NCBI GenBank assembly: GCA_017893485.1
Contig: CM030362.1
Span: 181,682,175-181,746,174, forward strand
Length of the DNA stretch: 64,000 bases
Source of the DNA: Hemerocallis citrina
Taxonomy: Eukaryota > Streptophyta > Magnoliopsida > Asparagales > Asphodelaceae
Direction: 5' to 3'
This document shows positions 1 to 64,000 of the stretch, in pieces. Under the pieces are notes generated by a model. It was not told the DNA's origin and searched no databases. It saw only the letters and a list, made by a program, of their open reading frames with translations. Within the stretch, counting starts at the first letter, position 1. Every line of letters begins with the position of its first letter. The position numbers were made by a program, and so were the translations under genes.

Positions 1-633
1 TGAATTCCTTGCGAGAAGTATTTTATTCCCCTCCTTAGGCCCCCCATGGATGCAGTGTGGGGTGGCCTCGCCTCCAGCCTCCTCGGGCCCTGGGTCCTGC
101 TCGGGTTGCCGTTTGGGTGTGCGAGGAGGAGGCAAAGGCCTTCGGTTTCTCGTATCCCTTCGGTCCCTCGGGCTTTCTCGGGTGAATTCTCGGAGGTACC
201 CCCATTGGATGAGGGCTTCGATTTCATCCTTGAGGGCCCTACAGTTGTCGGTTTCGTGCCTATTGTCCCGGTGGAAGCGGTAGTAGAACCGTTGATCTCG
301 TTTCTTGTTGCTGGTCGGTCGGGGGTTAGTCGGACGAGGTCCTTATCCTCGATCTCTAGGAGGATGGCCATCACGTTTTGTGTCAGTGGCATATACGTCT
401 CAAATCGAGGGACCGGAGGGACCCTCTTCATGTCTGTTTCGTCTTTCAGAACCTTCTTAGCGGGCTCAGCCTCATCGGCCTTGCGCTTCCCCTTCCAAGT
501 GACCTCTTTGGTGCCTTCCGGGTTTAGGCCCCCCTCCGCCCGAATGTACTTCTCGAACCGGTTGAGCAGGTCGGGGAAGTCTAAGGGAGGCTTCTTGGCC
601 AAGTAAGCTTTGAGCTGGCCGTGTCGGACATTG
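1..633 (-). pseudogene. Tat-type gag fragment, second copy, C-terminal half
   Basis: Read on the minus strand this is the C-terminal half of a Ty3/gypsy capsid-nucleocapsid protein of the same family as elements E and D. It carries the stretch KKPPLDFPDLLNR, the linker that mentions KRKADEAEPAKK, and the zinc-knuckle region near 240-290. In that knuckle the first cysteine of the C-X2-H-X4-H-X4-C pattern has become tyrosine, so metal binding is probably lost. The piece is truncated by the window edge on its 3' side and by the long LTR at 634 on its 5' side. Its last 390 bp repeat the gag sequence found again at 5100-5395. The long plus-strand open frame over this stretch is a shadow and is not a gene. 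Confidence 0.85.
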
Positions 634-1319
634 TGTAATATCCCGGACGGATATTATATTTATATAATTATTATTTTTAAAGTTAAAATATTTTTATAGA
701 ATTTACTGGTTTCTCTAATAAAAATTTATATGCTAGTAAGTATATATAGGTATTGTATCAGTTTTGTGCACTTGTACAAAATCTTGAAAAATGCTTTTTT
801 GAGAAATTATCTGAAAAATCCCGAGCTGATATTATTTTTTTTTAAATTTTATTATTATTTTCAAAAATGAAATTTTTTTGGTGGATATCACCTGGTATTA
901 ATAAACATTATCTATGTATATATACTAGTCGGTATATGATTGTTTTGTATCAAATTGATACTAGAATCTTCGAGCCGGTAATAAAATTATTTTATTTTTA
1001 TTTCTCAGAATTAAATTATTTTGTACAGATTATTCGTTTTAACTATTAAAAATTATTTGTATAAACATATATATGTACGTATTTGAATCGTATCGATTTC
1101 GTACGTTTGTACGAAATCATGTAGTATGTGATTTTAGGTAATGTCTCTTATTTTTTATCAATCATGATCGAAATGGAGAGTAGGGATTGAGTAGGGTTTT
1201 GATTGAAAATTGATTGGGTTTAATTGCAATTTAAATTTGCAAATAAACTACAAATTGATGAACCACAAGAACAATGGACAAGTGGCTTCTTCTCAACCCC
1301 AAGTTCACTCACCTCTTCT

Positions 1320-1328
1320 TATAAAAAC
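1320..1328 (+). promoter_or_regulatory. Probable TATA box of the G LTR
   Basis: The sequence TATAAAAAC preceded by a CT-rich stretch lies 686 bp into the LTR and is followed by a CT-rich leader. The position fits the U3/R boundary of a long plant LTR. No transcript data are available. Confidence 0.5.
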
Positions 1329-2019
1329 ACCACCAAGCCTCCCCCATTTCCCCTTGGCCAGCCTCAACACAAAGAGGCTAGAAAAACACTCACTTCATTT
1401 TGTTCTCCAAACCCTTCTCATCTCATTCTATCTCTATCTCTTCTTCTACTTGTTTAATTAGAAAAAAGTTGAGAAGAAAAGAAAAGAAAAGAGAGATCAA
1501 ATCAAAAGAGGGGTTAGGGTTTCATGGGTTCATTTGGAGGTTGTTCTTGAAGAGGATCAAGAACAAGGAGCAAGGAGGAGAAGAGCAAGCTAGTCCTTCC
1601 TACAAGTTTGGGTGGGGGTTTCTCATTCTCATATTTTGTTTTGTAAGTTTATTACTGTTATATGTTATTTTGTGAACAATATGGACTAAATTCATGTGCA
1701 TAATCTTGTTATGGAATAGATTAGAGGGGCATATGATGTTTGAAGTGGTAGAACACAAAATAGAACCGTCAAGATTCAATTTTTGTCATTTTAGGGTTAG
1801 ATTTGTTTAACTATGTAAACGGTGGAATTTTGACCCGAAATTAATTTTAGTGGTTCTTATGTGTTATTAGCATGCTCAAATTTTTGGGGATTTTTGGGAG
1901 TGGTTTTGATGGGTGAAATGACCGTTTCCCGGAAAATAGCGAGCATGGGCAAAAGACAACACTTGCTATTTTGGGGGTGAACAACGGCTTAGGTTCGAGG
2001 GACTGGAACTTTGTGTTCC

Positions 2020-3060
2020 TTATGGAATTTGGAATAGTGACGAACTAGAAAGTTGTAGTAGGCATTCTCACCTTTCCAAAATACCCTATTTGGTTAGATT
2101 CCGATAAGAGCCGCAAAAGTTATGACCGTTATAAAAACACCGCAACTAGCTGTTTGGCTGGATGTTGCTGTTTTGGTTGCTTGATACTTTTGAGCCTCTT
2201 ACTCACTGAATCCGAGGAGGAGACCAACTAGAGAGTTGTAGTAGAGTCTCTCAACTTTCCAAATTACCATATTTGGTTAGATTCTGATAAGTGGAGTAAG
2301 AGTTATGGCCTTTACAAAAACAGCACAGTCAGCTTTGGCTGAAACGCTCACTGTTTTGCTTCTTTGTTATTATTGAGTGTCTTACTTGCAGAATCTGAAG
2401 AAGTGGTCAACTAGAGAGTTGTATTATATTTTTCCACCTTTCTAAATTGTATGATTTGGTTAGATTTCGCCAAGTAAAGCAAAAGTTACATGCTCTCAAA
2501 GTTTCAGCTTTGCTTTATCCTTGGCTGTCTTTGTTTAACTATTTACGTGTGTTCGAGGTCAGGAATTTGGAATTCCTTACTGAATCTGAGAAAGTGGTCA
2601 ACTAGAGATTTGTAGTAGATGTTTCCACATTTCCAAATTGTCCAGTTTCGTTAGATTCCGACAAGTAGAGCAAAAGTTACAAGCTCTCAAGTTTCAGCTT
2701 TGTTGTAGCCTTGGCTGTCTTTTGTTAGCATTTGCGTGTGTCCAATGTCAGGAATTTGGAATTCCTTATGGAATCTGAGGAAGTGGTCAACTAGAGAGTT
2801 GTAGTAAATGTTCCCATCTTTCCAAATTGTCTAGTTTTGTTATATTCCGATAAGTAGAGCAAAAGTTACAAGCTGTAGAAGTTTCAGCTTTTTGTTGAAA
2901 ATCCGCAGTTTGGTTAAACTGTTGCGTGTGTTTGATGGACCGGATTTTGAATTCCTTATATAATCTGAAAAAAGTGTTCCACTAGAGAGTTGTGGTAGAT
3001 GTTCTTACTTTCCTAAAAAATATATTTCTGTCAAATTCCGATAAATGCAGCACTGGTTGC
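2020..3060 (+). repeat. Six tandem repeats of about 187 bp inside the G LTR
   Basis: Each unit contains a block like AACTAGAGAGTTGTAGTAG, then TTCCAAATT, then TTAGATTCCGATAAG and GCAAAAGTTA. Block starts at about 2044, 2227, 2410, 2600, 2790 and 2980 give spacings of 183-191 bp. Units have diverged by substitutions and small indels. No coding function is apparent. Confidence 0.8.
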
Positions 3061-3245
3061 TTCGAGGCTGTCGGAAGGTTCTTTATGTCGCTTTTGGGCT
3101 TCTTATTGGTAGTATGCATATTTTAGACTGTTGGTAGATTCTTCTGTTGCTTCTAATTATAGAAGATCAAGTTATGCTAGTAAGCACAATTGGCTGCTTC
3201 TAGGTTGTTAGAATACCTGCATGGTTGTTTTTATATGTGGTTTTG

Positions 3246-3506
3246 CTCATACGCGGCTCGCTTGGCTCGTATGTAGCTATGGTCTCATATGTAGCTTATT
3301 TGGCTCATATGTATGTTGTTGTCTCATATGTGGCTCGCTTGGCCCGTATGGTTGTTGGTCTGATATGTAGCTTATTTGGCTCGTATGTATATTGTTGTCT
3401 CATACGCAGTTCCCCTGGCTCGTATGTAGTTGTCAGTTTTATACGTAGCTTGTTTAGCTCGTATGTGTTTTGTTTACTCGTATGTAGCTTATTAGCTAGT
3501 ACGCAG
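3246..3506 (+). repeat. Phased array of fourteen CTCRTATG-type boxes, period about 19.4 bp
   Basis: Variants of CTCGTATGTAG or CTCATATGTAG begin at 3246, 3266, 3284, 3304, 3323, 3343, 3360, 3380, 3399, 3419, 3438, 3458, 3477 and 3496. The spacing alternates near 20 and 19 bp, so the true repeat may be a 39-bp dimer. The array sits in the transcribed part of the LTR, about 1.9 kb after the TATA box. Confidence 0.8.
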
Positions 3507-5069
3507 TTTGTTGTGCTCTCTAGGGTGATATCAATACCCTAGGGGCTATCGACCATCAAGACATGTGTTTACCTTACTCCTAAGGGACTGTGGACGAGTT
3601 ACTTCGCGTGTACCGTCAGATCTTAACTGAGTTGGTTGATTGCGGGCCGGATTGTTGACGAAATCTAAGTTCAGGGTAGTAGAATGCGAATACGTTCATA
3701 TTGCCGGGGACTTGGATTGATCGGCCATGAACCAGATCCTTAGGGATTCTGGTAAGTCTAGGTTGAGCAGCCTAATAGAGTTATCTTGCGAAGTCTAAGA
3801 CTTAGCATGTTGTGTAAGTTCTATTGTCATCCTTCAGTTTGTTTAGGGTTAGTGACATTGTTAGGGTTGTAACTTATGGCTATTACTACTTAACCTTTAC
3901 TTATTATTATTTTCGCCGAAGGAAAGAGTTGGTGTTAAGGGTGATACGTTATGATCCGACCTGTCCTATAGGCTGACACTTGGCGGTATTATTAGGTTGT
4001 ACCCTTCTTATCAAAGGGATACGGTCTGTGCCTTCTCACGAGTTGGGAGCACGAGATCTCTATCTCGTCTGTTAATTTTTGAAGTGTCTTGATAAGCGGG
4101 AGCGATTCCTGTCGGGGCTAGGGGATGGAGCCCCGGAACTCCGTCTGGTCTTATATCTAAGGGAGAGAAGCCATAGACTACGGTCTGGCTAGGGGGCCAC
4201 TGGGAATGCTTCGAGCTAACCTGTGTTGTAGTCAACTCCATAGATTCGTCAGATATTTGAGTGAGGTCTGGTGTGCCTGGCAGGATTAGACCATTTTAGG
4301 GCAACCTCATCAGTCATGTCGTATCTTCAGAAACAAGTCGAGGACAAAAAGTAGAATTCATGGCGCGGGTTCAAATCCCTATATATGAAGAAACAGCTTG
4401 ATATGGGGCGTATGTAGTATGGGTTGCATATGGTCCTAGAGTCTTGCTTGCATTAGAATAAGAGCATCCTTGCATTAATAAGTATTGCATTAGAGTCTAA
4501 GTCATAGCATACACTAACACATCAACTATATATACACGTTTCTCTTTTCATCAATTAGTTTGCTTAAAGTTGAGAATCGCTGCTAGTCATCAGCCTTAAA
4601 GCATCAGTATATATACTGACGTCCCCACTTATATAGGTACTGGATTACAGGTACTAGATTGCAGATGTACAGGAACAGTATTCAGGAGGACTCAAGGCAA
4701 GAGAAGTAGGTGTCAATTTTATTTAAGTTTTCGCTGTAATATATGTTGATTACTATTGTTTCTTTTGTACCAATTGTTGTAATTTATTTATTTGTTGGAA
4801 AGCAGCCAAGTGAAGTACCAAGTGTTATTCTTTATTCATTGTACACTGATATAAATTGTTGAAAGATGTAACACTTGGGATTGTAAAGGTATTATTTTAA
4901 CACTGTTATAATATATTGCAATTTTGTAACATTCGGACTAGTAATATATTTGTGTTGAATAAAAGTTTTAAATTTTCCTGTTTTTTCTGTGTATTGTGGC
5001 TGATTGAAGGAAAAAGATTCTGTCTTATGTCACGGTTTCCCAGTGTATGGAAATCGGGGCGTTACAAAG

Positions 5070-5081
5070 TGGTATCAGAGC
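5070..5081 (+). other. Primer binding site of element G (initiator tRNA-Met)
   Basis: TGGTATCAGAGC is complementary to the 3' end of plant initiator tRNA-Met and lies 3 bp after the LTR end. Only about 18 bp of internal sequence follow before minus-strand gag sequence begins near 5100, so the internal region of G is missing. Confidence 0.85.
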
Positions 5082-5099
5082 TGACTTCATTTTACAGAG

Positions 5100-5757
5100 T
5101 CGGTTTCGTGCCCGTTGTCCCGGTGGACACGTTTTGTGTCGGCGGCGTATACCTCTCAAAGCGAGGGATCTGAGGGACCCTCTTCATGCCGGTCTCATCT
5201 TTCGGAACCTTCTTGGCGGGCTCGGCCTCATCGACCTTGCACTTCCCCTTCCTAGTGACCTCATTGGTGCCTTCTGGGTTTAGGGCCTCCTCCACTCGAA
5301 TGTACTTCTCGACCAGGTTGAGCAGGTCGGGGAAGTCTAGGGGAGGCTTCTTGGCCAAGGAAGCTTTCAGCTAGCCATGTCAGACATTGTGTCGGAATGC
5401 CGCCTAGGCGACCCCGTCGTCTAGGGAGGAGACAGACCTTGCCTCAGCGGTGATCCTCCAAACGAACTCCCAGAGTGACTCTCCTTCCTTATGTCGGAGG
5501 TCCAGCAACGATGCGCTCGTCTTCTCGGCCTTCCTGCTGGTCACAAAGTGGTCCAGAAAGTTGGCCTCCAGCTGGTCGAACGAGAAGATTGAACCGGGGA
5601 CGAGCCTAGAAAACCATTCCCGGACCGGGCCCCGAAGGGTTGCAGGGAAGGCATGGCACAGGAGGCGATTCGAAGCGCTGTGAATCATCATGAGGGTCTT
5701 GAACCCCTCCATGTGATCAGCAGGATCACCCTCGCCGTCATAGGCCTCGAACTATGG
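5100..5757 (-). pseudogene. Tat-type gag fragment, second copy, capsid half
   Basis: On the minus strand this encodes the retrotransposon capsid domain: GDPADHMEG near the right end, then the RGPVREWFSRLVPGSIFSFD core at about 5560-5640, then KKPPLDFPDLLN. The reading frame is interrupted at 5403 by a stop. At about 5757 the sequence switches within a shared CCTCC from this gag copy to the end of the protease region of element E, so two gag copies lie head to tail on the minus strand. A frame holding KEVTWKG-type linker sequence continues to about 5100, where it meets the primer-site tail of element G. It belongs to the same family as the gag of D. Confidence 0.8.
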
Positions 5758-6340
5758 AGGACTTGTCTTCAGCCTCGAACGAGACTTCTTCCAGTTCGTC
5801 TGCTGGTTCGGGCTGTGGTTGGCTTCTTTCAGGTTGAAGTTCGACGGCGTCGAGGGGAAACACCTCGCCTCCGACCGCCATCATATAGCACGATCGTGCG
5901 GCCTCTTGGTTCCCCCGAACGACACCGACCCCCTGCTTGGTAGGAAACTTCAGCTTTAGGTGGTAGGCCGAATGGACAACCTGGAAGGAGCAGAGCCTGG
6001 GTCGGCCGAGGATAGCATTGTACGCTGCTTTGATGTTGACTACCATAAAGTCCATCGACTCGGTCCTTCTGAGGGGGATCGTGCCGACGGTTACATCTAA
6101 GGTCATTATCCCTGCTATCTGTACTGGGACACCGGAGAACCTGTGGAGGGTGTACCCGGACGGTTTGAGCATGTCCCGAGGGAGTTTGAGGTTCTCGAAT
6201 GCCTCCAAGAAGAGGATGTTCACCGAGATCTCCTTGTCCAAGAGGATTCGGCGGACTTCGAAGTTCATCATGTCAAGGCTGATGACGAGTGCGTCGCACT
6301 GCAGGAGCCGAACCCCCTCCAGGTCTTCTCCAGAGAAGGA
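5758..6340 (-). pseudogene. Tat-type aspartic protease region of element E
   Basis: The minus strand carries a retropepsin-like segment aligned with the protease regions of A and D: ILLD followed by SVNILFLEAFENLKLPRD, then GYTLHRFSGVPV, then YNAILGRPRLCSFQVV, then PADELEEVSFEAED. Where the other copies read DNGSS at the catalytic aspartate, this copy reads DKEIS, so the active-site glycine is lost and the enzyme is predicted dead. The reverse transcriptase that should follow is absent: the sequence jumps to a second gag copy at about 5757. The function is inferred from the family, and the inactivation is read directly. Confidence 0.8.
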
Positions 6341-8018
6341 GACAGGAAGTTACTGGATCTGGGTTAAGGAAGGTCTCGAACGGTGTTCACCTCTCGGACG
6401 AATGCGTTGCGAGAAGTATTGGATTCCCCTCCCATAGGCCCCCATCGATGCAATGTAAGATGGCCTGGCCTCCGGTCTATTCGGGCTCAGGGTCCTGCTC
6501 GGGACGCCGGTTGGGTGTGCGAGGAGGAGGCAAAGGCCTTTGGTTCCTCGTATCCCTTCGGTCCCTCGAGCTTTCCTGGGTGAATTCTCGGAAGTACCCC
6601 CATTGGATGAGGGTTTCAATTTCATCCTTGAGGGCCCGACAGTTTTTGGTTTCGTGCCCGTTGTCCCGGTGGACGCGGCAGTAGAACCGTTGAACTCGTT
6701 TCTTGTTGCTGGTCAGTCAGGGGGGTAGTCGGATGAGGTCCTTATCCTCGATCTCTAGGAGGATGGCTGACACGTTTTGTGTCAGTGGCATTTACCTCTC
6801 GAAGCGAGGGACCGGAGGGGCCCTCTTCATGCCAGTCCCGTCTTTCGGAACCTTCTTGGCAGGCTCGGCCTCATCGGCCTTGTGCTTCCCCTTCCCAGTG
6901 ACCTCCTAGGTGCCTTCCGGGTTTGGGGCCTCCTCCGTCCGAATGTACTTCTCGACCCGGTTGAGCAGGTCGGGGAAGTCTAGTGGAGGCTTCTTGGCCA
7001 AGGAAGCTTTCAGCTGGCCGTATCGGACTTTGTGTCGGAACGCCGTTGAGGCAACCCCGGCGTCTAGGGAGGAGACAGACCTTGCTTCGGCGGTGAACCT
7101 CCGGACGAACTCATATAGTGACTCTCTTTCCTTCTGTCGGAGGTCTAGCAACGATGCACTCGTCTTCTCGGCCTTCCTGCTGGTCATGAAGTGGGCCAGA
7201 AAGTTAGCCTCCAGCTGGTCGAATGAGAAGATCGAACCGGGGACGAGCCTAGAGAACCATTCCCGGGCCGGGCCCCAAAGGGTGGCAGGGAAGGCGCGAC
7301 ACAGGAGGGGATTCGAAGCGCTGTAAATCATCATGATGGTCTTGAACCCCTCCATGTGATCAGCAGGATCACCCTCGCCATCATAGGTCTCAAACTGGGG
7401 AGGCCGGAAATTCCTGGGAATCTCTGCTTCCAAGATAGGAGTAGAGAAAGGTGGTCGGATCGGCCTATGACCCTGAGCCGGCATCGGACCACCCTCGCTG
7501 AAATGGGCAAGGTGGTTCTCCATTTCCTGTAGGCGTCGGAGGATGGCATCTTCCCACTCTGGTGGGCAGGTCGAGCTGCGAGGCTCGCTGCATCCGGTAC
7601 CTGACCGCGAGTGAGAGTGGTGAAGTGTATCGATTCTGGGGGCCGCTAAGATGGCCTCCAGGACCTTGTTCCAAAAGTTTTGGAACTCGGTTCATGTGAC
7701 TGGAGCTTGCCCGGCCAGGTCGCGCTGGGGTGGCGTCCTCCGGGCTGTGCGACTGAGCTCTAGCTCCCGCTCTCGAGATGGCTGCCTGTTATGGTTCGAG
7801 ACCGAGTTGGAAGTGGCCCCTCCCCTTGTTCGGCTGGCTTGTCGGTTCTCGATGACGCGACATAAGTCGGTCCCGACCGAGCGAGAAGCGCCCAGTTCGA
7901 CTCTTTGTTCGCCGTCGACCCTCGGATGGTTGGATCCCTGAGCATCGGGGTGGCTGTTCTGGGGAGGAGCATCTAGACGACGTCCAGAGGTGGCAGCTCT
8001 TCTGGCCTTGGGTACCAT
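6341..8018 (-). pseudogene. Tat-type gag of element E
   Basis: On the minus strand a start codon at 8018 (MVPKARRAATSG) lies 65 bp inside the primer site and matches the position of the gag start in A. Order on the protein: basic, Arg-rich N-terminus; the segment QEMENHLAHFSEGG near 7520; capsid core GPAREWFSRLVPGSIFSFDQ at about 7200-7280; KKPPLDFPDLLNRVEKYIR; then a zinc knuckle of the C-X2-H-X4-H-X4-C type at 6639-6680. Stops interrupt it, for example TGA at 7692 and a stop at 6906. The family role is assembly of the virus-like particle and packaging of element RNA in the cytoplasm. This copy cannot make a full protein. Confidence 0.85.
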
Positions 8019-8082
8019 GTAAGAGCTCGGATTCTGGGATGACTTTCCTGGCCAGGATCGGACTGAAGTCAGAACCGAGTAG

Positions 8083-8100
8083 TTCCCACAGATGATGCCA
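8083..8100 (-). other. Primer binding site of element E
   Basis: On the minus strand TGGCATCATCTGTGGGAA lies 3 bp after the LTR end, the same spacing and nearly the same sequence as in A and D. The priming tRNA is not assigned. Confidence 0.7.
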
Positions 8101-8103
8101 ACC

Positions 8104-8617
8104 TGATGGGGTTTTTTTTTGGGTGTGGTTGCAACAGGTGTGAGTTCTTGTAGTTTGTGTAGTGAAAGTTGCGGTACTGGCCCTGGTCCGACCATTGACT
8201 GAGGGACCGACTCGGGAGTAGAAGGAGTGAGGTACGGGCCGAGTGCTCGGCCCGGATCCACCAGCTCGGCCCGGATCTGTGGGCTCGGCTCGGTCCTGGG
8301 TACCTGCACACTGCCTAGCACGCCGGTAGAAGTCCCGGCGACAGGCCCTCCGACGATCTAGTCAGTCACTGGAAAAGCAACAGTATCTAGGATTCAGGGG
8401 GAGAAAGTTTGATTACCTTGACAGTGAGGAGGGGGTCTGGTATTTATAGGTAGGGGAAACAGTTCTGAGACCCTGTTGGGCCAGGTCGGACCCGTTTCCT
8501 TGCGGGCCTGATGTGGCAGAAGCCCATATGGCTATGGGTTGACTGGATGATCATAGAAGTTTGGTTTTTTAGGAGATCTGGTGGCCCAAGAGGGGCCACG
8601 TCATCTGTACCATATCA
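8104..8617 (-). mobile_element. 5' LTR of Tat-type element E
   Basis: Read on the minus strand this 514-bp LTR begins TGATATGGTACAGATGACGT and ends CCCCATCA. It is clearly the same family as the LTRs of D (518 bp). A TATAAATAC box lies at 8440-8448 on the minus strand. The partner LTR would lie left of the window, so the target duplication (atatg at 8618-8622) cannot be confirmed. Confidence 0.85.
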
Positions 8618-9103
8618 ATATGCAATCGCTCGAAACCTCCTTAAAGCCATTAAATTGTTGTGAATCCTAATTGCTTTCTTTTTAATTGTTTGTTTTTTTA
8701 ATTTAGCTTTGGCAAATAGGTTACAAAGGCTGGTGGAGAAGGATGGAAAATACAAATAAAAATGTCGAATACAGCGGGTATTATTTTTTAGATTTCTTAC
8801 CCTTTTAAAATTAACTAGTAATTATTGGACATTTCTTTAATTTGCAGGTTAAGGCTCCTTATTTGACTAAATCTAACAAACTGAAGGGTGATCATGAAGG
8901 TAGATAATATCTATTTTACAACTGTTATTTCATTTTGCTTTAACAATTTATAACTAATTAAAAAATTGATGCATGAAGATTTTCAACCAAGTGAAAGAAG
9001 AAAAGCATGGCCGCTTGATTACCCAAAATCAATAACCAAAAGTACTTTCTCGCTCTCTTGATCAGTTTATTTTGTTAAGACCTAACATAGATGGGTTGCA
9101 CGT
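8618..9103 (+). other. Host DNA with an exon-like piece, left flank of D
   Basis: This AT-rich stretch is not element-like and resumes at 50119 after D. It holds a plausible internal exon at 8848-8899: the acceptor TTTGCAG precedes it, GTAGAT follows it, and one frame is open (VKAPYLTKSNKLKGDHE). A second open piece (DFQPSERRKAWPLDYPKS) starts near 8979 after an AG. I do not recognise the protein. The last five bases (cacgt) are the target duplication of D. Confidence 0.4.
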
Positions 9104-9275
9104 TGATATGGGTCAGATGACGTGGCCCCTCCTGGGCCACCAGATCTCCTAAAAACCCGCTCTCCCTTGATCATCAGATCAACCAGAGCCTAGTGGATTT
9201 CTGCCATGTCAGGCCCACGAGCTAACGGTTCCAGACCCGCCCCAGCAGGATCCCAGACCCGTTTTTCCTGCCTAT
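9104..9275 (+). mobile_element. 5' LTR of D, left part
   Basis: It begins TGATATGGGTCAGATGACGT, matching 49596 onward. It stops at the target duplication cctat (9271-9275) of nested element A, exactly where the TATA box of D begins. The rest of this LTR resumes at 24345. Confidence 0.93.
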
Positions 9276-9873
9276 TGATATGGCTAAAAATAGGGTTAAA
9301 TCGGAACCGTCCAGATTGGGCACGAATCTTGATGCTCGGGGGTAAAAAGGTAATTTCACATACAAGTGGATCCAAAACGGGTATTGGGTCTCCTTCTCAC
9401 AGAACCAGCAACCCGCGAACGCATCCACTTTAACTGGGCACGGGTCCCGACCCGATACAACCCCAGTTCACCAAGAGGAGAATCAGGGCCATTGATTTGA
9501 CTAGATCAAATCAACAGGCCTGATTGACTCCCACCAGGGAATCAGGGGCTAATTTCCCAGAACAGAATAGGAGGATTTTCCTCCTGGCTGTTAGGCAGGA
9601 AATCAGGCCCGTAACCGTTCCAAAGGCGACTATAAATACAACCCCTCTACCACCGTGACCAGGTTAATCACTTTTTTCATCACTTAAGCTCTTTTCTTAA
9701 TCTTTCCTGATTACTGACAAGAGCGTCGGATGGTGCGTCGCCGGAATCAACCCCGGTGTTTCGCACTTCCTTGCAGGTCGCGGCAGGAGCAAGAAGGCGG
9801 AGTCAATTTTTCAGGTTCTTCTCGGACTCACAAATTCTATCTGTTTACCCCCACACCGAAATCAGCGGTAACA
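9276..9873 (+). mobile_element. 5' LTR of A
   Basis: It begins TGATATGGCTAAAAATAGGG and ends CAGCGGTAACA. A TATAAATAC box lies at 9631-9639. It is 598 bp, the same as the 3' copy. Confidence 0.95.
9631..9639 (+). promoter_or_regulatory. TATA box of the A LTR
   Basis: TATAAATAC lies 355 bp into the LTR and is conserved at the same offset in the 3' LTR (24097-24105). In the family it drives transcription of the genomic RNA. Confidence 0.7.
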
Positions 9874-9876
9874 GAT

Positions 9877-9894
9877 TGGCGCCGTCTGTGGGAA
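9877..9894 (+). other. Primer binding site of A
   Basis: TGGCGCCGTCTGTGGGAA lies 3 bp after the LTR. The first nine bases fit a tRNA ending ACGGCGCCA (such as tRNA-Asp), but the remainder does not fit that tRNA, so the primer is left open. Confidence 0.75.
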
Positions 9895-9941
9895 ACACAA
9901 CACGAACAGCCTCAGCCCCTTCTCCGTCGTCCTTTGCAGTC

Positions 9942-11849
9942 ATGCCTCCGAAGAAGGTCAGATCCAGAGGGTCAAACCGTGTGGCCAACCTCGCCGACCC
10001 GACGAATGAAGTCCCAGTCAATCCTATTCCTCAGTCCGACCTCCCTCCGCCGGCCCAGCAGGGCCCACCTCCTCCTCCCAAGCAGCAGCCCAACAATGGT
10101 CCGTCCGGTGATAACGGTCGGAAGGAGAAGCAGCCCCTCAATCCGGGCCATGTCTCGGTCCATAATGGGTCCTCGGACTCGATGGCTTCTCATCATCCCG
10201 ACCTCCGCATCACACTCCTGAACCGCCAGAAGGAAGACGACCTCCGCACCCATCTTGACGAGAGGCGGGCCCGAGAGGGAGCCTCCCGCCAGCGTCAGGG
10301 TGAGCGGTCCCCACGTCGCCGAGACGGCAGAAGGTCCCCGGACCGCAGAGGCCGAGCGGCGTCCCCCGAGCGCCGAAGAAGGAAGTCGCGTTCCCCCGGG
10401 GATCGGCGTCATCCGAGGGACCGAGAAGTGCCTATCATTCGGGCTGAATTCCTCCAATTTCAGGAGACCGTTCTACAGGCTCTCAACCTTCGGCAGAACG
10501 TCCAGAATGCACAGAGGGCTCCGATGCCCCCGAGGGACCCCAGTCCTTGCCGCCGAACCCGATGTCCTTCCCCGGCTCCCAGCCGCCAGCGGCAGCAACA
10601 CAGCCCTCGCCGATCCCAGGACTACCGGCGCCAGAGTCCGCGCTCCCCCTCCTATGAAGAGGAGTCCGAGGGGTCATACGATTACCAGCGAAGGGACGAC
10701 GCCCTCATCCGCCGTATCCACGAGGTGGAAAGGCGTATCGGCCGCATGGACAGGGAGGAGGAGTCCCGAGCAGGAACCTTCCGTCCCAGCCGAACCCCCC
10801 TTCTCACGGTCGATCATGGAGGCCCACATACCGAGGAGTTTCAAACCGCCACAGTTTGAGACATACTCAGGGGAATCCGACCCGGTCGATCACGTCGAAA
10901 GCTTCAAGACCCTGATGCTGATCCATCAAGCTTCCGACGCTGTGCTCTGCAGGACCTTCTCCGCCACCCTCAGGGGGTCGGCTCGGGAATGGTATTCTAG
11001 GCTCGCCCCCTCCTCCATCTTCTCATTCGAGCAGTTCGAAACACTGTTCATTACTCACTTCGTGAGTAGCAGGCGAGCCGAAAAGACAAGCCTCTCCCTG
11101 CTGAACCTGCGGCAGGAAAGGGAAGAGAAGCTGCGGGACTATGTGAAAAGATTCACCGCAGAGGTAAGGTCTATCGCCTCCTTAGACCAGTCGGTGGCAA
11201 CCGTGGCGTTCCAATCGAACGTCCTCAACGCCAACCTCCGATCGTCCCTAGCCAAGAAACCACCGCATGACTTCGCCGACCTCCTCCCGAGGTGCAAGAA
11301 GTACATCCGAGCAGAGGAGGCTGAAGCCCTTCCGAGCTTCGGAGGGCCCTCCGCGGGGTCGAAGAGGAAGGCGACGGGGGAAGAGGGGTCCAAGAAAGCT
11401 CAGAAGGACAATGGCGGTCAGCGTCGCGCTCCCCCCAGGTTCGAGAAGTTCACTCCCCTCACCACCAACGTCTCTACTATCCTGATGGAAGTGGAGAAGG
11501 AGGGGGTCATCCCTCCAGCTCCGAGGATGCACACCCCGGCAAAGAGGAGGAACAAAGATAAGTGGTGTCGTTACCACCGAGACCACGGCCACGACACGAA
11601 CGACTGCCGGGCCTTGAGAGATGAGATTGAAGCCCTCATCCGGAGGGGGCAGTTGGCCAAGTTCGTGAAGGCGAACGATCGGGCGGATCGCAATTCTCCT
11701 CCGGCTCGGGGGGCTAACAAGTGCTCCGAGCGGCGCGAGGAAACACCCGAGTTCGAGGAGGAAAAGATTCTGCACCTGATCCATGGAGGCCCCATGGGGG
11801 GCTCCTCTAATACCTCCCGGAAGGCCTTCGTCCGAGAGGTCAACTCGGT
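9942..11849 (+). pseudogene. gag: gag of A, frameshifted
   Basis: The start at 9942 (MPPKKVRSRG) is the first ATG after the primer site and corresponds to the gag start in E. Residues about 1-110 are Pro- and Gln-rich. Residues about 115-155 and 205-245 are rich in Arg-Ser pairs, like an SR domain. The capsid domain follows (FKPPQFETYSGE near 10845, then REWYSRLAPSSIFSFEQF near 10990). A zinc knuckle C-X2-H-X4-H-X4-C lies at 11566-11607. The first frame ends at 10859. A run of six C at 10795-10800, one more than the downstream frame needs, separates the N-terminal part from the capsid. This is either a single-base mutation, a sequencing error or a slippage site. In the family, Gag forms the cytoplasmic particle. 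Confidence 0.9.
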
Positions 11850-13041
11850 TCACAGTGCTCCTCCTCCCAAAGGTCTCGGCGTCCCTGTATCTTTCTTCGA
11901 TGCCGACCTCGAAGGGGTCCGAACCCCACACTGTGATGCCCTCGTCATCGACCTCCGCATAGCCAACTTCAAGGTGCAGAGGATTTTGGTGGACAACGGG
12001 AGTTCGGTCAATATCCTTTTCCTCTCGGCCTTCCGAGGCCTGCAGCTGTCCCAAGACCGTCTCAAGCCGGCCGGTTACACACTCCACGGGTTCACGGGGG
12101 TCCCGGTAACCGTCGAGGGGGTGATAACCCTAGACGTTACTGCGGGAAGCACCCCTACTACCCGGACCGAGCCGATGGACTTCATGGTCGTCGACGTCCC
12201 GGCAGCGTATAATGTCATTCTAGGCCGTCCCGGCCTAGCCGCCCTGGAGGCTGTCCCCTCGGCGTATCATTTGAAAATGAAGTTCCCCACTCGGTCGGGA
12301 GTAGGGGAAGTCAGGGGAAGCCAAGAAACAGCCCGGAAGTGCTACATGACTTCCACCGGGGGACCAGTGCTCTCGCTCGAGACACTAGAAATCCCCGAGC
12401 CGAAAGCTCGGCCGACGTCCGAACCGGCGGACGAGTTAGAAGAAGTGCTCTTCTCGGACGAGGACCCGAGCCGGAAGTTCCTCATCAGCCGGTCCCTGCC
12501 GACCGCACTGTGCTCGGACCTGATCCAATGCATCCGGGATAACCGTGACTTGTTCGCTTGGTCGGCCGCGGACATGCCCGGCATTTCCAAGGAGCTGCTC
12601 GTCCATCGCTTGAGTGTCGAACCGGGGTGCAAACCGGTCCAACAGAAGAGGCGAAAGTTCGCTCCCGAGCGACAGCAGGCCATCAAAGAGGAGGTGGATA
12701 AACTGCTGAAGGCCAAGTTCATACAGGAGGTAAATTACCCCGAGTGGCTGTCGAATGTTGTAATGGTCAAGAAGTCCAATGGCTCGTGGAGAATATGCAT
12801 CGACTTCACCGACCTGAACAAGGCGTGTCCGAAGGACCCATTCCCTCTCCCAAACATCGACACCCTTATTGACGCCACCTCGGGCCATGAGTTCCTCAGC
12901 TTCATGGATGCCTTCTCAGGGTACAATCAAATCCGAATGTTCCCTCCGGACATCCCGAAGACCTCCTTCGTCACCGACCAAGGCCTCTACTGCTACCGGG
13001 TAATGTCGTTCGGCTTGAAGAACGCAGGTGCCACCTACTAG
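11850..13041 (+). pseudogene. pol: pol of A: protease and N-terminal reverse transcriptase
   Basis: The frame is open from the capsid through here without a break, so gag and pol lie in one frame apart from the C-run. The aspartic protease signature ILVDNGSSVNI has its catalytic Asp at 11992-11994. The linker PADELEEVLF follows, then the RT palm and fingers (KKSNGSWRICIDFTDLNKAC near 12770-12830, FMDAFSGYNQI near 12902, YRVMSFGLKNAGATY near 12995). The frame ends at TAG 13039-13041. At that codon D encodes Gln in an otherwise identical context, so a C-to-T change at CAG is the likely cause. Confidence 0.92.
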
Positions 13042-14382
13042 CGCCTCGTCAACAAGATCTTCCAGAGCCAGATTGGCCGAAACATGGAGGTGTACGTTGA
13101 CGACATGCTCGTCAAAAGCGTCCGAGGCACCGATCATGTAGCCGACCTCCAGGAGGCCTTCGGCGTGTTGAGGAAGCACAGCATGCGGCTGAACCCGAAC
13201 AAGTGTGCGTTCGGGGTCACCTCGGGAAAATTCCTCGGCTTCATGGTAAGCCAGCGAGGAATCGAAGCTATCCCCGAGAAGATTAAGGCCATATTAGACA
13301 TGGCCCCGCCTCGGAACATCAAGGAGGTGCAGAAGCTCACCGGTCGGCTCGCTGCTATCGGTCGTTTCCTCTCGAAGTCGAGGGAAAAGTGCCTTCCCTT
13401 CTTCAAAGCACTCAGGGGGGCTAAGGGTTTTGAATGGGGCCAACCACAACAGGAATCGTTCGACCAGTTGAAGGCATACTTGGTGAACCCCCCTCTGCTC
13501 AGCAAACCGGTCCCGGGCGAGACCCTCTTCGTCTATTTGGCTGCTTCCGAGCAGACATTGAGTGCTGTCTTGGTGAGGGAGGAGGATCGAACTCAAAGGC
13601 CTATCTACTACGTGAGCAAGGTGCTCCGGGACGCCGAGCTCCGTTATCCGAAGATAGAGAAGATGGCCTACTCTCTAGTCACGGCGGCGAGGAAGCTTCG
13701 GCCCTATTTTCAGTCCCACTCCATCGTCGTCCTCACTGACCAACCCCTAAAGCAGATCCTCTACAAGCCCGAGACCTCGGGTCGGCTAATGAAGTGGTCC
13801 ATAGAGCTGAGCCAGCATGACATCACTTACCAGCCTCGGACAGCGATTAAGGCACAGGCGCTCGCCGACTTCATCGTGGAGTCCACTATCCCTGAGGTCG
13901 AACACATTCCGAATGGACCTCCCATTTGGACAATCTTCGTGGACGGATCCTCTTGTAATGAAGGAAGCGGCGCTGGCATCATTCTGAATGGCCCTGACGA
14001 CTTCGTCCTCCAGTACGTGATCCGTATGAACTTCAAGGCTTCGAACAACGAGGCGGAGTACGAAGCACTCATCGCTGGCCTCGGACTTGCACGAAGCGCT
14101 GGGGCGCAGCGCCTCCGAATCCATAGCGATTCCCAACTCGTCGTGAACCAAGTCTTGGGCGAGTACGAAGCTCGAGATGAGCGGATGGCAAAGTACCTTG
14201 CTAGGGTTCGGGATCTCATGGGCCGGTTCGAGGAGGCGCTCATCCAACGGGTTCCTCGGGAAGAAAACTCACAGGCCGATGCCCTCTCCAAATTGGCCTC
14301 GTCCTCACTTCAAGGTCTCGAACAGACCGTGCTGATCGAAGTCCTCTCTAAGCCGAGCATCGAAGACGAGATACCTGGCTAG
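13042..14382 (+). pseudogene. pol: pol of A: RT catalytic core, RNase H and second RNase H
   Basis: This continues in the same frame directly after the stop. YVDD, the RT active site, is encoded at 13093-13104. The RT thumb and first RNase H follow ([35 protein letters not shown]). From about 13925 comes a second RNase H with its acidic residues in [21 protein letters not shown] and [11 protein letters not shown], then [14 protein letters not shown]. Two RNase H domains are the known mark of the Tat lineage. The frame stops at TAG 14380-14382, before the integrase. Confidence 0.92.
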
Positions 14383-15681
14383 GCGGAAGCGTTGCCGGTC
14401 ATGCTACAAGATAACTGGATGAAGCCTTTGGTGGAATTCCTAAGGGACGGGCTCCTGCCCGAAGACCCCAAAGAGGCTCGCCGAGTTAGAACCCGGGCCG
14501 AGCGGTATGTCTTAATCGAGGGCATCTATACAAGCGCTCTTTCTCTCAAATAGACGGCCGACCGTACCTAAGGTGCCTCTCTCCGATCAAGCCGAATATG
14601 CCCTAAAAGAGCTCCACGAAGGCATCGGAGGGGCACACTCAGAATTTAGGTCCTTGGCCCGGAAAGCTTTGAATTATGGGTACTTCTGGCCGACCCTCCT
14701 TCAAGACGCCGAGCGACACGTTCGGCGATGCAGCTCCTGCCAGAGACACTCGAACATCCGACGCCTCCCTTAGGCCAACCTCGCCTCCTTATCATGTCCC
14801 ATCCCCTTCGCAATGTGGGGGCATGGATTTGCTAGGACCCTTCCCTCCGGCTCCGGGTCAGTTCAAGTTCTTAGTCGTGGCCATCGACTACTTCTCGAAG
14901 TGGGTCGAGGCCGAGCCCCTCGCCACTATAACCGAGAACAAAGTGATACAGTTCTTCTGGAAGAGCATCATATGCAGGTTCGGCGTCCCCCGTGTCCTCA
15001 TAACGGACAACGGGAACTCAGTTCACAGGCGCAGCATTCCGAGCTTTATGCGACGACCTGGCTATTCAGCAGCGCTTCTCGTCCGTCTCCCACCCTCAGT
15101 CGAACGGACAGGCAGAAAATGCCAACCGGCAGATCCTCGCAGGCATCAAGAAAAGGTTGGACAAAAGTTCCAAGGGCTTATGGGTCGACCAACTCCCCAA
15201 CATCCTATGGAACTACCGCACGAGCAAGCGGACCCCCACAGGCGAGTCCCCTTTCAACCTCACCTATGGGTCCGAGGCCGTGATACCGCTCGAGGTCGGA
15301 ATACCTTCCCCCCGGCTCACAGCCTATGACGAAGCACAGAATGCCAGGGACCTCAGAGCAGACTTGGACTTAATAGACGAGCTGAGGGAAAGGGCGTCGA
15401 TTCGGCAGCAGATCTACCGAAGAAGAGTTGAATTAGCGTACAACAAAAGGGTCCGACCCGCCAACCTTAAGCAAGGAGATTTGGTCTTGAGGAAGCTAGC
15501 CATATCCTTCCCCAGTCAGAAGGGCAAGCTGGCTCCGAACTGGGAAGGGCCGTACAGGATCACAAAGGTGGTTCGGCCCGGAACATATCGCCTCGAAGAC
15601 CTAGAGGGCAGAGAGCTTCCGAGGACCTGGAATGCCGACCACCTCCTAAAATACCAAGAAAGCGCTCCGGCGCCACTCTAA
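14383..15681 (+). pseudogene. pol: pol of A: integrase, broken
   Basis: The HHCC zinc finger is at about 14600-14740 (LHEGIGGAH and CSSCQRHS). The core begins near 14822 (GMDLLGPF), carries the second Asp in LITDNG near 15000 and the Glu in NGQAENANR at 15115-15117. The GPY/F motif (NWEGPYRI) is near 15541, and the protein ends at the stop 15679-15681. No chromodomain follows. Breaks seen: stops near 14550 and 14565, TAG at 14771, a frame change between zinc finger and core, and an extra base just after LITDNG near 15013. The family enzyme inserts element cDNA into the genome with a 5-bp stagger. Confidence 0.9.
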
Positions 15682-15856
15682 GTATCATGGAGTATCGAGC
15701 CATTCCAGTCCTCCGACTTGTAACCCATTTTTCATAAATTGTACTATGTAAAACGGTTCGCCGTCAATTATCAATAAAGAAAGCTCTATTATGTTTGTGA
15801 ATTCGCATGTTTCTATCCCCTCTTATAACCTACTTTTTAAATTGTGATTTCGACCA

Positions 15857-16293
15857 ATGGTTCGGAGTCCACGTTCGGCTCGGCCTCATCCCCTCGGCTC
15901 GTCTCTGGACGGACAAGGGGTAGACCGTCGTTCCGAACTGCTCCCACAACCGTTGAACTACAACGATGGTTCGGAGTCCAACACTCGGCTCGACTTTACC
16001 TCCTTGGCTCGTCTCCGGACGAACCAGGGTTAGATCGCCGTTCGGAATTGCTCCCACAACTGTTGAACTACACCGATGGTTCGGAGTCCAACACTCGGCT
16101 CGACTTTACCTCCTCGGCTCGTCTCCGGATGAACCAGGGGTAGATCGCCGTTCGGAATTGCTCCCACAACCGTTGAACTACACCGATGGTTCGGAGTCCA
16201 ACACTCGGCTCGACTTTATCCCCTCGGCTCGTCTCCGGACGAACCAGGGGTAGATCGCCGTTCGGAATTGCTCCCACAACCATCGAGCTACAA
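15857..16293 (+). repeat. Four tandem 110-bp repeats in A
   Basis: Units starting ATGGTTCGGAGTCCA begin at 15857, 15966, 16076 and 16186 (109, 110 and 110 bp), and a fifth degenerate start lies near 16295. They lie in the 3' region between pol and the antisense genes. Hypervariable 3' regions with tandem repeats are known for this lineage. Confidence 0.9.
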
Positions 16294-16295
16294 AA

Positions 16296-16923
16296 ATGGT
16301 CACAGGGTCCAGCACTTGGCTCCCAGTCCGTTCAAGCTTCTCCATAAGATCTATGCCGGAGCGATCTTGGCCATGTAATCCGAGCGATCTTGGCCACTTG
16401 CCGAAGACCGAAGCCCTACGTCTCCGGTCGGCCACCGACCAAGTGCCTTCCCGAGCTCACAAACGGAGAAAACTCACTTTCTCCTCAACTTTCGTGCATG
16501 ATCTCGATCAGACGGCTCAGATCTGGCCACCTGCGCTAAACGACAAGATAGCATTTTCTTGGGAACTGAGCCGCCTCGAAATTCGTGCCAACACCCAACG
16601 GCTCAGATCTTGCCACCGACACTAAACGACAAGATAGCACTTTCTAAGGGACAGAGCCGCCTAGGAACTCGTGCCGTACCTTGTCAGAGTCGCTAAACGA
16701 CAAAACACTGTACTCATGGGAACCCGTTCGGTCCAAATACTCTCGCCGACGGAACTAACACACTCGGCCCAAGGACCTCGGCACGACCAACACAATTATA
16801 AGCAAGACAAATATGCAGTGCAATGAAAGATATTTTATTAAACAATCAGACCTCAATACAAAACACATGATTACAAAGTGTTTGGAATCAAAATACACAA
16901 CGCCGACCCACTACACTTAGCCC
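16296..16923 (+). repeat. Outlying copy of the 223-bp repeat of A, and antisense gene 3' end
   Basis: The stretch 16380-16640 (for example AAGTGCCTTCCCGAGCTCAC, then CTAAACGACAAGATAGCA) matches the repeats at 22432-23340 in the same orientation, on the other side of the antisense genes. Near 16829 the minus strand has AATAAA-type signals shortly beyond the antisense stop at 16924. No gene is seen here. Confidence 0.7.
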
Positions 16924-17355
16924 TCATATGGAAAAATCTTCACTGGACTGTTCGGCCGACTGTTCGTCCTCCTCGGCTGGTAGCTCCCCTGCACCGTTCC
17001 GGAGCTTCGCTACCACAATTTGCAAGTGTTGAATCTCCGAGAGCAAATCATCCCGCTCGGCTATGACCTTCGACTGGTTGTGCCGAATACACTTGACCCG
17101 AAGAGCGTTGCTGAATGCGGTTTGCGAGTCCTCGTCCCCCTCTGCAGGGTTCAGCTCGGCGATCCTATCCTCCAGACGCTGGATCTCGGCTTCCCTTAGG
17201 TCGAGGACGGACAAAAGGTGAGCCCGCTCACCCTCAGCCCGGCGTAACTCCAGCTCGACGCTCCTAAGACTCAGAGCCGTCGTCCCAGAAGAGGCTCCAG
17301 ATTCAGAGTCATCATCCGAGCCGTAAAGATCAGCATATGAATCGGACGCCTCGAG
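16924..17355 (-). CDS. Antisense accessory gene 2 of A, last exon (coiled coil)
   Basis: On the minus strand the exon starts after a clear acceptor (CCATTTTTCAG at 17356 and upstream) and runs to the stop at 16924, giving about 143 residues. It is acidic at the start (YGSDDDSESG), then a coiled coil with heptad spacing (ELRRAEGERAHLLSVLDLRE, EIQRLEDRIAEL, ERDDLLSEIQHLQIVVAKL), and an acidic tail. I do not recognise a named family. Position and strand fit the extra ORFs known from Tat elements. The exact donor of the previous exon is uncertain. Confidence 0.55.
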   Translation of the reverse strand, partial: LEASDSYADLYGSDDDSESGASSGTTALSLRSVELELRRAEGERAHLLSVLDLREAEIQRLEDRIAELNPAEGDEDSQTAFSNALRVKCIRHNQSKVIAERDDLLSEIQHLQIVVAKLRNGAGELPAEEDEQSAEQSSEDFSI

Positions 17356-17518
17356 CTGAAAAATGGGGAAAGCAAACAACAAGATTTCAATATACTTCTG
17401 AGGCACCACACTTGAAGAATTTTCCAATCATATTCAGACATAATGGTTCCACAATACAACAAGACCAAGTCTACAACAACGTTTTACAACAAATCAGAAG
17501 GGACACGAAGCGACATAG

Positions 17519-18358
17519 TCAGGTCCTCTTCGGAAAAGGAACACTTCGGTTTAAGGAAACACGAGGACGACGAGGCCTGCCCTCCGAGCTCGATCCTAAA
17601 CCAACGAAGCGCGACCCCCCTTCGCTGCTGACTCTAACAGCGGCGCCGACCGAGGCCCCGCTTGACGAGACGGTCGCACTGCTCTGAGCGTCGGCTGGAC
17701 TCCGTATGGTCACAGGCGAGCGTGTCGCGAGTTCGTAAAACGTAATCCCCCTCTCGCTCTCTTCACGAGTGCACGACGTGCTACGGACATTAGCCCTCTC
17801 CGGCGCAGGCTTGAGCGACGCGACCTCTTCCTCCAGTTCAATGATTCTGTCTCTCAAAACGTCGTCCTTCGTCGTCTTCTTCGGACGAGAGGGTCTTGAC
17901 GAGCCAGAGACGGTGGCGCCATCGGTCGCAAGCCGTCGGAAATGGGTGACCTCGATCCCCCTATCTATCGTGATCCTTCTGAGCCTATCGACTTCGGCCA
18001 ATAGCCTCTTGCGCTCGGTCGATGCCTTCTCCAGCTCGGAAGTCAGTTTCTCTTCCGCCGCCGAGCGTTCCTTCCCCGCTAATTCCAAGTGTTGGACCTC
18101 GGCCAAAAAGTCGTCATTCTTCTGCTCGGCGGCAGTAAGCTCCCCACGGAGCCGCTCGACTTCCCCTTCGGGACAAGGAGCTTGGGGGTACTTCCGCAGT
18201 TGCCACAGCTCGCGATAGTACCTCCGTAGAGCTGCCCTCGTCTCCTCCAGTTGGCCGAGCAGGAGAAACCGCCTCTGTCGGCTGTCCGAGAGCTCACGCT
18301 TCGTTTTGGCCAGCTCCTTCCGAAGGTAGACAACCTCCGTGATCGGACCGAACTTCAC
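17519..18358 (-). CDS. Antisense accessory gene 2 of A, coiled-coil exon
   Basis: The minus-strand frame is open for about 280 residues after the acceptor CTGCTTTTCAG at 18359-18369. Long Leu/Glu/Arg heptads dominate (LRKELAKTKRELSDSRQ, GQLEETRAALRRYYREL, EEKLTSELEKASTERKRLL), followed by a Ser/Lys-rich stretch and a second short coil (IIELEEEVASLKP). The C-terminal 100 residues are low complexity. The true 3' end may be a splice donor before 17519. No enzyme motif is visible. A structural or nucleic-acid-bound role is possible but unsupported. Confidence 0.5.
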   Translation of the reverse strand: MKFGPITEVVYLRKELAKTKRELSDSRQRRFLLLGQLEETRAALRRYYRELWQLRKYPQAPCPEGEVERLRGELTAAEQKNDDFLAEVQHLELAGKERSAAEEKLTSELEKASTERKRLLAEVDRLRRITIDRGIEVTHFRRLATDGATVSGSSRPSRPKKTTKDDVLRDRIIELEEEVASLKPAPERANVRSTSCTREESERGITFYELATRSPVTIRSPADAQSSATVSSSGASVGAAVRVSSEGGSRFVGLGSSSEGRPRRPRVSLNRSVPFPKRT

Positions 18359-18572
18359 CTGAAAAGCAGAGATAAATCCGATACCCAACACTCGGAAACA
18401 TCTACGACTAGTCACACACAAATCCGAAGCTCAACACTTGGACAAATTTTGGCCAAACAAAATGTTTTTCATTCAAAATCGAGGTGAAAGTTTTACACAA
18501 GCGGTGGCCAGTCCGCAATGAGGCTTACAAAAAGAAAACAAAACAATAAAAGACTAAAAGAAGACAACCGAG

Positions 18573-19286
18573 TCAGGGGTCGACCTTTTTGCCGTTCGGG
18601 TCCGTCGACCCCCCGGTCTTGTCCTCGCCATCGCCCTCGCCTCTGCCTTCACTCCAACTCTCCTTCCCGGAGTCATCCTCCTCCTCGCCCTCGGCTTCGT
18701 TCTCCCCAGGGCCTTCGACAGGTTCCGTCTCTCCCTCGGGGCCGAGCAAACACTCGGTAATCCCTTCCTCCCCTTCCACAGGGTCATAAAAATGATAAGA
18801 GGACGTGTCGAAGCCCGGGTTCTTGGCGGCTATGTGGAGCAGGGCTCGACCGTAGGCATCCTCCATGTTCTGGATCATGTGCTGCGCGGCCTCCTCCTGC
18901 ACGGCCTTCCTCACCTTCTTCACCTTCTTCAGGTGTTTGGCCTTGATCTTCTCGGCCCTCTTCCGAGCCGTCTCCGCTTCCGACCGAGCCTTGGCCAGTG
19001 CCTCCTTCAGCTCGGCAACCTCTTTCTCCGCTCCCGACCGAGCGTTGGCCAGCTCCTTCTTCAGCTCGGCTGCCTCCTTCTCAAGCTTGGCCGCCGTCTC
19101 CTTCGACAGCTGAATGGCGTCGGCCAGCTACTTCTCCAGGCCCCCCACTACAGCAGCCCTCTTCGTCGAGAGAAGCTGCTCGGCATCAAGCTGCTGCGCG
19201 ACCTTGACGCGCTCCGCCCTCTCCCGCTCTTTCTCCCGCTCCTTGTTCGCCAACTCCTCGACCAGGAAGTTGAAGTGGCAGAGAGT
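18573..19286 (-). pseudogene. Antisense accessory gene 1 of A, exon 3 (coiled coil)
   Basis: The minus-strand exon begins after the acceptor TCTCTTTCAG and ends at the stop at 18573. It encodes a long Ala/Glu/Lys coiled coil (KEREKERERAERVKVAQQL, KLEKEAAELKKELANARSG, AEIKEAL-type heptads) and a strongly acidic tail (NEAEGEEEDDSGKESWSEG). An in-frame TAG near 19127 interrupts the coil, so this copy is broken. The matching exon in D is 43919-44404, which shares the coil-then-acidic-tail layout but little sequence. The minus strand past the stop holds the block GCGGACTGGCCACCGC, found also after the D exon. Confidence 0.65.
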
Positions 19287-19378
19287 CTGAAAGAGAACAA
19301 CACGTTAAAATCCGAACCCAAGAACTTAGAAAAATTCTAAGGAAGAAATTTGGATGAAGGAGGGCTCGGCCCACTTAC
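19287..19378 (-). other. Intron 2 of antisense gene 1 in A
   Basis: The donor is TCG/GTAAGT at 19379/19378 and the acceptor is TTTCAG/ACTC at 19287/19286, on the minus strand; length 92 bp, AT-rich. D has the same donor context (CTCTCG/GTAAGTG) at 45672/45671. Confidence 0.65.
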
Positions 19379-19935
19379 CGACATAGTATTCCGAGCAATC
19401 TGCATCACGGCGTCCCCTGCCATCCCGGCCTTCAGGGTCGCTCGATCCTTCGGGGTCGGCAGGTGCCTCACCGCCTCCATGCAGATGTTCCCGTCGCCCA
19501 AGAAGCCGTCGACGTTCATCACCTGCCAGTTGGGGACGAAGATCTGCTTATGACGCTCGGTCAAGATCTTCTCCGCATCGGCAGTGAGGGGTGGAACATG
19601 GAGGGACAACGCCTCCTTCGCACCGAACACACCGCTCGACGAGCCGGGAGCATCTCCCTTCGAGATCGGTGTCGGCACATCCGAGGTCGGAGGGTCGAGG
19701 ACCGGCACATCCGAGGTCGGAGGGTCGAGGACCGGCGCATTCGAGGTCGGAGGGTCGAGGACCATGGCTTCCCCCTCCGCGAGGACCATGACCTTTGGCT
19801 GGTCGGCAACCTTCGCCACCGAAGGCTTCTTCGTGGCTCGGCTGTCCTGAGGCGCCGCCGAAGGCCTCTTCTTCTTCGCCTCCTGCTCTGACCTACCCTT
19901 CGCCACCAAAGCTTTGTAATCCAGCTTCATCGTAC
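19379..19935 (-). CDS. Antisense accessory gene 1 of A, exon 2
   Basis: The exon is open throughout (about 186 residues). It starts MKLDYKALVAKGR two codons after the splice junction, is Lys/Ala-rich, holds three imperfect copies of an 11-residue unit around VLDPPTSDVP, and then a conserved block (PNWQVMNVDGFLGDGNICME, DRATLKAGMAGDAVMQIARN). The D counterpart at 45672-46123 shares the basic N-terminus (RRADQEKK) and the block around PDWGVKVGDNMLEGPVALE. The function is unknown. It is part of the extra ORF typical of Tat elements. Confidence 0.65.
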
Positions 19936-20011
19936 CTGCACGAGCCGGATGAAGAAACTTAGAAAAATTTTCATGGACTTTAAACAAAGAATATAAATAC
20001 CAGAAGCATAC
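19936..20011 (-). other. Intron 1 of antisense gene 1 in A
   Basis: The donor is CCTA/GTATGC and the acceptor is CGTGCAG/GTACG on the minus strand; length 76 bp. Splicing keeps the frame across the junction. The D copy has CCTA/GTATGT at the same codon. Confidence 0.7.
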
Positions 20012-20990
20012 TAGGGTCGATCGGACTGAGACCCCCTCGGAACAGTTCCTCCTCGGTAATATCTTTCCAGCTTAGCGCTGGCAAGGCGAGGAGCTTCCTC
20101 TGGATCTCCGCCTCCTCATCACTCAGCGGTGCCTCCCTCTTGGTCCGCTTGGGCAGACCCTCCTTCGCCCAAACCGTCGGTATCACCCACGGCGCAGGGG
20201 CTCGGATGAGGAAGTACTTCTCCTTCCAATGTTTGATCGAGTCCGGATTCTTGATCAGCTTCATGCCCGTCCGGGGCGAAAGAAAGAACCTTTGTTCGTC
20301 TCGCCTCGGCTGACAAGGTCGGTAGAGGCTCCGGAAGAGGAACATAGTCGGCTTGCCGCCGACTTCTTGGCATCGGAGGACGAATGCCGTGACGTGCCTC
20401 CATGTGTTCGGCATCAGCTGGGCGGGGCTCAACCCGTACCATGTCAACACATCCACAACGAACGGGTGGAGGGGAAACCGGAGTCCGGCAATTAGGGAGT
20501 CGACCGGAAAGACGCACACGTCCGACGAGGACTTTGTGTTGGCTCGGAAACCCGGCCCAAGGAGGAGCAGCCCGTAGTCGGCGGGGATCCGGAAACCCTC
20601 TCAGATCAGACGAAGGTCGGTCTCGGTAAGTGACGAGATGGTGTGGTCCACCTCGGACAGTTCCCTCGGCTCGTTCTCCTCAACCTGCTTAGCCGTGCCT
20701 TGGGTGACTCTCTCCAAGGTACCCTCGTCATAGTCCCGGACGCCTCCCACGCTCGACAGGACGATAGGCTGCCGACCGAACGCCCCCGCTCTCTTCGGCG
20801 TTTCCACTATCGTGACCACGGCTTTACCCTTTCGGGACGCCGCCATGACCTCCTCGGGTAGCTCGGCCATTTCGCCCTCTTTGTCCGGACGAACAACGTC
20901 CTGCTCGCTCGGCTCCACTACTCCCTTCCCTTTATCCCCTAGGCCAACGGCTTGCTCCGAGGCGGGGGTCTCATCCGTAATCTTAACCAT
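20012..20990 (-). pseudogene. Antisense accessory gene 1 of A, exon 1 (Transposase_28-like)
   Basis: The start at 20990 (MVKITDETPASEQ) lies about 190 bp after a minus-strand TATA box. Residues about 1-130 are charged linker. The second half carries the domain described in plants as putative gypsy-type transposon (Pfam Transposase_28): RFPLHPFVVDVLTWYGLSPA near 20440-20500, then DSIKHWKEKYFLI near 20210-20250. An in-frame TGA at 20601-20603 interrupts it, so this copy is broken by a single stop. The exon ends at the donor CCTA/GTATGC. The biochemical role of this domain is not known. Confidence 0.75.
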
Positions 20991-21182
20991 TTTTCCTAAA
21001 AGAGAAGGGAAAGAGACTGACCTTGAAGTGACATGTGCGGTCGGAAAGTTCGCCGGAAACAATGAACACTACTGCGACAGCTAGCAACGCCACCAGAAAG
21101 CGGAAAACTTTGAAGGCAAAGTAAAAACTGAAGAGAGAGAGTAAAAGTGAAAAATGATGCTTGGTCTAAGAGGGGGGTGAAG

Positions 21183-21189
21183 ATTTATA
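21183..21189 (-). promoter_or_regulatory. Probable TATA box of the antisense gene in A
   Basis: On the minus strand ACTATAAATCTTCACCCCCC lies about 195 bp before the start codon at 20990. The D copy has a matching but altered sequence (TTGTAAATC then a C-run) at 47655-47680, in the same place relative to its gene. This suggests an own promoter running against the LTR transcript. Confidence 0.55.
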
Positions 21190-22431
21190 GTAAAAAGGAA
21201 CGTCCCTTGGACTTCCAAACGAAAGTTCGTGACTTTTGGGCTGCTCTCGAAACGTCGCAAAGGCCCATCACCACTGCCTTCCTCGCCAAGTCAGCTAGTT
21301 CGGCGCAATGGGATCGGAATCCGAGCAAGTGCCTTCCCGAGCCTGCAAACGGGGAAAACTTACTTTCATCCAGCGGCTCGGGTTGCACCACATCGCTCGG
21401 ACGACTGGACCCTCGGACGCCCCACCTATGTCTAAAGGAACCGGAAAAAGTTTTGATTCACAGCTTTAAGGCACCGCCCTCGGCGAGCACCCCCCGGGCC
21501 CTGTTCTCGGTCGGTATCCCGCCGACCCACGGGCCCGGTCAAAAACAGATCGGCACTCCCCCCGTCTCTAACTCCTCCGAGTTGACATTCGTTAGAAGCT
21601 ATCAGCCCGGAAGGAAGACAGAGATGGGAGGGGGCCTATCAACACCCGGAGATCGGAAGAAGCAAACCATTCCGAGCCAGTCGATTGCAACTGCAAAGGT
21701 TCGGCATGCTCTGGCAACCGCGCCTTCACAGTTGCAAACAACTTGCCCGGAACGCCCTTCATTTCTTCCGGAAGAACGACCGCTCGTCCTTCCGACGAAC
21801 TCACCCCTCGGACTCGGACATGGATGATCACCTCTCCCGCCAAGATCTCTGCCGACCCTGACAAGAGTAGGCAGAAGATCTTGGTGGGAGAACGACCACC
21901 CGTCCCTCCGAAGCAGCTCACACCCCGGGTCCGGACTACGGTCGTCGCCACTACTGCCTCATTCTCTCCCGCTCCTGACATCCCCTTCGGAACCGTAAGG
22001 AATGGGAGAAGAACAAGGCAACAGGGCAACCACCCGTCCTTCCGAAGTAACTCATCCCTCGGGTCCGAACCATAGTCGTCACCACTACTGCCTTATTCCA
22101 CCCCGCTCCTGACATCCACTTTGGGGCCGTCAGGAACGGGAGAAGAAAAAGGCAAAAGAGCGACAACCCCCTCGGACCTCGAAAGACAAGTTACCCAAGG
22201 CCAATGCCCCCGAAGTTTGAAACTCTACATTTGGTGCGATTGAAATGACAAAGGGAGTGGAGTACTTATAAGCTCCCCTCCAAGGTCCAGCCATTATGAC
22301 CCTCGGAATTTGAAACGCCACGCATTAATTGAAGGAGTTGTCCTTAATGAACTTGGGAAAATGGAACGCCGCGCGAACACAGAAGCACCATTAATGCCCT
22401 TGGGAACAAGATCGTCTCGAGACAGAGTACG
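21190..22431 (+). other. Non-coding 3' region of A upstream of the antisense gene
   Basis: No protein is seen on either strand. Three degenerate tandem copies of about 120-133 bp occupy about 21775-22160 (blocks like CGTCCTTCCGAAGTAACTCA at 21780, 21900 and 22033). The rest is unique sequence that shares short pieces with the 223-bp repeat. Confidence 0.6.
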
Positions 22432-23340
22432 CCACATCGCTCGACCTGCCGAGACCGCCTGTCTCCGGACGGATTCCGAGCAAGTGCCTTCCCAAGCTCG
22501 CAAATGGGGAAAACTCACTTTCCCCTCAAGAATCACGCCTGATCTCGATCAGACGGCCCAGATCTCGCCGAGGACACTAAACGACAAGATAGTGTTTTCT
22601 TGAAAAATGCGCCCGCCTAGAGATGCGCGCCGTCATCCAACGGCTCAGACTGCGCCACGTCGCTCGTCCTGCCGAGACCCCTTGTCTACGGTCGGATTCT
22701 GAGCAAGTGCCTTTCCGAGCTCGCAAACGGAGAAAACGCATTTTCTCCTCAACTTTCGCGCATGATCTCAATCAGACGGCCCAGATCTCGCCGAGAACAC
22801 TAAACGACAAGATAGTGTTTTCTTGAGAAATGTGCCTGCCTAGAGATGCGCGCCGTCATCCAACGGCTCAGACTGCCCCACGTCGCTCGTCCTGCCGAAA
22901 CCCCCTGTCTTCGGTCGGAAGCCGAACAAGTGCCTTTCCGAGCTCGCCAAACGGAGAAAAAAAGTGTCCGAGACCCCCTGTCTCCGGTCGGATGCCGAGC
23001 AAGTGCCTTCCCGAGCTCGTAAATGGAGAAAAAAAGACACCGAGCTACTACGACCGTTGGATCTTTTAGAAATTCACGCTCCTAATGATGAACGGTCCAG
23101 ATTGAGCGCCGAGGTCACTAAACGACAAGATAATGTTTTCTTGGGAAACGTGCCGCCATCGGATGGCTCAGATTGCGCCACGTCGCTCGGATCGCCGAAC
23201 CCCCTAGTCTCCGGTCGGCAGCCGAGCAAGTGCCATTCCGAGCTCGAAAATGGAGAAAAAAGACGCCGAGCGATGGAGACCGTCAGATCTCCCAGAAAAT
23301 CACGCTCGACGATGATCAGAGGTCCAGATTGCGCCACACC
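22432..23340 (+). repeat. Four tandem 223-bp repeats in A
   Basis: The block CCACGTCGCTCG recurs at 22432, 22655, 22878 and 23178 (223, 223 and 300 bp; the third unit contains a short internal duplication). Each unit holds CTAAACGACAAGATAGTG. They precede the polypurine tract of A. Confidence 0.88.
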
Positions 23341-23725
23341 ATAAATCAGTATTAAAAATCGTTTTTTATTTATTTAATTCGTTTTATTTATTTAAAAATT
23401 GCGAAAAAATTGCAAAAAAATTCGGGAAAATTAATTAAAAAGTTTGACTGTTTTTTGAGCCCCTGAATAAACAATTATTGCCTAGAATGTACAGTTAAGG
23501 CCCCCGAACAATTAGTAAACACATCGCAAAATTAAATAAATAATCCGAGAAAAATAGATGAAAGACGCCAAATACTCGATAAGGCTGGAGAACAACACAT
23601 GGCATCAAAAAGTTACCTCACTACCCCCTTCGAGATTCTAAGTCCACCATATGGACTCCGATACAACTCCACTAGCACACAAAACAGTCAAACTACTCCT
23701 CAAAGACTGATCACGCTCAATCTTT
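23341..23725 (+). other. AT-rich spacer before the polypurine tract of A
   Basis: About 385 bp with no ORF and no repeat that I can see. It leads to the polypurine tract. Confidence 0.6.
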
Positions 23726-23741
23726 AGGAGTGGGGGGCTCG
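23726..23741 (+). other. Polypurine tract of A
   Basis: AGGAGTGGGGGGCTCG abuts the 3' LTR. In the family it primes plus-strand DNA synthesis. Confidence 0.8.
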
Positions 23742-24339
23742 TGATATGGCTAAAAATGGGGTTAAATCGGAACCGTCCAGATTGGGCACGAATCTTGATG
23801 CTCGGGGGTAAAAAGGTAATTTCACATACAAGTGGATCCAAAACGGGTATTGGGTCTCCTTCTCACAGAACCAGCAACCCGCGAACGCATCCACTTTAAC
23901 TGGGCACGAGTCCCGACCCGATACAAGCCCAGTTCACCAAGAGGAGAATCAGGGCCATTGATTTGACTAGATCAAATCAACAGGCCTGATTGACTCCCAC
24001 CAGGGAATCAGGGGCTAATTTCCCAGAACAAAATAGGAGGATTTTCCTCCTGGCTGTTAGGCAGGAAATCAGGCCCCTAACCGTTCCAAAGGCGACTATA
24101 AATACAACCCCTCTACCACCGTGACCAGGTTAATCACTTTTTTCATCACTTAAGCTCTTTTCTTAATCTTTCCTGATTACTGACAAGAGCGTCGGAGGGT
24201 GCGTCGCCGGAATCAACCCCGGTGTTTCGCACTTCGTTGCAGGTCGCGGCAGGAGCAAGAAGGCGGAGTCAACTGTTCAGGTTCTTCTCGGACTCACAAA
24301 TTCTATCTGTTTACCCCCACACCGAAATCAGCGGTAACA
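23742..24339 (+). mobile_element. 3' LTR of A
   Basis: It is 598 bp and differs from the 5' LTR at nine positions by eye. The TATA box is at 24097-24105. It is followed directly by the duplicated target cctat, which restores the TATA box of D. Confidence 0.95.
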
Positions 24340-24344
24340 CCTAT

Positions 24345-24689
24345 AAATACCAGGCCTTCTACTTCCTTCAAAGGTAATCAATCTTTCCCCTCTAAAACCC
24401 TAGCTACTATTGCTTTCCAGTAACTGACTAGATCGTCGGAGGGCCTGCCACCGGTATCTCTCCCAGTATTTCTAGGCAGAGTGCAGGTACACAAGACCGA
24501 GCTGAGCCCCCAGATCCGAGCCGAGCTTACTGGATCCGTGCCGAGCATCCGACCTCCACTTCACTCCTACTACTTTGGAGTCACTCCCTCAGCCGAGGGT
24601 CGGACGTATAGCCAGTACCGCGACTTCCACTTTACAAATTGAGAGAAATTAAACTTGTTGCAGCCACACCCCAAAAACAAACCGCATCA
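24345..24689 (+). mobile_element. 5' LTR of D, right part
   Basis: This matches 49769-50113 with about 32 differences in 345 bp. Together with 9104-9275 it makes a 517-bp LTR ending CCGCATCA. The D TATA box (TATAAATAC) is intact at 24342-24350, overlapping the target duplication of A. Confidence 0.93.
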
Positions 24690-24692
24690 GGT

Positions 24693-24710
24693 TGGCTCCG
24701 TCTGTGGGAA
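24693..24710 (+). other. Primer binding site of D
   Basis: TGGCTCCGTCTGTGGGAA lies 3 bp after the LTR, at the same spacing as in A and E. It differs from the A site at one base. Confidence 0.75.
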
Positions 24711-26229
24711 CACCTCGGTACTGACCCCAGTCCGACCCCGGCCATTAACGTCATCCCCTCAATCCGAGCTCTCGATTGGCACCCAAGGCTAGAAGATCTG
24801 TCACCTCTGCACGTCGTCCGGATGCTCCTCCCCAGGACTTCTCTACCGACACTTATGGATCAAACCATTCGACGGTCAATGGCGAACCCAGGCCGGAAAC
24901 TTCTCGCTCGGTCGCGATCGACCTGTGTCGGGTCATCCAGAACTGACAAGCCAGTCGAACTAGGGGAGGGGCCGCTTCCAACTCAGTCTAGAACCATCCC
25001 AGGCAACCTTCCTGAGAGCGGGAGCCGGAGCTCAGTCGCGCAGACCGAAGGCCGTCACCCCAACGCGACCCAGCCAGACAAGCTCCAGTCACCCGCCGTG
25101 AGTTCCAAAACTTCCAGAACGATATCCTGTAGGCCATCTTAGGGACCCCGTAAACGAGACACTCCGCCACTCTCACTCTCGGTCAGAAGCCAGAGCCAGC
25201 GAGTCTTACCGCCTAACCCGCCCGCCAGAACGTGACGAGGACGTCTTGCGATGCCTACAGGAAATGGAGAACCACCTCGACCACTTCGGCTAGAGCGGCC
25301 CGAGGGCGGCTTAGGGTCATAGGCCGACCCGACCTCCTTTCTCCGCGGTAATCTTACAAGCATAAATACCCCAGAACTTTCGACCTCCTCAGCTCGAGAC
25401 TTACGATGGCGAGGGTGATCCTGCTGATCACATGGAGGGTTTCAAGACCCTCATGATGATTCACAGCGCTTCGGATCCCCTCCTATGTTGTGCCTTCCCC
25501 GCCACCCTCCGGGGTCCGGCTTGGGAATGGTTCTCTGAGCTTATCTCCGGCTCGATCTACTCGTTCGACCAGCTGGAGGACAACTTTCTTACCCACTTCG
25601 TGACCAATAGGAAGGCCAAAAAGACAAGCGCGTCCCTACTGGACCTCTGGCAGAAGGAAGGGGAGTCACTCCGACAGTTCGTCCGAAGGTTCACCACAGA
25701 GGCGAGGTCTGTCTCCTCCCTCGATGCTGGGGTCGTCTCGGCAGCCTTCCGACACAACTTCCAACACGGCCAGTTAAAGGCGTCCTTATCCAAGAAGCCC
25801 CCTCTTGATTTCCCTGACCTGCTCAACCGGGTCGAGAATTATATTTGGCCGGAGGAGGCCCTAAATTCCTAGGACACCAAAGAAGTCCCGGGGAAGGGAA
25901 AGCGCAAGGCCGATGAGGCCGAGCCAGCCAAGAAGGTTCCAAAAGACGGGACCGGCATGAAGAGGGTCCCTCCGATCCCGCATTTCGAGAGATACATGCC
26001 ACTGACACAAAATGTGTCGGCCATCCTACTAGCCATCAAAGATAGGGACCTCATCCAAATGCCCCCTCAACCAACCAGCAACAAGAAAAGGGACCAGTGG
26101 TTCTACTGTCGTTTCCACCGGGACAACGGGCACGACACCGACTACTGCCTGGCCTTGAAGTACGAAATCAAGGCCTTCATCCAACGAGGGTATCTTCGAG
26201 AATTCACCCAGGACGATGCCCGGGACTGA
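24711..26229 (+). pseudogene. gag: gag of D
   Basis: The N-terminal part (24711-25380) is out of frame in several places. From about 25387 the capsid domain is clear (LETYDGEGDPADHMEGFKTL, then GPAWEWFSELISGSIYSFDQ near 25520, then KKPPLDFPDLLNRVEN). A TAG at 25870-25872 interrupts it. The zinc knuckle YCRFHRDNGHDTDYC at about 26107-26150 keeps the C-X2-H-X4-H-X4-C pattern. A stop at 26227 ends the frame. It is closer to the gag of E than to that of A, in line with their shared LTR family. Confidence 0.88.
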
Positions 26230-27342
26230 AGGGATACGAGGAACCGTAGGCCTTCTCCTTCTCGCGCCCCCAAACAGCATCCCGAGCAGGACCCAGAGTT
26301 CGAAGAGACCGGAGGCCAAGCCATTTTACACTGCGTCCATGGGGAGCCTATGGGAGGGAATTCTAGTACTTCCCACAAGGAGTTCATCCGAGAGGTAAAC
26401 GCCATCCGAGACCTCCCTTCCCCCAGGTCCAGCAGCTTCCTGTCTCTTTCTTGGGGGAAGATCTGGAGGGGGTCCGGCTCCCGCACTGCGATGCGCTCGT
26501 CATCAGCCTCATCATGGCAAACTATGAGGTCTGTTGGATCCTCGTGGACAACGGGAGCTCGGTGAACATCTTCTTCCTGGAAGCATTTGAGAACCTCAAG
26601 CTCCCTCGAGATAAGCTGAACCAGCCGGGTACACCCTGCACAGGTTCTTTGGCATCCCGGTGCCATAGAGGGGATCGTGACCTTGGATGGCACTGCCGGT
26701 ACGACCCCCCATAGACGGACCGAGTCGATGGACTTCATGGTTGTGAATGTCAAAGCGACTTACAACGCCGTCCTCGGCCGACCAGGGCTCTGCTCCTTCC
26801 AGGTTGTTCCCTCGGTGTACCACCTGAAATTGAAGTTCCCCACCGAGTCAGGTGTCGGGGTCGTTCGTTGGAACCAAGAGGCAGCACGATCGTGCTATAT
26901 GACAGTTGTCAAGGGCGGTGTCTTTCCCTTGGACGCCGTCGAACTGCAACCCGAAAGGAGCCAACCAGAACCCGAACCTACGGATGAACTAGAAGAAGTC
27001 TCGTTCAAGACGGAAGACAACTCAATGTGGTTCCACGTGAGCTGCTCCCTCACGCCCGACCGAAAGTCTGACCTAATCGGCTGCATTCGCCGCAACATCG
27101 ACCTCTTCCCTTGGAAGCCATCCGACATGCCCGGCATCTCTGAAGACCTGATCATGCACAGACTAATTGTGGTTCCTGGCTTGAAGCCGATCGTCCAGAA
27201 GCGACATAAGTTCGCCCCGGAGAGGCAGCAAGCTTTGAAAGCGGAGGTATACAAACTATTGTCTGCCCGGTTCATCCAAGAGGTCAGCTACCCTGAGTGG
27301 CTGGCGAATATCGTGATGGTGAGAAAGGCAAGCGGAAGTTAG
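26230..27342 (+). pseudogene. pol: pol of D: protease and start of RT
   Basis: Frames change at about 26440 and 26650. The protease signature ILVDNGSSVNIFFLEAFENL is intact at about 26540-26590. Then come SMDFMVVNVKATYNAVLGRP and the N-terminal RT segment (RHKFAPERQQALKAEV, EVSYPEWLANIVMVRK). TAG at 27340-27342 replaces the Trp seen at this point in A. Confidence 0.88.
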
Positions 27343-28660
27343 AGGATCTGCATAGACTTTAGGACTTGAACAAGGCATGTCCCAAAGATCCGTTCTCTCT
27401 CCCGAGCATCGATACTCTGATCAACGCAACGTCGAGTCACGAGATTTTGTCCTTCATGGATGCCTTCTCGGGCTACAACCAGACCCGAATGTTTCCCCCA
27501 GATTTAGCCAAGACGTCCTTCGTCACCGACCAAGGTCTCTACTGCTACCGGGTTATGCTCTTTGGGCTGAAGAACGCCGGTGCTACCTATCAGAGGCTCG
27601 TCAACCGAGTCTTCAAGGACCAGATTGGTCGCAACATGAAAGTGTACGTCGATGACATGCTCATCAAAATCCAGTAAGGACATGACCACGTCACCGACTT
27701 GGAAGAAGCCTTTGGCATCCTTCGGACCCACAATATGAGGCTTAATCCGGACAAGTGCGCGTTTGGCATCTCCTCAGGAAATTTACTCAGGTTTGTCATC
27801 TGCCAGTGCGGCATCGAGGCGAACCCCGAGTAGATCCGGGCCAGAATAGACATGGCCCCTCCGAGAAACATCAAGGAAGTCCAGCGGCTCACCGGAAGAC
27901 TGGCAGCCATCGGCCATTTAGAGAAGTCCCTCCCATTCTTCAAAGCTCTGCACAGAACCGGAGGCTTCGAATGGGGCACTCAGCAGTAGGAAGCGTTCGC
28001 CCAATTGAAAGAGTACCTCGCCAATCCTTCGCTCCTTAGCAAACCTGAGCCGGGTGAGCCTCTCTGGCGTTATCTTTCGACGCCGAAAAGCATACTCAGT
28101 GCTGTTCTCGTTCGAGAAGAAGACGGAGTCCAAAAGCTATTGTACTATGTGAGCAAAGTCTTGCTCTCGGCCGAGACCAGATATGCGAAAATGGAGAAGG
28201 TGGCATACGCCCTGGTCATGGCTGCACGGAAGTTCCACCCTTATTTCCAAGCTCACACAATTCAGGTCCTTACGGACCAGCCTCTGAAAGCCGTCCTTCA
28301 CAAGCCCGAGAGCTCCGGCCACCTGGTTAAGTGGTCGATCGAGCTCAGTCAATACGACATCGGCTATCAACCAAGGACATCAATCAAAGGATATGCCCTC
28401 GCCAAATTCATCATGGAATGCACCATCTCAAAGCAACCCGAAAGTGGGGAGGCTGACCAGACGTTGGGAAGTTTACGTCGACGGCTCTTCTTGCGAAGCG
28501 GGGAGTGACGCGGGCATCATTTTGCGAGGACCAGACAACTTCCTTCTCCAATATTCCCTCCACCTCAACTTCCCAGCCTCTAATAATGAGGCCGAATATG
28601 AAGTTATGATCGCGGGACTCACCCTAGCACACCAGGCAGGTGCAATTCTTCTAGAAACAC
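27343..28660 (+). pseudogene. pol: pol of D: RT, RNase H and partial second RNase H
   Basis: A one-base loss near 27362 shifts the frame just before NKACPKD. The RT core follows (FMDAFSGYNQTRMFPPDLAK, YRVMLFGLKNAGATYQRLV, KVYVDDMLIK near 27640). Stops occur at 27675, 27831 and 27988. RNase H is at about 28005-28430 ([20 protein letters not shown]). The second RNase H starts near 28465 (VYVDGSSCEAGSDAG, NNEAEYEVMIAGL) and is cut off at about 28655 by an internal deletion. Confidence 0.88.
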
Positions 28661-29364
28661 ATCATCTGCCGGTTCGTAATTCTGCACATACTCATCACGG
28701 ATAATGGGACCCAGTTCGCGGGTAAGAATTTTAGAAAGTTCTGCGAGGATCCGGAATCCAGCAATGCTTCTCCTCGGTGTGCCACCCGCAGTCGAACGAT
28801 CAGGTCGAGAACGCGAACTGCCAAATCCTTGACGGTTTGAAGAAATGGCTTGATAATTCTTCCAAGGGAATATGAGTCAACGAGTTGCCGAGCGTTCTCT
28901 AGGCCCATCGAACGACGAAGAGGATCCCCACGGGAGAGTCGCCATTCAATCTGACTTACAGCGCGAAGGCAGTAATTCCCTTCGAGATCGAGCTCCCTTC
29001 GCCCCGAATCATAGCCTTTAATGAAGAAAGTAACTCGGCGCAACTGCGCACCAGTCCGGACCTCATAGACGAGGTCAGGAAAAAATCTGCCATCAGGAGG
29101 AACACATACCAGCAGAGGATCGAGAAGTTCTACAACAAAAGGGTACGTCCTACCAACATCAAGCTGGGGGACCATGTCCTCCGAAAGCTCGCAATGTCTA
29201 ACCCCGACCAAAAGAGGAAGCTGGCTCCAAACTGGGAAGGTCCATACAAAGTTTCTGAAGTTGTACATCCCAGTACATACTGCCTTACCGACCCGGAGGG
29301 CAAGGCTGTGAAGAGACCCTGGAACGCGGAGCACCTTATCAAATTCCTCGAAGGAGAGGATTAG
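28661..29364 (+). pseudogene. pol: pol of D: integrase C-terminal two thirds
   Basis: The sequence resumes inside the integrase core (ICRFVILHILITDNGTQFAG near 28668-28725), so the zinc finger and first catalytic Asp are gone. Compared with A about 0.85 kb is missing. After frame breaks the C-terminal domain is open from about 28921 to the stop at 29362-29364, with the GPY/F motif NWEGPYKV and the end HLIKFLEGED. It aligns with 15230-15681 of A. Confidence 0.85.
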
Positions 29365-29491
29365 CCCTTGTAGATACCCTCATGTAAATTATAAAATGTA
29401 ATCGGCACCTCGTGCCTTGTTTTCTAAAGTTAATATGATGTAATCATTTACCCCTCTTGGCCTCATGCCAGCTTTCTTAAAACAAAGTTTG

Positions 29492-29701
29492 GGCTCGATG
29501 CTCGGATGGCACCGCGAACCAAAAAAACTTCTCCTACAAGTTTTTGGCTCAATGCTCGGATGACACCGTGAGCCACAAAAACTTCTCCCACAAGTTTTCG
29601 GCTCGGCGCTCGGATGACACAGTGAGCCACAAAAGCTTCTCCTACAAGCTTAAGGCTCAGTGCTCGGATGACATCACGAGCCACAATAGCTTCTCCCAAA
29701 G
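29492..29701 (+). repeat. 54-bp tandem repeats of D, left array
   Basis: Units like GGCTCGGCGCTCGGATGACA recur every 54 bp (29492, 29546, and on), about four copies. The same unit forms the large array at 47905-49085, on the far side of the antisense gene. Confidence 0.85.
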
Positions 29702-30751
29702 TATGGGGGCTCGGCATCGACCTCGAGCAAGGCCTAGGCTATTTCAAGCCCTGCAACCCTTACGCTCGGCGATGTCCTCCAGTTATACTTGTACCATCTA
29801 CTCGAGAACAGGTATGGGGGCTTAGCATCGACCTCGAGCAAGGCCTTGGCTTTTTCAAGCCATGCAAACTTTACGCTTTGTGATGACCTCCAGCTACACT
29901 CATAACAGCTTCTACTAAAGTATGGGGGCTCGGCATCGACCTCGAGCAAGGCCTGGGCTTTTCCAAGTCCTGCGACCCTTACGCTCAGCGATGACCTCCA
30001 GCTACACTCGTACCATCTACCTGAGAACAGGTATGGGGGATCGGCATCGACCTCGAGAAAGGCCCTGACTTATTCAAGTCCTGTGACCTTTACGCTCGGC
30101 GATGACCTCCAGCTACACTCATAACAACTTCTTCTAAAGTATGGGGGTTCGGCATCGACCTCGAGCAAGGCCTGGGCTTTTTCAATCCCTACGACCCTTA
30201 CGCTCGGCGATGACCTCCAGCTACACTCGTACTATCTACCCGAGAATAGGTATGGAGGGTCGGCATCGACCACGAGCAAGGCCTTAGCTTTTTCAAGCCA
30301 TGCAAACTTTACGCTCGGCGATGACCTCCAGCTACACTCATTACAGCTTCTCCTAAAGTATGGGGGCTCGGCATCGACCTCGAGTAATGCCTAGGCTTTT
30401 TCAAAACCTGCGACCCTTATGCTTGGTGATGACCTCCAGCTACACTCGTACTATCATACTCGAGAACAAGTATGGGGGCTCGGCATCGACCTCGAGCAAG
30501 GCCTTGGCTTTTTCAAGCCCTGCGACCTTTACGCTCGGCGATGACCTCCAGCTACACTCATAACAGCTTCTCTTAAAGTATGGGGGCTCGGCATCTACCT
30601 CGAGCAAGGCCTGGGCTTTTTCAAGCCCTGTGACCCTTACGCTCGGCGATGACCTTTAGCTACACTCGTACTATCTATCCGAGAACAGGTATGGGGGCTC
30701 GGCATCGACCTCGAGCAAGGCCTTGGCTTTTTCAAGCCCTGCGACCTATGC
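29702..30751 (+). repeat. 108/111-bp tandem repeats of D with alternating higher-order structure
   Basis: Units beginning TATGGGGGCTCGGCATCGAC start at 29702, 29813, 29921, 30032, 30140, 30251, 30359, 30471, 30579 and 30690. Spacings alternate 111, 108, 111, 108, 111, 108, 112, 108, 111. The two unit types differ in their last 25 bp (CATAACAGCTTCTCCTAAAG-like against ACCCGAGAACAGG-like). The array is cut by element B. Confidence 0.92.
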
Positions 30752-33700
30752 TGTAACACCCCGCAAAATTGGAAATGACAATTTTGCTCTCGTATATTAC
30801 GCACGTGTATTTTATAATGTGTTTTCATTTCATATTTTGGATTCCGACTATTTGTGCATTTCCTGTATTGATTTGAGTCTATTTGTGCATTTCCTGTATT
30901 GATTTGAGTCAATTAAAATATAATATTTCAATCTCTATATTTTACGTGTTTTTTATGTGTTTTCGATGCACGTATCAATTGCGTATTTTTCCATCACTAA
31001 GTGTGATATTTCTATATTGACTATTTATTTTACGTGTTTGAACTCGTTTTATAAAATGAAAATTCATTTCCCCCCATTTTTATTAAAAATGCATCTTTTG
31101 ATTTCTGCACGTATGATGCACGTGCAAAATTTTATTCTCATTTTGCAACTCTCATTTTACTATTTTTAGTATGCATTAGTTTTAATTAGCCTTCTTTTGA
31201 TCCATGGACCTATAGCATAAAATTTAGCCCATTAGGAGAAGAGCCCACTAGATAATTAAATTAATTAATTAAGAAATGGGCCCGTGAAGCAAGCCCACTA
31301 TTAAAATCACAAATTAAGTTAAGTATGCACTAATATATAACAAGTTATAAATGTTAGTATACATTTAGAGTTATAGAAATGTGTTCATATATGTTTGTGC
31401 ATGTGTGCATGCACACACAAATGTATTTGAACCATTTTTTGGGCAAAGGGGAGGCCAGTTTTGAGAGGGGGAGGAGAAGAGTTGGGAGGTTGAGTTAACG
31501 GAGAGTGGAGAGATGAAGAGATGGAGGTTTTAGGAGTTACGAAAGTGAAGAGTTGTAAAATAAATTTGGAGAGTTATTAGGGTGGGATTTTTGCACTTTA
31601 AACCTTCACAAAACCCTATAAATAGAGCCCTCATTTCCTACTTTTCTCTTGTTCCAAAAACATTATCAAAAGAAAAGAAAGAAAGAAAAGAAAGAAAGAA
31701 AGAAAGAAAAGAAAGAGAGTGAGAGTCCTTTTGCTTGGAGGAATTGCTAGGAGGAGGAGCCATTGCTAGGAGAGGAAGCTTTGCTAGGAGGAAGAAAGTG
31801 CTTGTGGAGCTAGGAGCTAGAAGGAGTCCTTTTCTTTAGAAGTTTTCATTCTCCAATTAAGGTGGGTGTTCTCATACTTTCTAAAGTAGAACTTGCATGC
31901 TAAATTAGTTAAAAAAGTAATATAAGTTGAATGAGATATATGTAGGATCCATGCTAGCAAAATATATAATGATCTTGTTGAAAGTTAGTGAACAAATTGT
32001 TACCATACTAATAGTTTAATGAGTTGTTAAAAAATGGAATGTGATATGTATGGATAAAATGCTAGCATAACATGTAATGATTTTGTTGTTACTGTGCTAA
32101 TAGTTTAATGAGTAGTAAAAAAAATTGAATGTGAGATGTGTAGATAAAATGCTACCCAAACATGCAATGATTTTTTGTTGAAACTTAGTAATTGATTGTT
32201 ACCATGCTAATTAAAAAGTAGAGAAATAATCACATGGACCATGTTAGAGTGTTTGCAAATTCTTGGTTGTCAAATTTGTATAAGAAATTGTTAGAAAAAA
32301 TTTTTTTATGGTGACATTTGTTTTAGAGATGTAATGCTTAAAAAGAAGAAAGAAAAGAGTAAGATAAATTTATGTTATTTTTGACACGTCGACATATATT
32401 AAAAATACTAGTTTTTCGCATGAAGAAATACTTGAGATATCCAAGGTTGATTTAGAGATACATTTGTTTTTTTTTTTTGCACCAAATTTTAATTTGAATG
32501 ATGATTGATTTAAACTATACATGATTTCTACAATTTCGAGTTTTGTTGAGAAAATGCAAATTTTTATAAAGAAAGAAGAAACTAATTGAAAATGAAGACT
32601 TATTCTAATAATAAGTTTGAACTCGTTTTTTTTTGTATTTGATTCATCTCAGTCCCATAAGAAAAGTTTATTTACTATTTCTAAAAGATTGGATCGTTGG
32701 ATGAATGATTTTTTGAAAAAGAACTAGATTCAGAATTGACAAAAGAACACTAATGCAACTTCTAAACAGAAAATTCACTTGGTCTTACTGGTTAGCTAGT
32801 GAAATACAGAGCACTGTTATGAGAGGTCCTGAGTTCGAATCTTGATAGTCCACTTTTATTTTGTTTTACTAAATAAAAATCTGAATCGGTACTATTGATA
32901 TAAAAATGATTTTTATCCAATTCAAGACACAAGTCCATAATGGACTTAATGGCTAGCTGGGCCGAGTTTGGGTGTGGACCGGGTTTGAGCTAAGGGCATG
33001 GGTTCGAAACCTAGGCTCCTCAATTTATTTCACTTTAGATTTTTTTTTCACGATTTGGCCTTTTAAAAAATAGAAGGAAGCCTTAGTACTAATATGAAAT
33101 GAAATGAAAATTTATTAAGAGATAGCTTCTTGTATATTTTGAAGTGTAAAGAGAATTTTTAGAATAGAATCGTGTGGTGAGTAGTAATTTTGTAAAATGA
33201 TCTTTTAAGAATAATTACACTTACATCATGTTTAAGAAATATTTGGTGAATTGAAACATGCTGATAACTTAGATTTGTTGTAATAATTCATGGGTGAAAT
33301 TGTGTTTGTGAATAAATAAATAGATCATGAATAGTGACAAGAATTGATTATTTTGCGAATAAGTTGAAAGATGAAATAATCTAGGTTTAAGACATGATTA
33401 TTAAAGGGTATGTGTACCCATAATTCTTGTACATGAAAAGCATATGATTTAGAATTAGTAAGACCTCGTTACTGGCAATGTTAAAATAAAAATTGAGATA
33501 TAATGTTGAGATATGATCGTGGATCTATCTCGGGAATTGTGATTAAGACTGCTATGGGGTAAGACTAATTCTAGGAAACGACAATCTATTCATGTCTTGA
33601 ACTTAAGTAATAGATACTTAAGTGAAGATGTAGTAAACCTGGGCAAATGTAAATGCCTCTATATATTCGGCGGTGGATCTCCATGGCTATAGACCCAGTC

Positions 33701-34490
33701 GGCGGATTGAGGTTGCTCTAAGGGAGACGGTTTTTTTTTATATTTAAATCCGGGACATGGCGAAGTCGGGCGGATAGTTTACCGTCTCCAATGTATATAT
33801 GTATATCGGGGTTAGGGGGCACTTGCGGGATGATTCGCACAATGAGGGAACCGTTATAATAGCCGTCGGGCTGGGACCCATATTCGTGGAATGATCTAAA
33901 CCTTATTTTATTACCGGATAGTTTTCATGGCGAGGAATTGAACCCTTTATTGTGGAATACGTAGGCGCTTGCCCTCGGACCTATATAGTATGGGATGCAT
34001 AGAATCCGAACAAGTGTTGCATTAGTATCATCCTAGTATAAAAATATGTGCATTAGGCATTAAGACATGGCATACACTTACATGTTTAGCGTAGTCACGA
34101 TTTAACACTATACTTATCCATTCAATCTTTTGTTGTAATTTTGTTAAATTAATGAGATCGTTATATGTACGGCATAGAGAGGATGGCTGAGTATAACACT
34201 TTCTTCAGGTGTAAGTGACTGATGTGCCCACAGTTTAATATGCAGGTAATGGACTATTCATGAAGGAATAAAGCTATTATGATGCAATCAATGTTTTGTT
34301 TAATAAAATTGTATAAGTTGTATTTTTTTTATTGTTGTAATCTTTCATTCTCCCGCTGTGTAAAACAAAGTGTAATGTAACTCTGATGTACTATTGAAAA
34401 AGTTTTAAATTCCTTGTAAAATTGTACGAAGTGAAGTAAAGATCCTGTGAAATCTCGAATTCGGCTTTATTTGGAATTCGGGGTGTTACA
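30752..34490 (+). mobile_element. 5' LTR of B
   Basis: It begins TGTAACACCCCGCAAAATTG and ends TTCGGGGTGTTACA. The TATAAATAG box lies near 31617. A (GAAA)n leader tract lies at about 31665-31715, about three degenerate repeats of 100-130 bp at 31900-32220, and two tRNA-like stretches at 32775-33020. Confidence 0.93.
31617..31625 (+). promoter_or_regulatory. TATA box of the B LTR
   Basis: CCCTATAAATAGAGCCC in the 5' LTR has a matching copy near 36130 in the 3' LTR. A purine (GAAA)n tract follows in the presumed leader. Confidence 0.65.
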
Positions 34491-34492
34491 GA

Positions 34493-34504
34493 TGGTATCA
34501 GAGC
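34493..34504 (+). other. Primer binding site of B (initiator tRNA-Met)
   Basis: TGGTATCAGAGC lies 2 bp after the LTR end and is complementary to the 3' end of plant initiator tRNA-Met. Confidence 0.88.
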
Positions 34505-34757
34505 AGGCTTCGCAAGTAGTACAAATTTATAAGGAACGACACCCTAGAGTGGACATTAGAGTGTGAGTTTCAGCTTATAGAGATTTAAATATAAGTGATT
34601 TACATTTGTGTTGCTCTATACACTGATATTTTCTCTTCCTATTGGATGGCTTGAGTCGTGAATGAAAGTTATTATTGAACTTGCATTCCCCTTCATTCAT
34701 GATGTTCTTCTCGTATACATTGATGTGAGATTGTATGCGAGCATGTTTTCCCTGGGT

Positions 34758-34787
34758 ATCAGAGTGGCGCAGTGGAAGCGTGGTTGG
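34758..34787 (+). other. 5' half of initiator tRNA-Met inside B
   Basis: ATCAGAGTGGCGCAGTGGAA and the following GCGTGGT match the 5' end of plant initiator tRNA-Met over 27 nt with one C-to-T difference, as I recall that tRNA. The match covers the acceptor strand, D arm and A box, and is lost in the anticodon arm. The 3' half is absent, so this is not a working tRNA gene. Confidence 0.7.
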
Positions 34788-35281
34788 TAGGCCCTACATT
34801 CATGATACATTACACACTTCCCTTTCAAAATTATTTTTTCGTGAATTTTATCATATTACTTTTCAACATTCTTCAAATAAATATTTTCTTATACTATTAA
34901 AACTATTTATAAATTACCCATCGACTATGTTTCACTTTATTGCATTGTTTTCCAAACTATTCCGCAATTAAAGACTTAATTGATTTTTCCTTCTATCTAA
35001 TGTTTTCCCTAATAGTAGTCTTGTATGAAAATTTCTTTCATTCTATCCTATCTTTTATGATCATATTTATTTCCTTATGTTATTTTCTCGAGTTTTCTCG
35101 TTTCATTCTTATAAAATTTTGTACTCATAAAGAGTTTGTCTCGTTTTCCATGTTGCTTATTTTTTATACTACATTTATTTCTCTTAAAGTTTGTAGTTTT
35201 CTAAATACAATAATGATATTTTCTTTAGTGTGTACAAAATACAACATGTACCCTGGTGAGTTTCGGGGACAGAACTATCCT
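34788..35281 (+). other. Non-coding rest of the B internal region
   Basis: This AT-rich stretch shows only short open frames without any recognisable retroelement motif. Near the end, GAGTTTCGGGGACAGAACT resembles the sequence before the polypurine tract in related long-LTR elements. Confidence 0.6.
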
Positions 35282-35294
35282 AAGGAGGGGAGAG
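35282..35294 (+). other. Polypurine tract of B
   Basis: AAGGAGGGGAGAG directly precedes the 3' LTR. Confidence 0.85.
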
Positions 35295-38200
35295 TGTAAT
35301 ACCCCACAAAATTGGAAATGATAATTTTGTCCTCGTGTGTTACGCACGTGTATTTTGTAACGTGTTTTCATTTCATATTTTGGATTCCGACAATTTTTGC
35401 ATTTCCCGTATTGATTTGAGTCAACTAAAATATAATATTTCAATCTCTGTATTTTACGTCTTTTTTTGTGTTTTTGATGCACGTATCATTTGCGTATTTT
35501 TCCATCACTGAGTGTGATATTTCTATATTGACTATTTATTTTACGTGTTCGAACTCGTTTTATAAAACGAAAATTCATTTCCCCCTATTTTGATTAAAAA
35601 TGCATTTTTTGATTTTTTGCACGTATGATGCACGTGCATATTTTTATTCTCATTTTGCTACTCTCATTTTACTATTTTTAGCATGTATTAGTTTTAATTA
35701 GCTTTCTTTTGATCCATGGACCTGTAGCATAAAATCTAGCCCATTAGGAGAAGAGCCCACTAGATAATTAAATTAATTAATTAAGAAATGGGCCCGTGAA
35801 GCAAGCCCACTATTAAAATCACAAATTAAGTTAAGTATGCACTAATACATAACAAGTTACAAATGTTAGTACACATTTAGAGTTATAGAAATGTGTTCAT
35901 ATTTGTTTGTGCATGTGTGCATGCACACACAAATATATTTGGACCATTTTTTGGGCAAGGGGGAGGCTGGTTTTGAGAGGGGGAGGAGAAGAGTTGGGAG
36001 GTTGAGTTAGTGGAGAGTGGGGAGATGAAGAGATGGAGGTTTTAGGAGTTAGGAAAGTGGAAAGTTGTAAAATAAATTTGAAGAGTTATTAGGGTGGGAT
36101 TTTTGCACATAAAACCCTCACAAAATCCTATAAATAGAGCCCCCATTTCCTACTTTTCTCTTGCACCAAAAACATTATCAAAAGAAAAGAAAGAAAGAAA
36201 AGAAAGAAAGAAAGAAAAGAAAGAGAGTGAGAGTCCTTTTGCTTGGAGGAATTGCTAGGAGGAGGAATCATTGCTAGGAGAGGAAGCTTTGCTAGGAGCA
36301 AGAAAGTGCTTGTGGAGATAAGAGCTAGAAGGAGTCCTTTTCTTTAGAAGTTTCATTCTCCAATTAAGGTGGGTGTTCTCAAGCTTTCTAAAGTAGAACT
36401 TGCATGCTAAATTAGTTAAAGGAGTAATATAAGTTGAATGAGATATATGTTGGATCCATGCTAGCAAAATATATAATGATCTTGTTGAAAGTTAGTGAAC
36501 AAATTGTTACCATGCTAATAGTTTAATGAGTAGTAAAAAAATGGAATGTGATATGTATGGATAAAATGTTAGCATAACATGTAATGATTTTGTTGTTACT
36601 GTGCTAATAGTTTAATGAGTAGTAAAAAAAATTGAATGTGAGATGTGTAGATAAAACGCTACCCTAACATGCAATGATTTTTTGTTGAAACTTAGTAATT
36701 GATTGTTACCATGCTAATTAAAAAGTAGAGAAATAATCACATGGACCATGTTAAAGTGTTTGCAAATTCTTGGTTGTCAAATTTGTATAAGAAATTGTTA
36801 GAAAAATATTTTTTATGGTGACATTTGTTTTAGAGATGTAATGCTTAAAAAGAAGAAAGAAAAGAGTAAGATAAATTTATGTTATTTTTGACACGTCGAC
36901 ATATATTAAAATTACTAGTTTTTCGCATGAAGAAATACTTGAGATATCCAAGGTTGATTTAGAGATACATTTGTTTTTTGTTTTTTTTTGCACCAAAATT
37001 TTAATTTGTACGATGATGGATTTAAACTATACATGATTTCTACAATTTCGAGTTTTGTTGAGAAAATGCAAATTTTTATAAAGAAAGAAGAAACTAATAG
37101 AAAATGAAGACTTATTCTAATAATAAGTTTGAACTCGTTTTTTTTTGTATTTGATTCATCTCAGTCCCAAAAGAAAAGTTTATTTACTATTTCTAAAAGA
37201 TTGGATCGTTGGATAAATGAATTTTTCGAAAAAGAACTATATTCAGAATAGTATAAACAAAAGAATACTAATGCAACTTCTAAATAGAAAATTCACTTGG
37301 TCTTACTTGTTAGCCAGTGAAATACAGAGCAATGTTATGAGAGGTCCTGAGTTCGAATCTTGATAGTCCACTTTTATTTTGTTTTACTAAATAAAAATCT
37401 GAATCGTTACTTTTGATATAAAATTATTTTTATCCAATTCAAGACACAAGTCCACAATGGACTTAATGGCTAGCTGGGCCGGGTTTGGGTGTTGACCGGG
37501 TTTGACCTAAGGGCATGGGTTCGAAACCTAGGCTTCTTATTTTATTTCACTTTAGATTTTTTTTTCATGATTTGGCCTTTTAAAAATAGAAGGAAGCCAT
37601 AGTACTAATATGACATGAAATGAAAATTTATTAAGAGATAGCTTCCTGTATATTTTGAAGTGTAAAGAGAATTCTTAGAATAGAATCGTGTGGTGAGAAG
37701 TAGTATTTTTGTAAAATGATCTTTTAAGAATAATTACACTTGCATCATGTTTAAGAAATATTTGGTGAATTGAAACTTGCTGATAACTTAGATTTGTTGT
37801 AATAATTCATGTCATGAAATTGTGTTGGTGAATAAATAAATAGATCATGAATAGTGACAAGAATTGATTATTTTGTGAATAAGTTGAAAGATGAAATAAT
37901 CTAGGTTTAAGACATGATTATTAAAGGGTATGTGTACCCATGATTCTTGTACATGAAAAGCTTATGATTTAGAATTAGTAAGACCTCGTTACCGGCAATG
38001 TTGAAATAAAAATTGAGATATAATGTTGAGATATGGTTGTGGATCTATCTCGGGAATTGTGATTAAGACCGGTATGGGGTAAGACTAATTCTAGGAAATG
38101 GCAATCTATTCTTGTCTTGAACTTAAGTAATAGGCACTTAAGTGAAGATGTAGTAAACCTGGGAAAACGTAAGTGGGTTGCCTCTATATAGTCGGCGGTG

Positions 38201-38469
38201 GATCTCCGTGGCTATAGACCCAGTCGGCGGACGGAGGTTGCTCTGTGGGAGTCGAGTTTTTTTATATATTTAAATCCGGGACTTGGCGAAGTTGGGCGGA
38301 TAGTTTACCGTCTCCAATGTTTATACGTATACCGGGGCTAGGGGGCACTTGCAGGATGATTCGCACGATGAGGGAACCGTTATAATAGCCGTCGGGCTGG
38401 GACCCATATTCGTGGATTGATCTAAACCTTGTTTTATTACCGAGTAGTTTTCATGGCGAGGGATTGAGC

Positions 38470-38659
38470 TAGGGCTGTAAATCAGACCGGACGGGATGGG
38501 ACAACCATATGTTCAAGCTCGGACCGAAATTCTACTTAGGCAGGCTTATATCCGGCTCGGTCTAGGTCGGACAAAAATTTTATAGTCCGGACTCGGTTCG
38601 ATAAACCATCGGACCGCAATAATACTCGAACGGACAGTCCTGTTCATTTTACACCCCTA
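38470..38659 (+). mobile_element. hAT-type MITE, 190 bp
   Basis: The ends TAGGGCTGTAAAT and TTTACACCCCTA form an imperfect terminal inverted repeat. A perfect 8-bp duplication gattgagc flanks it (38462-38469 and 38660-38667), the size made by hAT transposases. The 5' LTR of B lacks it, so it arrived after B. It has no coding capacity. Confidence 0.93.
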
Positions 38660-38800
38660 GATTGAGCCTTTTATTGTGGAGTACGTAGGCGCTTGCCTTC
38701 GGACCTATGTAGTATGGGATGCATAAAATCCGAAATAGTGTGCATTTGGATCATCCTAGTATAAAAATGTGTGCATTAGGCATTAAGGCTTGGCATACAC

Positions 38801-41800
38801 TGTAATACCCTGATTTTTTTAAATATATGAAAGATTAGTTATTTTTATATATGGTGTGCTTGTGTAATATGTTGACTATTATTTTCAACATGATGAATAA
38901 AGAGTATTGTTTTCTATAAAGCATTTTCCTAAAGCCCAATGTTAGTTTGCTTATTTTTCTTTTAAAATATCTATTTTGGCCCAATTAATTTTAAGCCCAT
39001 GAAATTAATCTTTTATTATTTTCTACAACTTGTATTGTGTAACACTCTCTTTTTTTTATAAGACTTGTTATGAGTGTACAAGTTTTATTAGTGTGGCTTG
39101 TGCTTACACGTGCACTCCATGTACACGTGCATAAGCACACACTTCTTGGCCGGATTGTGGAGAAGTGGGATCAAGTCATGGGTAGTTTTGTAGAGTGTGG
39201 GTAGTTATTTCAACCTCCTAGTCCATCCCAGCCCTTGATCCTACAACTCCCTAGTGCATCCTAGCCCTCCATCTACTCAAATTTGTGTATAAATACTCCC
39301 TCTCATTCATTATTTCTTTTACACTAGAATCATGTTGTAAAAGAGATATTTTGTGAGAGAGTGGTGTGTGCTTTTCTGTGGAGGCCGAGCAGCATTTCTG
39401 AAGGCTTCGGTGTGGAACAAGGAGCAAGGAGCAAGGAGTCGTCCACTGCAGTAAGGAGCTTTTGCTAGATTCGATTACTTCGTAAATAAGGTGGGTGTTT
39501 CTCAGGACTTCTAATGTAGGAATTATACCATGATTATGATATTTGTTACCATGTTTCTGAAAAGTAAATTCAACATATTAGAATTTGCCTGAGTATGTTT
39601 ATGATGATAATCATGAAGGACAAATGGCGAAATAATGACACTGTAAATAAGAATGAATTGGGTCTGTACAGCCGACTGTCTTTTGGATGAGTCGACTGGT
39701 ACGAGACATATATTCTCATATTTTGATAGAAGGTTTCGTGATGTATATGTGTATGGACTAAAATGAAACAGAAATGCCAAGTTTGTATCTTCTATGTCGC
39801 ATATGACTGAGAGGACATGAACATGTGGAAAGAAACTAGTGATATTAGAAAAATTGAGATTGGGTCGGTATAGTCGACTATCTTTTGGATAAGTCGACTG
39901 GTACGAGACATCCGTTACATATTTTGTTAGAAGGTTTTCGTTGACATACATGTGTACGATTAAAATGAAATAGTAAGGCTAAACTCATATTCTTCATGGT
40001 ATATATGAATGAGGAGCCATGAGCCTGTGGAAAAAGAACTAGTGATGATTAACAAAACTAAGAATGATCTGTGCAGTCGACTGGTGATATGAACAGTCGA
40101 CCGATGCTTTGCTTAAACTATGAATAATCCAGTAGCTTCTTGAAATGAAGTATCTTTCCATTGTGTTATTTTAGTGTAATGGTTTGAGATTAATATTTTC
40201 ATCTCTGCAGTGCATGTTTAAAACATTTCCTCGAAGAAAAGACAATATTAGTACTAGAAATTCCATGTTGCGATGTTACTGAACAGTAAGAAACTCTATG
40301 TTTATGAAACATGAATGTATGTATATTGTGATTTGACACGATGATGCAAGTGCATGTAAGAATTGTTGGAAAAATGATCTCTTATTGAAATTGAATCTGT
40401 CCAGTCGACTTAATGCGAGTAGCAAGTCGACTGAGCTGAACATAGAAATGTACTGTTAAGAACCCCAGGACAGACGACTGATGGAATAACAGTCGACTGT
40501 CACATGAATGATTTTTTTTTGAACATAGAAAGCTGCGGAACAGCCGACTGGCCATGTGCAGCAGTCGACTCTCCCGAGTGTTTATGAAGAACATGAATTG
40601 ACTGTACAAGTCGACTGGTCCTTTTCCAAGTCGACTGTACAGAGTGTAATTTGATATGTCAGAGATTTCATGTTGATTACTGCTAAGAGTTGCGAACTTT
40701 ATGATTGGTGTTGATGAACTCTTTCTGTTGCTGTATGAATCTATATGAAATGAATCATAGTTTTGGATTGGGAATTACATGAATATAAAAGTTAAGAACA
40801 TGATATGCTGAAGCAATGAAAGATGAATTCATGAGTTAGAAATGCTCAAATTGGAAATTGTGAATTGGAAATTGAACAAAAGAGTAGCTAAGTCTCCCCC
40901 GGCAGTGGAAATGAAATGAAATGAGAATTGAAAGACCAAGGTTGGTCATGTATTGAAATGAATAGTAAGTCCGGTTTGGTGGAGAGGCTAACTCTAGAGC
41001 TTTGATTTTTATTCATGATTCTTATGATTTTAGTACATAGTGAAGAGGTGATGAAAGTGAGAGAAAAACATAAGTATGAGAACTAGAGTTTACGGTGCGG
41101 GTGTGTGAGCCACAGAATGCATGCTTGATGAGTCAAGACATGGCGTGGGCACAACTCAGAATGATCGGACTTTAGCCACGCTTGTGGGATGTTTGGTGAC
41201 TGCAAGAGGATCGTGTTCAGGGAGGAGGCTGAATTGCCACAGAATGCATGCTTGATGAGTCAAGACATGATGTGGGGTTCCCCTCTAGGGTCCAGGATAC
41301 GTGCTTGTACTCATAGATCATCTAGGTTACTCACTGTAATTACAGAAGTAGAGTAAGTCATGGCGAGGGATTGAACCCTACAAAAATGAAGAACGGTTAA
41401 GAGGCTTGCCCTCGGACCTATGTAGTATGGGATGCATAGAATCAGAACAAGTACGCATTAGTGTCATGTAAATTAAGAAATTGCATTAAGGATTAAGTGC
41501 ACGATCACGACACGACATCATTAAGATTTCCCCCTTACTTTAACTGTTATGTGAACAAGTTTGTGATCTGTTAAGAAATGAGATTCGTTATACTGTTTCT
41601 GGCATAGAGAGGATGGCCATGTATAATTATCGTCGGTTGAATAAACTGACGTACCCACAGTTTTGTATGCAGGATAAATTACATGTAAAGAGGAATGGAT
41701 GCATAAAGATTTTACCATGTTGTTGTACATTTATATAAATGTTGTATATTTTTACTTCCGCTGTGCAAATGAAAAGTGTAATATGATGTAAACTCTGTTG

Positions 41801-41900
41801 TAAAGTGAAAAGTTTAATTTCCTTGTAAAATTACTGAAGAAAGTGAAAAGATCCTGTAGAACATCTCGAATTCAGTGTATTTGGGATTCGGGGCGTTACA
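38801..41900 (+). mobile_element. Solo LTR of element C, 3100 bp
   Basis: It begins TGTAATACCCTG, ends GGGGCGTTACA and is flanked by tacac at 38796-38800 and 41901-41905. No internal sequence is present, so LTR-LTR recombination probably removed it. The TATAAATAC box is at 39288-39296. It shares blocks with the B LTR (GTAGTATGGGATGCATAGAA, GCATAGAGAGGATGGC), so it is a related family. It carries the paired GTCGAC boxes described separately. Confidence 0.94.
39671..40635 (+). repeat. Seven pairs of GTCGAC-type boxes in solo LTR C
   Basis: Hexamers GTCGAC (or GCCGAC, GACGAC) lie at 39671/39691, 39873/39893, 40076/40096, 40404/40426, 40473/40492, 40543/40564 and 40610/40630. Spacing within a pair is 19-22 bp, mostly 20. 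Most pairs share a lead such as CTGTACAG or CTGTGCAG and most boxes read AGTCGACTG. The spacing between pairs is irregular. Confidence 0.85.
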
Positions 41901-42317
41901 TACACTTACATGTTTAGCGTAGTCACGATTTAACACTATACTTGTTCATTCAATCTTTTGTTGTGATTTTGTTAAAGTAATGAGATCGTTATATGTACGG
42001 CATAGAGAGGATGGCCGAGTATAACACTTTCGTCAGTTGTAAGTGACTGACGTGCCCACAGTTTAATATGCAGGTAATGGACTATTCATAAAGGAATAAA
42101 ACTATTATGATGCAATCAATGTTTTGTTTAATAAAGTTGTATAAGTTGTATTTTTTCAATGTTGTAATCTTTCATTCTTCCACTGTGTAAAACGAAGTGT
42201 AATGTAACTCTGATGTACTATTGAAAAAGTTTTAAATTCCTTGTAAAATTCTACGAAGTGAAGTAAAGATCCTGTGAAATCTCAAATTCGGATTTATTTG
42301 GAATTCGGGGTGTTACA

Positions 42318-42590
42318 TATGCGCTCAGGGATAACCTCCAGCTACACTCATATTATCTACCCGAGATCAGGTATAGGGGCTCGACATCGACCTCGAGCAA
42401 GGCCTTGGCTTTTTTAGGCCATGCGACCTTTACGCTCGGCGATGACCTCCAGCTACACTCTTCAAGGTATGGGGGCTCGGCATTGACCTCAAGCAAGGCC
42501 TGGGCTTTCTTCAAGCCCTGCGACCCTTACGCCTGGCGATGACCTCCAGACACACCCATACTATCTATCCGAGAATAGGTACGGGGGCTC
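42318..42590 (+). repeat. 108/111-bp repeats of D, right remainder
   Basis: About two and a half units continue the array cut by B, with the same blocks (GATGACCTCCAGCTACACTC). Confidence 0.88.
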
Positions 42591-43314
42591 GGCCCTTTGG
42601 GATTCCGGCTCTCCTCCCTACCCAAAAATTTTCATTAAGATTTAGGGCGCTCGCCTTCGGCAAGCGCCCCGAGTCCCGAACCTTGGATCGGCACACCTCT
42701 CACCCATTGACAACACGGGGTAAACGGCCCCCAGAGCCGAAACCCCGAATTGTCAGAGGGTGGCAGGAGAGCTACCGATCCGAGACTCTTGGCCAAGAAT
42801 TTCATTTTTGGGGTGCCTGCCTTCGCAGGCAACCCGAACTTTGCCCCCGGGATCGACTCACCTCTCACCCTCTGACAACTCGGGGTTAACGGCCCAAGGA
42901 GCCGAAACCCCAAATTGTCAGCGGGTGGCAGGTAAGTCACTGACAATTCTTGGTGGACAACTGATAAGGGGTGGGGGTTATATAGCCCCCTGGAGAGGCG
43001 CGTTTATGATATCAGGGAGTCCAAACGGCGGAAGATGAAACGTCTCCATCAATGTTTATCAGAAGGCGAAACGTCCCTTATTAAATGATACCTGCAAGGA
43101 ATAACGGTTCGGCTCCCAAGCAAATCCAGGCTCGACAATGGTCTCGAGCTAAGCCCCTACCGATCTTTCTTAACAAGTTATCAAAGTAAAGAAATCGAAG
43201 TTTTATTACTCATGGAGCGCCAGAAACGGCCACACAATACAATGAAGATATTACAAATCGCTCGGCTTAAAACTCGAACTCAGTGCTTCCTACTGGACCC
43301 TCCGCGTGCTCCGC
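42591..43314 (+). other. Non-coding stretch of D after the array
   Basis: A degenerate repeat of about 170 bp is seen twice (GGGGTAAACGGCCCCCAGAG near 42718 and GGGGTTAACGGCCCAAGGAG near 42884). No gene is supported. Confidence 0.55.
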
Positions 43315-43770
43315 CTATCCGACTAATAAGGATGTCCCGACAATGGAGCTCTGCACGTTGGCGGGCCTCGCCATTTCCAGATAAAAAGTCGGAGAAGGAC
43401 CCAATACGGAATGACTTGCTCCCTCGAATGGACCGGTGGCTAGCATGAGCTTCAGCCTCCGAATCACCAACTCCTTCTCTACAACAGCCTCGTGAAGAAA
43501 GGACTCTGAAGCCGATCGCCCGGTGGAGGCATCCAAGATTGACTAGCTCGTCTTAACTCTCCACCAGTCCCGGTTGGCTATGGCCTTCTTCCGGCGAGTG
43601 ACCTCTATGCTGAGTTCCTTAGACTTGTTCATGAAACAATTCACCGCAGCCTCTCGATCGTGTGCTTGCTTATGATGGCGAGCCAGCACACTCTCCTTGG
43701 ACCCCAGCTCATTTCGGAGCTAGGAGACCTCGGTAGAACAAAGGTCGGCGCCGAGGGCCTCATGCGTCTA
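43315..43770 (-). pseudogene. Antisense accessory gene 2 of D, remnant
   Basis: On the minus strand two charged open pieces are joined by frame breaks: an upstream part with LRNELGSKESVLARHHKQAH, and a downstream part with ESFLHEAVVEKELVIRRLKL. Heptad-like spacing suggests a coiled coil. The location downstream of gene 1 matches gene 2 of A (16924-18358), but sequence similarity is weak and the assignment is mainly positional. Confidence 0.4.
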
Positions 43771-43918
43771 TCAAGAAGATGGGAAAAACAACGGGTCACA
43801 AAGAGACTGGCGAAAAATAACAAGTCATAGAGGATCGGTCAAAAATCTTTTCTTTTATAAAAGGCGGTGGCCAGTCCGCGTAAGACAAATACAAAGTCAA
43901 AAGAGTAAAAATCCTAAA

Positions 43919-44404
43919 CTACTTTTTAGAGGGGGACGACACCTCTTCATCAACATGGTCGCCCCCAGCCTCCTCCTGGTGAGGGTCCCCCATCTCCTCC
44001 TCCTCGCCACCGGGCGTTGGCAGATGCACGGGAAGCCGCCAGTTGTAGTGGAGGTGGTCGACCCGAGCGTCTGGGTAGACCTGCAAGAAGTGCTCCTTGG
44101 CCTTGGCATAGGCCTCGTCATGGGCCAAGATCAGAGTGTCCGCCATGGTGATCTGCATCTCCACCATGGCAATCTGCATCTTCTCAACCTCTGCCTGGGC
44201 CTTAGCCCAAAAGTGCGCCAGCTCATTCGCATGACGGTCTTGCAGCGAAGCCATATGAGCTTGGTAGACCGCCTGGGATGACTGGGCCTCCGTCAGCTCG
44301 TCTTTCAATTTTGTCGCCTCGCGGAAGTATTTCTCGGTGTTCTTCTTCTCGACAAGGATCTCCTTCTCCAAGCCCTTGTGAAAGTGCTGCCCATGAAGCA
44401 AAGC
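43919..44404 (-). CDS. Antisense accessory gene 1 of D, exon 3 (coiled coil)
   Basis: The minus-strand frame is open from an acceptor-like GGCAAAG at 44405 to TAG at 43919-43921, about 160 residues. A coiled coil (LEKEILVEKKNTEKYFREAT, DRHANELAHFWAKAQAEVE) is followed by an acidic tail (GGEEEEMGDPHQEEAGGD). Order and position match exon 3 of A. The intron before it contains a Harbinger-like MITE. Confidence 0.6.
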   Translation of the reverse strand, partial: ALLHGQHFHKGLEKEILVEKKNTEKYFREATKLKDELTEAQSSQAVYQAHMASLQDRHANELAHFWAKAQAEVEKMQIAMVEMQITMADTLILAHDEAYAKAKEHFLQVYPDARVDHLHYNWRLPVHLPTPGGEEEEMGDPHQEEAGGDHVDEEVSSPSKK

Positions 44405-45671
44405 TTTGCCGAGGAAGAACAAGTTAGAAGAAAAAAAATCCCTAAGGGGGCGTTTGGTAGGGGGATTATTTTTTGTTTCCTGGGAATCTTAACTTGGGAA
44501 TCCAGTTTCCCATGTTTGGTATGCTAGCTTTTAAATTCAGATTCCCAGGAAACTAAGATTCCTGGTAAATTTTTTTTGCTACAATTCCCACAAAAATTTT
44601 TCCATGGGGGGAGGTGGGATTCTTAGATTCCCAAGTGTTTGGGAAAATATTATTTCTTTAAAATTACAATTTTGTCCTTAAAATAAAAAAAACCCTAAAC
44701 CTGGCTCTTCATATTTCTTCTCCCTTTCCTCCCCAATAAACCTGGCAGTGACTCAACAAAGCAAGCATCAACATTATTAGCATGTCAAAACCATATATAA
44801 CACCAGGTGTGGAATATCTAAACCTTGAACAACTATAGCATTTGAACAATCAACTCATTCGATTTTCTTAAACTACTGATTGCATTACAATTCCTAAATT
44901 TCGGTTGTTGCTTGGAAGCAAGAACATATGCAAATCCTTCAAACTCTTGTGTTATTTCCAATCCATACGAAGAAGGGAAGGATAAGGATAAGGATTACAT
45001 TACCCCCCCCCCCCCCCCCCCCCCCCCCGAGAACACCCAACATCTCCATTTTCCGTCTCAAAACCCTAACCTTAGAATCCAACGTTAACACCACACCGGA
45101 CCCACAAAAAATGAAATTTGTGCAACAAAAGGAAAAAAAAGGGCAGAACTATATCAATCAATATACATCCACTACACTATATTATTAACTATTTTTGTAT
45201 ATCAGTGTTCACCAAAAAAAAATTTAAAAAAAGGGTTATCGTATCTAAGTTACAAATATAAAAAGATGTTGAGTTCTATTTTGTGGGTTACAGTTTTGGT
45301 GGATTTTGAAAAGTTTTGATATCCTGCAAATATATTGTCATCTTTCAATTTTAAGTCATGTTACCACTTAAAATTGTTTGTAGTTTGTGACCCAGATTTG
45401 CATCATTTTTTTTACTCGGGTATTTCATCAAATAGTTTGTTTTGTTAACTGAGGATGAGAGGGGATTTTGGACAATAAGATTAAGATTCCCAGGAAATAT
45501 TTAGCTCAACCAAACATAGGAAATTAAGTTTCCAACTAAGATTCCCAGAGATGTTTAAGACCTACCAAACATGTTTAATGATTCCTGGGAACAAAAAAAA
45601 TCCTTGTACCAAATGCCCCCCCCCCCCTAAAGTCTAAAGCTCTCCGCACCAAGCAAATACCAAACACTTAC
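44405..45671 (-). other. Intron 2 of antisense gene 1 in D, enlarged by a MITE
   Basis: The donor CTCTCG/GTAAGTG is at 45672/45671. Without the 1184 bp of MITE and duplication, the intron is 83 bp, close to the 92 bp of A. Confidence 0.6.
44447..45627 (+). mobile_element. Harbinger-like MITE, 1181 bp
   Basis: The ends GGGGGCGTTTGGTAG and TACCAAATGCCCCC are inverted repeats, flanked by TAA at 44444-44446 and 45628-45630, the duplication made by PIF/Harbinger transposases. It is AT-rich with no transposase. It holds a run of 26 C at 45003-45028, and its right end has a longer C-run than its left G-run. Confidence 0.85.
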
Positions 45672-46123
45672 CGAGAGCTGCACCTGAGCCCACCTCATGT
45701 AGGCCGTTGCGGACGTCTCTATTGCCAGAGCCATCCGATCTCGCTCTGTGGCGAGATGCTCCACCACCTCTAGTGCCACTGGGCCCTCGAGCATGTTATC
45801 CCCTACCTTGACCCCCCAATCCGGGGTGTGCGGCCTCAGGCCCTGCTTGCCCACCATTTGCTCGGCGCTGGGGCGAAGTGGCGGGAGCCCCTTCTCCAAG
45901 ACCTCGGCCACTTTCCTGCTACCAGAGCTCGCCTCTGGTTCCTTTGTCGACCTCGACGTGTGGTGGTTCTTCTTCGTCCTCTTCAGGGACGGCTCCATAG
46001 GCACTGAGGTCGGCCCTTTACTAGAACCCGCGGCCGAGGTAGCCTTCTTCTCCTGATCGGCCCTCCTCTTGGTGGCTATGGCCAGCAGGGCCTGTCGGTT
46101 GTCGAGCTGCTTGGCAGACATCT
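45672..46123 (-). CDS. Antisense accessory gene 1 of D, exon 2
   Basis: The exon starts after TTTTTGTAG and reads MSAKQLDNRQALLAIATKRR from its first full codons. It continues through a basic Ser/Thr-rich part to a block with PDWGVKVGDNMLEGPVALEV and an Ala-rich end (ETSATAYMRWAQVQLS) at a GTAAGT donor. It is open throughout. The counterpart in A is 19379-19935. The function is unknown. Confidence 0.65.
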
Positions 46124-46195
46124 CTACAAAAAGAAAGAATGAAAAAATGTTAACACGAAGGCAGGAAGATAAACAAATTCAAAACAAAAACATAC
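46124..46195 (-). other. Intron 1 of antisense gene 1 in D
   Basis: The donor is CCTA/GTATGT and the acceptor is TTTGTAG/AGATG on the minus strand; 72 bp. Splicing keeps the frame, as in A. Confidence 0.7.
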
Positions 46196-47463
46196 TAGGA
46201 TCGGATGGGCTCAGTCCGGCTCGGGCCAGGTGCAACTCCATAACACGCGGCCACCCTATGCTGTGCCCTTCCACAATCTTCTCCACAGTTGCCCACTCTT
46301 TCTCAGTCAATTCACTATACTTCGGGGGCTTGTGGTTCGGCTTACTAAAATTCCAAACAGTTGGAATCTTCCAAGGCTTCTCGCTCCGAACAATAAAATA
46401 CTTCTCCTTCCATCCTTTGATGGAATCCGGGTGGTCGTGCATCACCCTCTTGTGAGGACGCGGCGAGAGGTAAAAAATCCCCTCCAAGTCGCCGTGCGAG
46501 CTCATCCCTAGGATGGCCCGGAAGTACGTGAGCCTCGGCTTGATCCCTTTCTCCGGGCACTTTAGAATAAAGCAAACCAGGTGTTTCCACTAGTTAGGGC
46601 CATACTGCATCGGGCTCAAATCCCCCCACTTCAAAACCCTCACGATGAATGGGTGCAACGGCAGCCTCAACCCCGAGACGAAGGTGTCCTTGGGAAACAT
46701 ACAAAAGCTCGACTCCAGAGCTATAGTCAGGCAAATTCCGGGGTTCGGTATCAGAAGTTCGAACTCCTTTGGAATAAAGTAGGCCGCCCTTAGGATATGC
46801 AGATAGTCCGCCCTCAATGCACACTGGATGCTGTCCATATTGATCATAGACCGACCTGAGTCCCGCAGCAATGATGTGAACGCGAGAAGCCCATTCGTCT
46901 TCATGGTACATCCTGATCGACCCTGGATTTTTATGGGACACGGGGGGAAACTTGAACCCCAGCTCAGGTCCACACTTGTCTGGCGAGCCCGGGCTATCAG
47001 GACGGATCCACTTCCTCTTTCTCTTATCGGGGCAAAGCTTCCTCTCTGGATACGAGGTCGCTAACTGGGTCAGAGGTGGAAGATCATCTCCTTCCTCAGC
47101 TGCCTCTCCCGTAGTTCCTTCTTCCTCCCCTCCCCGACAGTCGCCTCCTTCAGTTCCCCGTCCGGGCTCCTCCTGGTTGCCCTCCGCACCAAACTCCTCC
47201 CCCTCAGGGTCTTCTTCTTCGTGCTCCCCCTCCTCAACAAACTCCTCCGCCGCAGGGTCTCCTTCGTCGTGCTCTCCCTCCTCAACAAACTCCTCTCTCT
47301 CGGGGTCTTCTCCCTCGTGCTCACCATCCTCCACAAGCTCTTCGCCCGGCCTAAGGACTCGTAAAGGGGGCACGTCATACACAACGATGCCCTCGCTCCC
47401 CAATCCTAAGTCCAACTGAACCTCCTCCTTCACTTCAAAGTCACCTAGAGACCAAGAGGTCAA
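46196..47463 (-). pseudogene. Antisense accessory gene 1 of D, exon 1 (Transposase_28-like)
   Basis: The N-terminal half is very acidic, with four imperfect repeats around EEFVEEGEHEEEDPEGEEF. The second half carries the same domain as A: LRLPLHPFIVRVLKWGDLSP near 46640-46690 and DSIKGWKEKYFIVR near 46380-46425, and ends LARAGLSPSDP at the conserved donor. A frameshift near 46920 and an in-frame TAG near 46592 break it. The true start codon is not clear. It is the homologue of 20012-20990. Confidence 0.7.
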
Positions 47464-47904
47464 CGTCGACTGAACTTCCTCCTCAGAACGTCCTGAAGTG
47501 CTTGCCTCGGAGCTGGACTGAGAGCGCGATATTACGAATCAAAAATACTAACCTGGTATATAGATAGGAAGATCACCAAAAATTGGTCATCGATGGCGAT
47601 TAGAGAAATTCCTGTTATCTCAGAAAGTGAGCGCAAAGTGAGGAAATGGGGGGGGGGGGGGGGAGATTTACAATAGAGGCAGATACTCCACTATTTTTGT
47701 GAAAAGATCTAACTGTTGGATCTTGATCATCAAGATCCAATGGTCACCAGGATCTAAAGCGCTTCGATTCTTATGCCTATGACGTCAGCCTAGGGCGCAA
47801 AATTACCTCTTTACCCTCAGCCCTATCGACCGGTACAACAGCTCGGAATACGTGGCCAACTACTCGAGCACTACACTAGGCCACCAAAGCTTTTCCAATA
47901 TGTT
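47464..47904 (+). other. Region upstream of the antisense gene in D
   Basis: This holds a 16-G run at 47648-47663 and, on the minus strand, TTGTAAATCTCCCCCC, aligned with the TATA region of the antisense gene in A. No plus-strand gene is seen. Confidence 0.45.
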
Positions 47905-49085
47905 TTGGGGGCTCAACGCTCGGATGACACCGCGAGCCACAAAAGCTTCTCCTACAAGTTTGAGGCTCGGCGCTCAGATGTCACCACCAAGCCACCAAAG
48001 CTTTTCCAACAAGTTTTGGGGGCACGATGCACGGATGACATCGTGAGCCCCAAAAGCCTCCCCTACAAGTTTGAGGCTCGGCGCTCGGATGTCACCGCGA
48101 GCCACAAAAGCTTCCCTTACAGGCTTAAGGCTCGGCGCTCAGATAGTACCGTAAGCCACAAAAGCTTCTCCTACAAGCTTGAGGCTCGGCGCTGGGATGT
48201 CACCACCAAGCCACCAAAGCTTTTCCAACAAGTTTTGGGGGCTCGACGCTCGGATGACACCGCGATCCCTAAAAGCCTCTCCTACAAGCTTGAGGCTCGG
48301 CGCTCGGATGTCACCGCGAGCCACAAAAGCTTCTCTTACAAGCTTGAGGCTCGGCGCTCGGATAGCACCGTGAGCCACAAAAGCTTTTCTTATAAACTTA
48401 AGGCACGGTGCTCAGATGGCACCGCAAGCCACAAAAGCGTCTCTTACAAGCTTGAGGCTCGATGCTCGGATGACACCGCGAGCCACAAAAGCTTCTCTTA
48501 CAAACTTGAGGCTCGGCGCTCGAACGGCACTGCGAGCCACAAAAGCTTATCTTAAAAGCTTGAGGCTCGATGCTCAGATGACACCGCGAGCCACAAAAGC
48601 TTCTCTTACAAGCTTGAGGTTCGGCGCTCGAATGGCACCGCGAGCCATAAAAGCTTCACTTACAAGCTTGAGGCTCGACGCTCAGATAGTACCGCGAGCC
48701 ACAAAAGCTTCTCTTACAAGCATGAGGCTCGGCATTCGAATGGCACCGCGAGCCATAAAAGCTTCTCTTATAAGCTTGATGCTCGGCGCTCGGATGGCAC
48801 CGTGAGCCACAAAAGTTTCTCCTACGAACTTGAGGCTCAACACTCGGATGTCACCACCAAGCCACCAAAGCTTTTCCAACAAGTTTTGGGGGCTCGACGC
48901 TCGGATGACACCGTGAGCCACAAAAGCTTCTCTTACAAGCTTGAGGCTCGGCATTCGGATATCACCACCAAGACACCAAAACTTTTCCAACAAGTTTTGG
49001 GGGCTCGACGCTCGGATGACACCGCGAGCCAAAAAATTTTCTCTTAAACGCTTGAGGCTTGGTGCTCAGATGGCACTGCGAGCTA
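47905..49085 (+). repeat. 54-bp tandem repeats of D, right array
   Basis: About twenty units of 54 bp (some 57) with GGCTCGGCGCTCGGATG, CCGCGAGCCACAAAAGCTTC and TTACAAGCTTGAG. A variant unit with CCACCAAGCCACCAAAGCTT and CAACAAGTTTTGGGGG recurs at about 47980, 48210, 48860 and 48970. The unit length is a multiple of three, so several frames stay open. The 216-residue frame at 47905-48555 is a repeat artefact. Confidence 0.9.
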
Positions 49086-49105
49086 CAAAAACTTCTCCTA
49101 CAAGG

Positions 49106-49440
49106 GAGGGGGCTTGTCTTCCGACCCTCGACGCTCGGCTAAAGTGGACTCCTACTCTTCAGATCTCGACGTCCCCCTGCTTTTCCAACAAGTGAGGGGA
49201 CTCGTCAACCGACCCTCGATGCTTGGCTAAGTGAGCTCCTGCTCTTCAGAACTTGACAACGTCCCCATGCTTTTCCAACAAGTGAGGGGGCTCATCAACC
49301 GACCCTCGATGCTCGGCTGAACGAGCTCATGCTCTTCAGATCTCGACGTCCCCTTGCTTTTTCGACAAGTGAGGGGGATCGTCTCCCGACCCTCGATACT
49401 CAGCTAAGCAGGCTTATACTCTTCGGCACTCAACACCCCT
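49106..49440 (+). repeat. Four tandem repeats of about 88 bp in D
   Basis: Units beginning GAGGGGGCTCGTC start at 49106, 49194, 49284 and 49371 (88, 90 and 87 bp). They lie between the 54-bp array and the polypurine tract. Confidence 0.85.
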
Positions 49441-49583
49441 CGTGACTTCAAAAGAGGATCCATTTCATCCTACCAAGCTGGCCTCTCCAGGAAGATACGA
49501 ACCCTATTCTTCGCCATACACACCACTTCGCTCTTCCCACAGAGGCAAAACCACTCCTACACGGCTGGGTTATCTAGCCATCC

Positions 49584-49595
49584 AGGAGTGGGTTC
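49584..49595 (+). other. Polypurine tract of D
   Basis: AGGAGTGGGTTC abuts the 3' LTR and resembles the tract of A, with two pyrimidines near its end. Confidence 0.65.
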
Positions 49596-50113
49596 TGATA
49601 TGGGTCAGATGACGTGGCCTATCCTGGGCCACCAGATCCCCTCAAAACAGGCTCTCCCCTGATCATCAGATCAACCAGAACCTAAGTGGGCTTCTGCCAC
49701 GTCAGGCCCACGAGCTAACGGGTCCAGACCCGCCCCAGCAGGATCCCAGACCCGTTTGCCCTGCCTATAAATACCAAACCCTCTCCTTCCTTCAAACGTA
49801 ATCAATCTTTCCCCTCTGAAACCCTAGCTACTGTTGCTTTCCAGTAACTGACTAGATCGTCAAAGGGCCTGCCACCGAGATCTCTCCCAGTGTTTCTAGG
49901 CAGAGTGCAGGTACACAAGACCGAGCCGAGCCCCCAGATCCAAGCCGAGCTTACTAGATCCGATCCGAGCATCCGACCTCCACCTCACTCCTACTACTCC
50001 CGAGCCGCTCCCTCAGTTGAGGGTCGGACGTATAGCCAGTATCGCGACTTCCACTTTACAAATTAAGAGAACTCATACCTGTTGCAGCCACACCCCAAAA
50101 ACAAACTGCATCA
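49596..50113 (+). mobile_element. 3' LTR of D
   Basis: It is 518 bp, begins TGATATGGGTCAGATGACGT and ends AACTGCATCA. The TATAAATAC box is at 49766-49774. The target duplication cacgt follows. Confidence 0.95.
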
Positions 50114-50348
50114 CACGTATTGATTTCGATAAAAACTATATTATATCTTTTTATATTGGAGAAACATAGGGAATGGAATATGTTTTACATAATTAGCTAA
50201 GGCTAAGATTTTGTAGATTTGTGCTATTATTGTAATTTTTGTTTGATGCTTTTAGCTGAACTTGACTATGGACTCTTTTCAATTGCATTATATTTTGAAT
50301 TGTATAAAAGCATGTGGTTAATATGGAAGAGTAGATAGAGTATATAAA
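50114..50348 (+). other. Host DNA between D and the LINE
   Basis: This AT-rich stretch has no open frame of note. It continues the sequence interrupted at 9103. Confidence 0.5.
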
Positions 50349-50362
50349 ATCAAGCTTGATCA

Positions 50363-53047
50363 TGGAGTCTTGGAGCGCGTATATAGAGTCTAACAATGTT
50401 GTGGGCAAATGGATCTCGAAGATTAGGAGATTAAGAAGAAGACTCAAAGAGTGGGCTAGACAGGAGTTTGGGGACCTCAAAAGGAAGAGGGATGCTATTG
50501 GGAAAAGAATTATGGAATTAGAAGAGACGGAAGAATGTAGAGATTTAAATGCAGAGGAGATAGAAGAACTAGCAAATTGCATATTCAAATCTCATCAGAT
50601 TGCTGATATGGAGGAACAATACTGGAGACAACGGTCCAGAATCCAATGGCTCAAAGAGGGGGCGCAAATACAAAGTTCTTCCACAAGGTCGCTAACGGAA
50701 GAAGGAGACACAACAACATTGCAGGGATGGAGGTGGAATCCACTTGGACTGAAGATGAGGAGGAGATCAGAAGACATCTGGACGGCAAATTCAAAGAGCT
50801 ATTGGAACGGGATATCAGTCTTAGATGTACGCTAAGCCCAGATTTTTGGGAGGAAGCAAGAATAGAAGGTAGCGAGGGGATAGAGGGTCCTTTCTCGGAA
50901 GAAGAAGTGCAACATTTTATCAAAAATATGGGGCAAGACAAAGCTCCGGGACCAGACGGATTCCCAATTTTCTTCTACACTCAGTATTGGAGCATTATCA
51001 AAGGGGATCTAATGAATATTTTCAAAGATTTTCATAGCATATCGATAGATTTAGACCGGCTTAACTACGCAAATGTCATATTAATTCCTAAGAAGTCGGA
51101 GTCTAGGAGATATGGAGACTTCAGACCGATTAACCTTATCAACGAGTCCTTTAAGATTATCACCAAGGTTTTGGCCTCTAGACTGGCTCCGCATCTTAAT
51201 GACGTAGTAGCCACGTCGCAGAGTAGATTCATTAAAAGGAGAGATATAATGGACAACGTCGCCTCTGCTCATGAGATTGTCTTCAAAGGAAATCAAGACA
51301 ACACAAACAGATTTCTTCTCAAACTAGATTTTGAAAAGGCATACGATTCGGTGGAGTGGGATTGTGTGGATGAGGTTCTAAAAATTAAAGATTTTGGAGA
51401 TAGATGGAGAGCATGGATTATGAAGTGCGTTTGGGGTGGGAAATCGTTCATGCATTTTAACGGGAAAGAAGGAAAGGAAATAAGATGCCGAAGCGGCTTG
51501 CGGCAGGGAGATCCGATCTCATCATTAACCTTCGCATTGGTGGCCGACGGCATAGCGGAAATGATCAGAAAAGGAACAGAGGCACGAATTATCAAAGGAG
51601 TTCGAGTCAAGGGGATTACAGAAGCCATAGCAATCATTCAGTACGCGGACGATACTATAATTTTAGGGGAGGCAAAGGGGGAAGAGATCATGGCTATTAG
51701 CGTGGTTTGGAAGTGTGTTGAAGCTTGGGCAGGACTGAAAGTAAACTTCGAAAAGACATGTGTTACCCCATTAAGTGGTAATCTCAACACCAAGATTAAC
51801 ACAATCAAGTTATTGTTGGGATGCAAGGTAAATAACTATCCAATCAAGTATTTGGGTACGCCAACTAGACCAGCTGCTTTTCATAAAGATGATTGGCTAC
51901 CGCTAATAAAGAAGTAGAAAAGAAGCTAGCAGGGTGGAAGGGGCGCTTTCTTACTTTAGGAGGTATGATTACTCTGATCAATTCAGTTCTGAGCAGTATG
52001 CCAACATATTTAATGTCTATTTACAAACTCTCAAAGTGGGTGATCAACAGGATCAACAAATGTAGCAGAAGATTCCTCTGAAAATGAGTGGATGAAACAA
52101 GCAAGGGATTCCACTTGGTTAACTGGGGTAGGATTTGCAAAAGAAAAGAGTTCGGTGGTTTGGAAATTATTAATCTCAGGAACATGAATCGGGCTTTGAT
52201 GACAAAGTGGCGGTGGAAGATGAACAGGAAAAGGAAAAGCTGGCGGTACAAATCATTCCAAACGTATCGGAAGAGGAAGATTAGATTTGGGGGAAGATGC
52301 AAATTTGGTAGAACATCGTTCCTATGGAAAGGTATAGCCAAGGTGGGGGACATCTTCCACTCTAACACCTTGTGGAGAATTGGGAACGGCAAAAATACTA
52401 GCTTCTGGAAGGACAAATGGTGCAGTAACAACACCTTAATTAGTCTATTCCCAGAAGTAGCCAGGAGTATGTTATCTTCGGAGTCGCTGGTCGCGGATGT
52501 CTGGAGGAGAGGCCGGCTGTAGCTGCAGACAGGAAACGATGTATCTCAAGAAAGCATAGCACAAATACATCATCTCAACTGCTTCATTCGAACCGAAGGG
52601 AGGAATTCAGAAGGACAGGAAGATGTTAGATCATGGCACCTGGGGCCTAACGATAATTTCTCCGTCTCATCCATTTACAGCAGACTGAATGATGGAGGTA
52701 TAAGATCCAAATACAACGCGACGATTTGGGGGACGCAAGCTCCACTCAAGGTGAAGGCGTTCCTATGGCTAGTGATGAACGACGTGATTTTACCAAAAGT
52801 CAACCTAGCAAAGAGGGGTATGCAGATCGAGGCTAAGTGCCTCAGATGCAACAATGGCGATGAGGACACGGATCACATTTTTGTCAAATGTTATAGGGCA
52901 TTATCTACTTGGGATGTGGTCTGCAAGGGGTTTGGGTCATCTCATTTTCCCACCTCTATTTCAAAGGCTTGGGACATGGGAAGGGGTAATAACATAAGAA
53001 AAGATGATAGAGAGTCTTGGGATTTATATATAGCTACGGGTATCTAG
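50363..53047 (+). pseudogene. LINE ORF2 remnant (reverse transcriptase and zf-RVT)
   Basis: The pre-RT linker (KEWARQEFGDLKRKRDAIGK) runs to about 50650, where the frame shifts. The RT is open to 51917: DKAPGPDGFPIFFY near 50940, VILIPKKSESRRYGDFRPIN near 51080, FEKAYDSVEWD near 51330, GLRQGDPISS near 51500 and the catalytic YADD near 51640. A stop at 51915 and breaks near 52081 and 52520 follow. The zf-RVT domain lies near 52730-52920 (APLKVKAFLWLVMNDVILPK, CLRCNNGDEDTDHIFVKC). The RT motifs are intact but the protein is not. Confidence 0.9.
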
Positions 53048-53386
53048 GGACTGTGGCTAGACCAAAACAATTACTGTTTCCGTAATTGCAACATTAGATT
53101 TTCTGTTTTTATGCATCAAATTTACGGCTTAATTTGTGCATGGGCAGGTCAGGCGTCTAACAGGAACAAGCTCAGGATGTAGAGAAATGCACTCATCAGG
53201 AAATGTACTATGTATCCTTATTTCATGTATTTTCCTTTTATATTGGGTGGCGACGAATTAGATATGATGTCAGTTGCCATTAGTTTTGTTTTGGTTAGCT
53301 TTGTTTAAGCTTTTATGTTGTAAACCTGATTCGTTAATTTATCGTTAATGAAACGATGACTATATCATCTTTTTCTTAAAAAAAAG
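50363..53386 (+). mobile_element. 5'-truncated L1-type LINE
   Basis: It is flanked by a 14-bp duplication atcaagcttgatca (50349-50362 and 53387-53400) and ends in a short A-rich tail. Only the C-terminal part of ORF2 remains: linker, reverse transcriptase and zf-RVT zinc-binding tail. The endonuclease and ORF1 are missing, as expected from incomplete reverse transcription. Confidence 0.92.
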
Positions 53387-53400
53387 ATCAAGCTTGATCA

Positions 53401-55280
53401 ATTTTTATTTATTAATTTTTGGCAAACAAGTTGTATTGGTGAATTTTTCATTTTCGCCTTTCAGCTTTGTTATTATGGTGCTGAATGGTTATAATAATTA
53501 ACCAGTGGACATGATCTATTTTCTTGGGTTGGTTTTCTTCTTCTTGGATATTTAATTTAATTCATAAGGAGATCCAATATTTGGCACATGAAAGTTGGGA
53601 AAGTTAAAGCATTGGCCTCACGAGTTTTTTGCAGCTGTTTACTGTGGTGGTGGTGGTCATGTTATACCTATTCTATATTCTATTTAGGGTATACATACAG
53701 CTTTCACTGTATTCGATTGTTTCTAAACTTTCATTGTTATTGTGGCCTATGGAATCATATCTTGAACTCTCATAGTCAGAGAGGTATGTCTTTACCCGTT
53801 TTTTAAATTCTAATTAGGCAAAGGTTTATTTCCTTGAAAAGATAGAAACATTATTATTATTTTTAACTTGATCCTTTAACTAACCTCCTCCTTCCCATTT
53901 TATTTCCGGCCATGTTCGATTACTTCTGGTCTTGGTCCAAAATATTTTGGGGTATTTTTTTTTTTTGTGTTTATTTATTTATTTATTTATTTATTTATTT
54001 TTGTGTTTTTTTGTATTAATTTTAAGTAAGAGGGTTAAGACCACTTTGCTTCCGTATCGTGCTTCATTATCGTGTAGGTAATGAAGCGATTACCAAATAT
54101 TTCATATATTACACACAAAAAACATTGAGTACACCATCGCACCCCACTCCAGCCAACTACATACACAACATCTCTAAACAAAGCATCTATATAATAAAAT
54201 ACAAAGAAAGCTATCAAGTGGCTGTCCTTCAATTCCCACCAAATCAAAGATCTAGATCTACCTCACAAAACACATCCCCCCAAATTTTCCCTCCAAAACT
54301 CAAATTCAAATCCCTCACTCAAAACAGTACTTTTATTTATTTAATTATTTCTCTCTCTCTCTCTCTTTGTCCTATTCAAAAAATTAAGAAAAAAAAATTT
54401 TAAAAAAATTTTAAAAAAACAAAGTTTAAAAAAATAAAAACGTACAAACTAAAAAAATTAAAAATTTACAAACTTTAAAAATAATTCAAAAACCTATAAA
54501 AAAATTTAAATTTTAAAAAAATTTTACAAATTTTAATAAATTTTTAAAATTTTAAAATATTTGAATTTTTAAAAATTTTTAAAATTAACGAAAATTAAAA
54601 TTTTTAAAATTAACAAAAAATAAAATTTTTAAAATTTTCAAAATAAAAATATAAAAAAATTTAAATTTAAAATTTTTTTTGACTCTCCATTCAAGAGAGA
54701 CAGTTAAAGTAAATTTGTTATTTATCCATTTTAAATTTTTTTTATAAAGGTGCAATGGGGAGATAAAGTGGAGATAAAAGAAATGATTAGCTTGAATTAG
54801 GGTTTTGAGAACTTAATGTATTTCATTTTGGTTGAAATAATAATAAGAGGTATTTTAATTGCAAACTGAGTCTCAGACAAACAAATATTTAGATTATTGG
54901 TATTGTAGATACCTTTACACCTGCACTTGCGTTACCATTGTATATAGACATACTCATAGTGGTTATGGAATTAGAGTAAGCTCTATAAAACCTACATGAT
55001 AATGTCTTTGCATAATGATTACAAGTATCTAAAAGTGATGCTGAAGTTAAAAAAAACTCTATGCAGTGTTTCTAACAAACTATATGCATTTCAAGTAAGT
55101 TCAAGCTAATGATCAAGAAGGCGATGGTTGAGCTTAAAGGTAGATATACTGCTTCCTCATATAATATGTTTGCTATGTCAATTAATTTGCTGGACCTCCA
55201 AAACTATTTTATATAATCAAACCAGGTGCAACGTTTCGAAGACGTGCCGTAGGCACGTGTCAATGGGCAAACCTAGTACT
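53401..55280 (+). other. Host DNA, no supported gene
   Basis: I see no convincing exon. A (TTTA)n tract lies near 53970-54002 and a (TC)n tract near 54344-54366. From 54380 to 54690 the sequence is almost only A and T with many AAATTTTTAAAA blocks. Confidence 0.5.
54380..54690. repeat. AT low-complexity tract
   Basis: Runs of A and T in AAATTTT-type permutations occur with only scattered C or G. Similar tracts serve as matrix-attachment or nucleosome-poor DNA in plants, but nothing here shows that role. Confidence 0.75.
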
Positions 55281-55297
55281 GACATACAGTCTGCATT

Positions 55298-56835
55298 AGT
55301 ATCCTTCTGGCTTCTCTCTCTAGAATTTCTATAGAGAGAAGCTCTCCCCCAAAACCCAAAAAACTAAAAACCCTAACCCTAGATTTGGGTTTAAGGGCGG
55401 TGGCTAGGGGCTCTCCCCCAAAACCCAAAAAACTAAAAACCCTAACCCTAGATTTGGGTTTAAGGGCGGCGGCTAGGGTTGCGCCGCCCCCCTCCCCCGC
55501 TCCCGCACCCTTCTTCCCCTCTTCTTCACTCTTCCAGATCTCATCATCTCTAACCCTCACCTTGTCTCTCCAAATCCTTACTTTGGCTACTGAGTGGGTT
55601 CGACGGGTGTTGGCCTCCTTTCGCGATGCGGGATGTAAGAGGTCTGGTGGTTGCGGCCACCAGTGGGGAGTAAACTCCGGTGTCGGAGAAAGGCACGACC
55701 AGGGTCGGCGATGATTGGAGGAAAGACTGCACCTAGGGCAGCACTGGCGTGATCGGGGCTGGCAGGGACAAGCGACCGGTCGGCGATGGAGGAGATCAGC
55801 TGGGGATCGTGGCAATCGGTTAGCGTTGGAGGCGACCATTTGGCAGGGCCATTCTTGGTCGTGGGTGTGGGAGTTGCTGACTAGCGCTGGCAACATCGGG
55901 GATGGCGACGTGCTCACAGTCGGGGCTCGAGTTGGTTGCGTCGGCACTTGCAGCTGGAGTGCTGCCAAGCAACGACGTCGGGTGGCATCAGTGAACTTGG
56001 GGTAGTCGGGACTGCCATGGAGGCATGTGGGGGAGGTCGGTGAGAGAGTAGAAGGTGGGAGATTTTCGAATTTCAAATTTTGATTTTGAAATTCGATTTT
56101 GATCTGGGAAGTCATGTCGTATGGGAGGAGATTTGAATTTCAAGTCGAGTTGTGAAATTCGAGTGAACGGTGAGGAGCTTCTAAGTTCCAAACTCGTTCC
56201 TAATATCCAAATTACAACCGATTCACAACTAGAAATAAAATGTACCATAGTTGGTGTGGGTGACGGTTGTCAGGCAAATTTATAGTTTGGACTCTACTTT
56301 GACCTTGGTTGGTCAAAGTGATGACTGCCTTTTGGTTTCTTTCATGTCAGATGACTCGCAGGGGCCAGGTGCGACGTCTCCCCTCGTTGCGAGGTTGCGG
56401 TGAGAACCATCGAGGGTGAAGCAAGGGAATGAAATCGAGGACTCAATCTTAATATGGAGTTGTCAGATTGGGGGAGTGCCTGTGGTGTCTCTAATATGGT
56501 GTTTACACTTGTCGTTTTGGTCACTGTTGGGGGCGACGAGGGAGAGCATACGATAGTTGGAGAGGATAAACGGTGTACAAGCGAGGGACCGAGTGAGAGA
56601 GTGAGCCCAAATTGGCACGAGAAATTTGTTCTGGCAGGGTCGGCTGATCAGTAGGACTAGATTTCGTTGTATTTTTTGTTTGTTGGTTGGCGTGTATGAG
56701 TTCCAGAATCCAGCCTGTTGGGATCTGAACTTCATAAATCTTATTTTTGGTTGTATTTTGGTTGTATGTTTTGTTAAATTCTTTTTAATGAAATGCGAGG
56801 AATTTTTACCCACCGTTTAACGATAAAAAAAAAAA
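55298..56835 (+). mobile_element. Poly(A) retroposon, 1.5 kb, without clear coding capacity
   Basis: It is flanked by near-identical gacatacagtctgcatt (55281-55297) and gacatagtctgcatt (56836-56850) and ends in 11 A. The first 200 bp contain a hairpin (GCTTCTCTCTCTAGAA pairing with its complement 15 bp on) and two 69-bp copies (55341-55409 and 55410-55478) each with AAACCCTAACCCTAGA. The centre is GC-rich, and the last 150 bp resemble a LINE 3' end (TTTTTAATGAAATGCGAGG). The 280-residue minus-strand frame here has no recognised domain and is left out. It could be a non-autonomous LINE partner or a processed pseudogene. Confidence 0.65.
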
Positions 56836-57397
56836 GACATAGTCTGCATTCAGTTTTGGACAAATAAAAGTCACATTCAACTAAGCACTTAATAAAGCAA
56901 CTACAAGAAAATAGGAAAATAACGAAACATACGAGACACGAAAGACACCATCAAGCCCGCATGACCAACAAAGAAGGTACAACACTGGTAATATCAACCT
57001 CCCGGCTTTCCATCCCGTGCTAAGCTCATTTCCTTGCTGGTCCCCCACATACACTAGGATTTCTTCTTGAAACTAAATATATATATACTAATTTCTGCTA
57101 AATTATATGGGCTCAAAAACACTAAATATAGACCTACATTACCTCTTTCAGTGTTTCTTTTTATTATAGAATTTGCCCATATACTTACTTTCCTCATTCT
57201 AATTATGACGAATCTCGAAAGTAGGCTATATGACAACTCACTATTTTTTTGTTTATAGCAAATCTTTTTCAACCTGTTATTGCATTCCTCTGTATGAACA
57301 ACTATGAAACATATATACCCTACTTTTTCTGAAATTGTTTTCCAAGTTACTATTAACTTACTTTTCCCTTATAGTTTCATAGTATCATGTATCATAG

Positions 57398-57495
57398 CCG
57401 ATGGAACAAATGAGACACAAGTTTACCTTTCCGATCGACAAGCACATACTGTGCTTCGTCTACAAGTTGACCAGATTCATGACATGTACAAAAAG
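57398..57495 (+). CDS. Candidate host exon of an unidentified protein
   Basis: The piece follows an acceptor-like CATAG and ends at AAAAAG/GTATGT, a good plant donor. One frame is open for 32 codons (DGTNETQVYLSDRQAHTVLR then LQVDQIHDMYKK). The last part looks amphipathic. I do not recognise the family. Confidence 0.45.
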
Positions 57496-58660
57496 GTATG
57501 TTCCTCTTTAGCGTGCCTCTTGAGCATTTCCGTATGCCTAATTTGGATAACAACCTGAACCTAAACAGTCCTTCAAATGTTATCTTTGATCAAATTAGCA
57601 TGTTCAATATTAATTTACATAACAGTATGGTGAATAACAGTCCATGCCTAATTTGGAAATCAAAACAGTAATGTGAATTCAGTTTGATCATGCCTAATTT
57701 AGATGACTTTAAAATGACCGAAATTTGTGATATTTTACAAGTTCAATACGATGATTTTTGAATGATTGTTCCATATATTTACATTAAAGGCAAATATAGA
57801 TCAGCCTCATTAATTTTAAACTAAAATCGGAACTCAAAAGAGCATGATTTATGTCGAAATTGTTACTAATTTGAATTTGTGAATTTCTAAATGCTAAATG
57901 TGCATGAATTATTGGGCATATATATAAGCCTTATGTAGGTAATGATTTGCTACTTGAGTAATCAGTAGATAGAGATGGTTTTTGTATCGCATGAAGAGTT
58001 ATGTGAAGTTAATTATTCCTGCCTAAAAATTGATTAATAGCGATAGGTTAGATTGCCAAGGACATTTAGAAACAAGAATCAGTTATTAGATTAGCGTGAA
58101 GAAAGATGGCGATGTTGCAATTAATCTACTTGAGAGACAGATGAAAGCATCTAATTTACCGAACTAATAAGAAATTCAAGTGTTGCTCTTCATTATTTTA
58201 CCGATGAGTTATGCCTCTACATCTTGATTCGGTATTATTGTTGTTGTTAGAAAGAAATATATATGATAAGGTTCTCTTTTTAATATTTTTAAATTGTAGA
58301 TGGACTTGATACTTTGAAAATCTAATGCATGCCTCAAAACTGTATAATACGTTGAAGATTTCAAGCAGTTTTCTTATCAAGAGTTTGAAACAAGTTGTAT
58401 CAATTGAAGACTGATGTTTCATTTTCATGAGAATCGATCTATAGCCATGTAAAATTAATATTCATTACCGATCTGTCCTTTCAACCGAAAATTGAAGACA
58501 ATACTTTCAGAAACAGTCTCCACGTTTGTGCAAACTATTGGTGCACATTCAGAAGAGGATAACAAGGACTAATCACTATTTTCTACAATCGGGAGGATAC
58601 ATTGTCAATTATATTCGAAACACTCAAGGCCTACAAACAACCACTTGCTATCGCTGGTAA

Positions 58661-58888
58661 ACATCAACTGGAAAACTACTGACCTCGAGTTCTACCGGAA
58701 CATCGAGTTCTCCATTGGACTCACAGAGCAGCAAAAGTCAAGATGAAGAACATGAGCCGAACAATGAACTCTCAGGCAAAAGAGTTGTACCTCCTAATGT
58801 AGCAATCTTCGAAACTACTGAACAATTGTCAAGGTCTACAAACAACCACCTAGTTATAGCAAGTAGTATGGTAATATTAACTGAATAA
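58661..58888 (+). CDS. Candidate host terminal exon, Ser-rich
   Basis: The frame is open for 75 codons to TAA at 58886 (SSSTGTSSSPLDSQSSKSQD, then PNNELSGKRVVPPNVAIFET). It has no start codon of its own and could be a last exon of the same gene as 57398-57495. This is a guess from position and strand. Confidence 0.3.
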   Translation, partial: TSTGKLLTSSSTGTSSSPLDSQSSKSQDEEHEPNNELSGKRVVPPNVAIFETTEQLSRSTNNHLVIASSMVILTE

Positions 58889-60309
58889 AATTTCTAAGTT
58901 GGGGAATGATAGTTTGGGAAATTCCTTTATCTTACGGCTTCATAATAAACATGATTAACCAATCGAACGTTTTTGCGTTATTTTATAGACTTCAAATTCT
59001 CATCTTTCAGAGTATTTTCATACTTTCATTATCATAAAGTAGTTCTAAAGTTTTTCCTTTTGGGGTTTTGGAAGAAAATTCCATTGCTAAATTATACTAC
59101 ATTTTATTAATACACACACTATATATATATTCTCTTTTTTATATTGCTAAATTATACTCATTTGATTAATACACACACTATATATAAGTTCAGTTTTTTT
59201 TGTTCCATGTGTTTATTATTGGAAGGTGGTATTTTGATTGAAGGTATTTAGAAAAATATTCAACTTATTGTTGGAAATCGGTTCCATCGTATTCTACTCA
59301 TCAAGACGTATAAAATGATGTATTCATATGTCCAAAACAGATTTCAAATGAATGAAATATTACCCTCCGAAGTTAGCTTGTTAAAATGAAGAATTGGACT
59401 TTTGCTTGATATGTGACATTGAAAGTTAGTCTCATTTCGGAAAGGAACAAAAAATAAATGAAGTTATAAGTTAAAAACTGAGCCAAAGAATTGTCCCCTT
59501 AAGGCTACGAATATTTTCTCCAGAGGGAGAACACACCCAACTTGGACGTCGGTGTGAAACACACGCACACCCGCCCGACCGGACCAGACCCGGACCTGGG
59601 CCCGGGTCCGGCTTGGGCTTAGGCTTAAGCTTAAAACAGTAAACTTATTTTTTGCAAAATTCAGTTTTGATTTGATATGGGCAGTTGCAACTGTCATGAC
59701 AGTTTTGTCTGAACAGTTGCAACAACTGCCAAGGGCTTAGGGCTATAAATATGATTGCATTCTGATCAAATCCGAGCCCCATTCATATCTTCCTTACCAC
59801 CATGTGTCAGCATAGACATATCACCAAACGCTGCCATATCCTTTCTCGACCGAGTCTCCATTATTCTAGTGTAAGTTAATGAAGTTCTAACTGTTTTATG
59901 TTGGGAGACGACTGCCGCATAACCTGTATACACTGTAGCAGTGACAGAATTAAACGTCTTAAGGACATTGTTTCAACAAGCCTCAGTCTGTCTTTTTCTT
60001 CACCATATTCAAGGTCGGAATTGAAGATAACATATCTTCTTTCTGTGCTTTGTGTACAGTGATATACGCTCTTTGCGAAACCGTCCCTTTAATTCACAAT
60101 TATCAAGGTTTGAATTGAAGATACAATATCTTCTTTTTGTTCTTTGCTGATAGTGAATTATACTGTTTGCGTAACAGTATAATTATTATTAAATTCGAGT
60201 AGGAATTTAATTCGTTGTTATTAATTTTCATTAAAAATTAATTTTGTCTACTTAAGGTATAACAACATAAGACGTTTAAATTTTTTTGTTTTCTTTTGTA
60301 GACACCAAT

Positions 60310-61190
60310 ATGACTACCAAAACAAAACTCCTGAAAATGGTCAATAGTATGCACAACAAGCTCGAGATTTTCAAAGGGGCTGACTTCAAGACTTGGCAGA
60401 GCAAAATGCTCTTCTGTCTCACAACCCTCGGGTTGGATAGGTTCCTCGAGGAGGAGGAACCTAAGCCCGTTGAGGGGCAAACTCTAGAAACTCACAAGGA
60501 GACATTTGCAGCAGTGGATGCGTGCATGCATTCGGACTTTCTTTGTCGGAACTACATCCTTAACTGTTTGGATGAAATTCTGTACAAGATATATAGTCTA
60601 CCCACTACTGCAAAGACCTTTGTGAACCGCTCTGACTTACAAATACAAGACTGAGAATGCCAGCTTCAAGAAATTTATCGTGGATAAATTTATGGACTAC
60701 AAAATGGTGGACTCTAAGTCCATCACTATCCAGATGCAAGAGCTTCAGATCATTATTCATGAGATTGAAGTCGAAGGCCATAAGGTTGGCAAAATCCTTT
60801 CTAGTGGAAGCAATCATTGGAAAGTTGCCACCATCTTAGAAAGACTTCAGGTATTACCTCAAGCACAAAAAGAAGAAAATATCCTTGGAAGATCTTGTTG
60901 TCGGGTTGAAGATTGAAGCAGACAACTGAGGAACAATCAAGTTCAAAACCGTGGAGGCTAAAGTACATGTTGTGGAAAGCTCCAACAAGCAGAAGGGCAA
61001 CTCCAACAACAACAAGAAGAATTCCAAGAAGAGGAAAGCTTCAGATCAAGGATCCAGAGACAAGAAGCCCAACAAGAAGTTCAATGGAAATTGTTGGATT
61101 TGTGGGAAGCCTGGTCCCTCTGCCAGAGACTGCCGTTTCAAGAAAACTGGCTGCACTTCAGAAGCAAATGTCACTAAGAACATTACTTAA
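60310..61190 (+). pseudogene. gag: Copia gag
   Basis: It starts at ATG 60310 (MTTKTKLLKMVNSMHNKLEI). The UBN2-type gag core follows (KTWQSKMLFCLTTLGLDRFL, DFLCRNYILNCL). Frameshifts occur near 60610 and 60800, and stops at 60837 (Trp codon), 60924 and 61188. The zinc knuckle CWICGKPGPSARDC near 61096 has lost its histidine (Ser instead) in the C-X2-C-X4-H-X4-C pattern. Confidence 0.85.
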
Positions 61191-61208
61191 AGCATCGATG
61201 ACCTAAAC

Positions 61209-61935
61209 TTGTCTGCTGTTGTTTCTGAATGTAACCTAGTCCAACATCCTGGACAATGGTGGGTAGACACAGGTGCTACTCGGCACATATGTTTCGATAA
61301 GTCACTATTCTCGACTTATCAAAAACTAAATCACGAAGGAAAACTTTATATGGGCAATTTTGTTGTGTCGATGGTCGAAGGTTGTGGACAGGTCATCCTG
61401 AAGTTCACGTCCGGCAAGAACGTCACGCTGAAAGATGTGCTTCACGTGCCAAACATCCGCAATAACCTTATTTCTAGATCCGCACTCTCCAAGAAAGGCT
61501 TTCGGATTGTGATTTGAGTCAGACAAGTTGGTGCTGACCAAGGCTGGGATTTATGTTGGGAGGGGATATCTGTGTGATGGATTATTCAAAGCTAATGTAG
61601 TTGTAATCGGCAAAAACCTAATGTACTCTAATTCTATGATTAAAAAAAATTCAGTTTCTTATTTACTTAAGTCCGAAACAATTTTATGGCATGATAGATT
61701 AGGGCACATAAATTTTCGAAAGATGAAAAAACTTGCAAATTTAGGTTTGATTCCAAACTTTAAATTTGATAAAAATCACAAGTGTGAGGCTTGTGTAGAA
61801 GGAAAAATGGTCAAGAAACCATTCAACACAGTGGACAGAAGTACTGAGCCGTTATGCTTAATTCATACTGATTTATATGATTTCAAATCCTTACCCACGA
61901 GAGGTGGGAAAAAGTTTTGTCACATTTATCGATGA
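61209..61935 (+). pseudogene. pol: Copia protease and integrase zinc finger
   Basis: The protease active site [12 protein letters not shown] is near 61258. The frame breaks at 61515 (TGA) and continues in another frame from about 61525. The GAG-pre-integrase and HHCC region follow (LWHDRLGHINFRKMKKL, KCEACVEGKMVKK), then the first catalytic Asp in HTDLYD near 61865. Another frame change follows at about 61900. Confidence 0.88.
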
Positions 61936-62836
61936 TTGCACGCGGTATTGCTATGTATATTTACTAAATAGTAAAGACGAAGCAATTGCAGTATTCACAA
62001 AATACAAGGCTGAAGTAGAAAATCAGTTTAACAAAAAGATCAAAGTAATTAGGTCTGATCGAGGTGGAGAATATGAGTCTCCATTTGCACAATTGTGTGA
62101 AGAGTATGGAATAATTCACCAAACTACTGCCCAATACTCACCTCAGCAAAATAGAATTGCAGGAAGAAAGAACAAAATGTTAAAAGATATAATTAATGTC
62201 TTGCTTATAACTTCTGGACTTCCTACAAACTTGTGGGGGGAAGCCTTATATATGTCGAATCACATATTAAATAGAGTCACACACAAGAAAGCTAATTCCA
62301 TTCCATATGAGTTATGGAAAGGACATATGCCTAATTACAAATACCTCAAAGTGTGGGGGTGTTTGGCTAAGGTCTCGGTTCCTCTTTCCAAGAGAACCAA
62401 AGTTGGACAAAAAACTGTAGATTGCTATTTTCTAGGCCATGCCGAAAATAGCAGTGCGTACAGATTCTTAGTCTTCAAGTCTGAAGTATGTGACATCAGT
62501 GTAAACACAATTATTGAGTCAAAAGATGTCATATTCTTTGAAGATGTGTTTCCACACAAAAGAAATAATGAAAACCCTGATCTCAAAAGAACAAGAGAAG
62601 TGTCAACTGAGAAACAGGATGAAACTCATCATGAAAATGGTGAATCTGAATCAAGAAGAAGTGTAAGATCTAAAACCTCTAAGTTTTTCGGTCCAGATTT
62701 TCTAACATACATGTTAGAGGATAAACCTCAGACTTACAAAGAGGCAGTCTCATCCTCGGAGTCTCCCTATTGGAAAGAAGCTATCAATAGTGAGATTGAA
62801 TCGATTCTAAAGGGTATCGCCAGAAGGAGGGCTTAG
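61877..62836 (+). pseudogene. pol: Copia integrase core and start of RT
   Basis: The core runs FIDDCTRYCYVYLL, then the second Asp in RSDRGGEYESP near 62055. The catalytic Glu is replaced by Gly: the motif reads NRIAGRKN near 62150 where the family has Glu before RKN. The C-terminal part has VWGCLAKVSVP and a low-complexity linker. At about 62810 the frame runs from SEIESILKG straight into the segment that normally lies some 50-60 residues further on, so the first RT motifs are deleted. Confidence 0.88.
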
Positions 62837-63735
62837 ACTTCTTTGATACATATTCACCGGTTACGCGGATAACCTCTATAAGAATGCTGATAGCAATAAC
62901 ATCTATCTATAATCTTGAAATTCATGAAATGGATGTCAAGACAGTATTTTTAAATGGGGATCCCGAAGAAGAGATCTACATGGAGCAACCGGAAGGATTT
63001 GTTTCAAAGGGAGCTAAAAATAAAGTATGTAGACTTGTTAAATCCCTATATGAACTTAAACAAGCTCTTAAACAATGACATGAAAAATTCGACAATGTCA
63101 TGATGAAAAATGGTTTTTGAATTAATGAATGTGATAAATGTGTTTATTACAAGCAAATGGGACAGTCATGCGTGATTGTTTGCCTGTATGTGGATAATAT
63201 GCTAATCTTTGGTCCTAACCTGGAAGTCATCAAGACTGTAAAGAAGATGCTAATCAACCATTTTGACATGAAAGACTTAGGTGTGGCAGATATTTTGGGT
63301 ATCAAAATAATAAGAACACCTAGTGGCATTGAATTATCTCAATCATATTATGTGGAAAAAGTGCTTGACAGATTCAAGGAACATGGGATTAAAGGAGTAT
63401 CAAAACCTTTTTCACCATCTATAGTTTTGCACAAAAATACTGGTGAATGTATAATGCAACTGGAGTATTCTCGTGTAATAGGCAGTTTAATGTACCTCAT
63501 GAACTATACGAGACCAGACATTGCTTATGCAGTGAGCAATCTAAGAAGATACACAAGTAACCCAGGAAAAGGTCACTGGACGTCACTATTAAGAGTACTT
63601 GGGTATTTAAAGAACACTACAAACTTTTTACCGCATTATGGTAGATATCCTGTCGTTCTTGAAGGATACAGTGATGCAAATTGGATATCGGATTCGGAAG
63701 AATCAAAATTACAAGTGGTTACGTATTTACCCTAG
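62837..63735 (+). pseudogene. pol: Copia reverse transcriptase
   Basis: It continues with DTYSPVTRITSIRMLIAITS, then EMDVKTVFLNGDPEEEIYME. Stops lie at 63076 and 63117. The active site reads YVDN instead of YVDD ([10 protein letters not shown] near 63186), so the second catalytic Asp is lost. Then come [31 protein letters not shown] and YSDANWISD. The frame shifts near 63712. Confidence 0.9.
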
Positions 63736-64000
63736 CAGAAGCTGCTGTATCATGGAAATCTTCTAAACAAACGTGTATTGCCCGATTCATAATGGAATCC
63801 GAGTTCATTGCTTTAGATAAAGCATGCGAAGAAGCTGAATGGCTTCGCCACTTTTTACAAGATATTCCATTTTGGCCTAAACCAATGACGACCATTTGTA
63901 TCCATTGGGATAATCAAGCAGCGCTATGTAAAGCGCACATTTTTGTATATAATGGCAAATTACGACATATTCGTAGACGCCATAATACTGTTCGACAGTT
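63711..64000 (+). pseudogene. pol: Copia RNase H, partial
   Basis: In a new frame it reads [37 protein letters not shown] and [11 protein letters not shown], the copia RNase H. It is cut by the window end, after [11 protein letters not shown]. Confidence 0.88.

Follow-up and report, generated by a model that had tools for sequence, protein, structure and literature searches.

The window, a 64,000-nucleotide stretch of Hemerocallis citrina DNA, holds an LTR retrotransposon (element A) that bears an antisense split gene. Sequence comparison across many copies indicates that natural selection has preserved both the places of its introns and the protein it encodes. The region probably represents an accessory gene that a Tat/Retand LTR retrotransposon carries antisense to gag-pol and that is spliced, with a TRP28 head and alternative last exons. 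The promoter, splicing and protein function of this gene are predictions. The preliminary description had noted that extra antisense ORFs are known in Tat elements, and the antisense TRP28 ORF is indeed a published Retand hallmark (PMC11963269).

Element A occupies 9276..24339 on the plus strand, within the 5′ LTR of an older element (element D), and has a 5-bp target repeat, CCTAT, at each end. Its 598-bp LTRs (9276-9873 and 23742-24339) have nine differences between them. The gag-pol part (10222..15681, plus strand), delimited from Pfam matches and the ORF list, contains Retrotrans_gag, RVT_1, RT_RNaseH and RVT_3 and is interrupted by stops and frame changes. RVT_3 (PF13456) follows RT_RNaseH (PF17917) at 13042-14379; this match, which we take to be a second, archaeal-type RNase H (aRH), was counted as the Tat-lineage mark. 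PMC6317226 gives aRH as marking the Tat lineage. The LTRs, the target repeat and a gag-pol with reverse transcriptase and RNase H agree with a Tat/Retand assignment, as does a TRP28 ORF that lies antisense between pol and the 3′ LTR. Vicient 2025 (PMC11963269) records an antisense TRP28 ORF in this position for 97% of the Retand clusters with recent activity. The LTR length falls within the published Retand range (315-1,194 bp), and the 8,060 bp from pol to the 3′ LTR and the 13,868-bp internal region exceed the published 2,933-6,566 bp and 7,380-12,869 bp (PMC11963269). Twenty copies were examined; one had no pol match, and pol was on the opposite strand in 19/19 copies in which both pol and the gene were found. 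A host gene in the flank is ruled out by the target-repeat-bounded element.

Exon 1 of element A (20012..20990, minus strand) begins with an ATG at 20990 and encodes the TRP28 domain at about 20513-20313. The Pfam check bore out the earlier suggestion of a Transposase_28-like domain, with PF04195 (Transposase_28, TRP28) scoring 60 bits (E=2.6e-16), where the curated cut-off is 26.2. Intron 1 (20011-19936, minus strand) is 76 bp long, lies in phase 1 and reads CCTA/GTATG...GCAG. It is followed by exon 2 (19379..19935, minus strand) and by the 92-bp, phase-0 intron 2 (19378-19287, minus strand; TCG/GTAAGT...TTTCAG). Exon 3 (18573..19286, minus strand) encodes a Lys/Glu-rich part that is coiled-coil-like by eye, an acidic tail and its own stop. 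The 76- and 92-bp introns with CCTA/GTATG and CG/GTAAGT donors were thus located as first reported, and the reading frame is preserved across both. In-frame stops would be present if the introns were retained (both A introns and D intron 1). AT content is 59-72% in the three introns measured versus 38-45% in exons. GT-AG ends, AT-richness and the same position and phase in relatives mark these segments, at the level of sequence, as putative spliceosomal introns. The intron 1 site of A ranks unremarkably (donor 16 of 230, acceptor 12 of 350).

The region first described runs down to 16924; exon 3 ends at 18573, and two further coding exons, absent from the earlier three-exon description, occupy the remainder. 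Exon 4 (18358-17519, minus strand) and exon 5 (17355-16924, minus strand) each have a phase-0 acceptor, which ranks 2 and 6, respectively, among 350 AG sites, and each has its own stop. In this copy neither has an in-frame ATG, and across the family an in-frame ATG is missing from exon 4 in 13/37 covered rows and from exon 5 in 14/29. The first ATG in the other exon 4 rows falls at varied codons from 7 to 216 (most commonly 216, nine rows, and 19, six rows), and in the other exon 5 rows at codon 98 in 10, codon 25 in four and codon 143 in one. An ATG opens exon 1 in 35/35 rows, and the usual first ATG of exon 3 comes only at codon 137, downstream of a constrained head. Exons 4 and 5 lack a common start codon near their beginning, so splicing would be needed for them to be translated whole. 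A and D also share a non-coding stretch directly after the exon 3 stop (18491..18551, minus strand; score reached by 0/300 shuffles), which includes an identical 16-mer, GCGGACTGGCCACCGC, at 18516-18501. A-D similarity at the 3′ end was not beyond chance (22/300 shuffles). A possible poly(A) signal, AATAAA at 16834..16839, is the sole minus-strand AATAAA from 15700 to 21000 and is retained in 21/29 covered rows.

A TATA-like site, CTATAAATC (21182..21190, minus strand), is the sole minus-strand TATAAA between 15700 and 23741. Its start at 21190 is 200 bp from the exon 1 ATG, close to the roughly 195 bp given before for a minus-strand TATA. Shuffling the 500 bp upstream produces a TATAAA in 5.5% of cases, and the exact 13-mer is present in 31/35 covered rows. 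The match between A and D in the TATA and upstream region was not beyond chance, being reached by 32/300 shuffles.

For the A family, selection was measured over 45 rows (A itself and 44 copies, all from the same genome); for the D family, over nine. The dN/dS values for exons 1-5 of the A family are 0.18, 0.30, 0.30, 0.25 and 0.27, in each exon the lowest of the six frames, and for exons 1-3 the other antisense frames give 0.90-1.95. The preliminary description had proposed dN/dS across many copies as a test, and the result, 0.18-0.30, is not near 1. Exon 3 is constrained in both its head (0.32) and its tail (0.27). In exons 1, 4 and 5, variation at third positions is about two to three times that at first and second positions; in exons 2 and 3 it is nearly double. 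The terminal stops are retained in every covered row (exon 3, 44/44; exon 4, 34/34; exon 5, 29/29). These data support purifying selection on the antisense frame of the A family, and selection together with homology rules out chance ORFs. The splice sites are also retained, with GT in 40/40 and AG in 39/40 covered rows for intron 1 and GT in 43/44 and AG in 41/44 for intron 2. Other AG pairs in introns and spacers are similarly retained (14/17 in at least 90% of covered rows), and AG conservation within the A family is therefore weak evidence alone. Selection on an active product had been suggested earlier; the selection stands, and the A copy itself carries two premature in-frame stops, at 20603-20601 in exon 1 and 19130-19128 in exon 3. 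With these two stops in A and a more broken copy in D, the apparent split gene does not imply activity of either copy.

In element D the gene is interrupted by introns at both of the codons where A has them, with phases (1 and 0) that also agree. Its exon 1 remains (46196..47538, minus strand) are frame-shifted near 47060, hold a stop at 46592-46590 and score 22.3 bits against PF04195, under the cut-off of 26.2. Intron 1 (46195-46124, minus strand; phase 1) is 72 bp, as described earlier, and is followed by exon 2 (45672..46123, minus strand), with its phase-0 donor at 45671. A TAA-flanked MITE-like insert, whose ends were judged by eye, lies within intron 2 (44446..45627). Exon 3 (43919..44404, minus strand) has its own stop and an acceptor altered relative to its relatives. 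The 83-bp intron 2 reported for D needs correction: it ends at a CAG just before 44386, within the coding part of relatives. Two relatives without the insert (L050 and L054) have a 68-bp intron 2 that ends 18 nt earlier in register at an acceptor that is changed in D; of the two candidate acceptors for D exon 3, one ranks 24 and the other 178 among 352. A further coding exon (43267..43767, minus strand) has a phase-0 acceptor, identical in 5/8 D-family copies, and in-frame stops at 43722, 43545 and 43317. The plan of three exons common to A and D was correct as far as it went, with at least five exons in A and at least four in D.

Protein identity between A and D is 38%, 33% and 31% in exons 1-3, each scoring above all 500 shuffles, and the exon 1 and exon 2 alignments reach the last codon ahead of both donors. 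No A-D similarity was found in the intron 1 sequence. The D family has dN/dS of 0.16, 0.64 and 0.33 in exons 1-3; constraint on exon 2 is weak (0.64 versus 0.69-0.92 in shifted frames). Splice sites are retained in both families, fully or almost so in the A copies and with greater decay in the older D family. Significant protein similarity of A exons 4 and 5 to D itself was not found. Against D-family copies, the exon 4 score was reached by 7/200 shuffles in each of L049 and L054 and by at least 34 in the other three, and the exon 5 score by at least 42/200 in all five copies with the further exon.

Alternative last exons behind a single TRP28 head appear to be the best reading of this arrangement. 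In this probable reading, transcription would begin at a Pol II promoter near 21190 and yield an antisense pre-mRNA with its end close to the AATAAA at 16839. Exons 1 and 2 would be joined to a single last exon, chosen from 3, 4 and 5 in A and from 3 and 4 in D. Each last exon would supply a coiled-coil-like tail and its own stop, and the related proteins would differ in their tails. Introns would survive in the element because the sense genomic RNA, which is reverse-transcribed, holds them backwards and hence unspliced. The weakest step is the role of the proteins, which would most likely work in trans inside the nucleus, on chromatin or element DNA, in integration or transcription. In a more far-reaching form, held at somewhat less than even confidence, one antisense promoter and a TRP28 head (exons 1 and 2) would serve interchangeable last exons, and alternative splicing would let a single element make a small set of related nuclear proteins. 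In that form the antisense orientation would be what permits an intron-bearing gene to be inherited through an RNA intermediate. The spliced exon 1-exon 2 junction was found at 0 places in the 3.8-Gb genome in a scan without a positive control.

It is unlikely that all five segments are constitutive exons of one mRNA, with exon 3 cut at 18914 and joined to exon 4 and then exon 5. The donor at 18914 is in phase 0, ranks first of 230 donors and keeps its GT in 42/43 covered rows, and the exon 4 acceptor is also in phase 0. However, the exon 3 tail beyond 18914 is selected as protein and its stop is kept in all covered rows, no phase-0 site inside exon 4 is among the 25 best donors of A, and the 25 best donors of D include no phase-0 GT of D exon 3. 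Several independent unspliced antisense genes, as ORF-finding annotation assumes, with exon 2 beginning at its own ATG, are a clearly more improbable arrangement. An ATG is the second codon of exon 2 in 30/30 covered rows and adjoins the acceptor in D, the ATG at codon 137 of exon 3 is common, and Vicient 2025 (PMC11963269) counted antisense ORFs separately; yet exons 3, 4 and 5 begin with heads that are constrained as protein but lack a common start codon, A-D similarity breaks off precisely at the two donor GTs, and the introns hold in-frame stops.

A transcript that works as RNA, for example as dsRNA with the genomic transcript, and whose coding capacity is secondary is marginally less probable again. 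PMC7264820 raises this possibility for antisense transcripts and both elements hold the non-coding stretch after exon 3, but selection acts at the codon level, with more variable third positions in all five exons. Least probable, though by a small margin, is the capture of a host gene that travels as a passenger and whose host-like constraint would be due to descent alone. Host genes typically have introns, and retroelements can transduce genes (PMC7264820), but the constraint is found among copies within the element family, the gene is antisense to pol in all copies where both were found, and TRP28 similarity outside transposable elements is not reported (PMC11963269). A protein homology search with the TRP28 piece gave no matches, nor did one that used the 749-residue read-through product and was limited to TRP28; rapid divergence and the word filter probably explain this, and the absence is uninformative. 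The pol piece had 5,541 relatives in the same database, and among the 120 listed many come from named plants. No relatives were found in viral contigs, AlphaFold models of A and D pieces were poor (mean pLDDT 37.6), and solved structures gave no match (best E 0.76).

Element A resembles published Retand elements in its TRP28 ORF antisense to gag-pol and in the adjacent antisense ORFs, annotated there as Smc-like (PMC11963269). In that paper these are single ORFs and the word intron is absent from the text, whereas A has exons with conserved introns and its adjoining coiled-coil-like ORFs resemble last exons of the TRP28 gene. Conserved introns or a multi-exon plan for such a gene were not found in the accessible literature. 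Grande gene23 is likewise an antisense accessory gene in a long 3′ internal region; according to PMC7264820, which summarises a 2013 study, it has its own promoter, and its antisense transcription and the nuclear location of its protein were established by experiment, whereas the A gene is predicted from sequence with a TATA-like site.

Two further systems are relevant: Ogre belongs to the Tat lineage, and the antisense HBZ of HTLV-1 is spliced. Ogre carries a sense-strand spliceosomal intron (Steinbauerova et al. 2008, as cited in PMC12786077) that serves a sense subgenomic RNA, whereas the A introns lie on the antisense strand and would be invisible to genomic RNA. HBZ is mentioned alongside the Retand ORFs (PMC11963269) and, like the proposed A product, is an antisense nuclear accessory protein of a retroelement; no sequence relation is claimed. 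The HTLV antisense promoter lies within the 3′ LTR (PMC7264820), whereas the TATA-like site of A is internal.

Should the gene prove to be spliced, surveys based on ORF finders overlook a large part of the protein, and any single ORF that is cloned would be a fragment. If the alternative-tail reading is true, many Retand antisense ORFs listed separately would be exons of one gene. The antisense orientation would have a simple explanation, in that this is the one direction in which introns outlast reverse transcription. The constraint on individual exons, measured over tens of copies, suggests that the product matters for the spread of the element. With the exact junctions given, this familiar yet unexplained kind of accessory gene becomes directly testable.

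Element A, a Tat/Retand-type LTR retrotransposon, spans 9276-24339 with gag-pol on the plus strand, LTRs of 598 bp with 9 differences between them, and a 5-bp target repeat (CCTAT) on either side. It sits within the 5' LTR of element D, a diverged relative, and splits the D TATA region (9271-24344); D is therefore the older element, and its LTRs are 90.9% identical over 350 aligned bp. The gag-pol of A encodes Retrotrans_gag, RVT_1, RT_RNaseH and, as a second RNase H, RVT_3. Pol is separated from the 3' LTR by 8,060 bp, and the minus strand of this region holds the antisense gene. The 54-bp arrays of D (29430-30750 and 47800-49420) flank later insertions, a 219-bp array lies at 29688-30747, and direct repeats at 31067-42328 spaced ~4.5 kb (90-97% identity) and ~7.8 kb (93-96%) apart are perhaps a nested element or a tandem duplication inside D. 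ORF content, judged by eye, places a minus-strand Tat-like gag-pol at 1-8361, a LINE-like reverse transcriptase at 50335-53047 and a copia-like pol at 61862-63735.

The three-exon, two-intron plan of the preliminary description was confirmed in A. On the minus strand, exon 1 (20990-20012) contains the Transposase_28 (TRP28) domain, as had been claimed, and is joined through intron 1 (20011-19936, phase 1) to exon 2 (19935-19379) and through intron 2 (19378-19287, phase 0) to exon 3 (19286-18573), with the frame kept across both introns. The A copy is broken by in-frame stops at 20603-20601 and 19130-19128. The gene extent first proposed, 16924-21189, takes in two further minus-strand exons that had been left undescribed, exon 4 (18358-17519) and exon 5 (17355-16924). 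Exons 1 and 2 of D end at the same aligned residues as those of A, with phases 1 and 0; the 83-bp D intron 2 of the earlier account uses an acceptor 18 nt further in than that of relatives. D exon 1 carries a frame shift and a stop. A MITE-like insert with inverted ends starting GGGGGCGTTTGGTA and TAA flanks was located by eye in intron 2 of D (44446-45627). Coding tandem repeats are present in D exon 1 (48 bp, acidic, 47180-47347) and A exon 2 (30 bp, 19673-19763).

Local alignments of the A and D proteins scored 408, 111 and 92 for exons 1-3 versus best scores of 55, 59 and 66 in 500 shuffles. In a six-frame comparison the top match was antisense in both elements, with 169, 51 and 45 bits for exons 1-3 and only 77 and 56 bits for the plus-strand shadow frames of exon 1. 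The A-D dN/dS components (Nei-Gojobori) of exons 1-3 were 0.67/2.04, 0.95/1.55 and 0.76/1.96, which are rough values with dS near saturation. A simple splice-site score with unfitted weights ranked the A exon 3 acceptor 1/350, the intron 2 donor 3/230, and the phase-0 acceptors of exons 4 and 5 2/350 and 6/350; the A intron 1 sites were weaker (donor rank 16, acceptor rank 12). The D donors ranked 1 and 7 of 226 and the D exon 2 acceptor 2/352, and the two candidate D exon 3 acceptors ranked just 24 and 178.

Selection was measured in copies from the 3.78-Gb genome that is the source of the window. The A TRP28 piece gave 55,360 loose candidates, and the best 150, which were scored, are 93-97% identical to it, A itself aside. 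Forty were sampled stepwise down approximately the first 121 ranks and joined by four of eight first-search loci (three others duplicated sampled copies and L001 was A), giving 44 copies plus A in 45 rows; partial rows were kept and counts refer to covered rows. Pairwise dN/dS was 0.18 for exon 1 (695 pairs), where selection of copies by TRP28 similarity biases toward low dN, and, for exons 2-5, which are free of this bias, 0.30 (741 pairs), 0.30 (946), 0.25 (741) and 0.27 (406). The gene frame had the lowest dN/dS of the six frames in every exon; the two remaining antisense frames gave 0.90-1.95, two plus-strand frames 0.89-1.74 and the plus-strand shadow frame 0.26-0.45. The third codon position was the most variable in all five exons, and 12.35% of compared sites differed in intron interiors. 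In-register stops occurred in 6/35, 2/26, 7/31, 4/36 and 5/29 well-covered rows for exons 1-5, a count to which insertions relative to A are invisible. These values support the proposed selection on an antisense product.

The splice sites are well kept in covered A-family rows: donor 1 is GT in 40/40 and acceptor 1 AG in 39/40, donor 2 is GT in 43/44 and acceptor 2 AG in 41/44, and the acceptors of exons 4 and 5 are kept in 39/40 and 30/30. Non-majority bases were rarer at the intron 1-2 dinucleotides (5/336) than in intron interiors (441/5,617; Fisher p 6e-7), and for the acceptors of exons 4 and 5 they numbered 1/140 versus 1,033/12,815 (p 2e-4). Most of the remaining AG pairs of these introns and spacers are likewise conserved, 14 of 17 persisting in 90% or more of the covered rows, and splice-site conservation is therefore supporting rather than decisive. 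A retroposed antisense mRNA could leave spliced genomic copies. The exon 1-exon 2 junction was found at 0 places in the genome with up to 3 mismatches, a result that speaks neither for nor against splicing.

An ATG opens exon 1 in 35/35 covered rows. In-frame ATGs are absent from exon 4 in 13/37 and from exon 5 in 14/29 covered rows; elsewhere the first ATG of exon 4 ranges from codon 7 to 216 (216 in 9 rows, 19 in 6) and that of exon 5 is codon 98 in 10, 25 in 4 and 143 in 1. The first ATG of exon 3 is usually codon 137, and the head before it has a dN/dS of 0.32. Fully covered rows end in TGA or TAA in exon 3 (43 and 1), exon 4 (28 and 6) and exon 5 (28 and 1). Exon 3 may be spliced from a possible internal donor at 18914 into exon 4, but the exon 3 tail behind this donor is constrained as protein (dN/dS 0.27). 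Because the copies have no common start codon near the beginning of these exons, each exon keeps its own stop and this tail is constrained, the sequences are best read as putative alternative last exons 3, 4 and 5 behind one head.

The D piece gave 44,759 candidate places, and the 150 that were scored are 76-92% identical to it, D itself aside. Eight 2.6-kb copies were sampled. Exons 1 and 2 were seen in 7/8 (L052 has exon 1 only) and exon 3 in 6/8 (absent from L051 and L052). Intron 1 has a GT donor in 5/7 and an AG acceptor in 6/7; the intron 2 donor is GT in 6/6, and in 4/6 a CAG acceptor directly precedes codons matching the A exon 3 start. This CAG is altered in D itself. Intron 2 is 68 bp in L050 and L054, counted by eye. 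In nine rows including D, dN/dS was 0.16 for part of exon 1 (36 pairs), 0.64 for exon 2 (28) and 0.33 for exon 3 (21), and 0.69-1.27 in shifted frames. Beyond exon 3, best-frame dN/dS was 0.31-0.48 in 4/5 windows and 0.52 in the last, the best frame changing once, between the first and second windows, and D and 5/8 copies have a further exon behind TTCTT(G/A)ATAG.

Among non-coding signals, a TATA-like 13-mer is identical in 31/35 and AATAAA kept in 21/29 covered A-family rows. Directly after the exon 3 stop, a stretch of 63 alignment columns is common to both elements (75%; 0 of 300 shuffles). Inside it lies an identical near-palindromic 16-mer, GCGGACTGGCCACCGC, at 18501-18516 (A) and 43864-43879 (D), and nowhere else in the window is it matched with 3 or fewer mismatches. 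It is exact in 34/45 A-family rows, gapped rows counted, and its core is in 2/8 D-family copies (exact pattern). As a guess, it might be a binding or 3'-end signal.

Antisense TRP28 genes are a known kind. According to Vicient 2025 (PMC11963269), 97% of Retand clusters carry antisense TRP28 ORFs, and 104 antisense ORFs are spread over 63 clusters; DNA binding was predicted there and a role in regulation suggested. Neumann 2019 (PMC6317226) found Transposase_28 in 23% of Retand elements. The antisense gene23 of the Grande retrotransposon is transcribed from its own promoter and encodes a nuclear protein, and a search for antisense and spliced transcripts was called for (Vicient and Casacuberta 2020, PMC7264820). 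Plant LTR elements are generally without introns, Ogre and EVADE being exceptions (PMC12786077). The word 'intron' is absent from the available text of Vicient 2025 (PMC11963269), and the open-access literature yielded no report of a spliced antisense gene in an element of this type; a multi-exon gene with predicted splicing would be a new form of the known kind. Gene structure and selection are the only parts established here, and a nuclear role is proposed as most likely: an accessory gene that would aid the element from the nucleus, its TRP28 head (exons 1-2) acting on DNA or chromatin and its coiled-coil tails permitting multimer formation.
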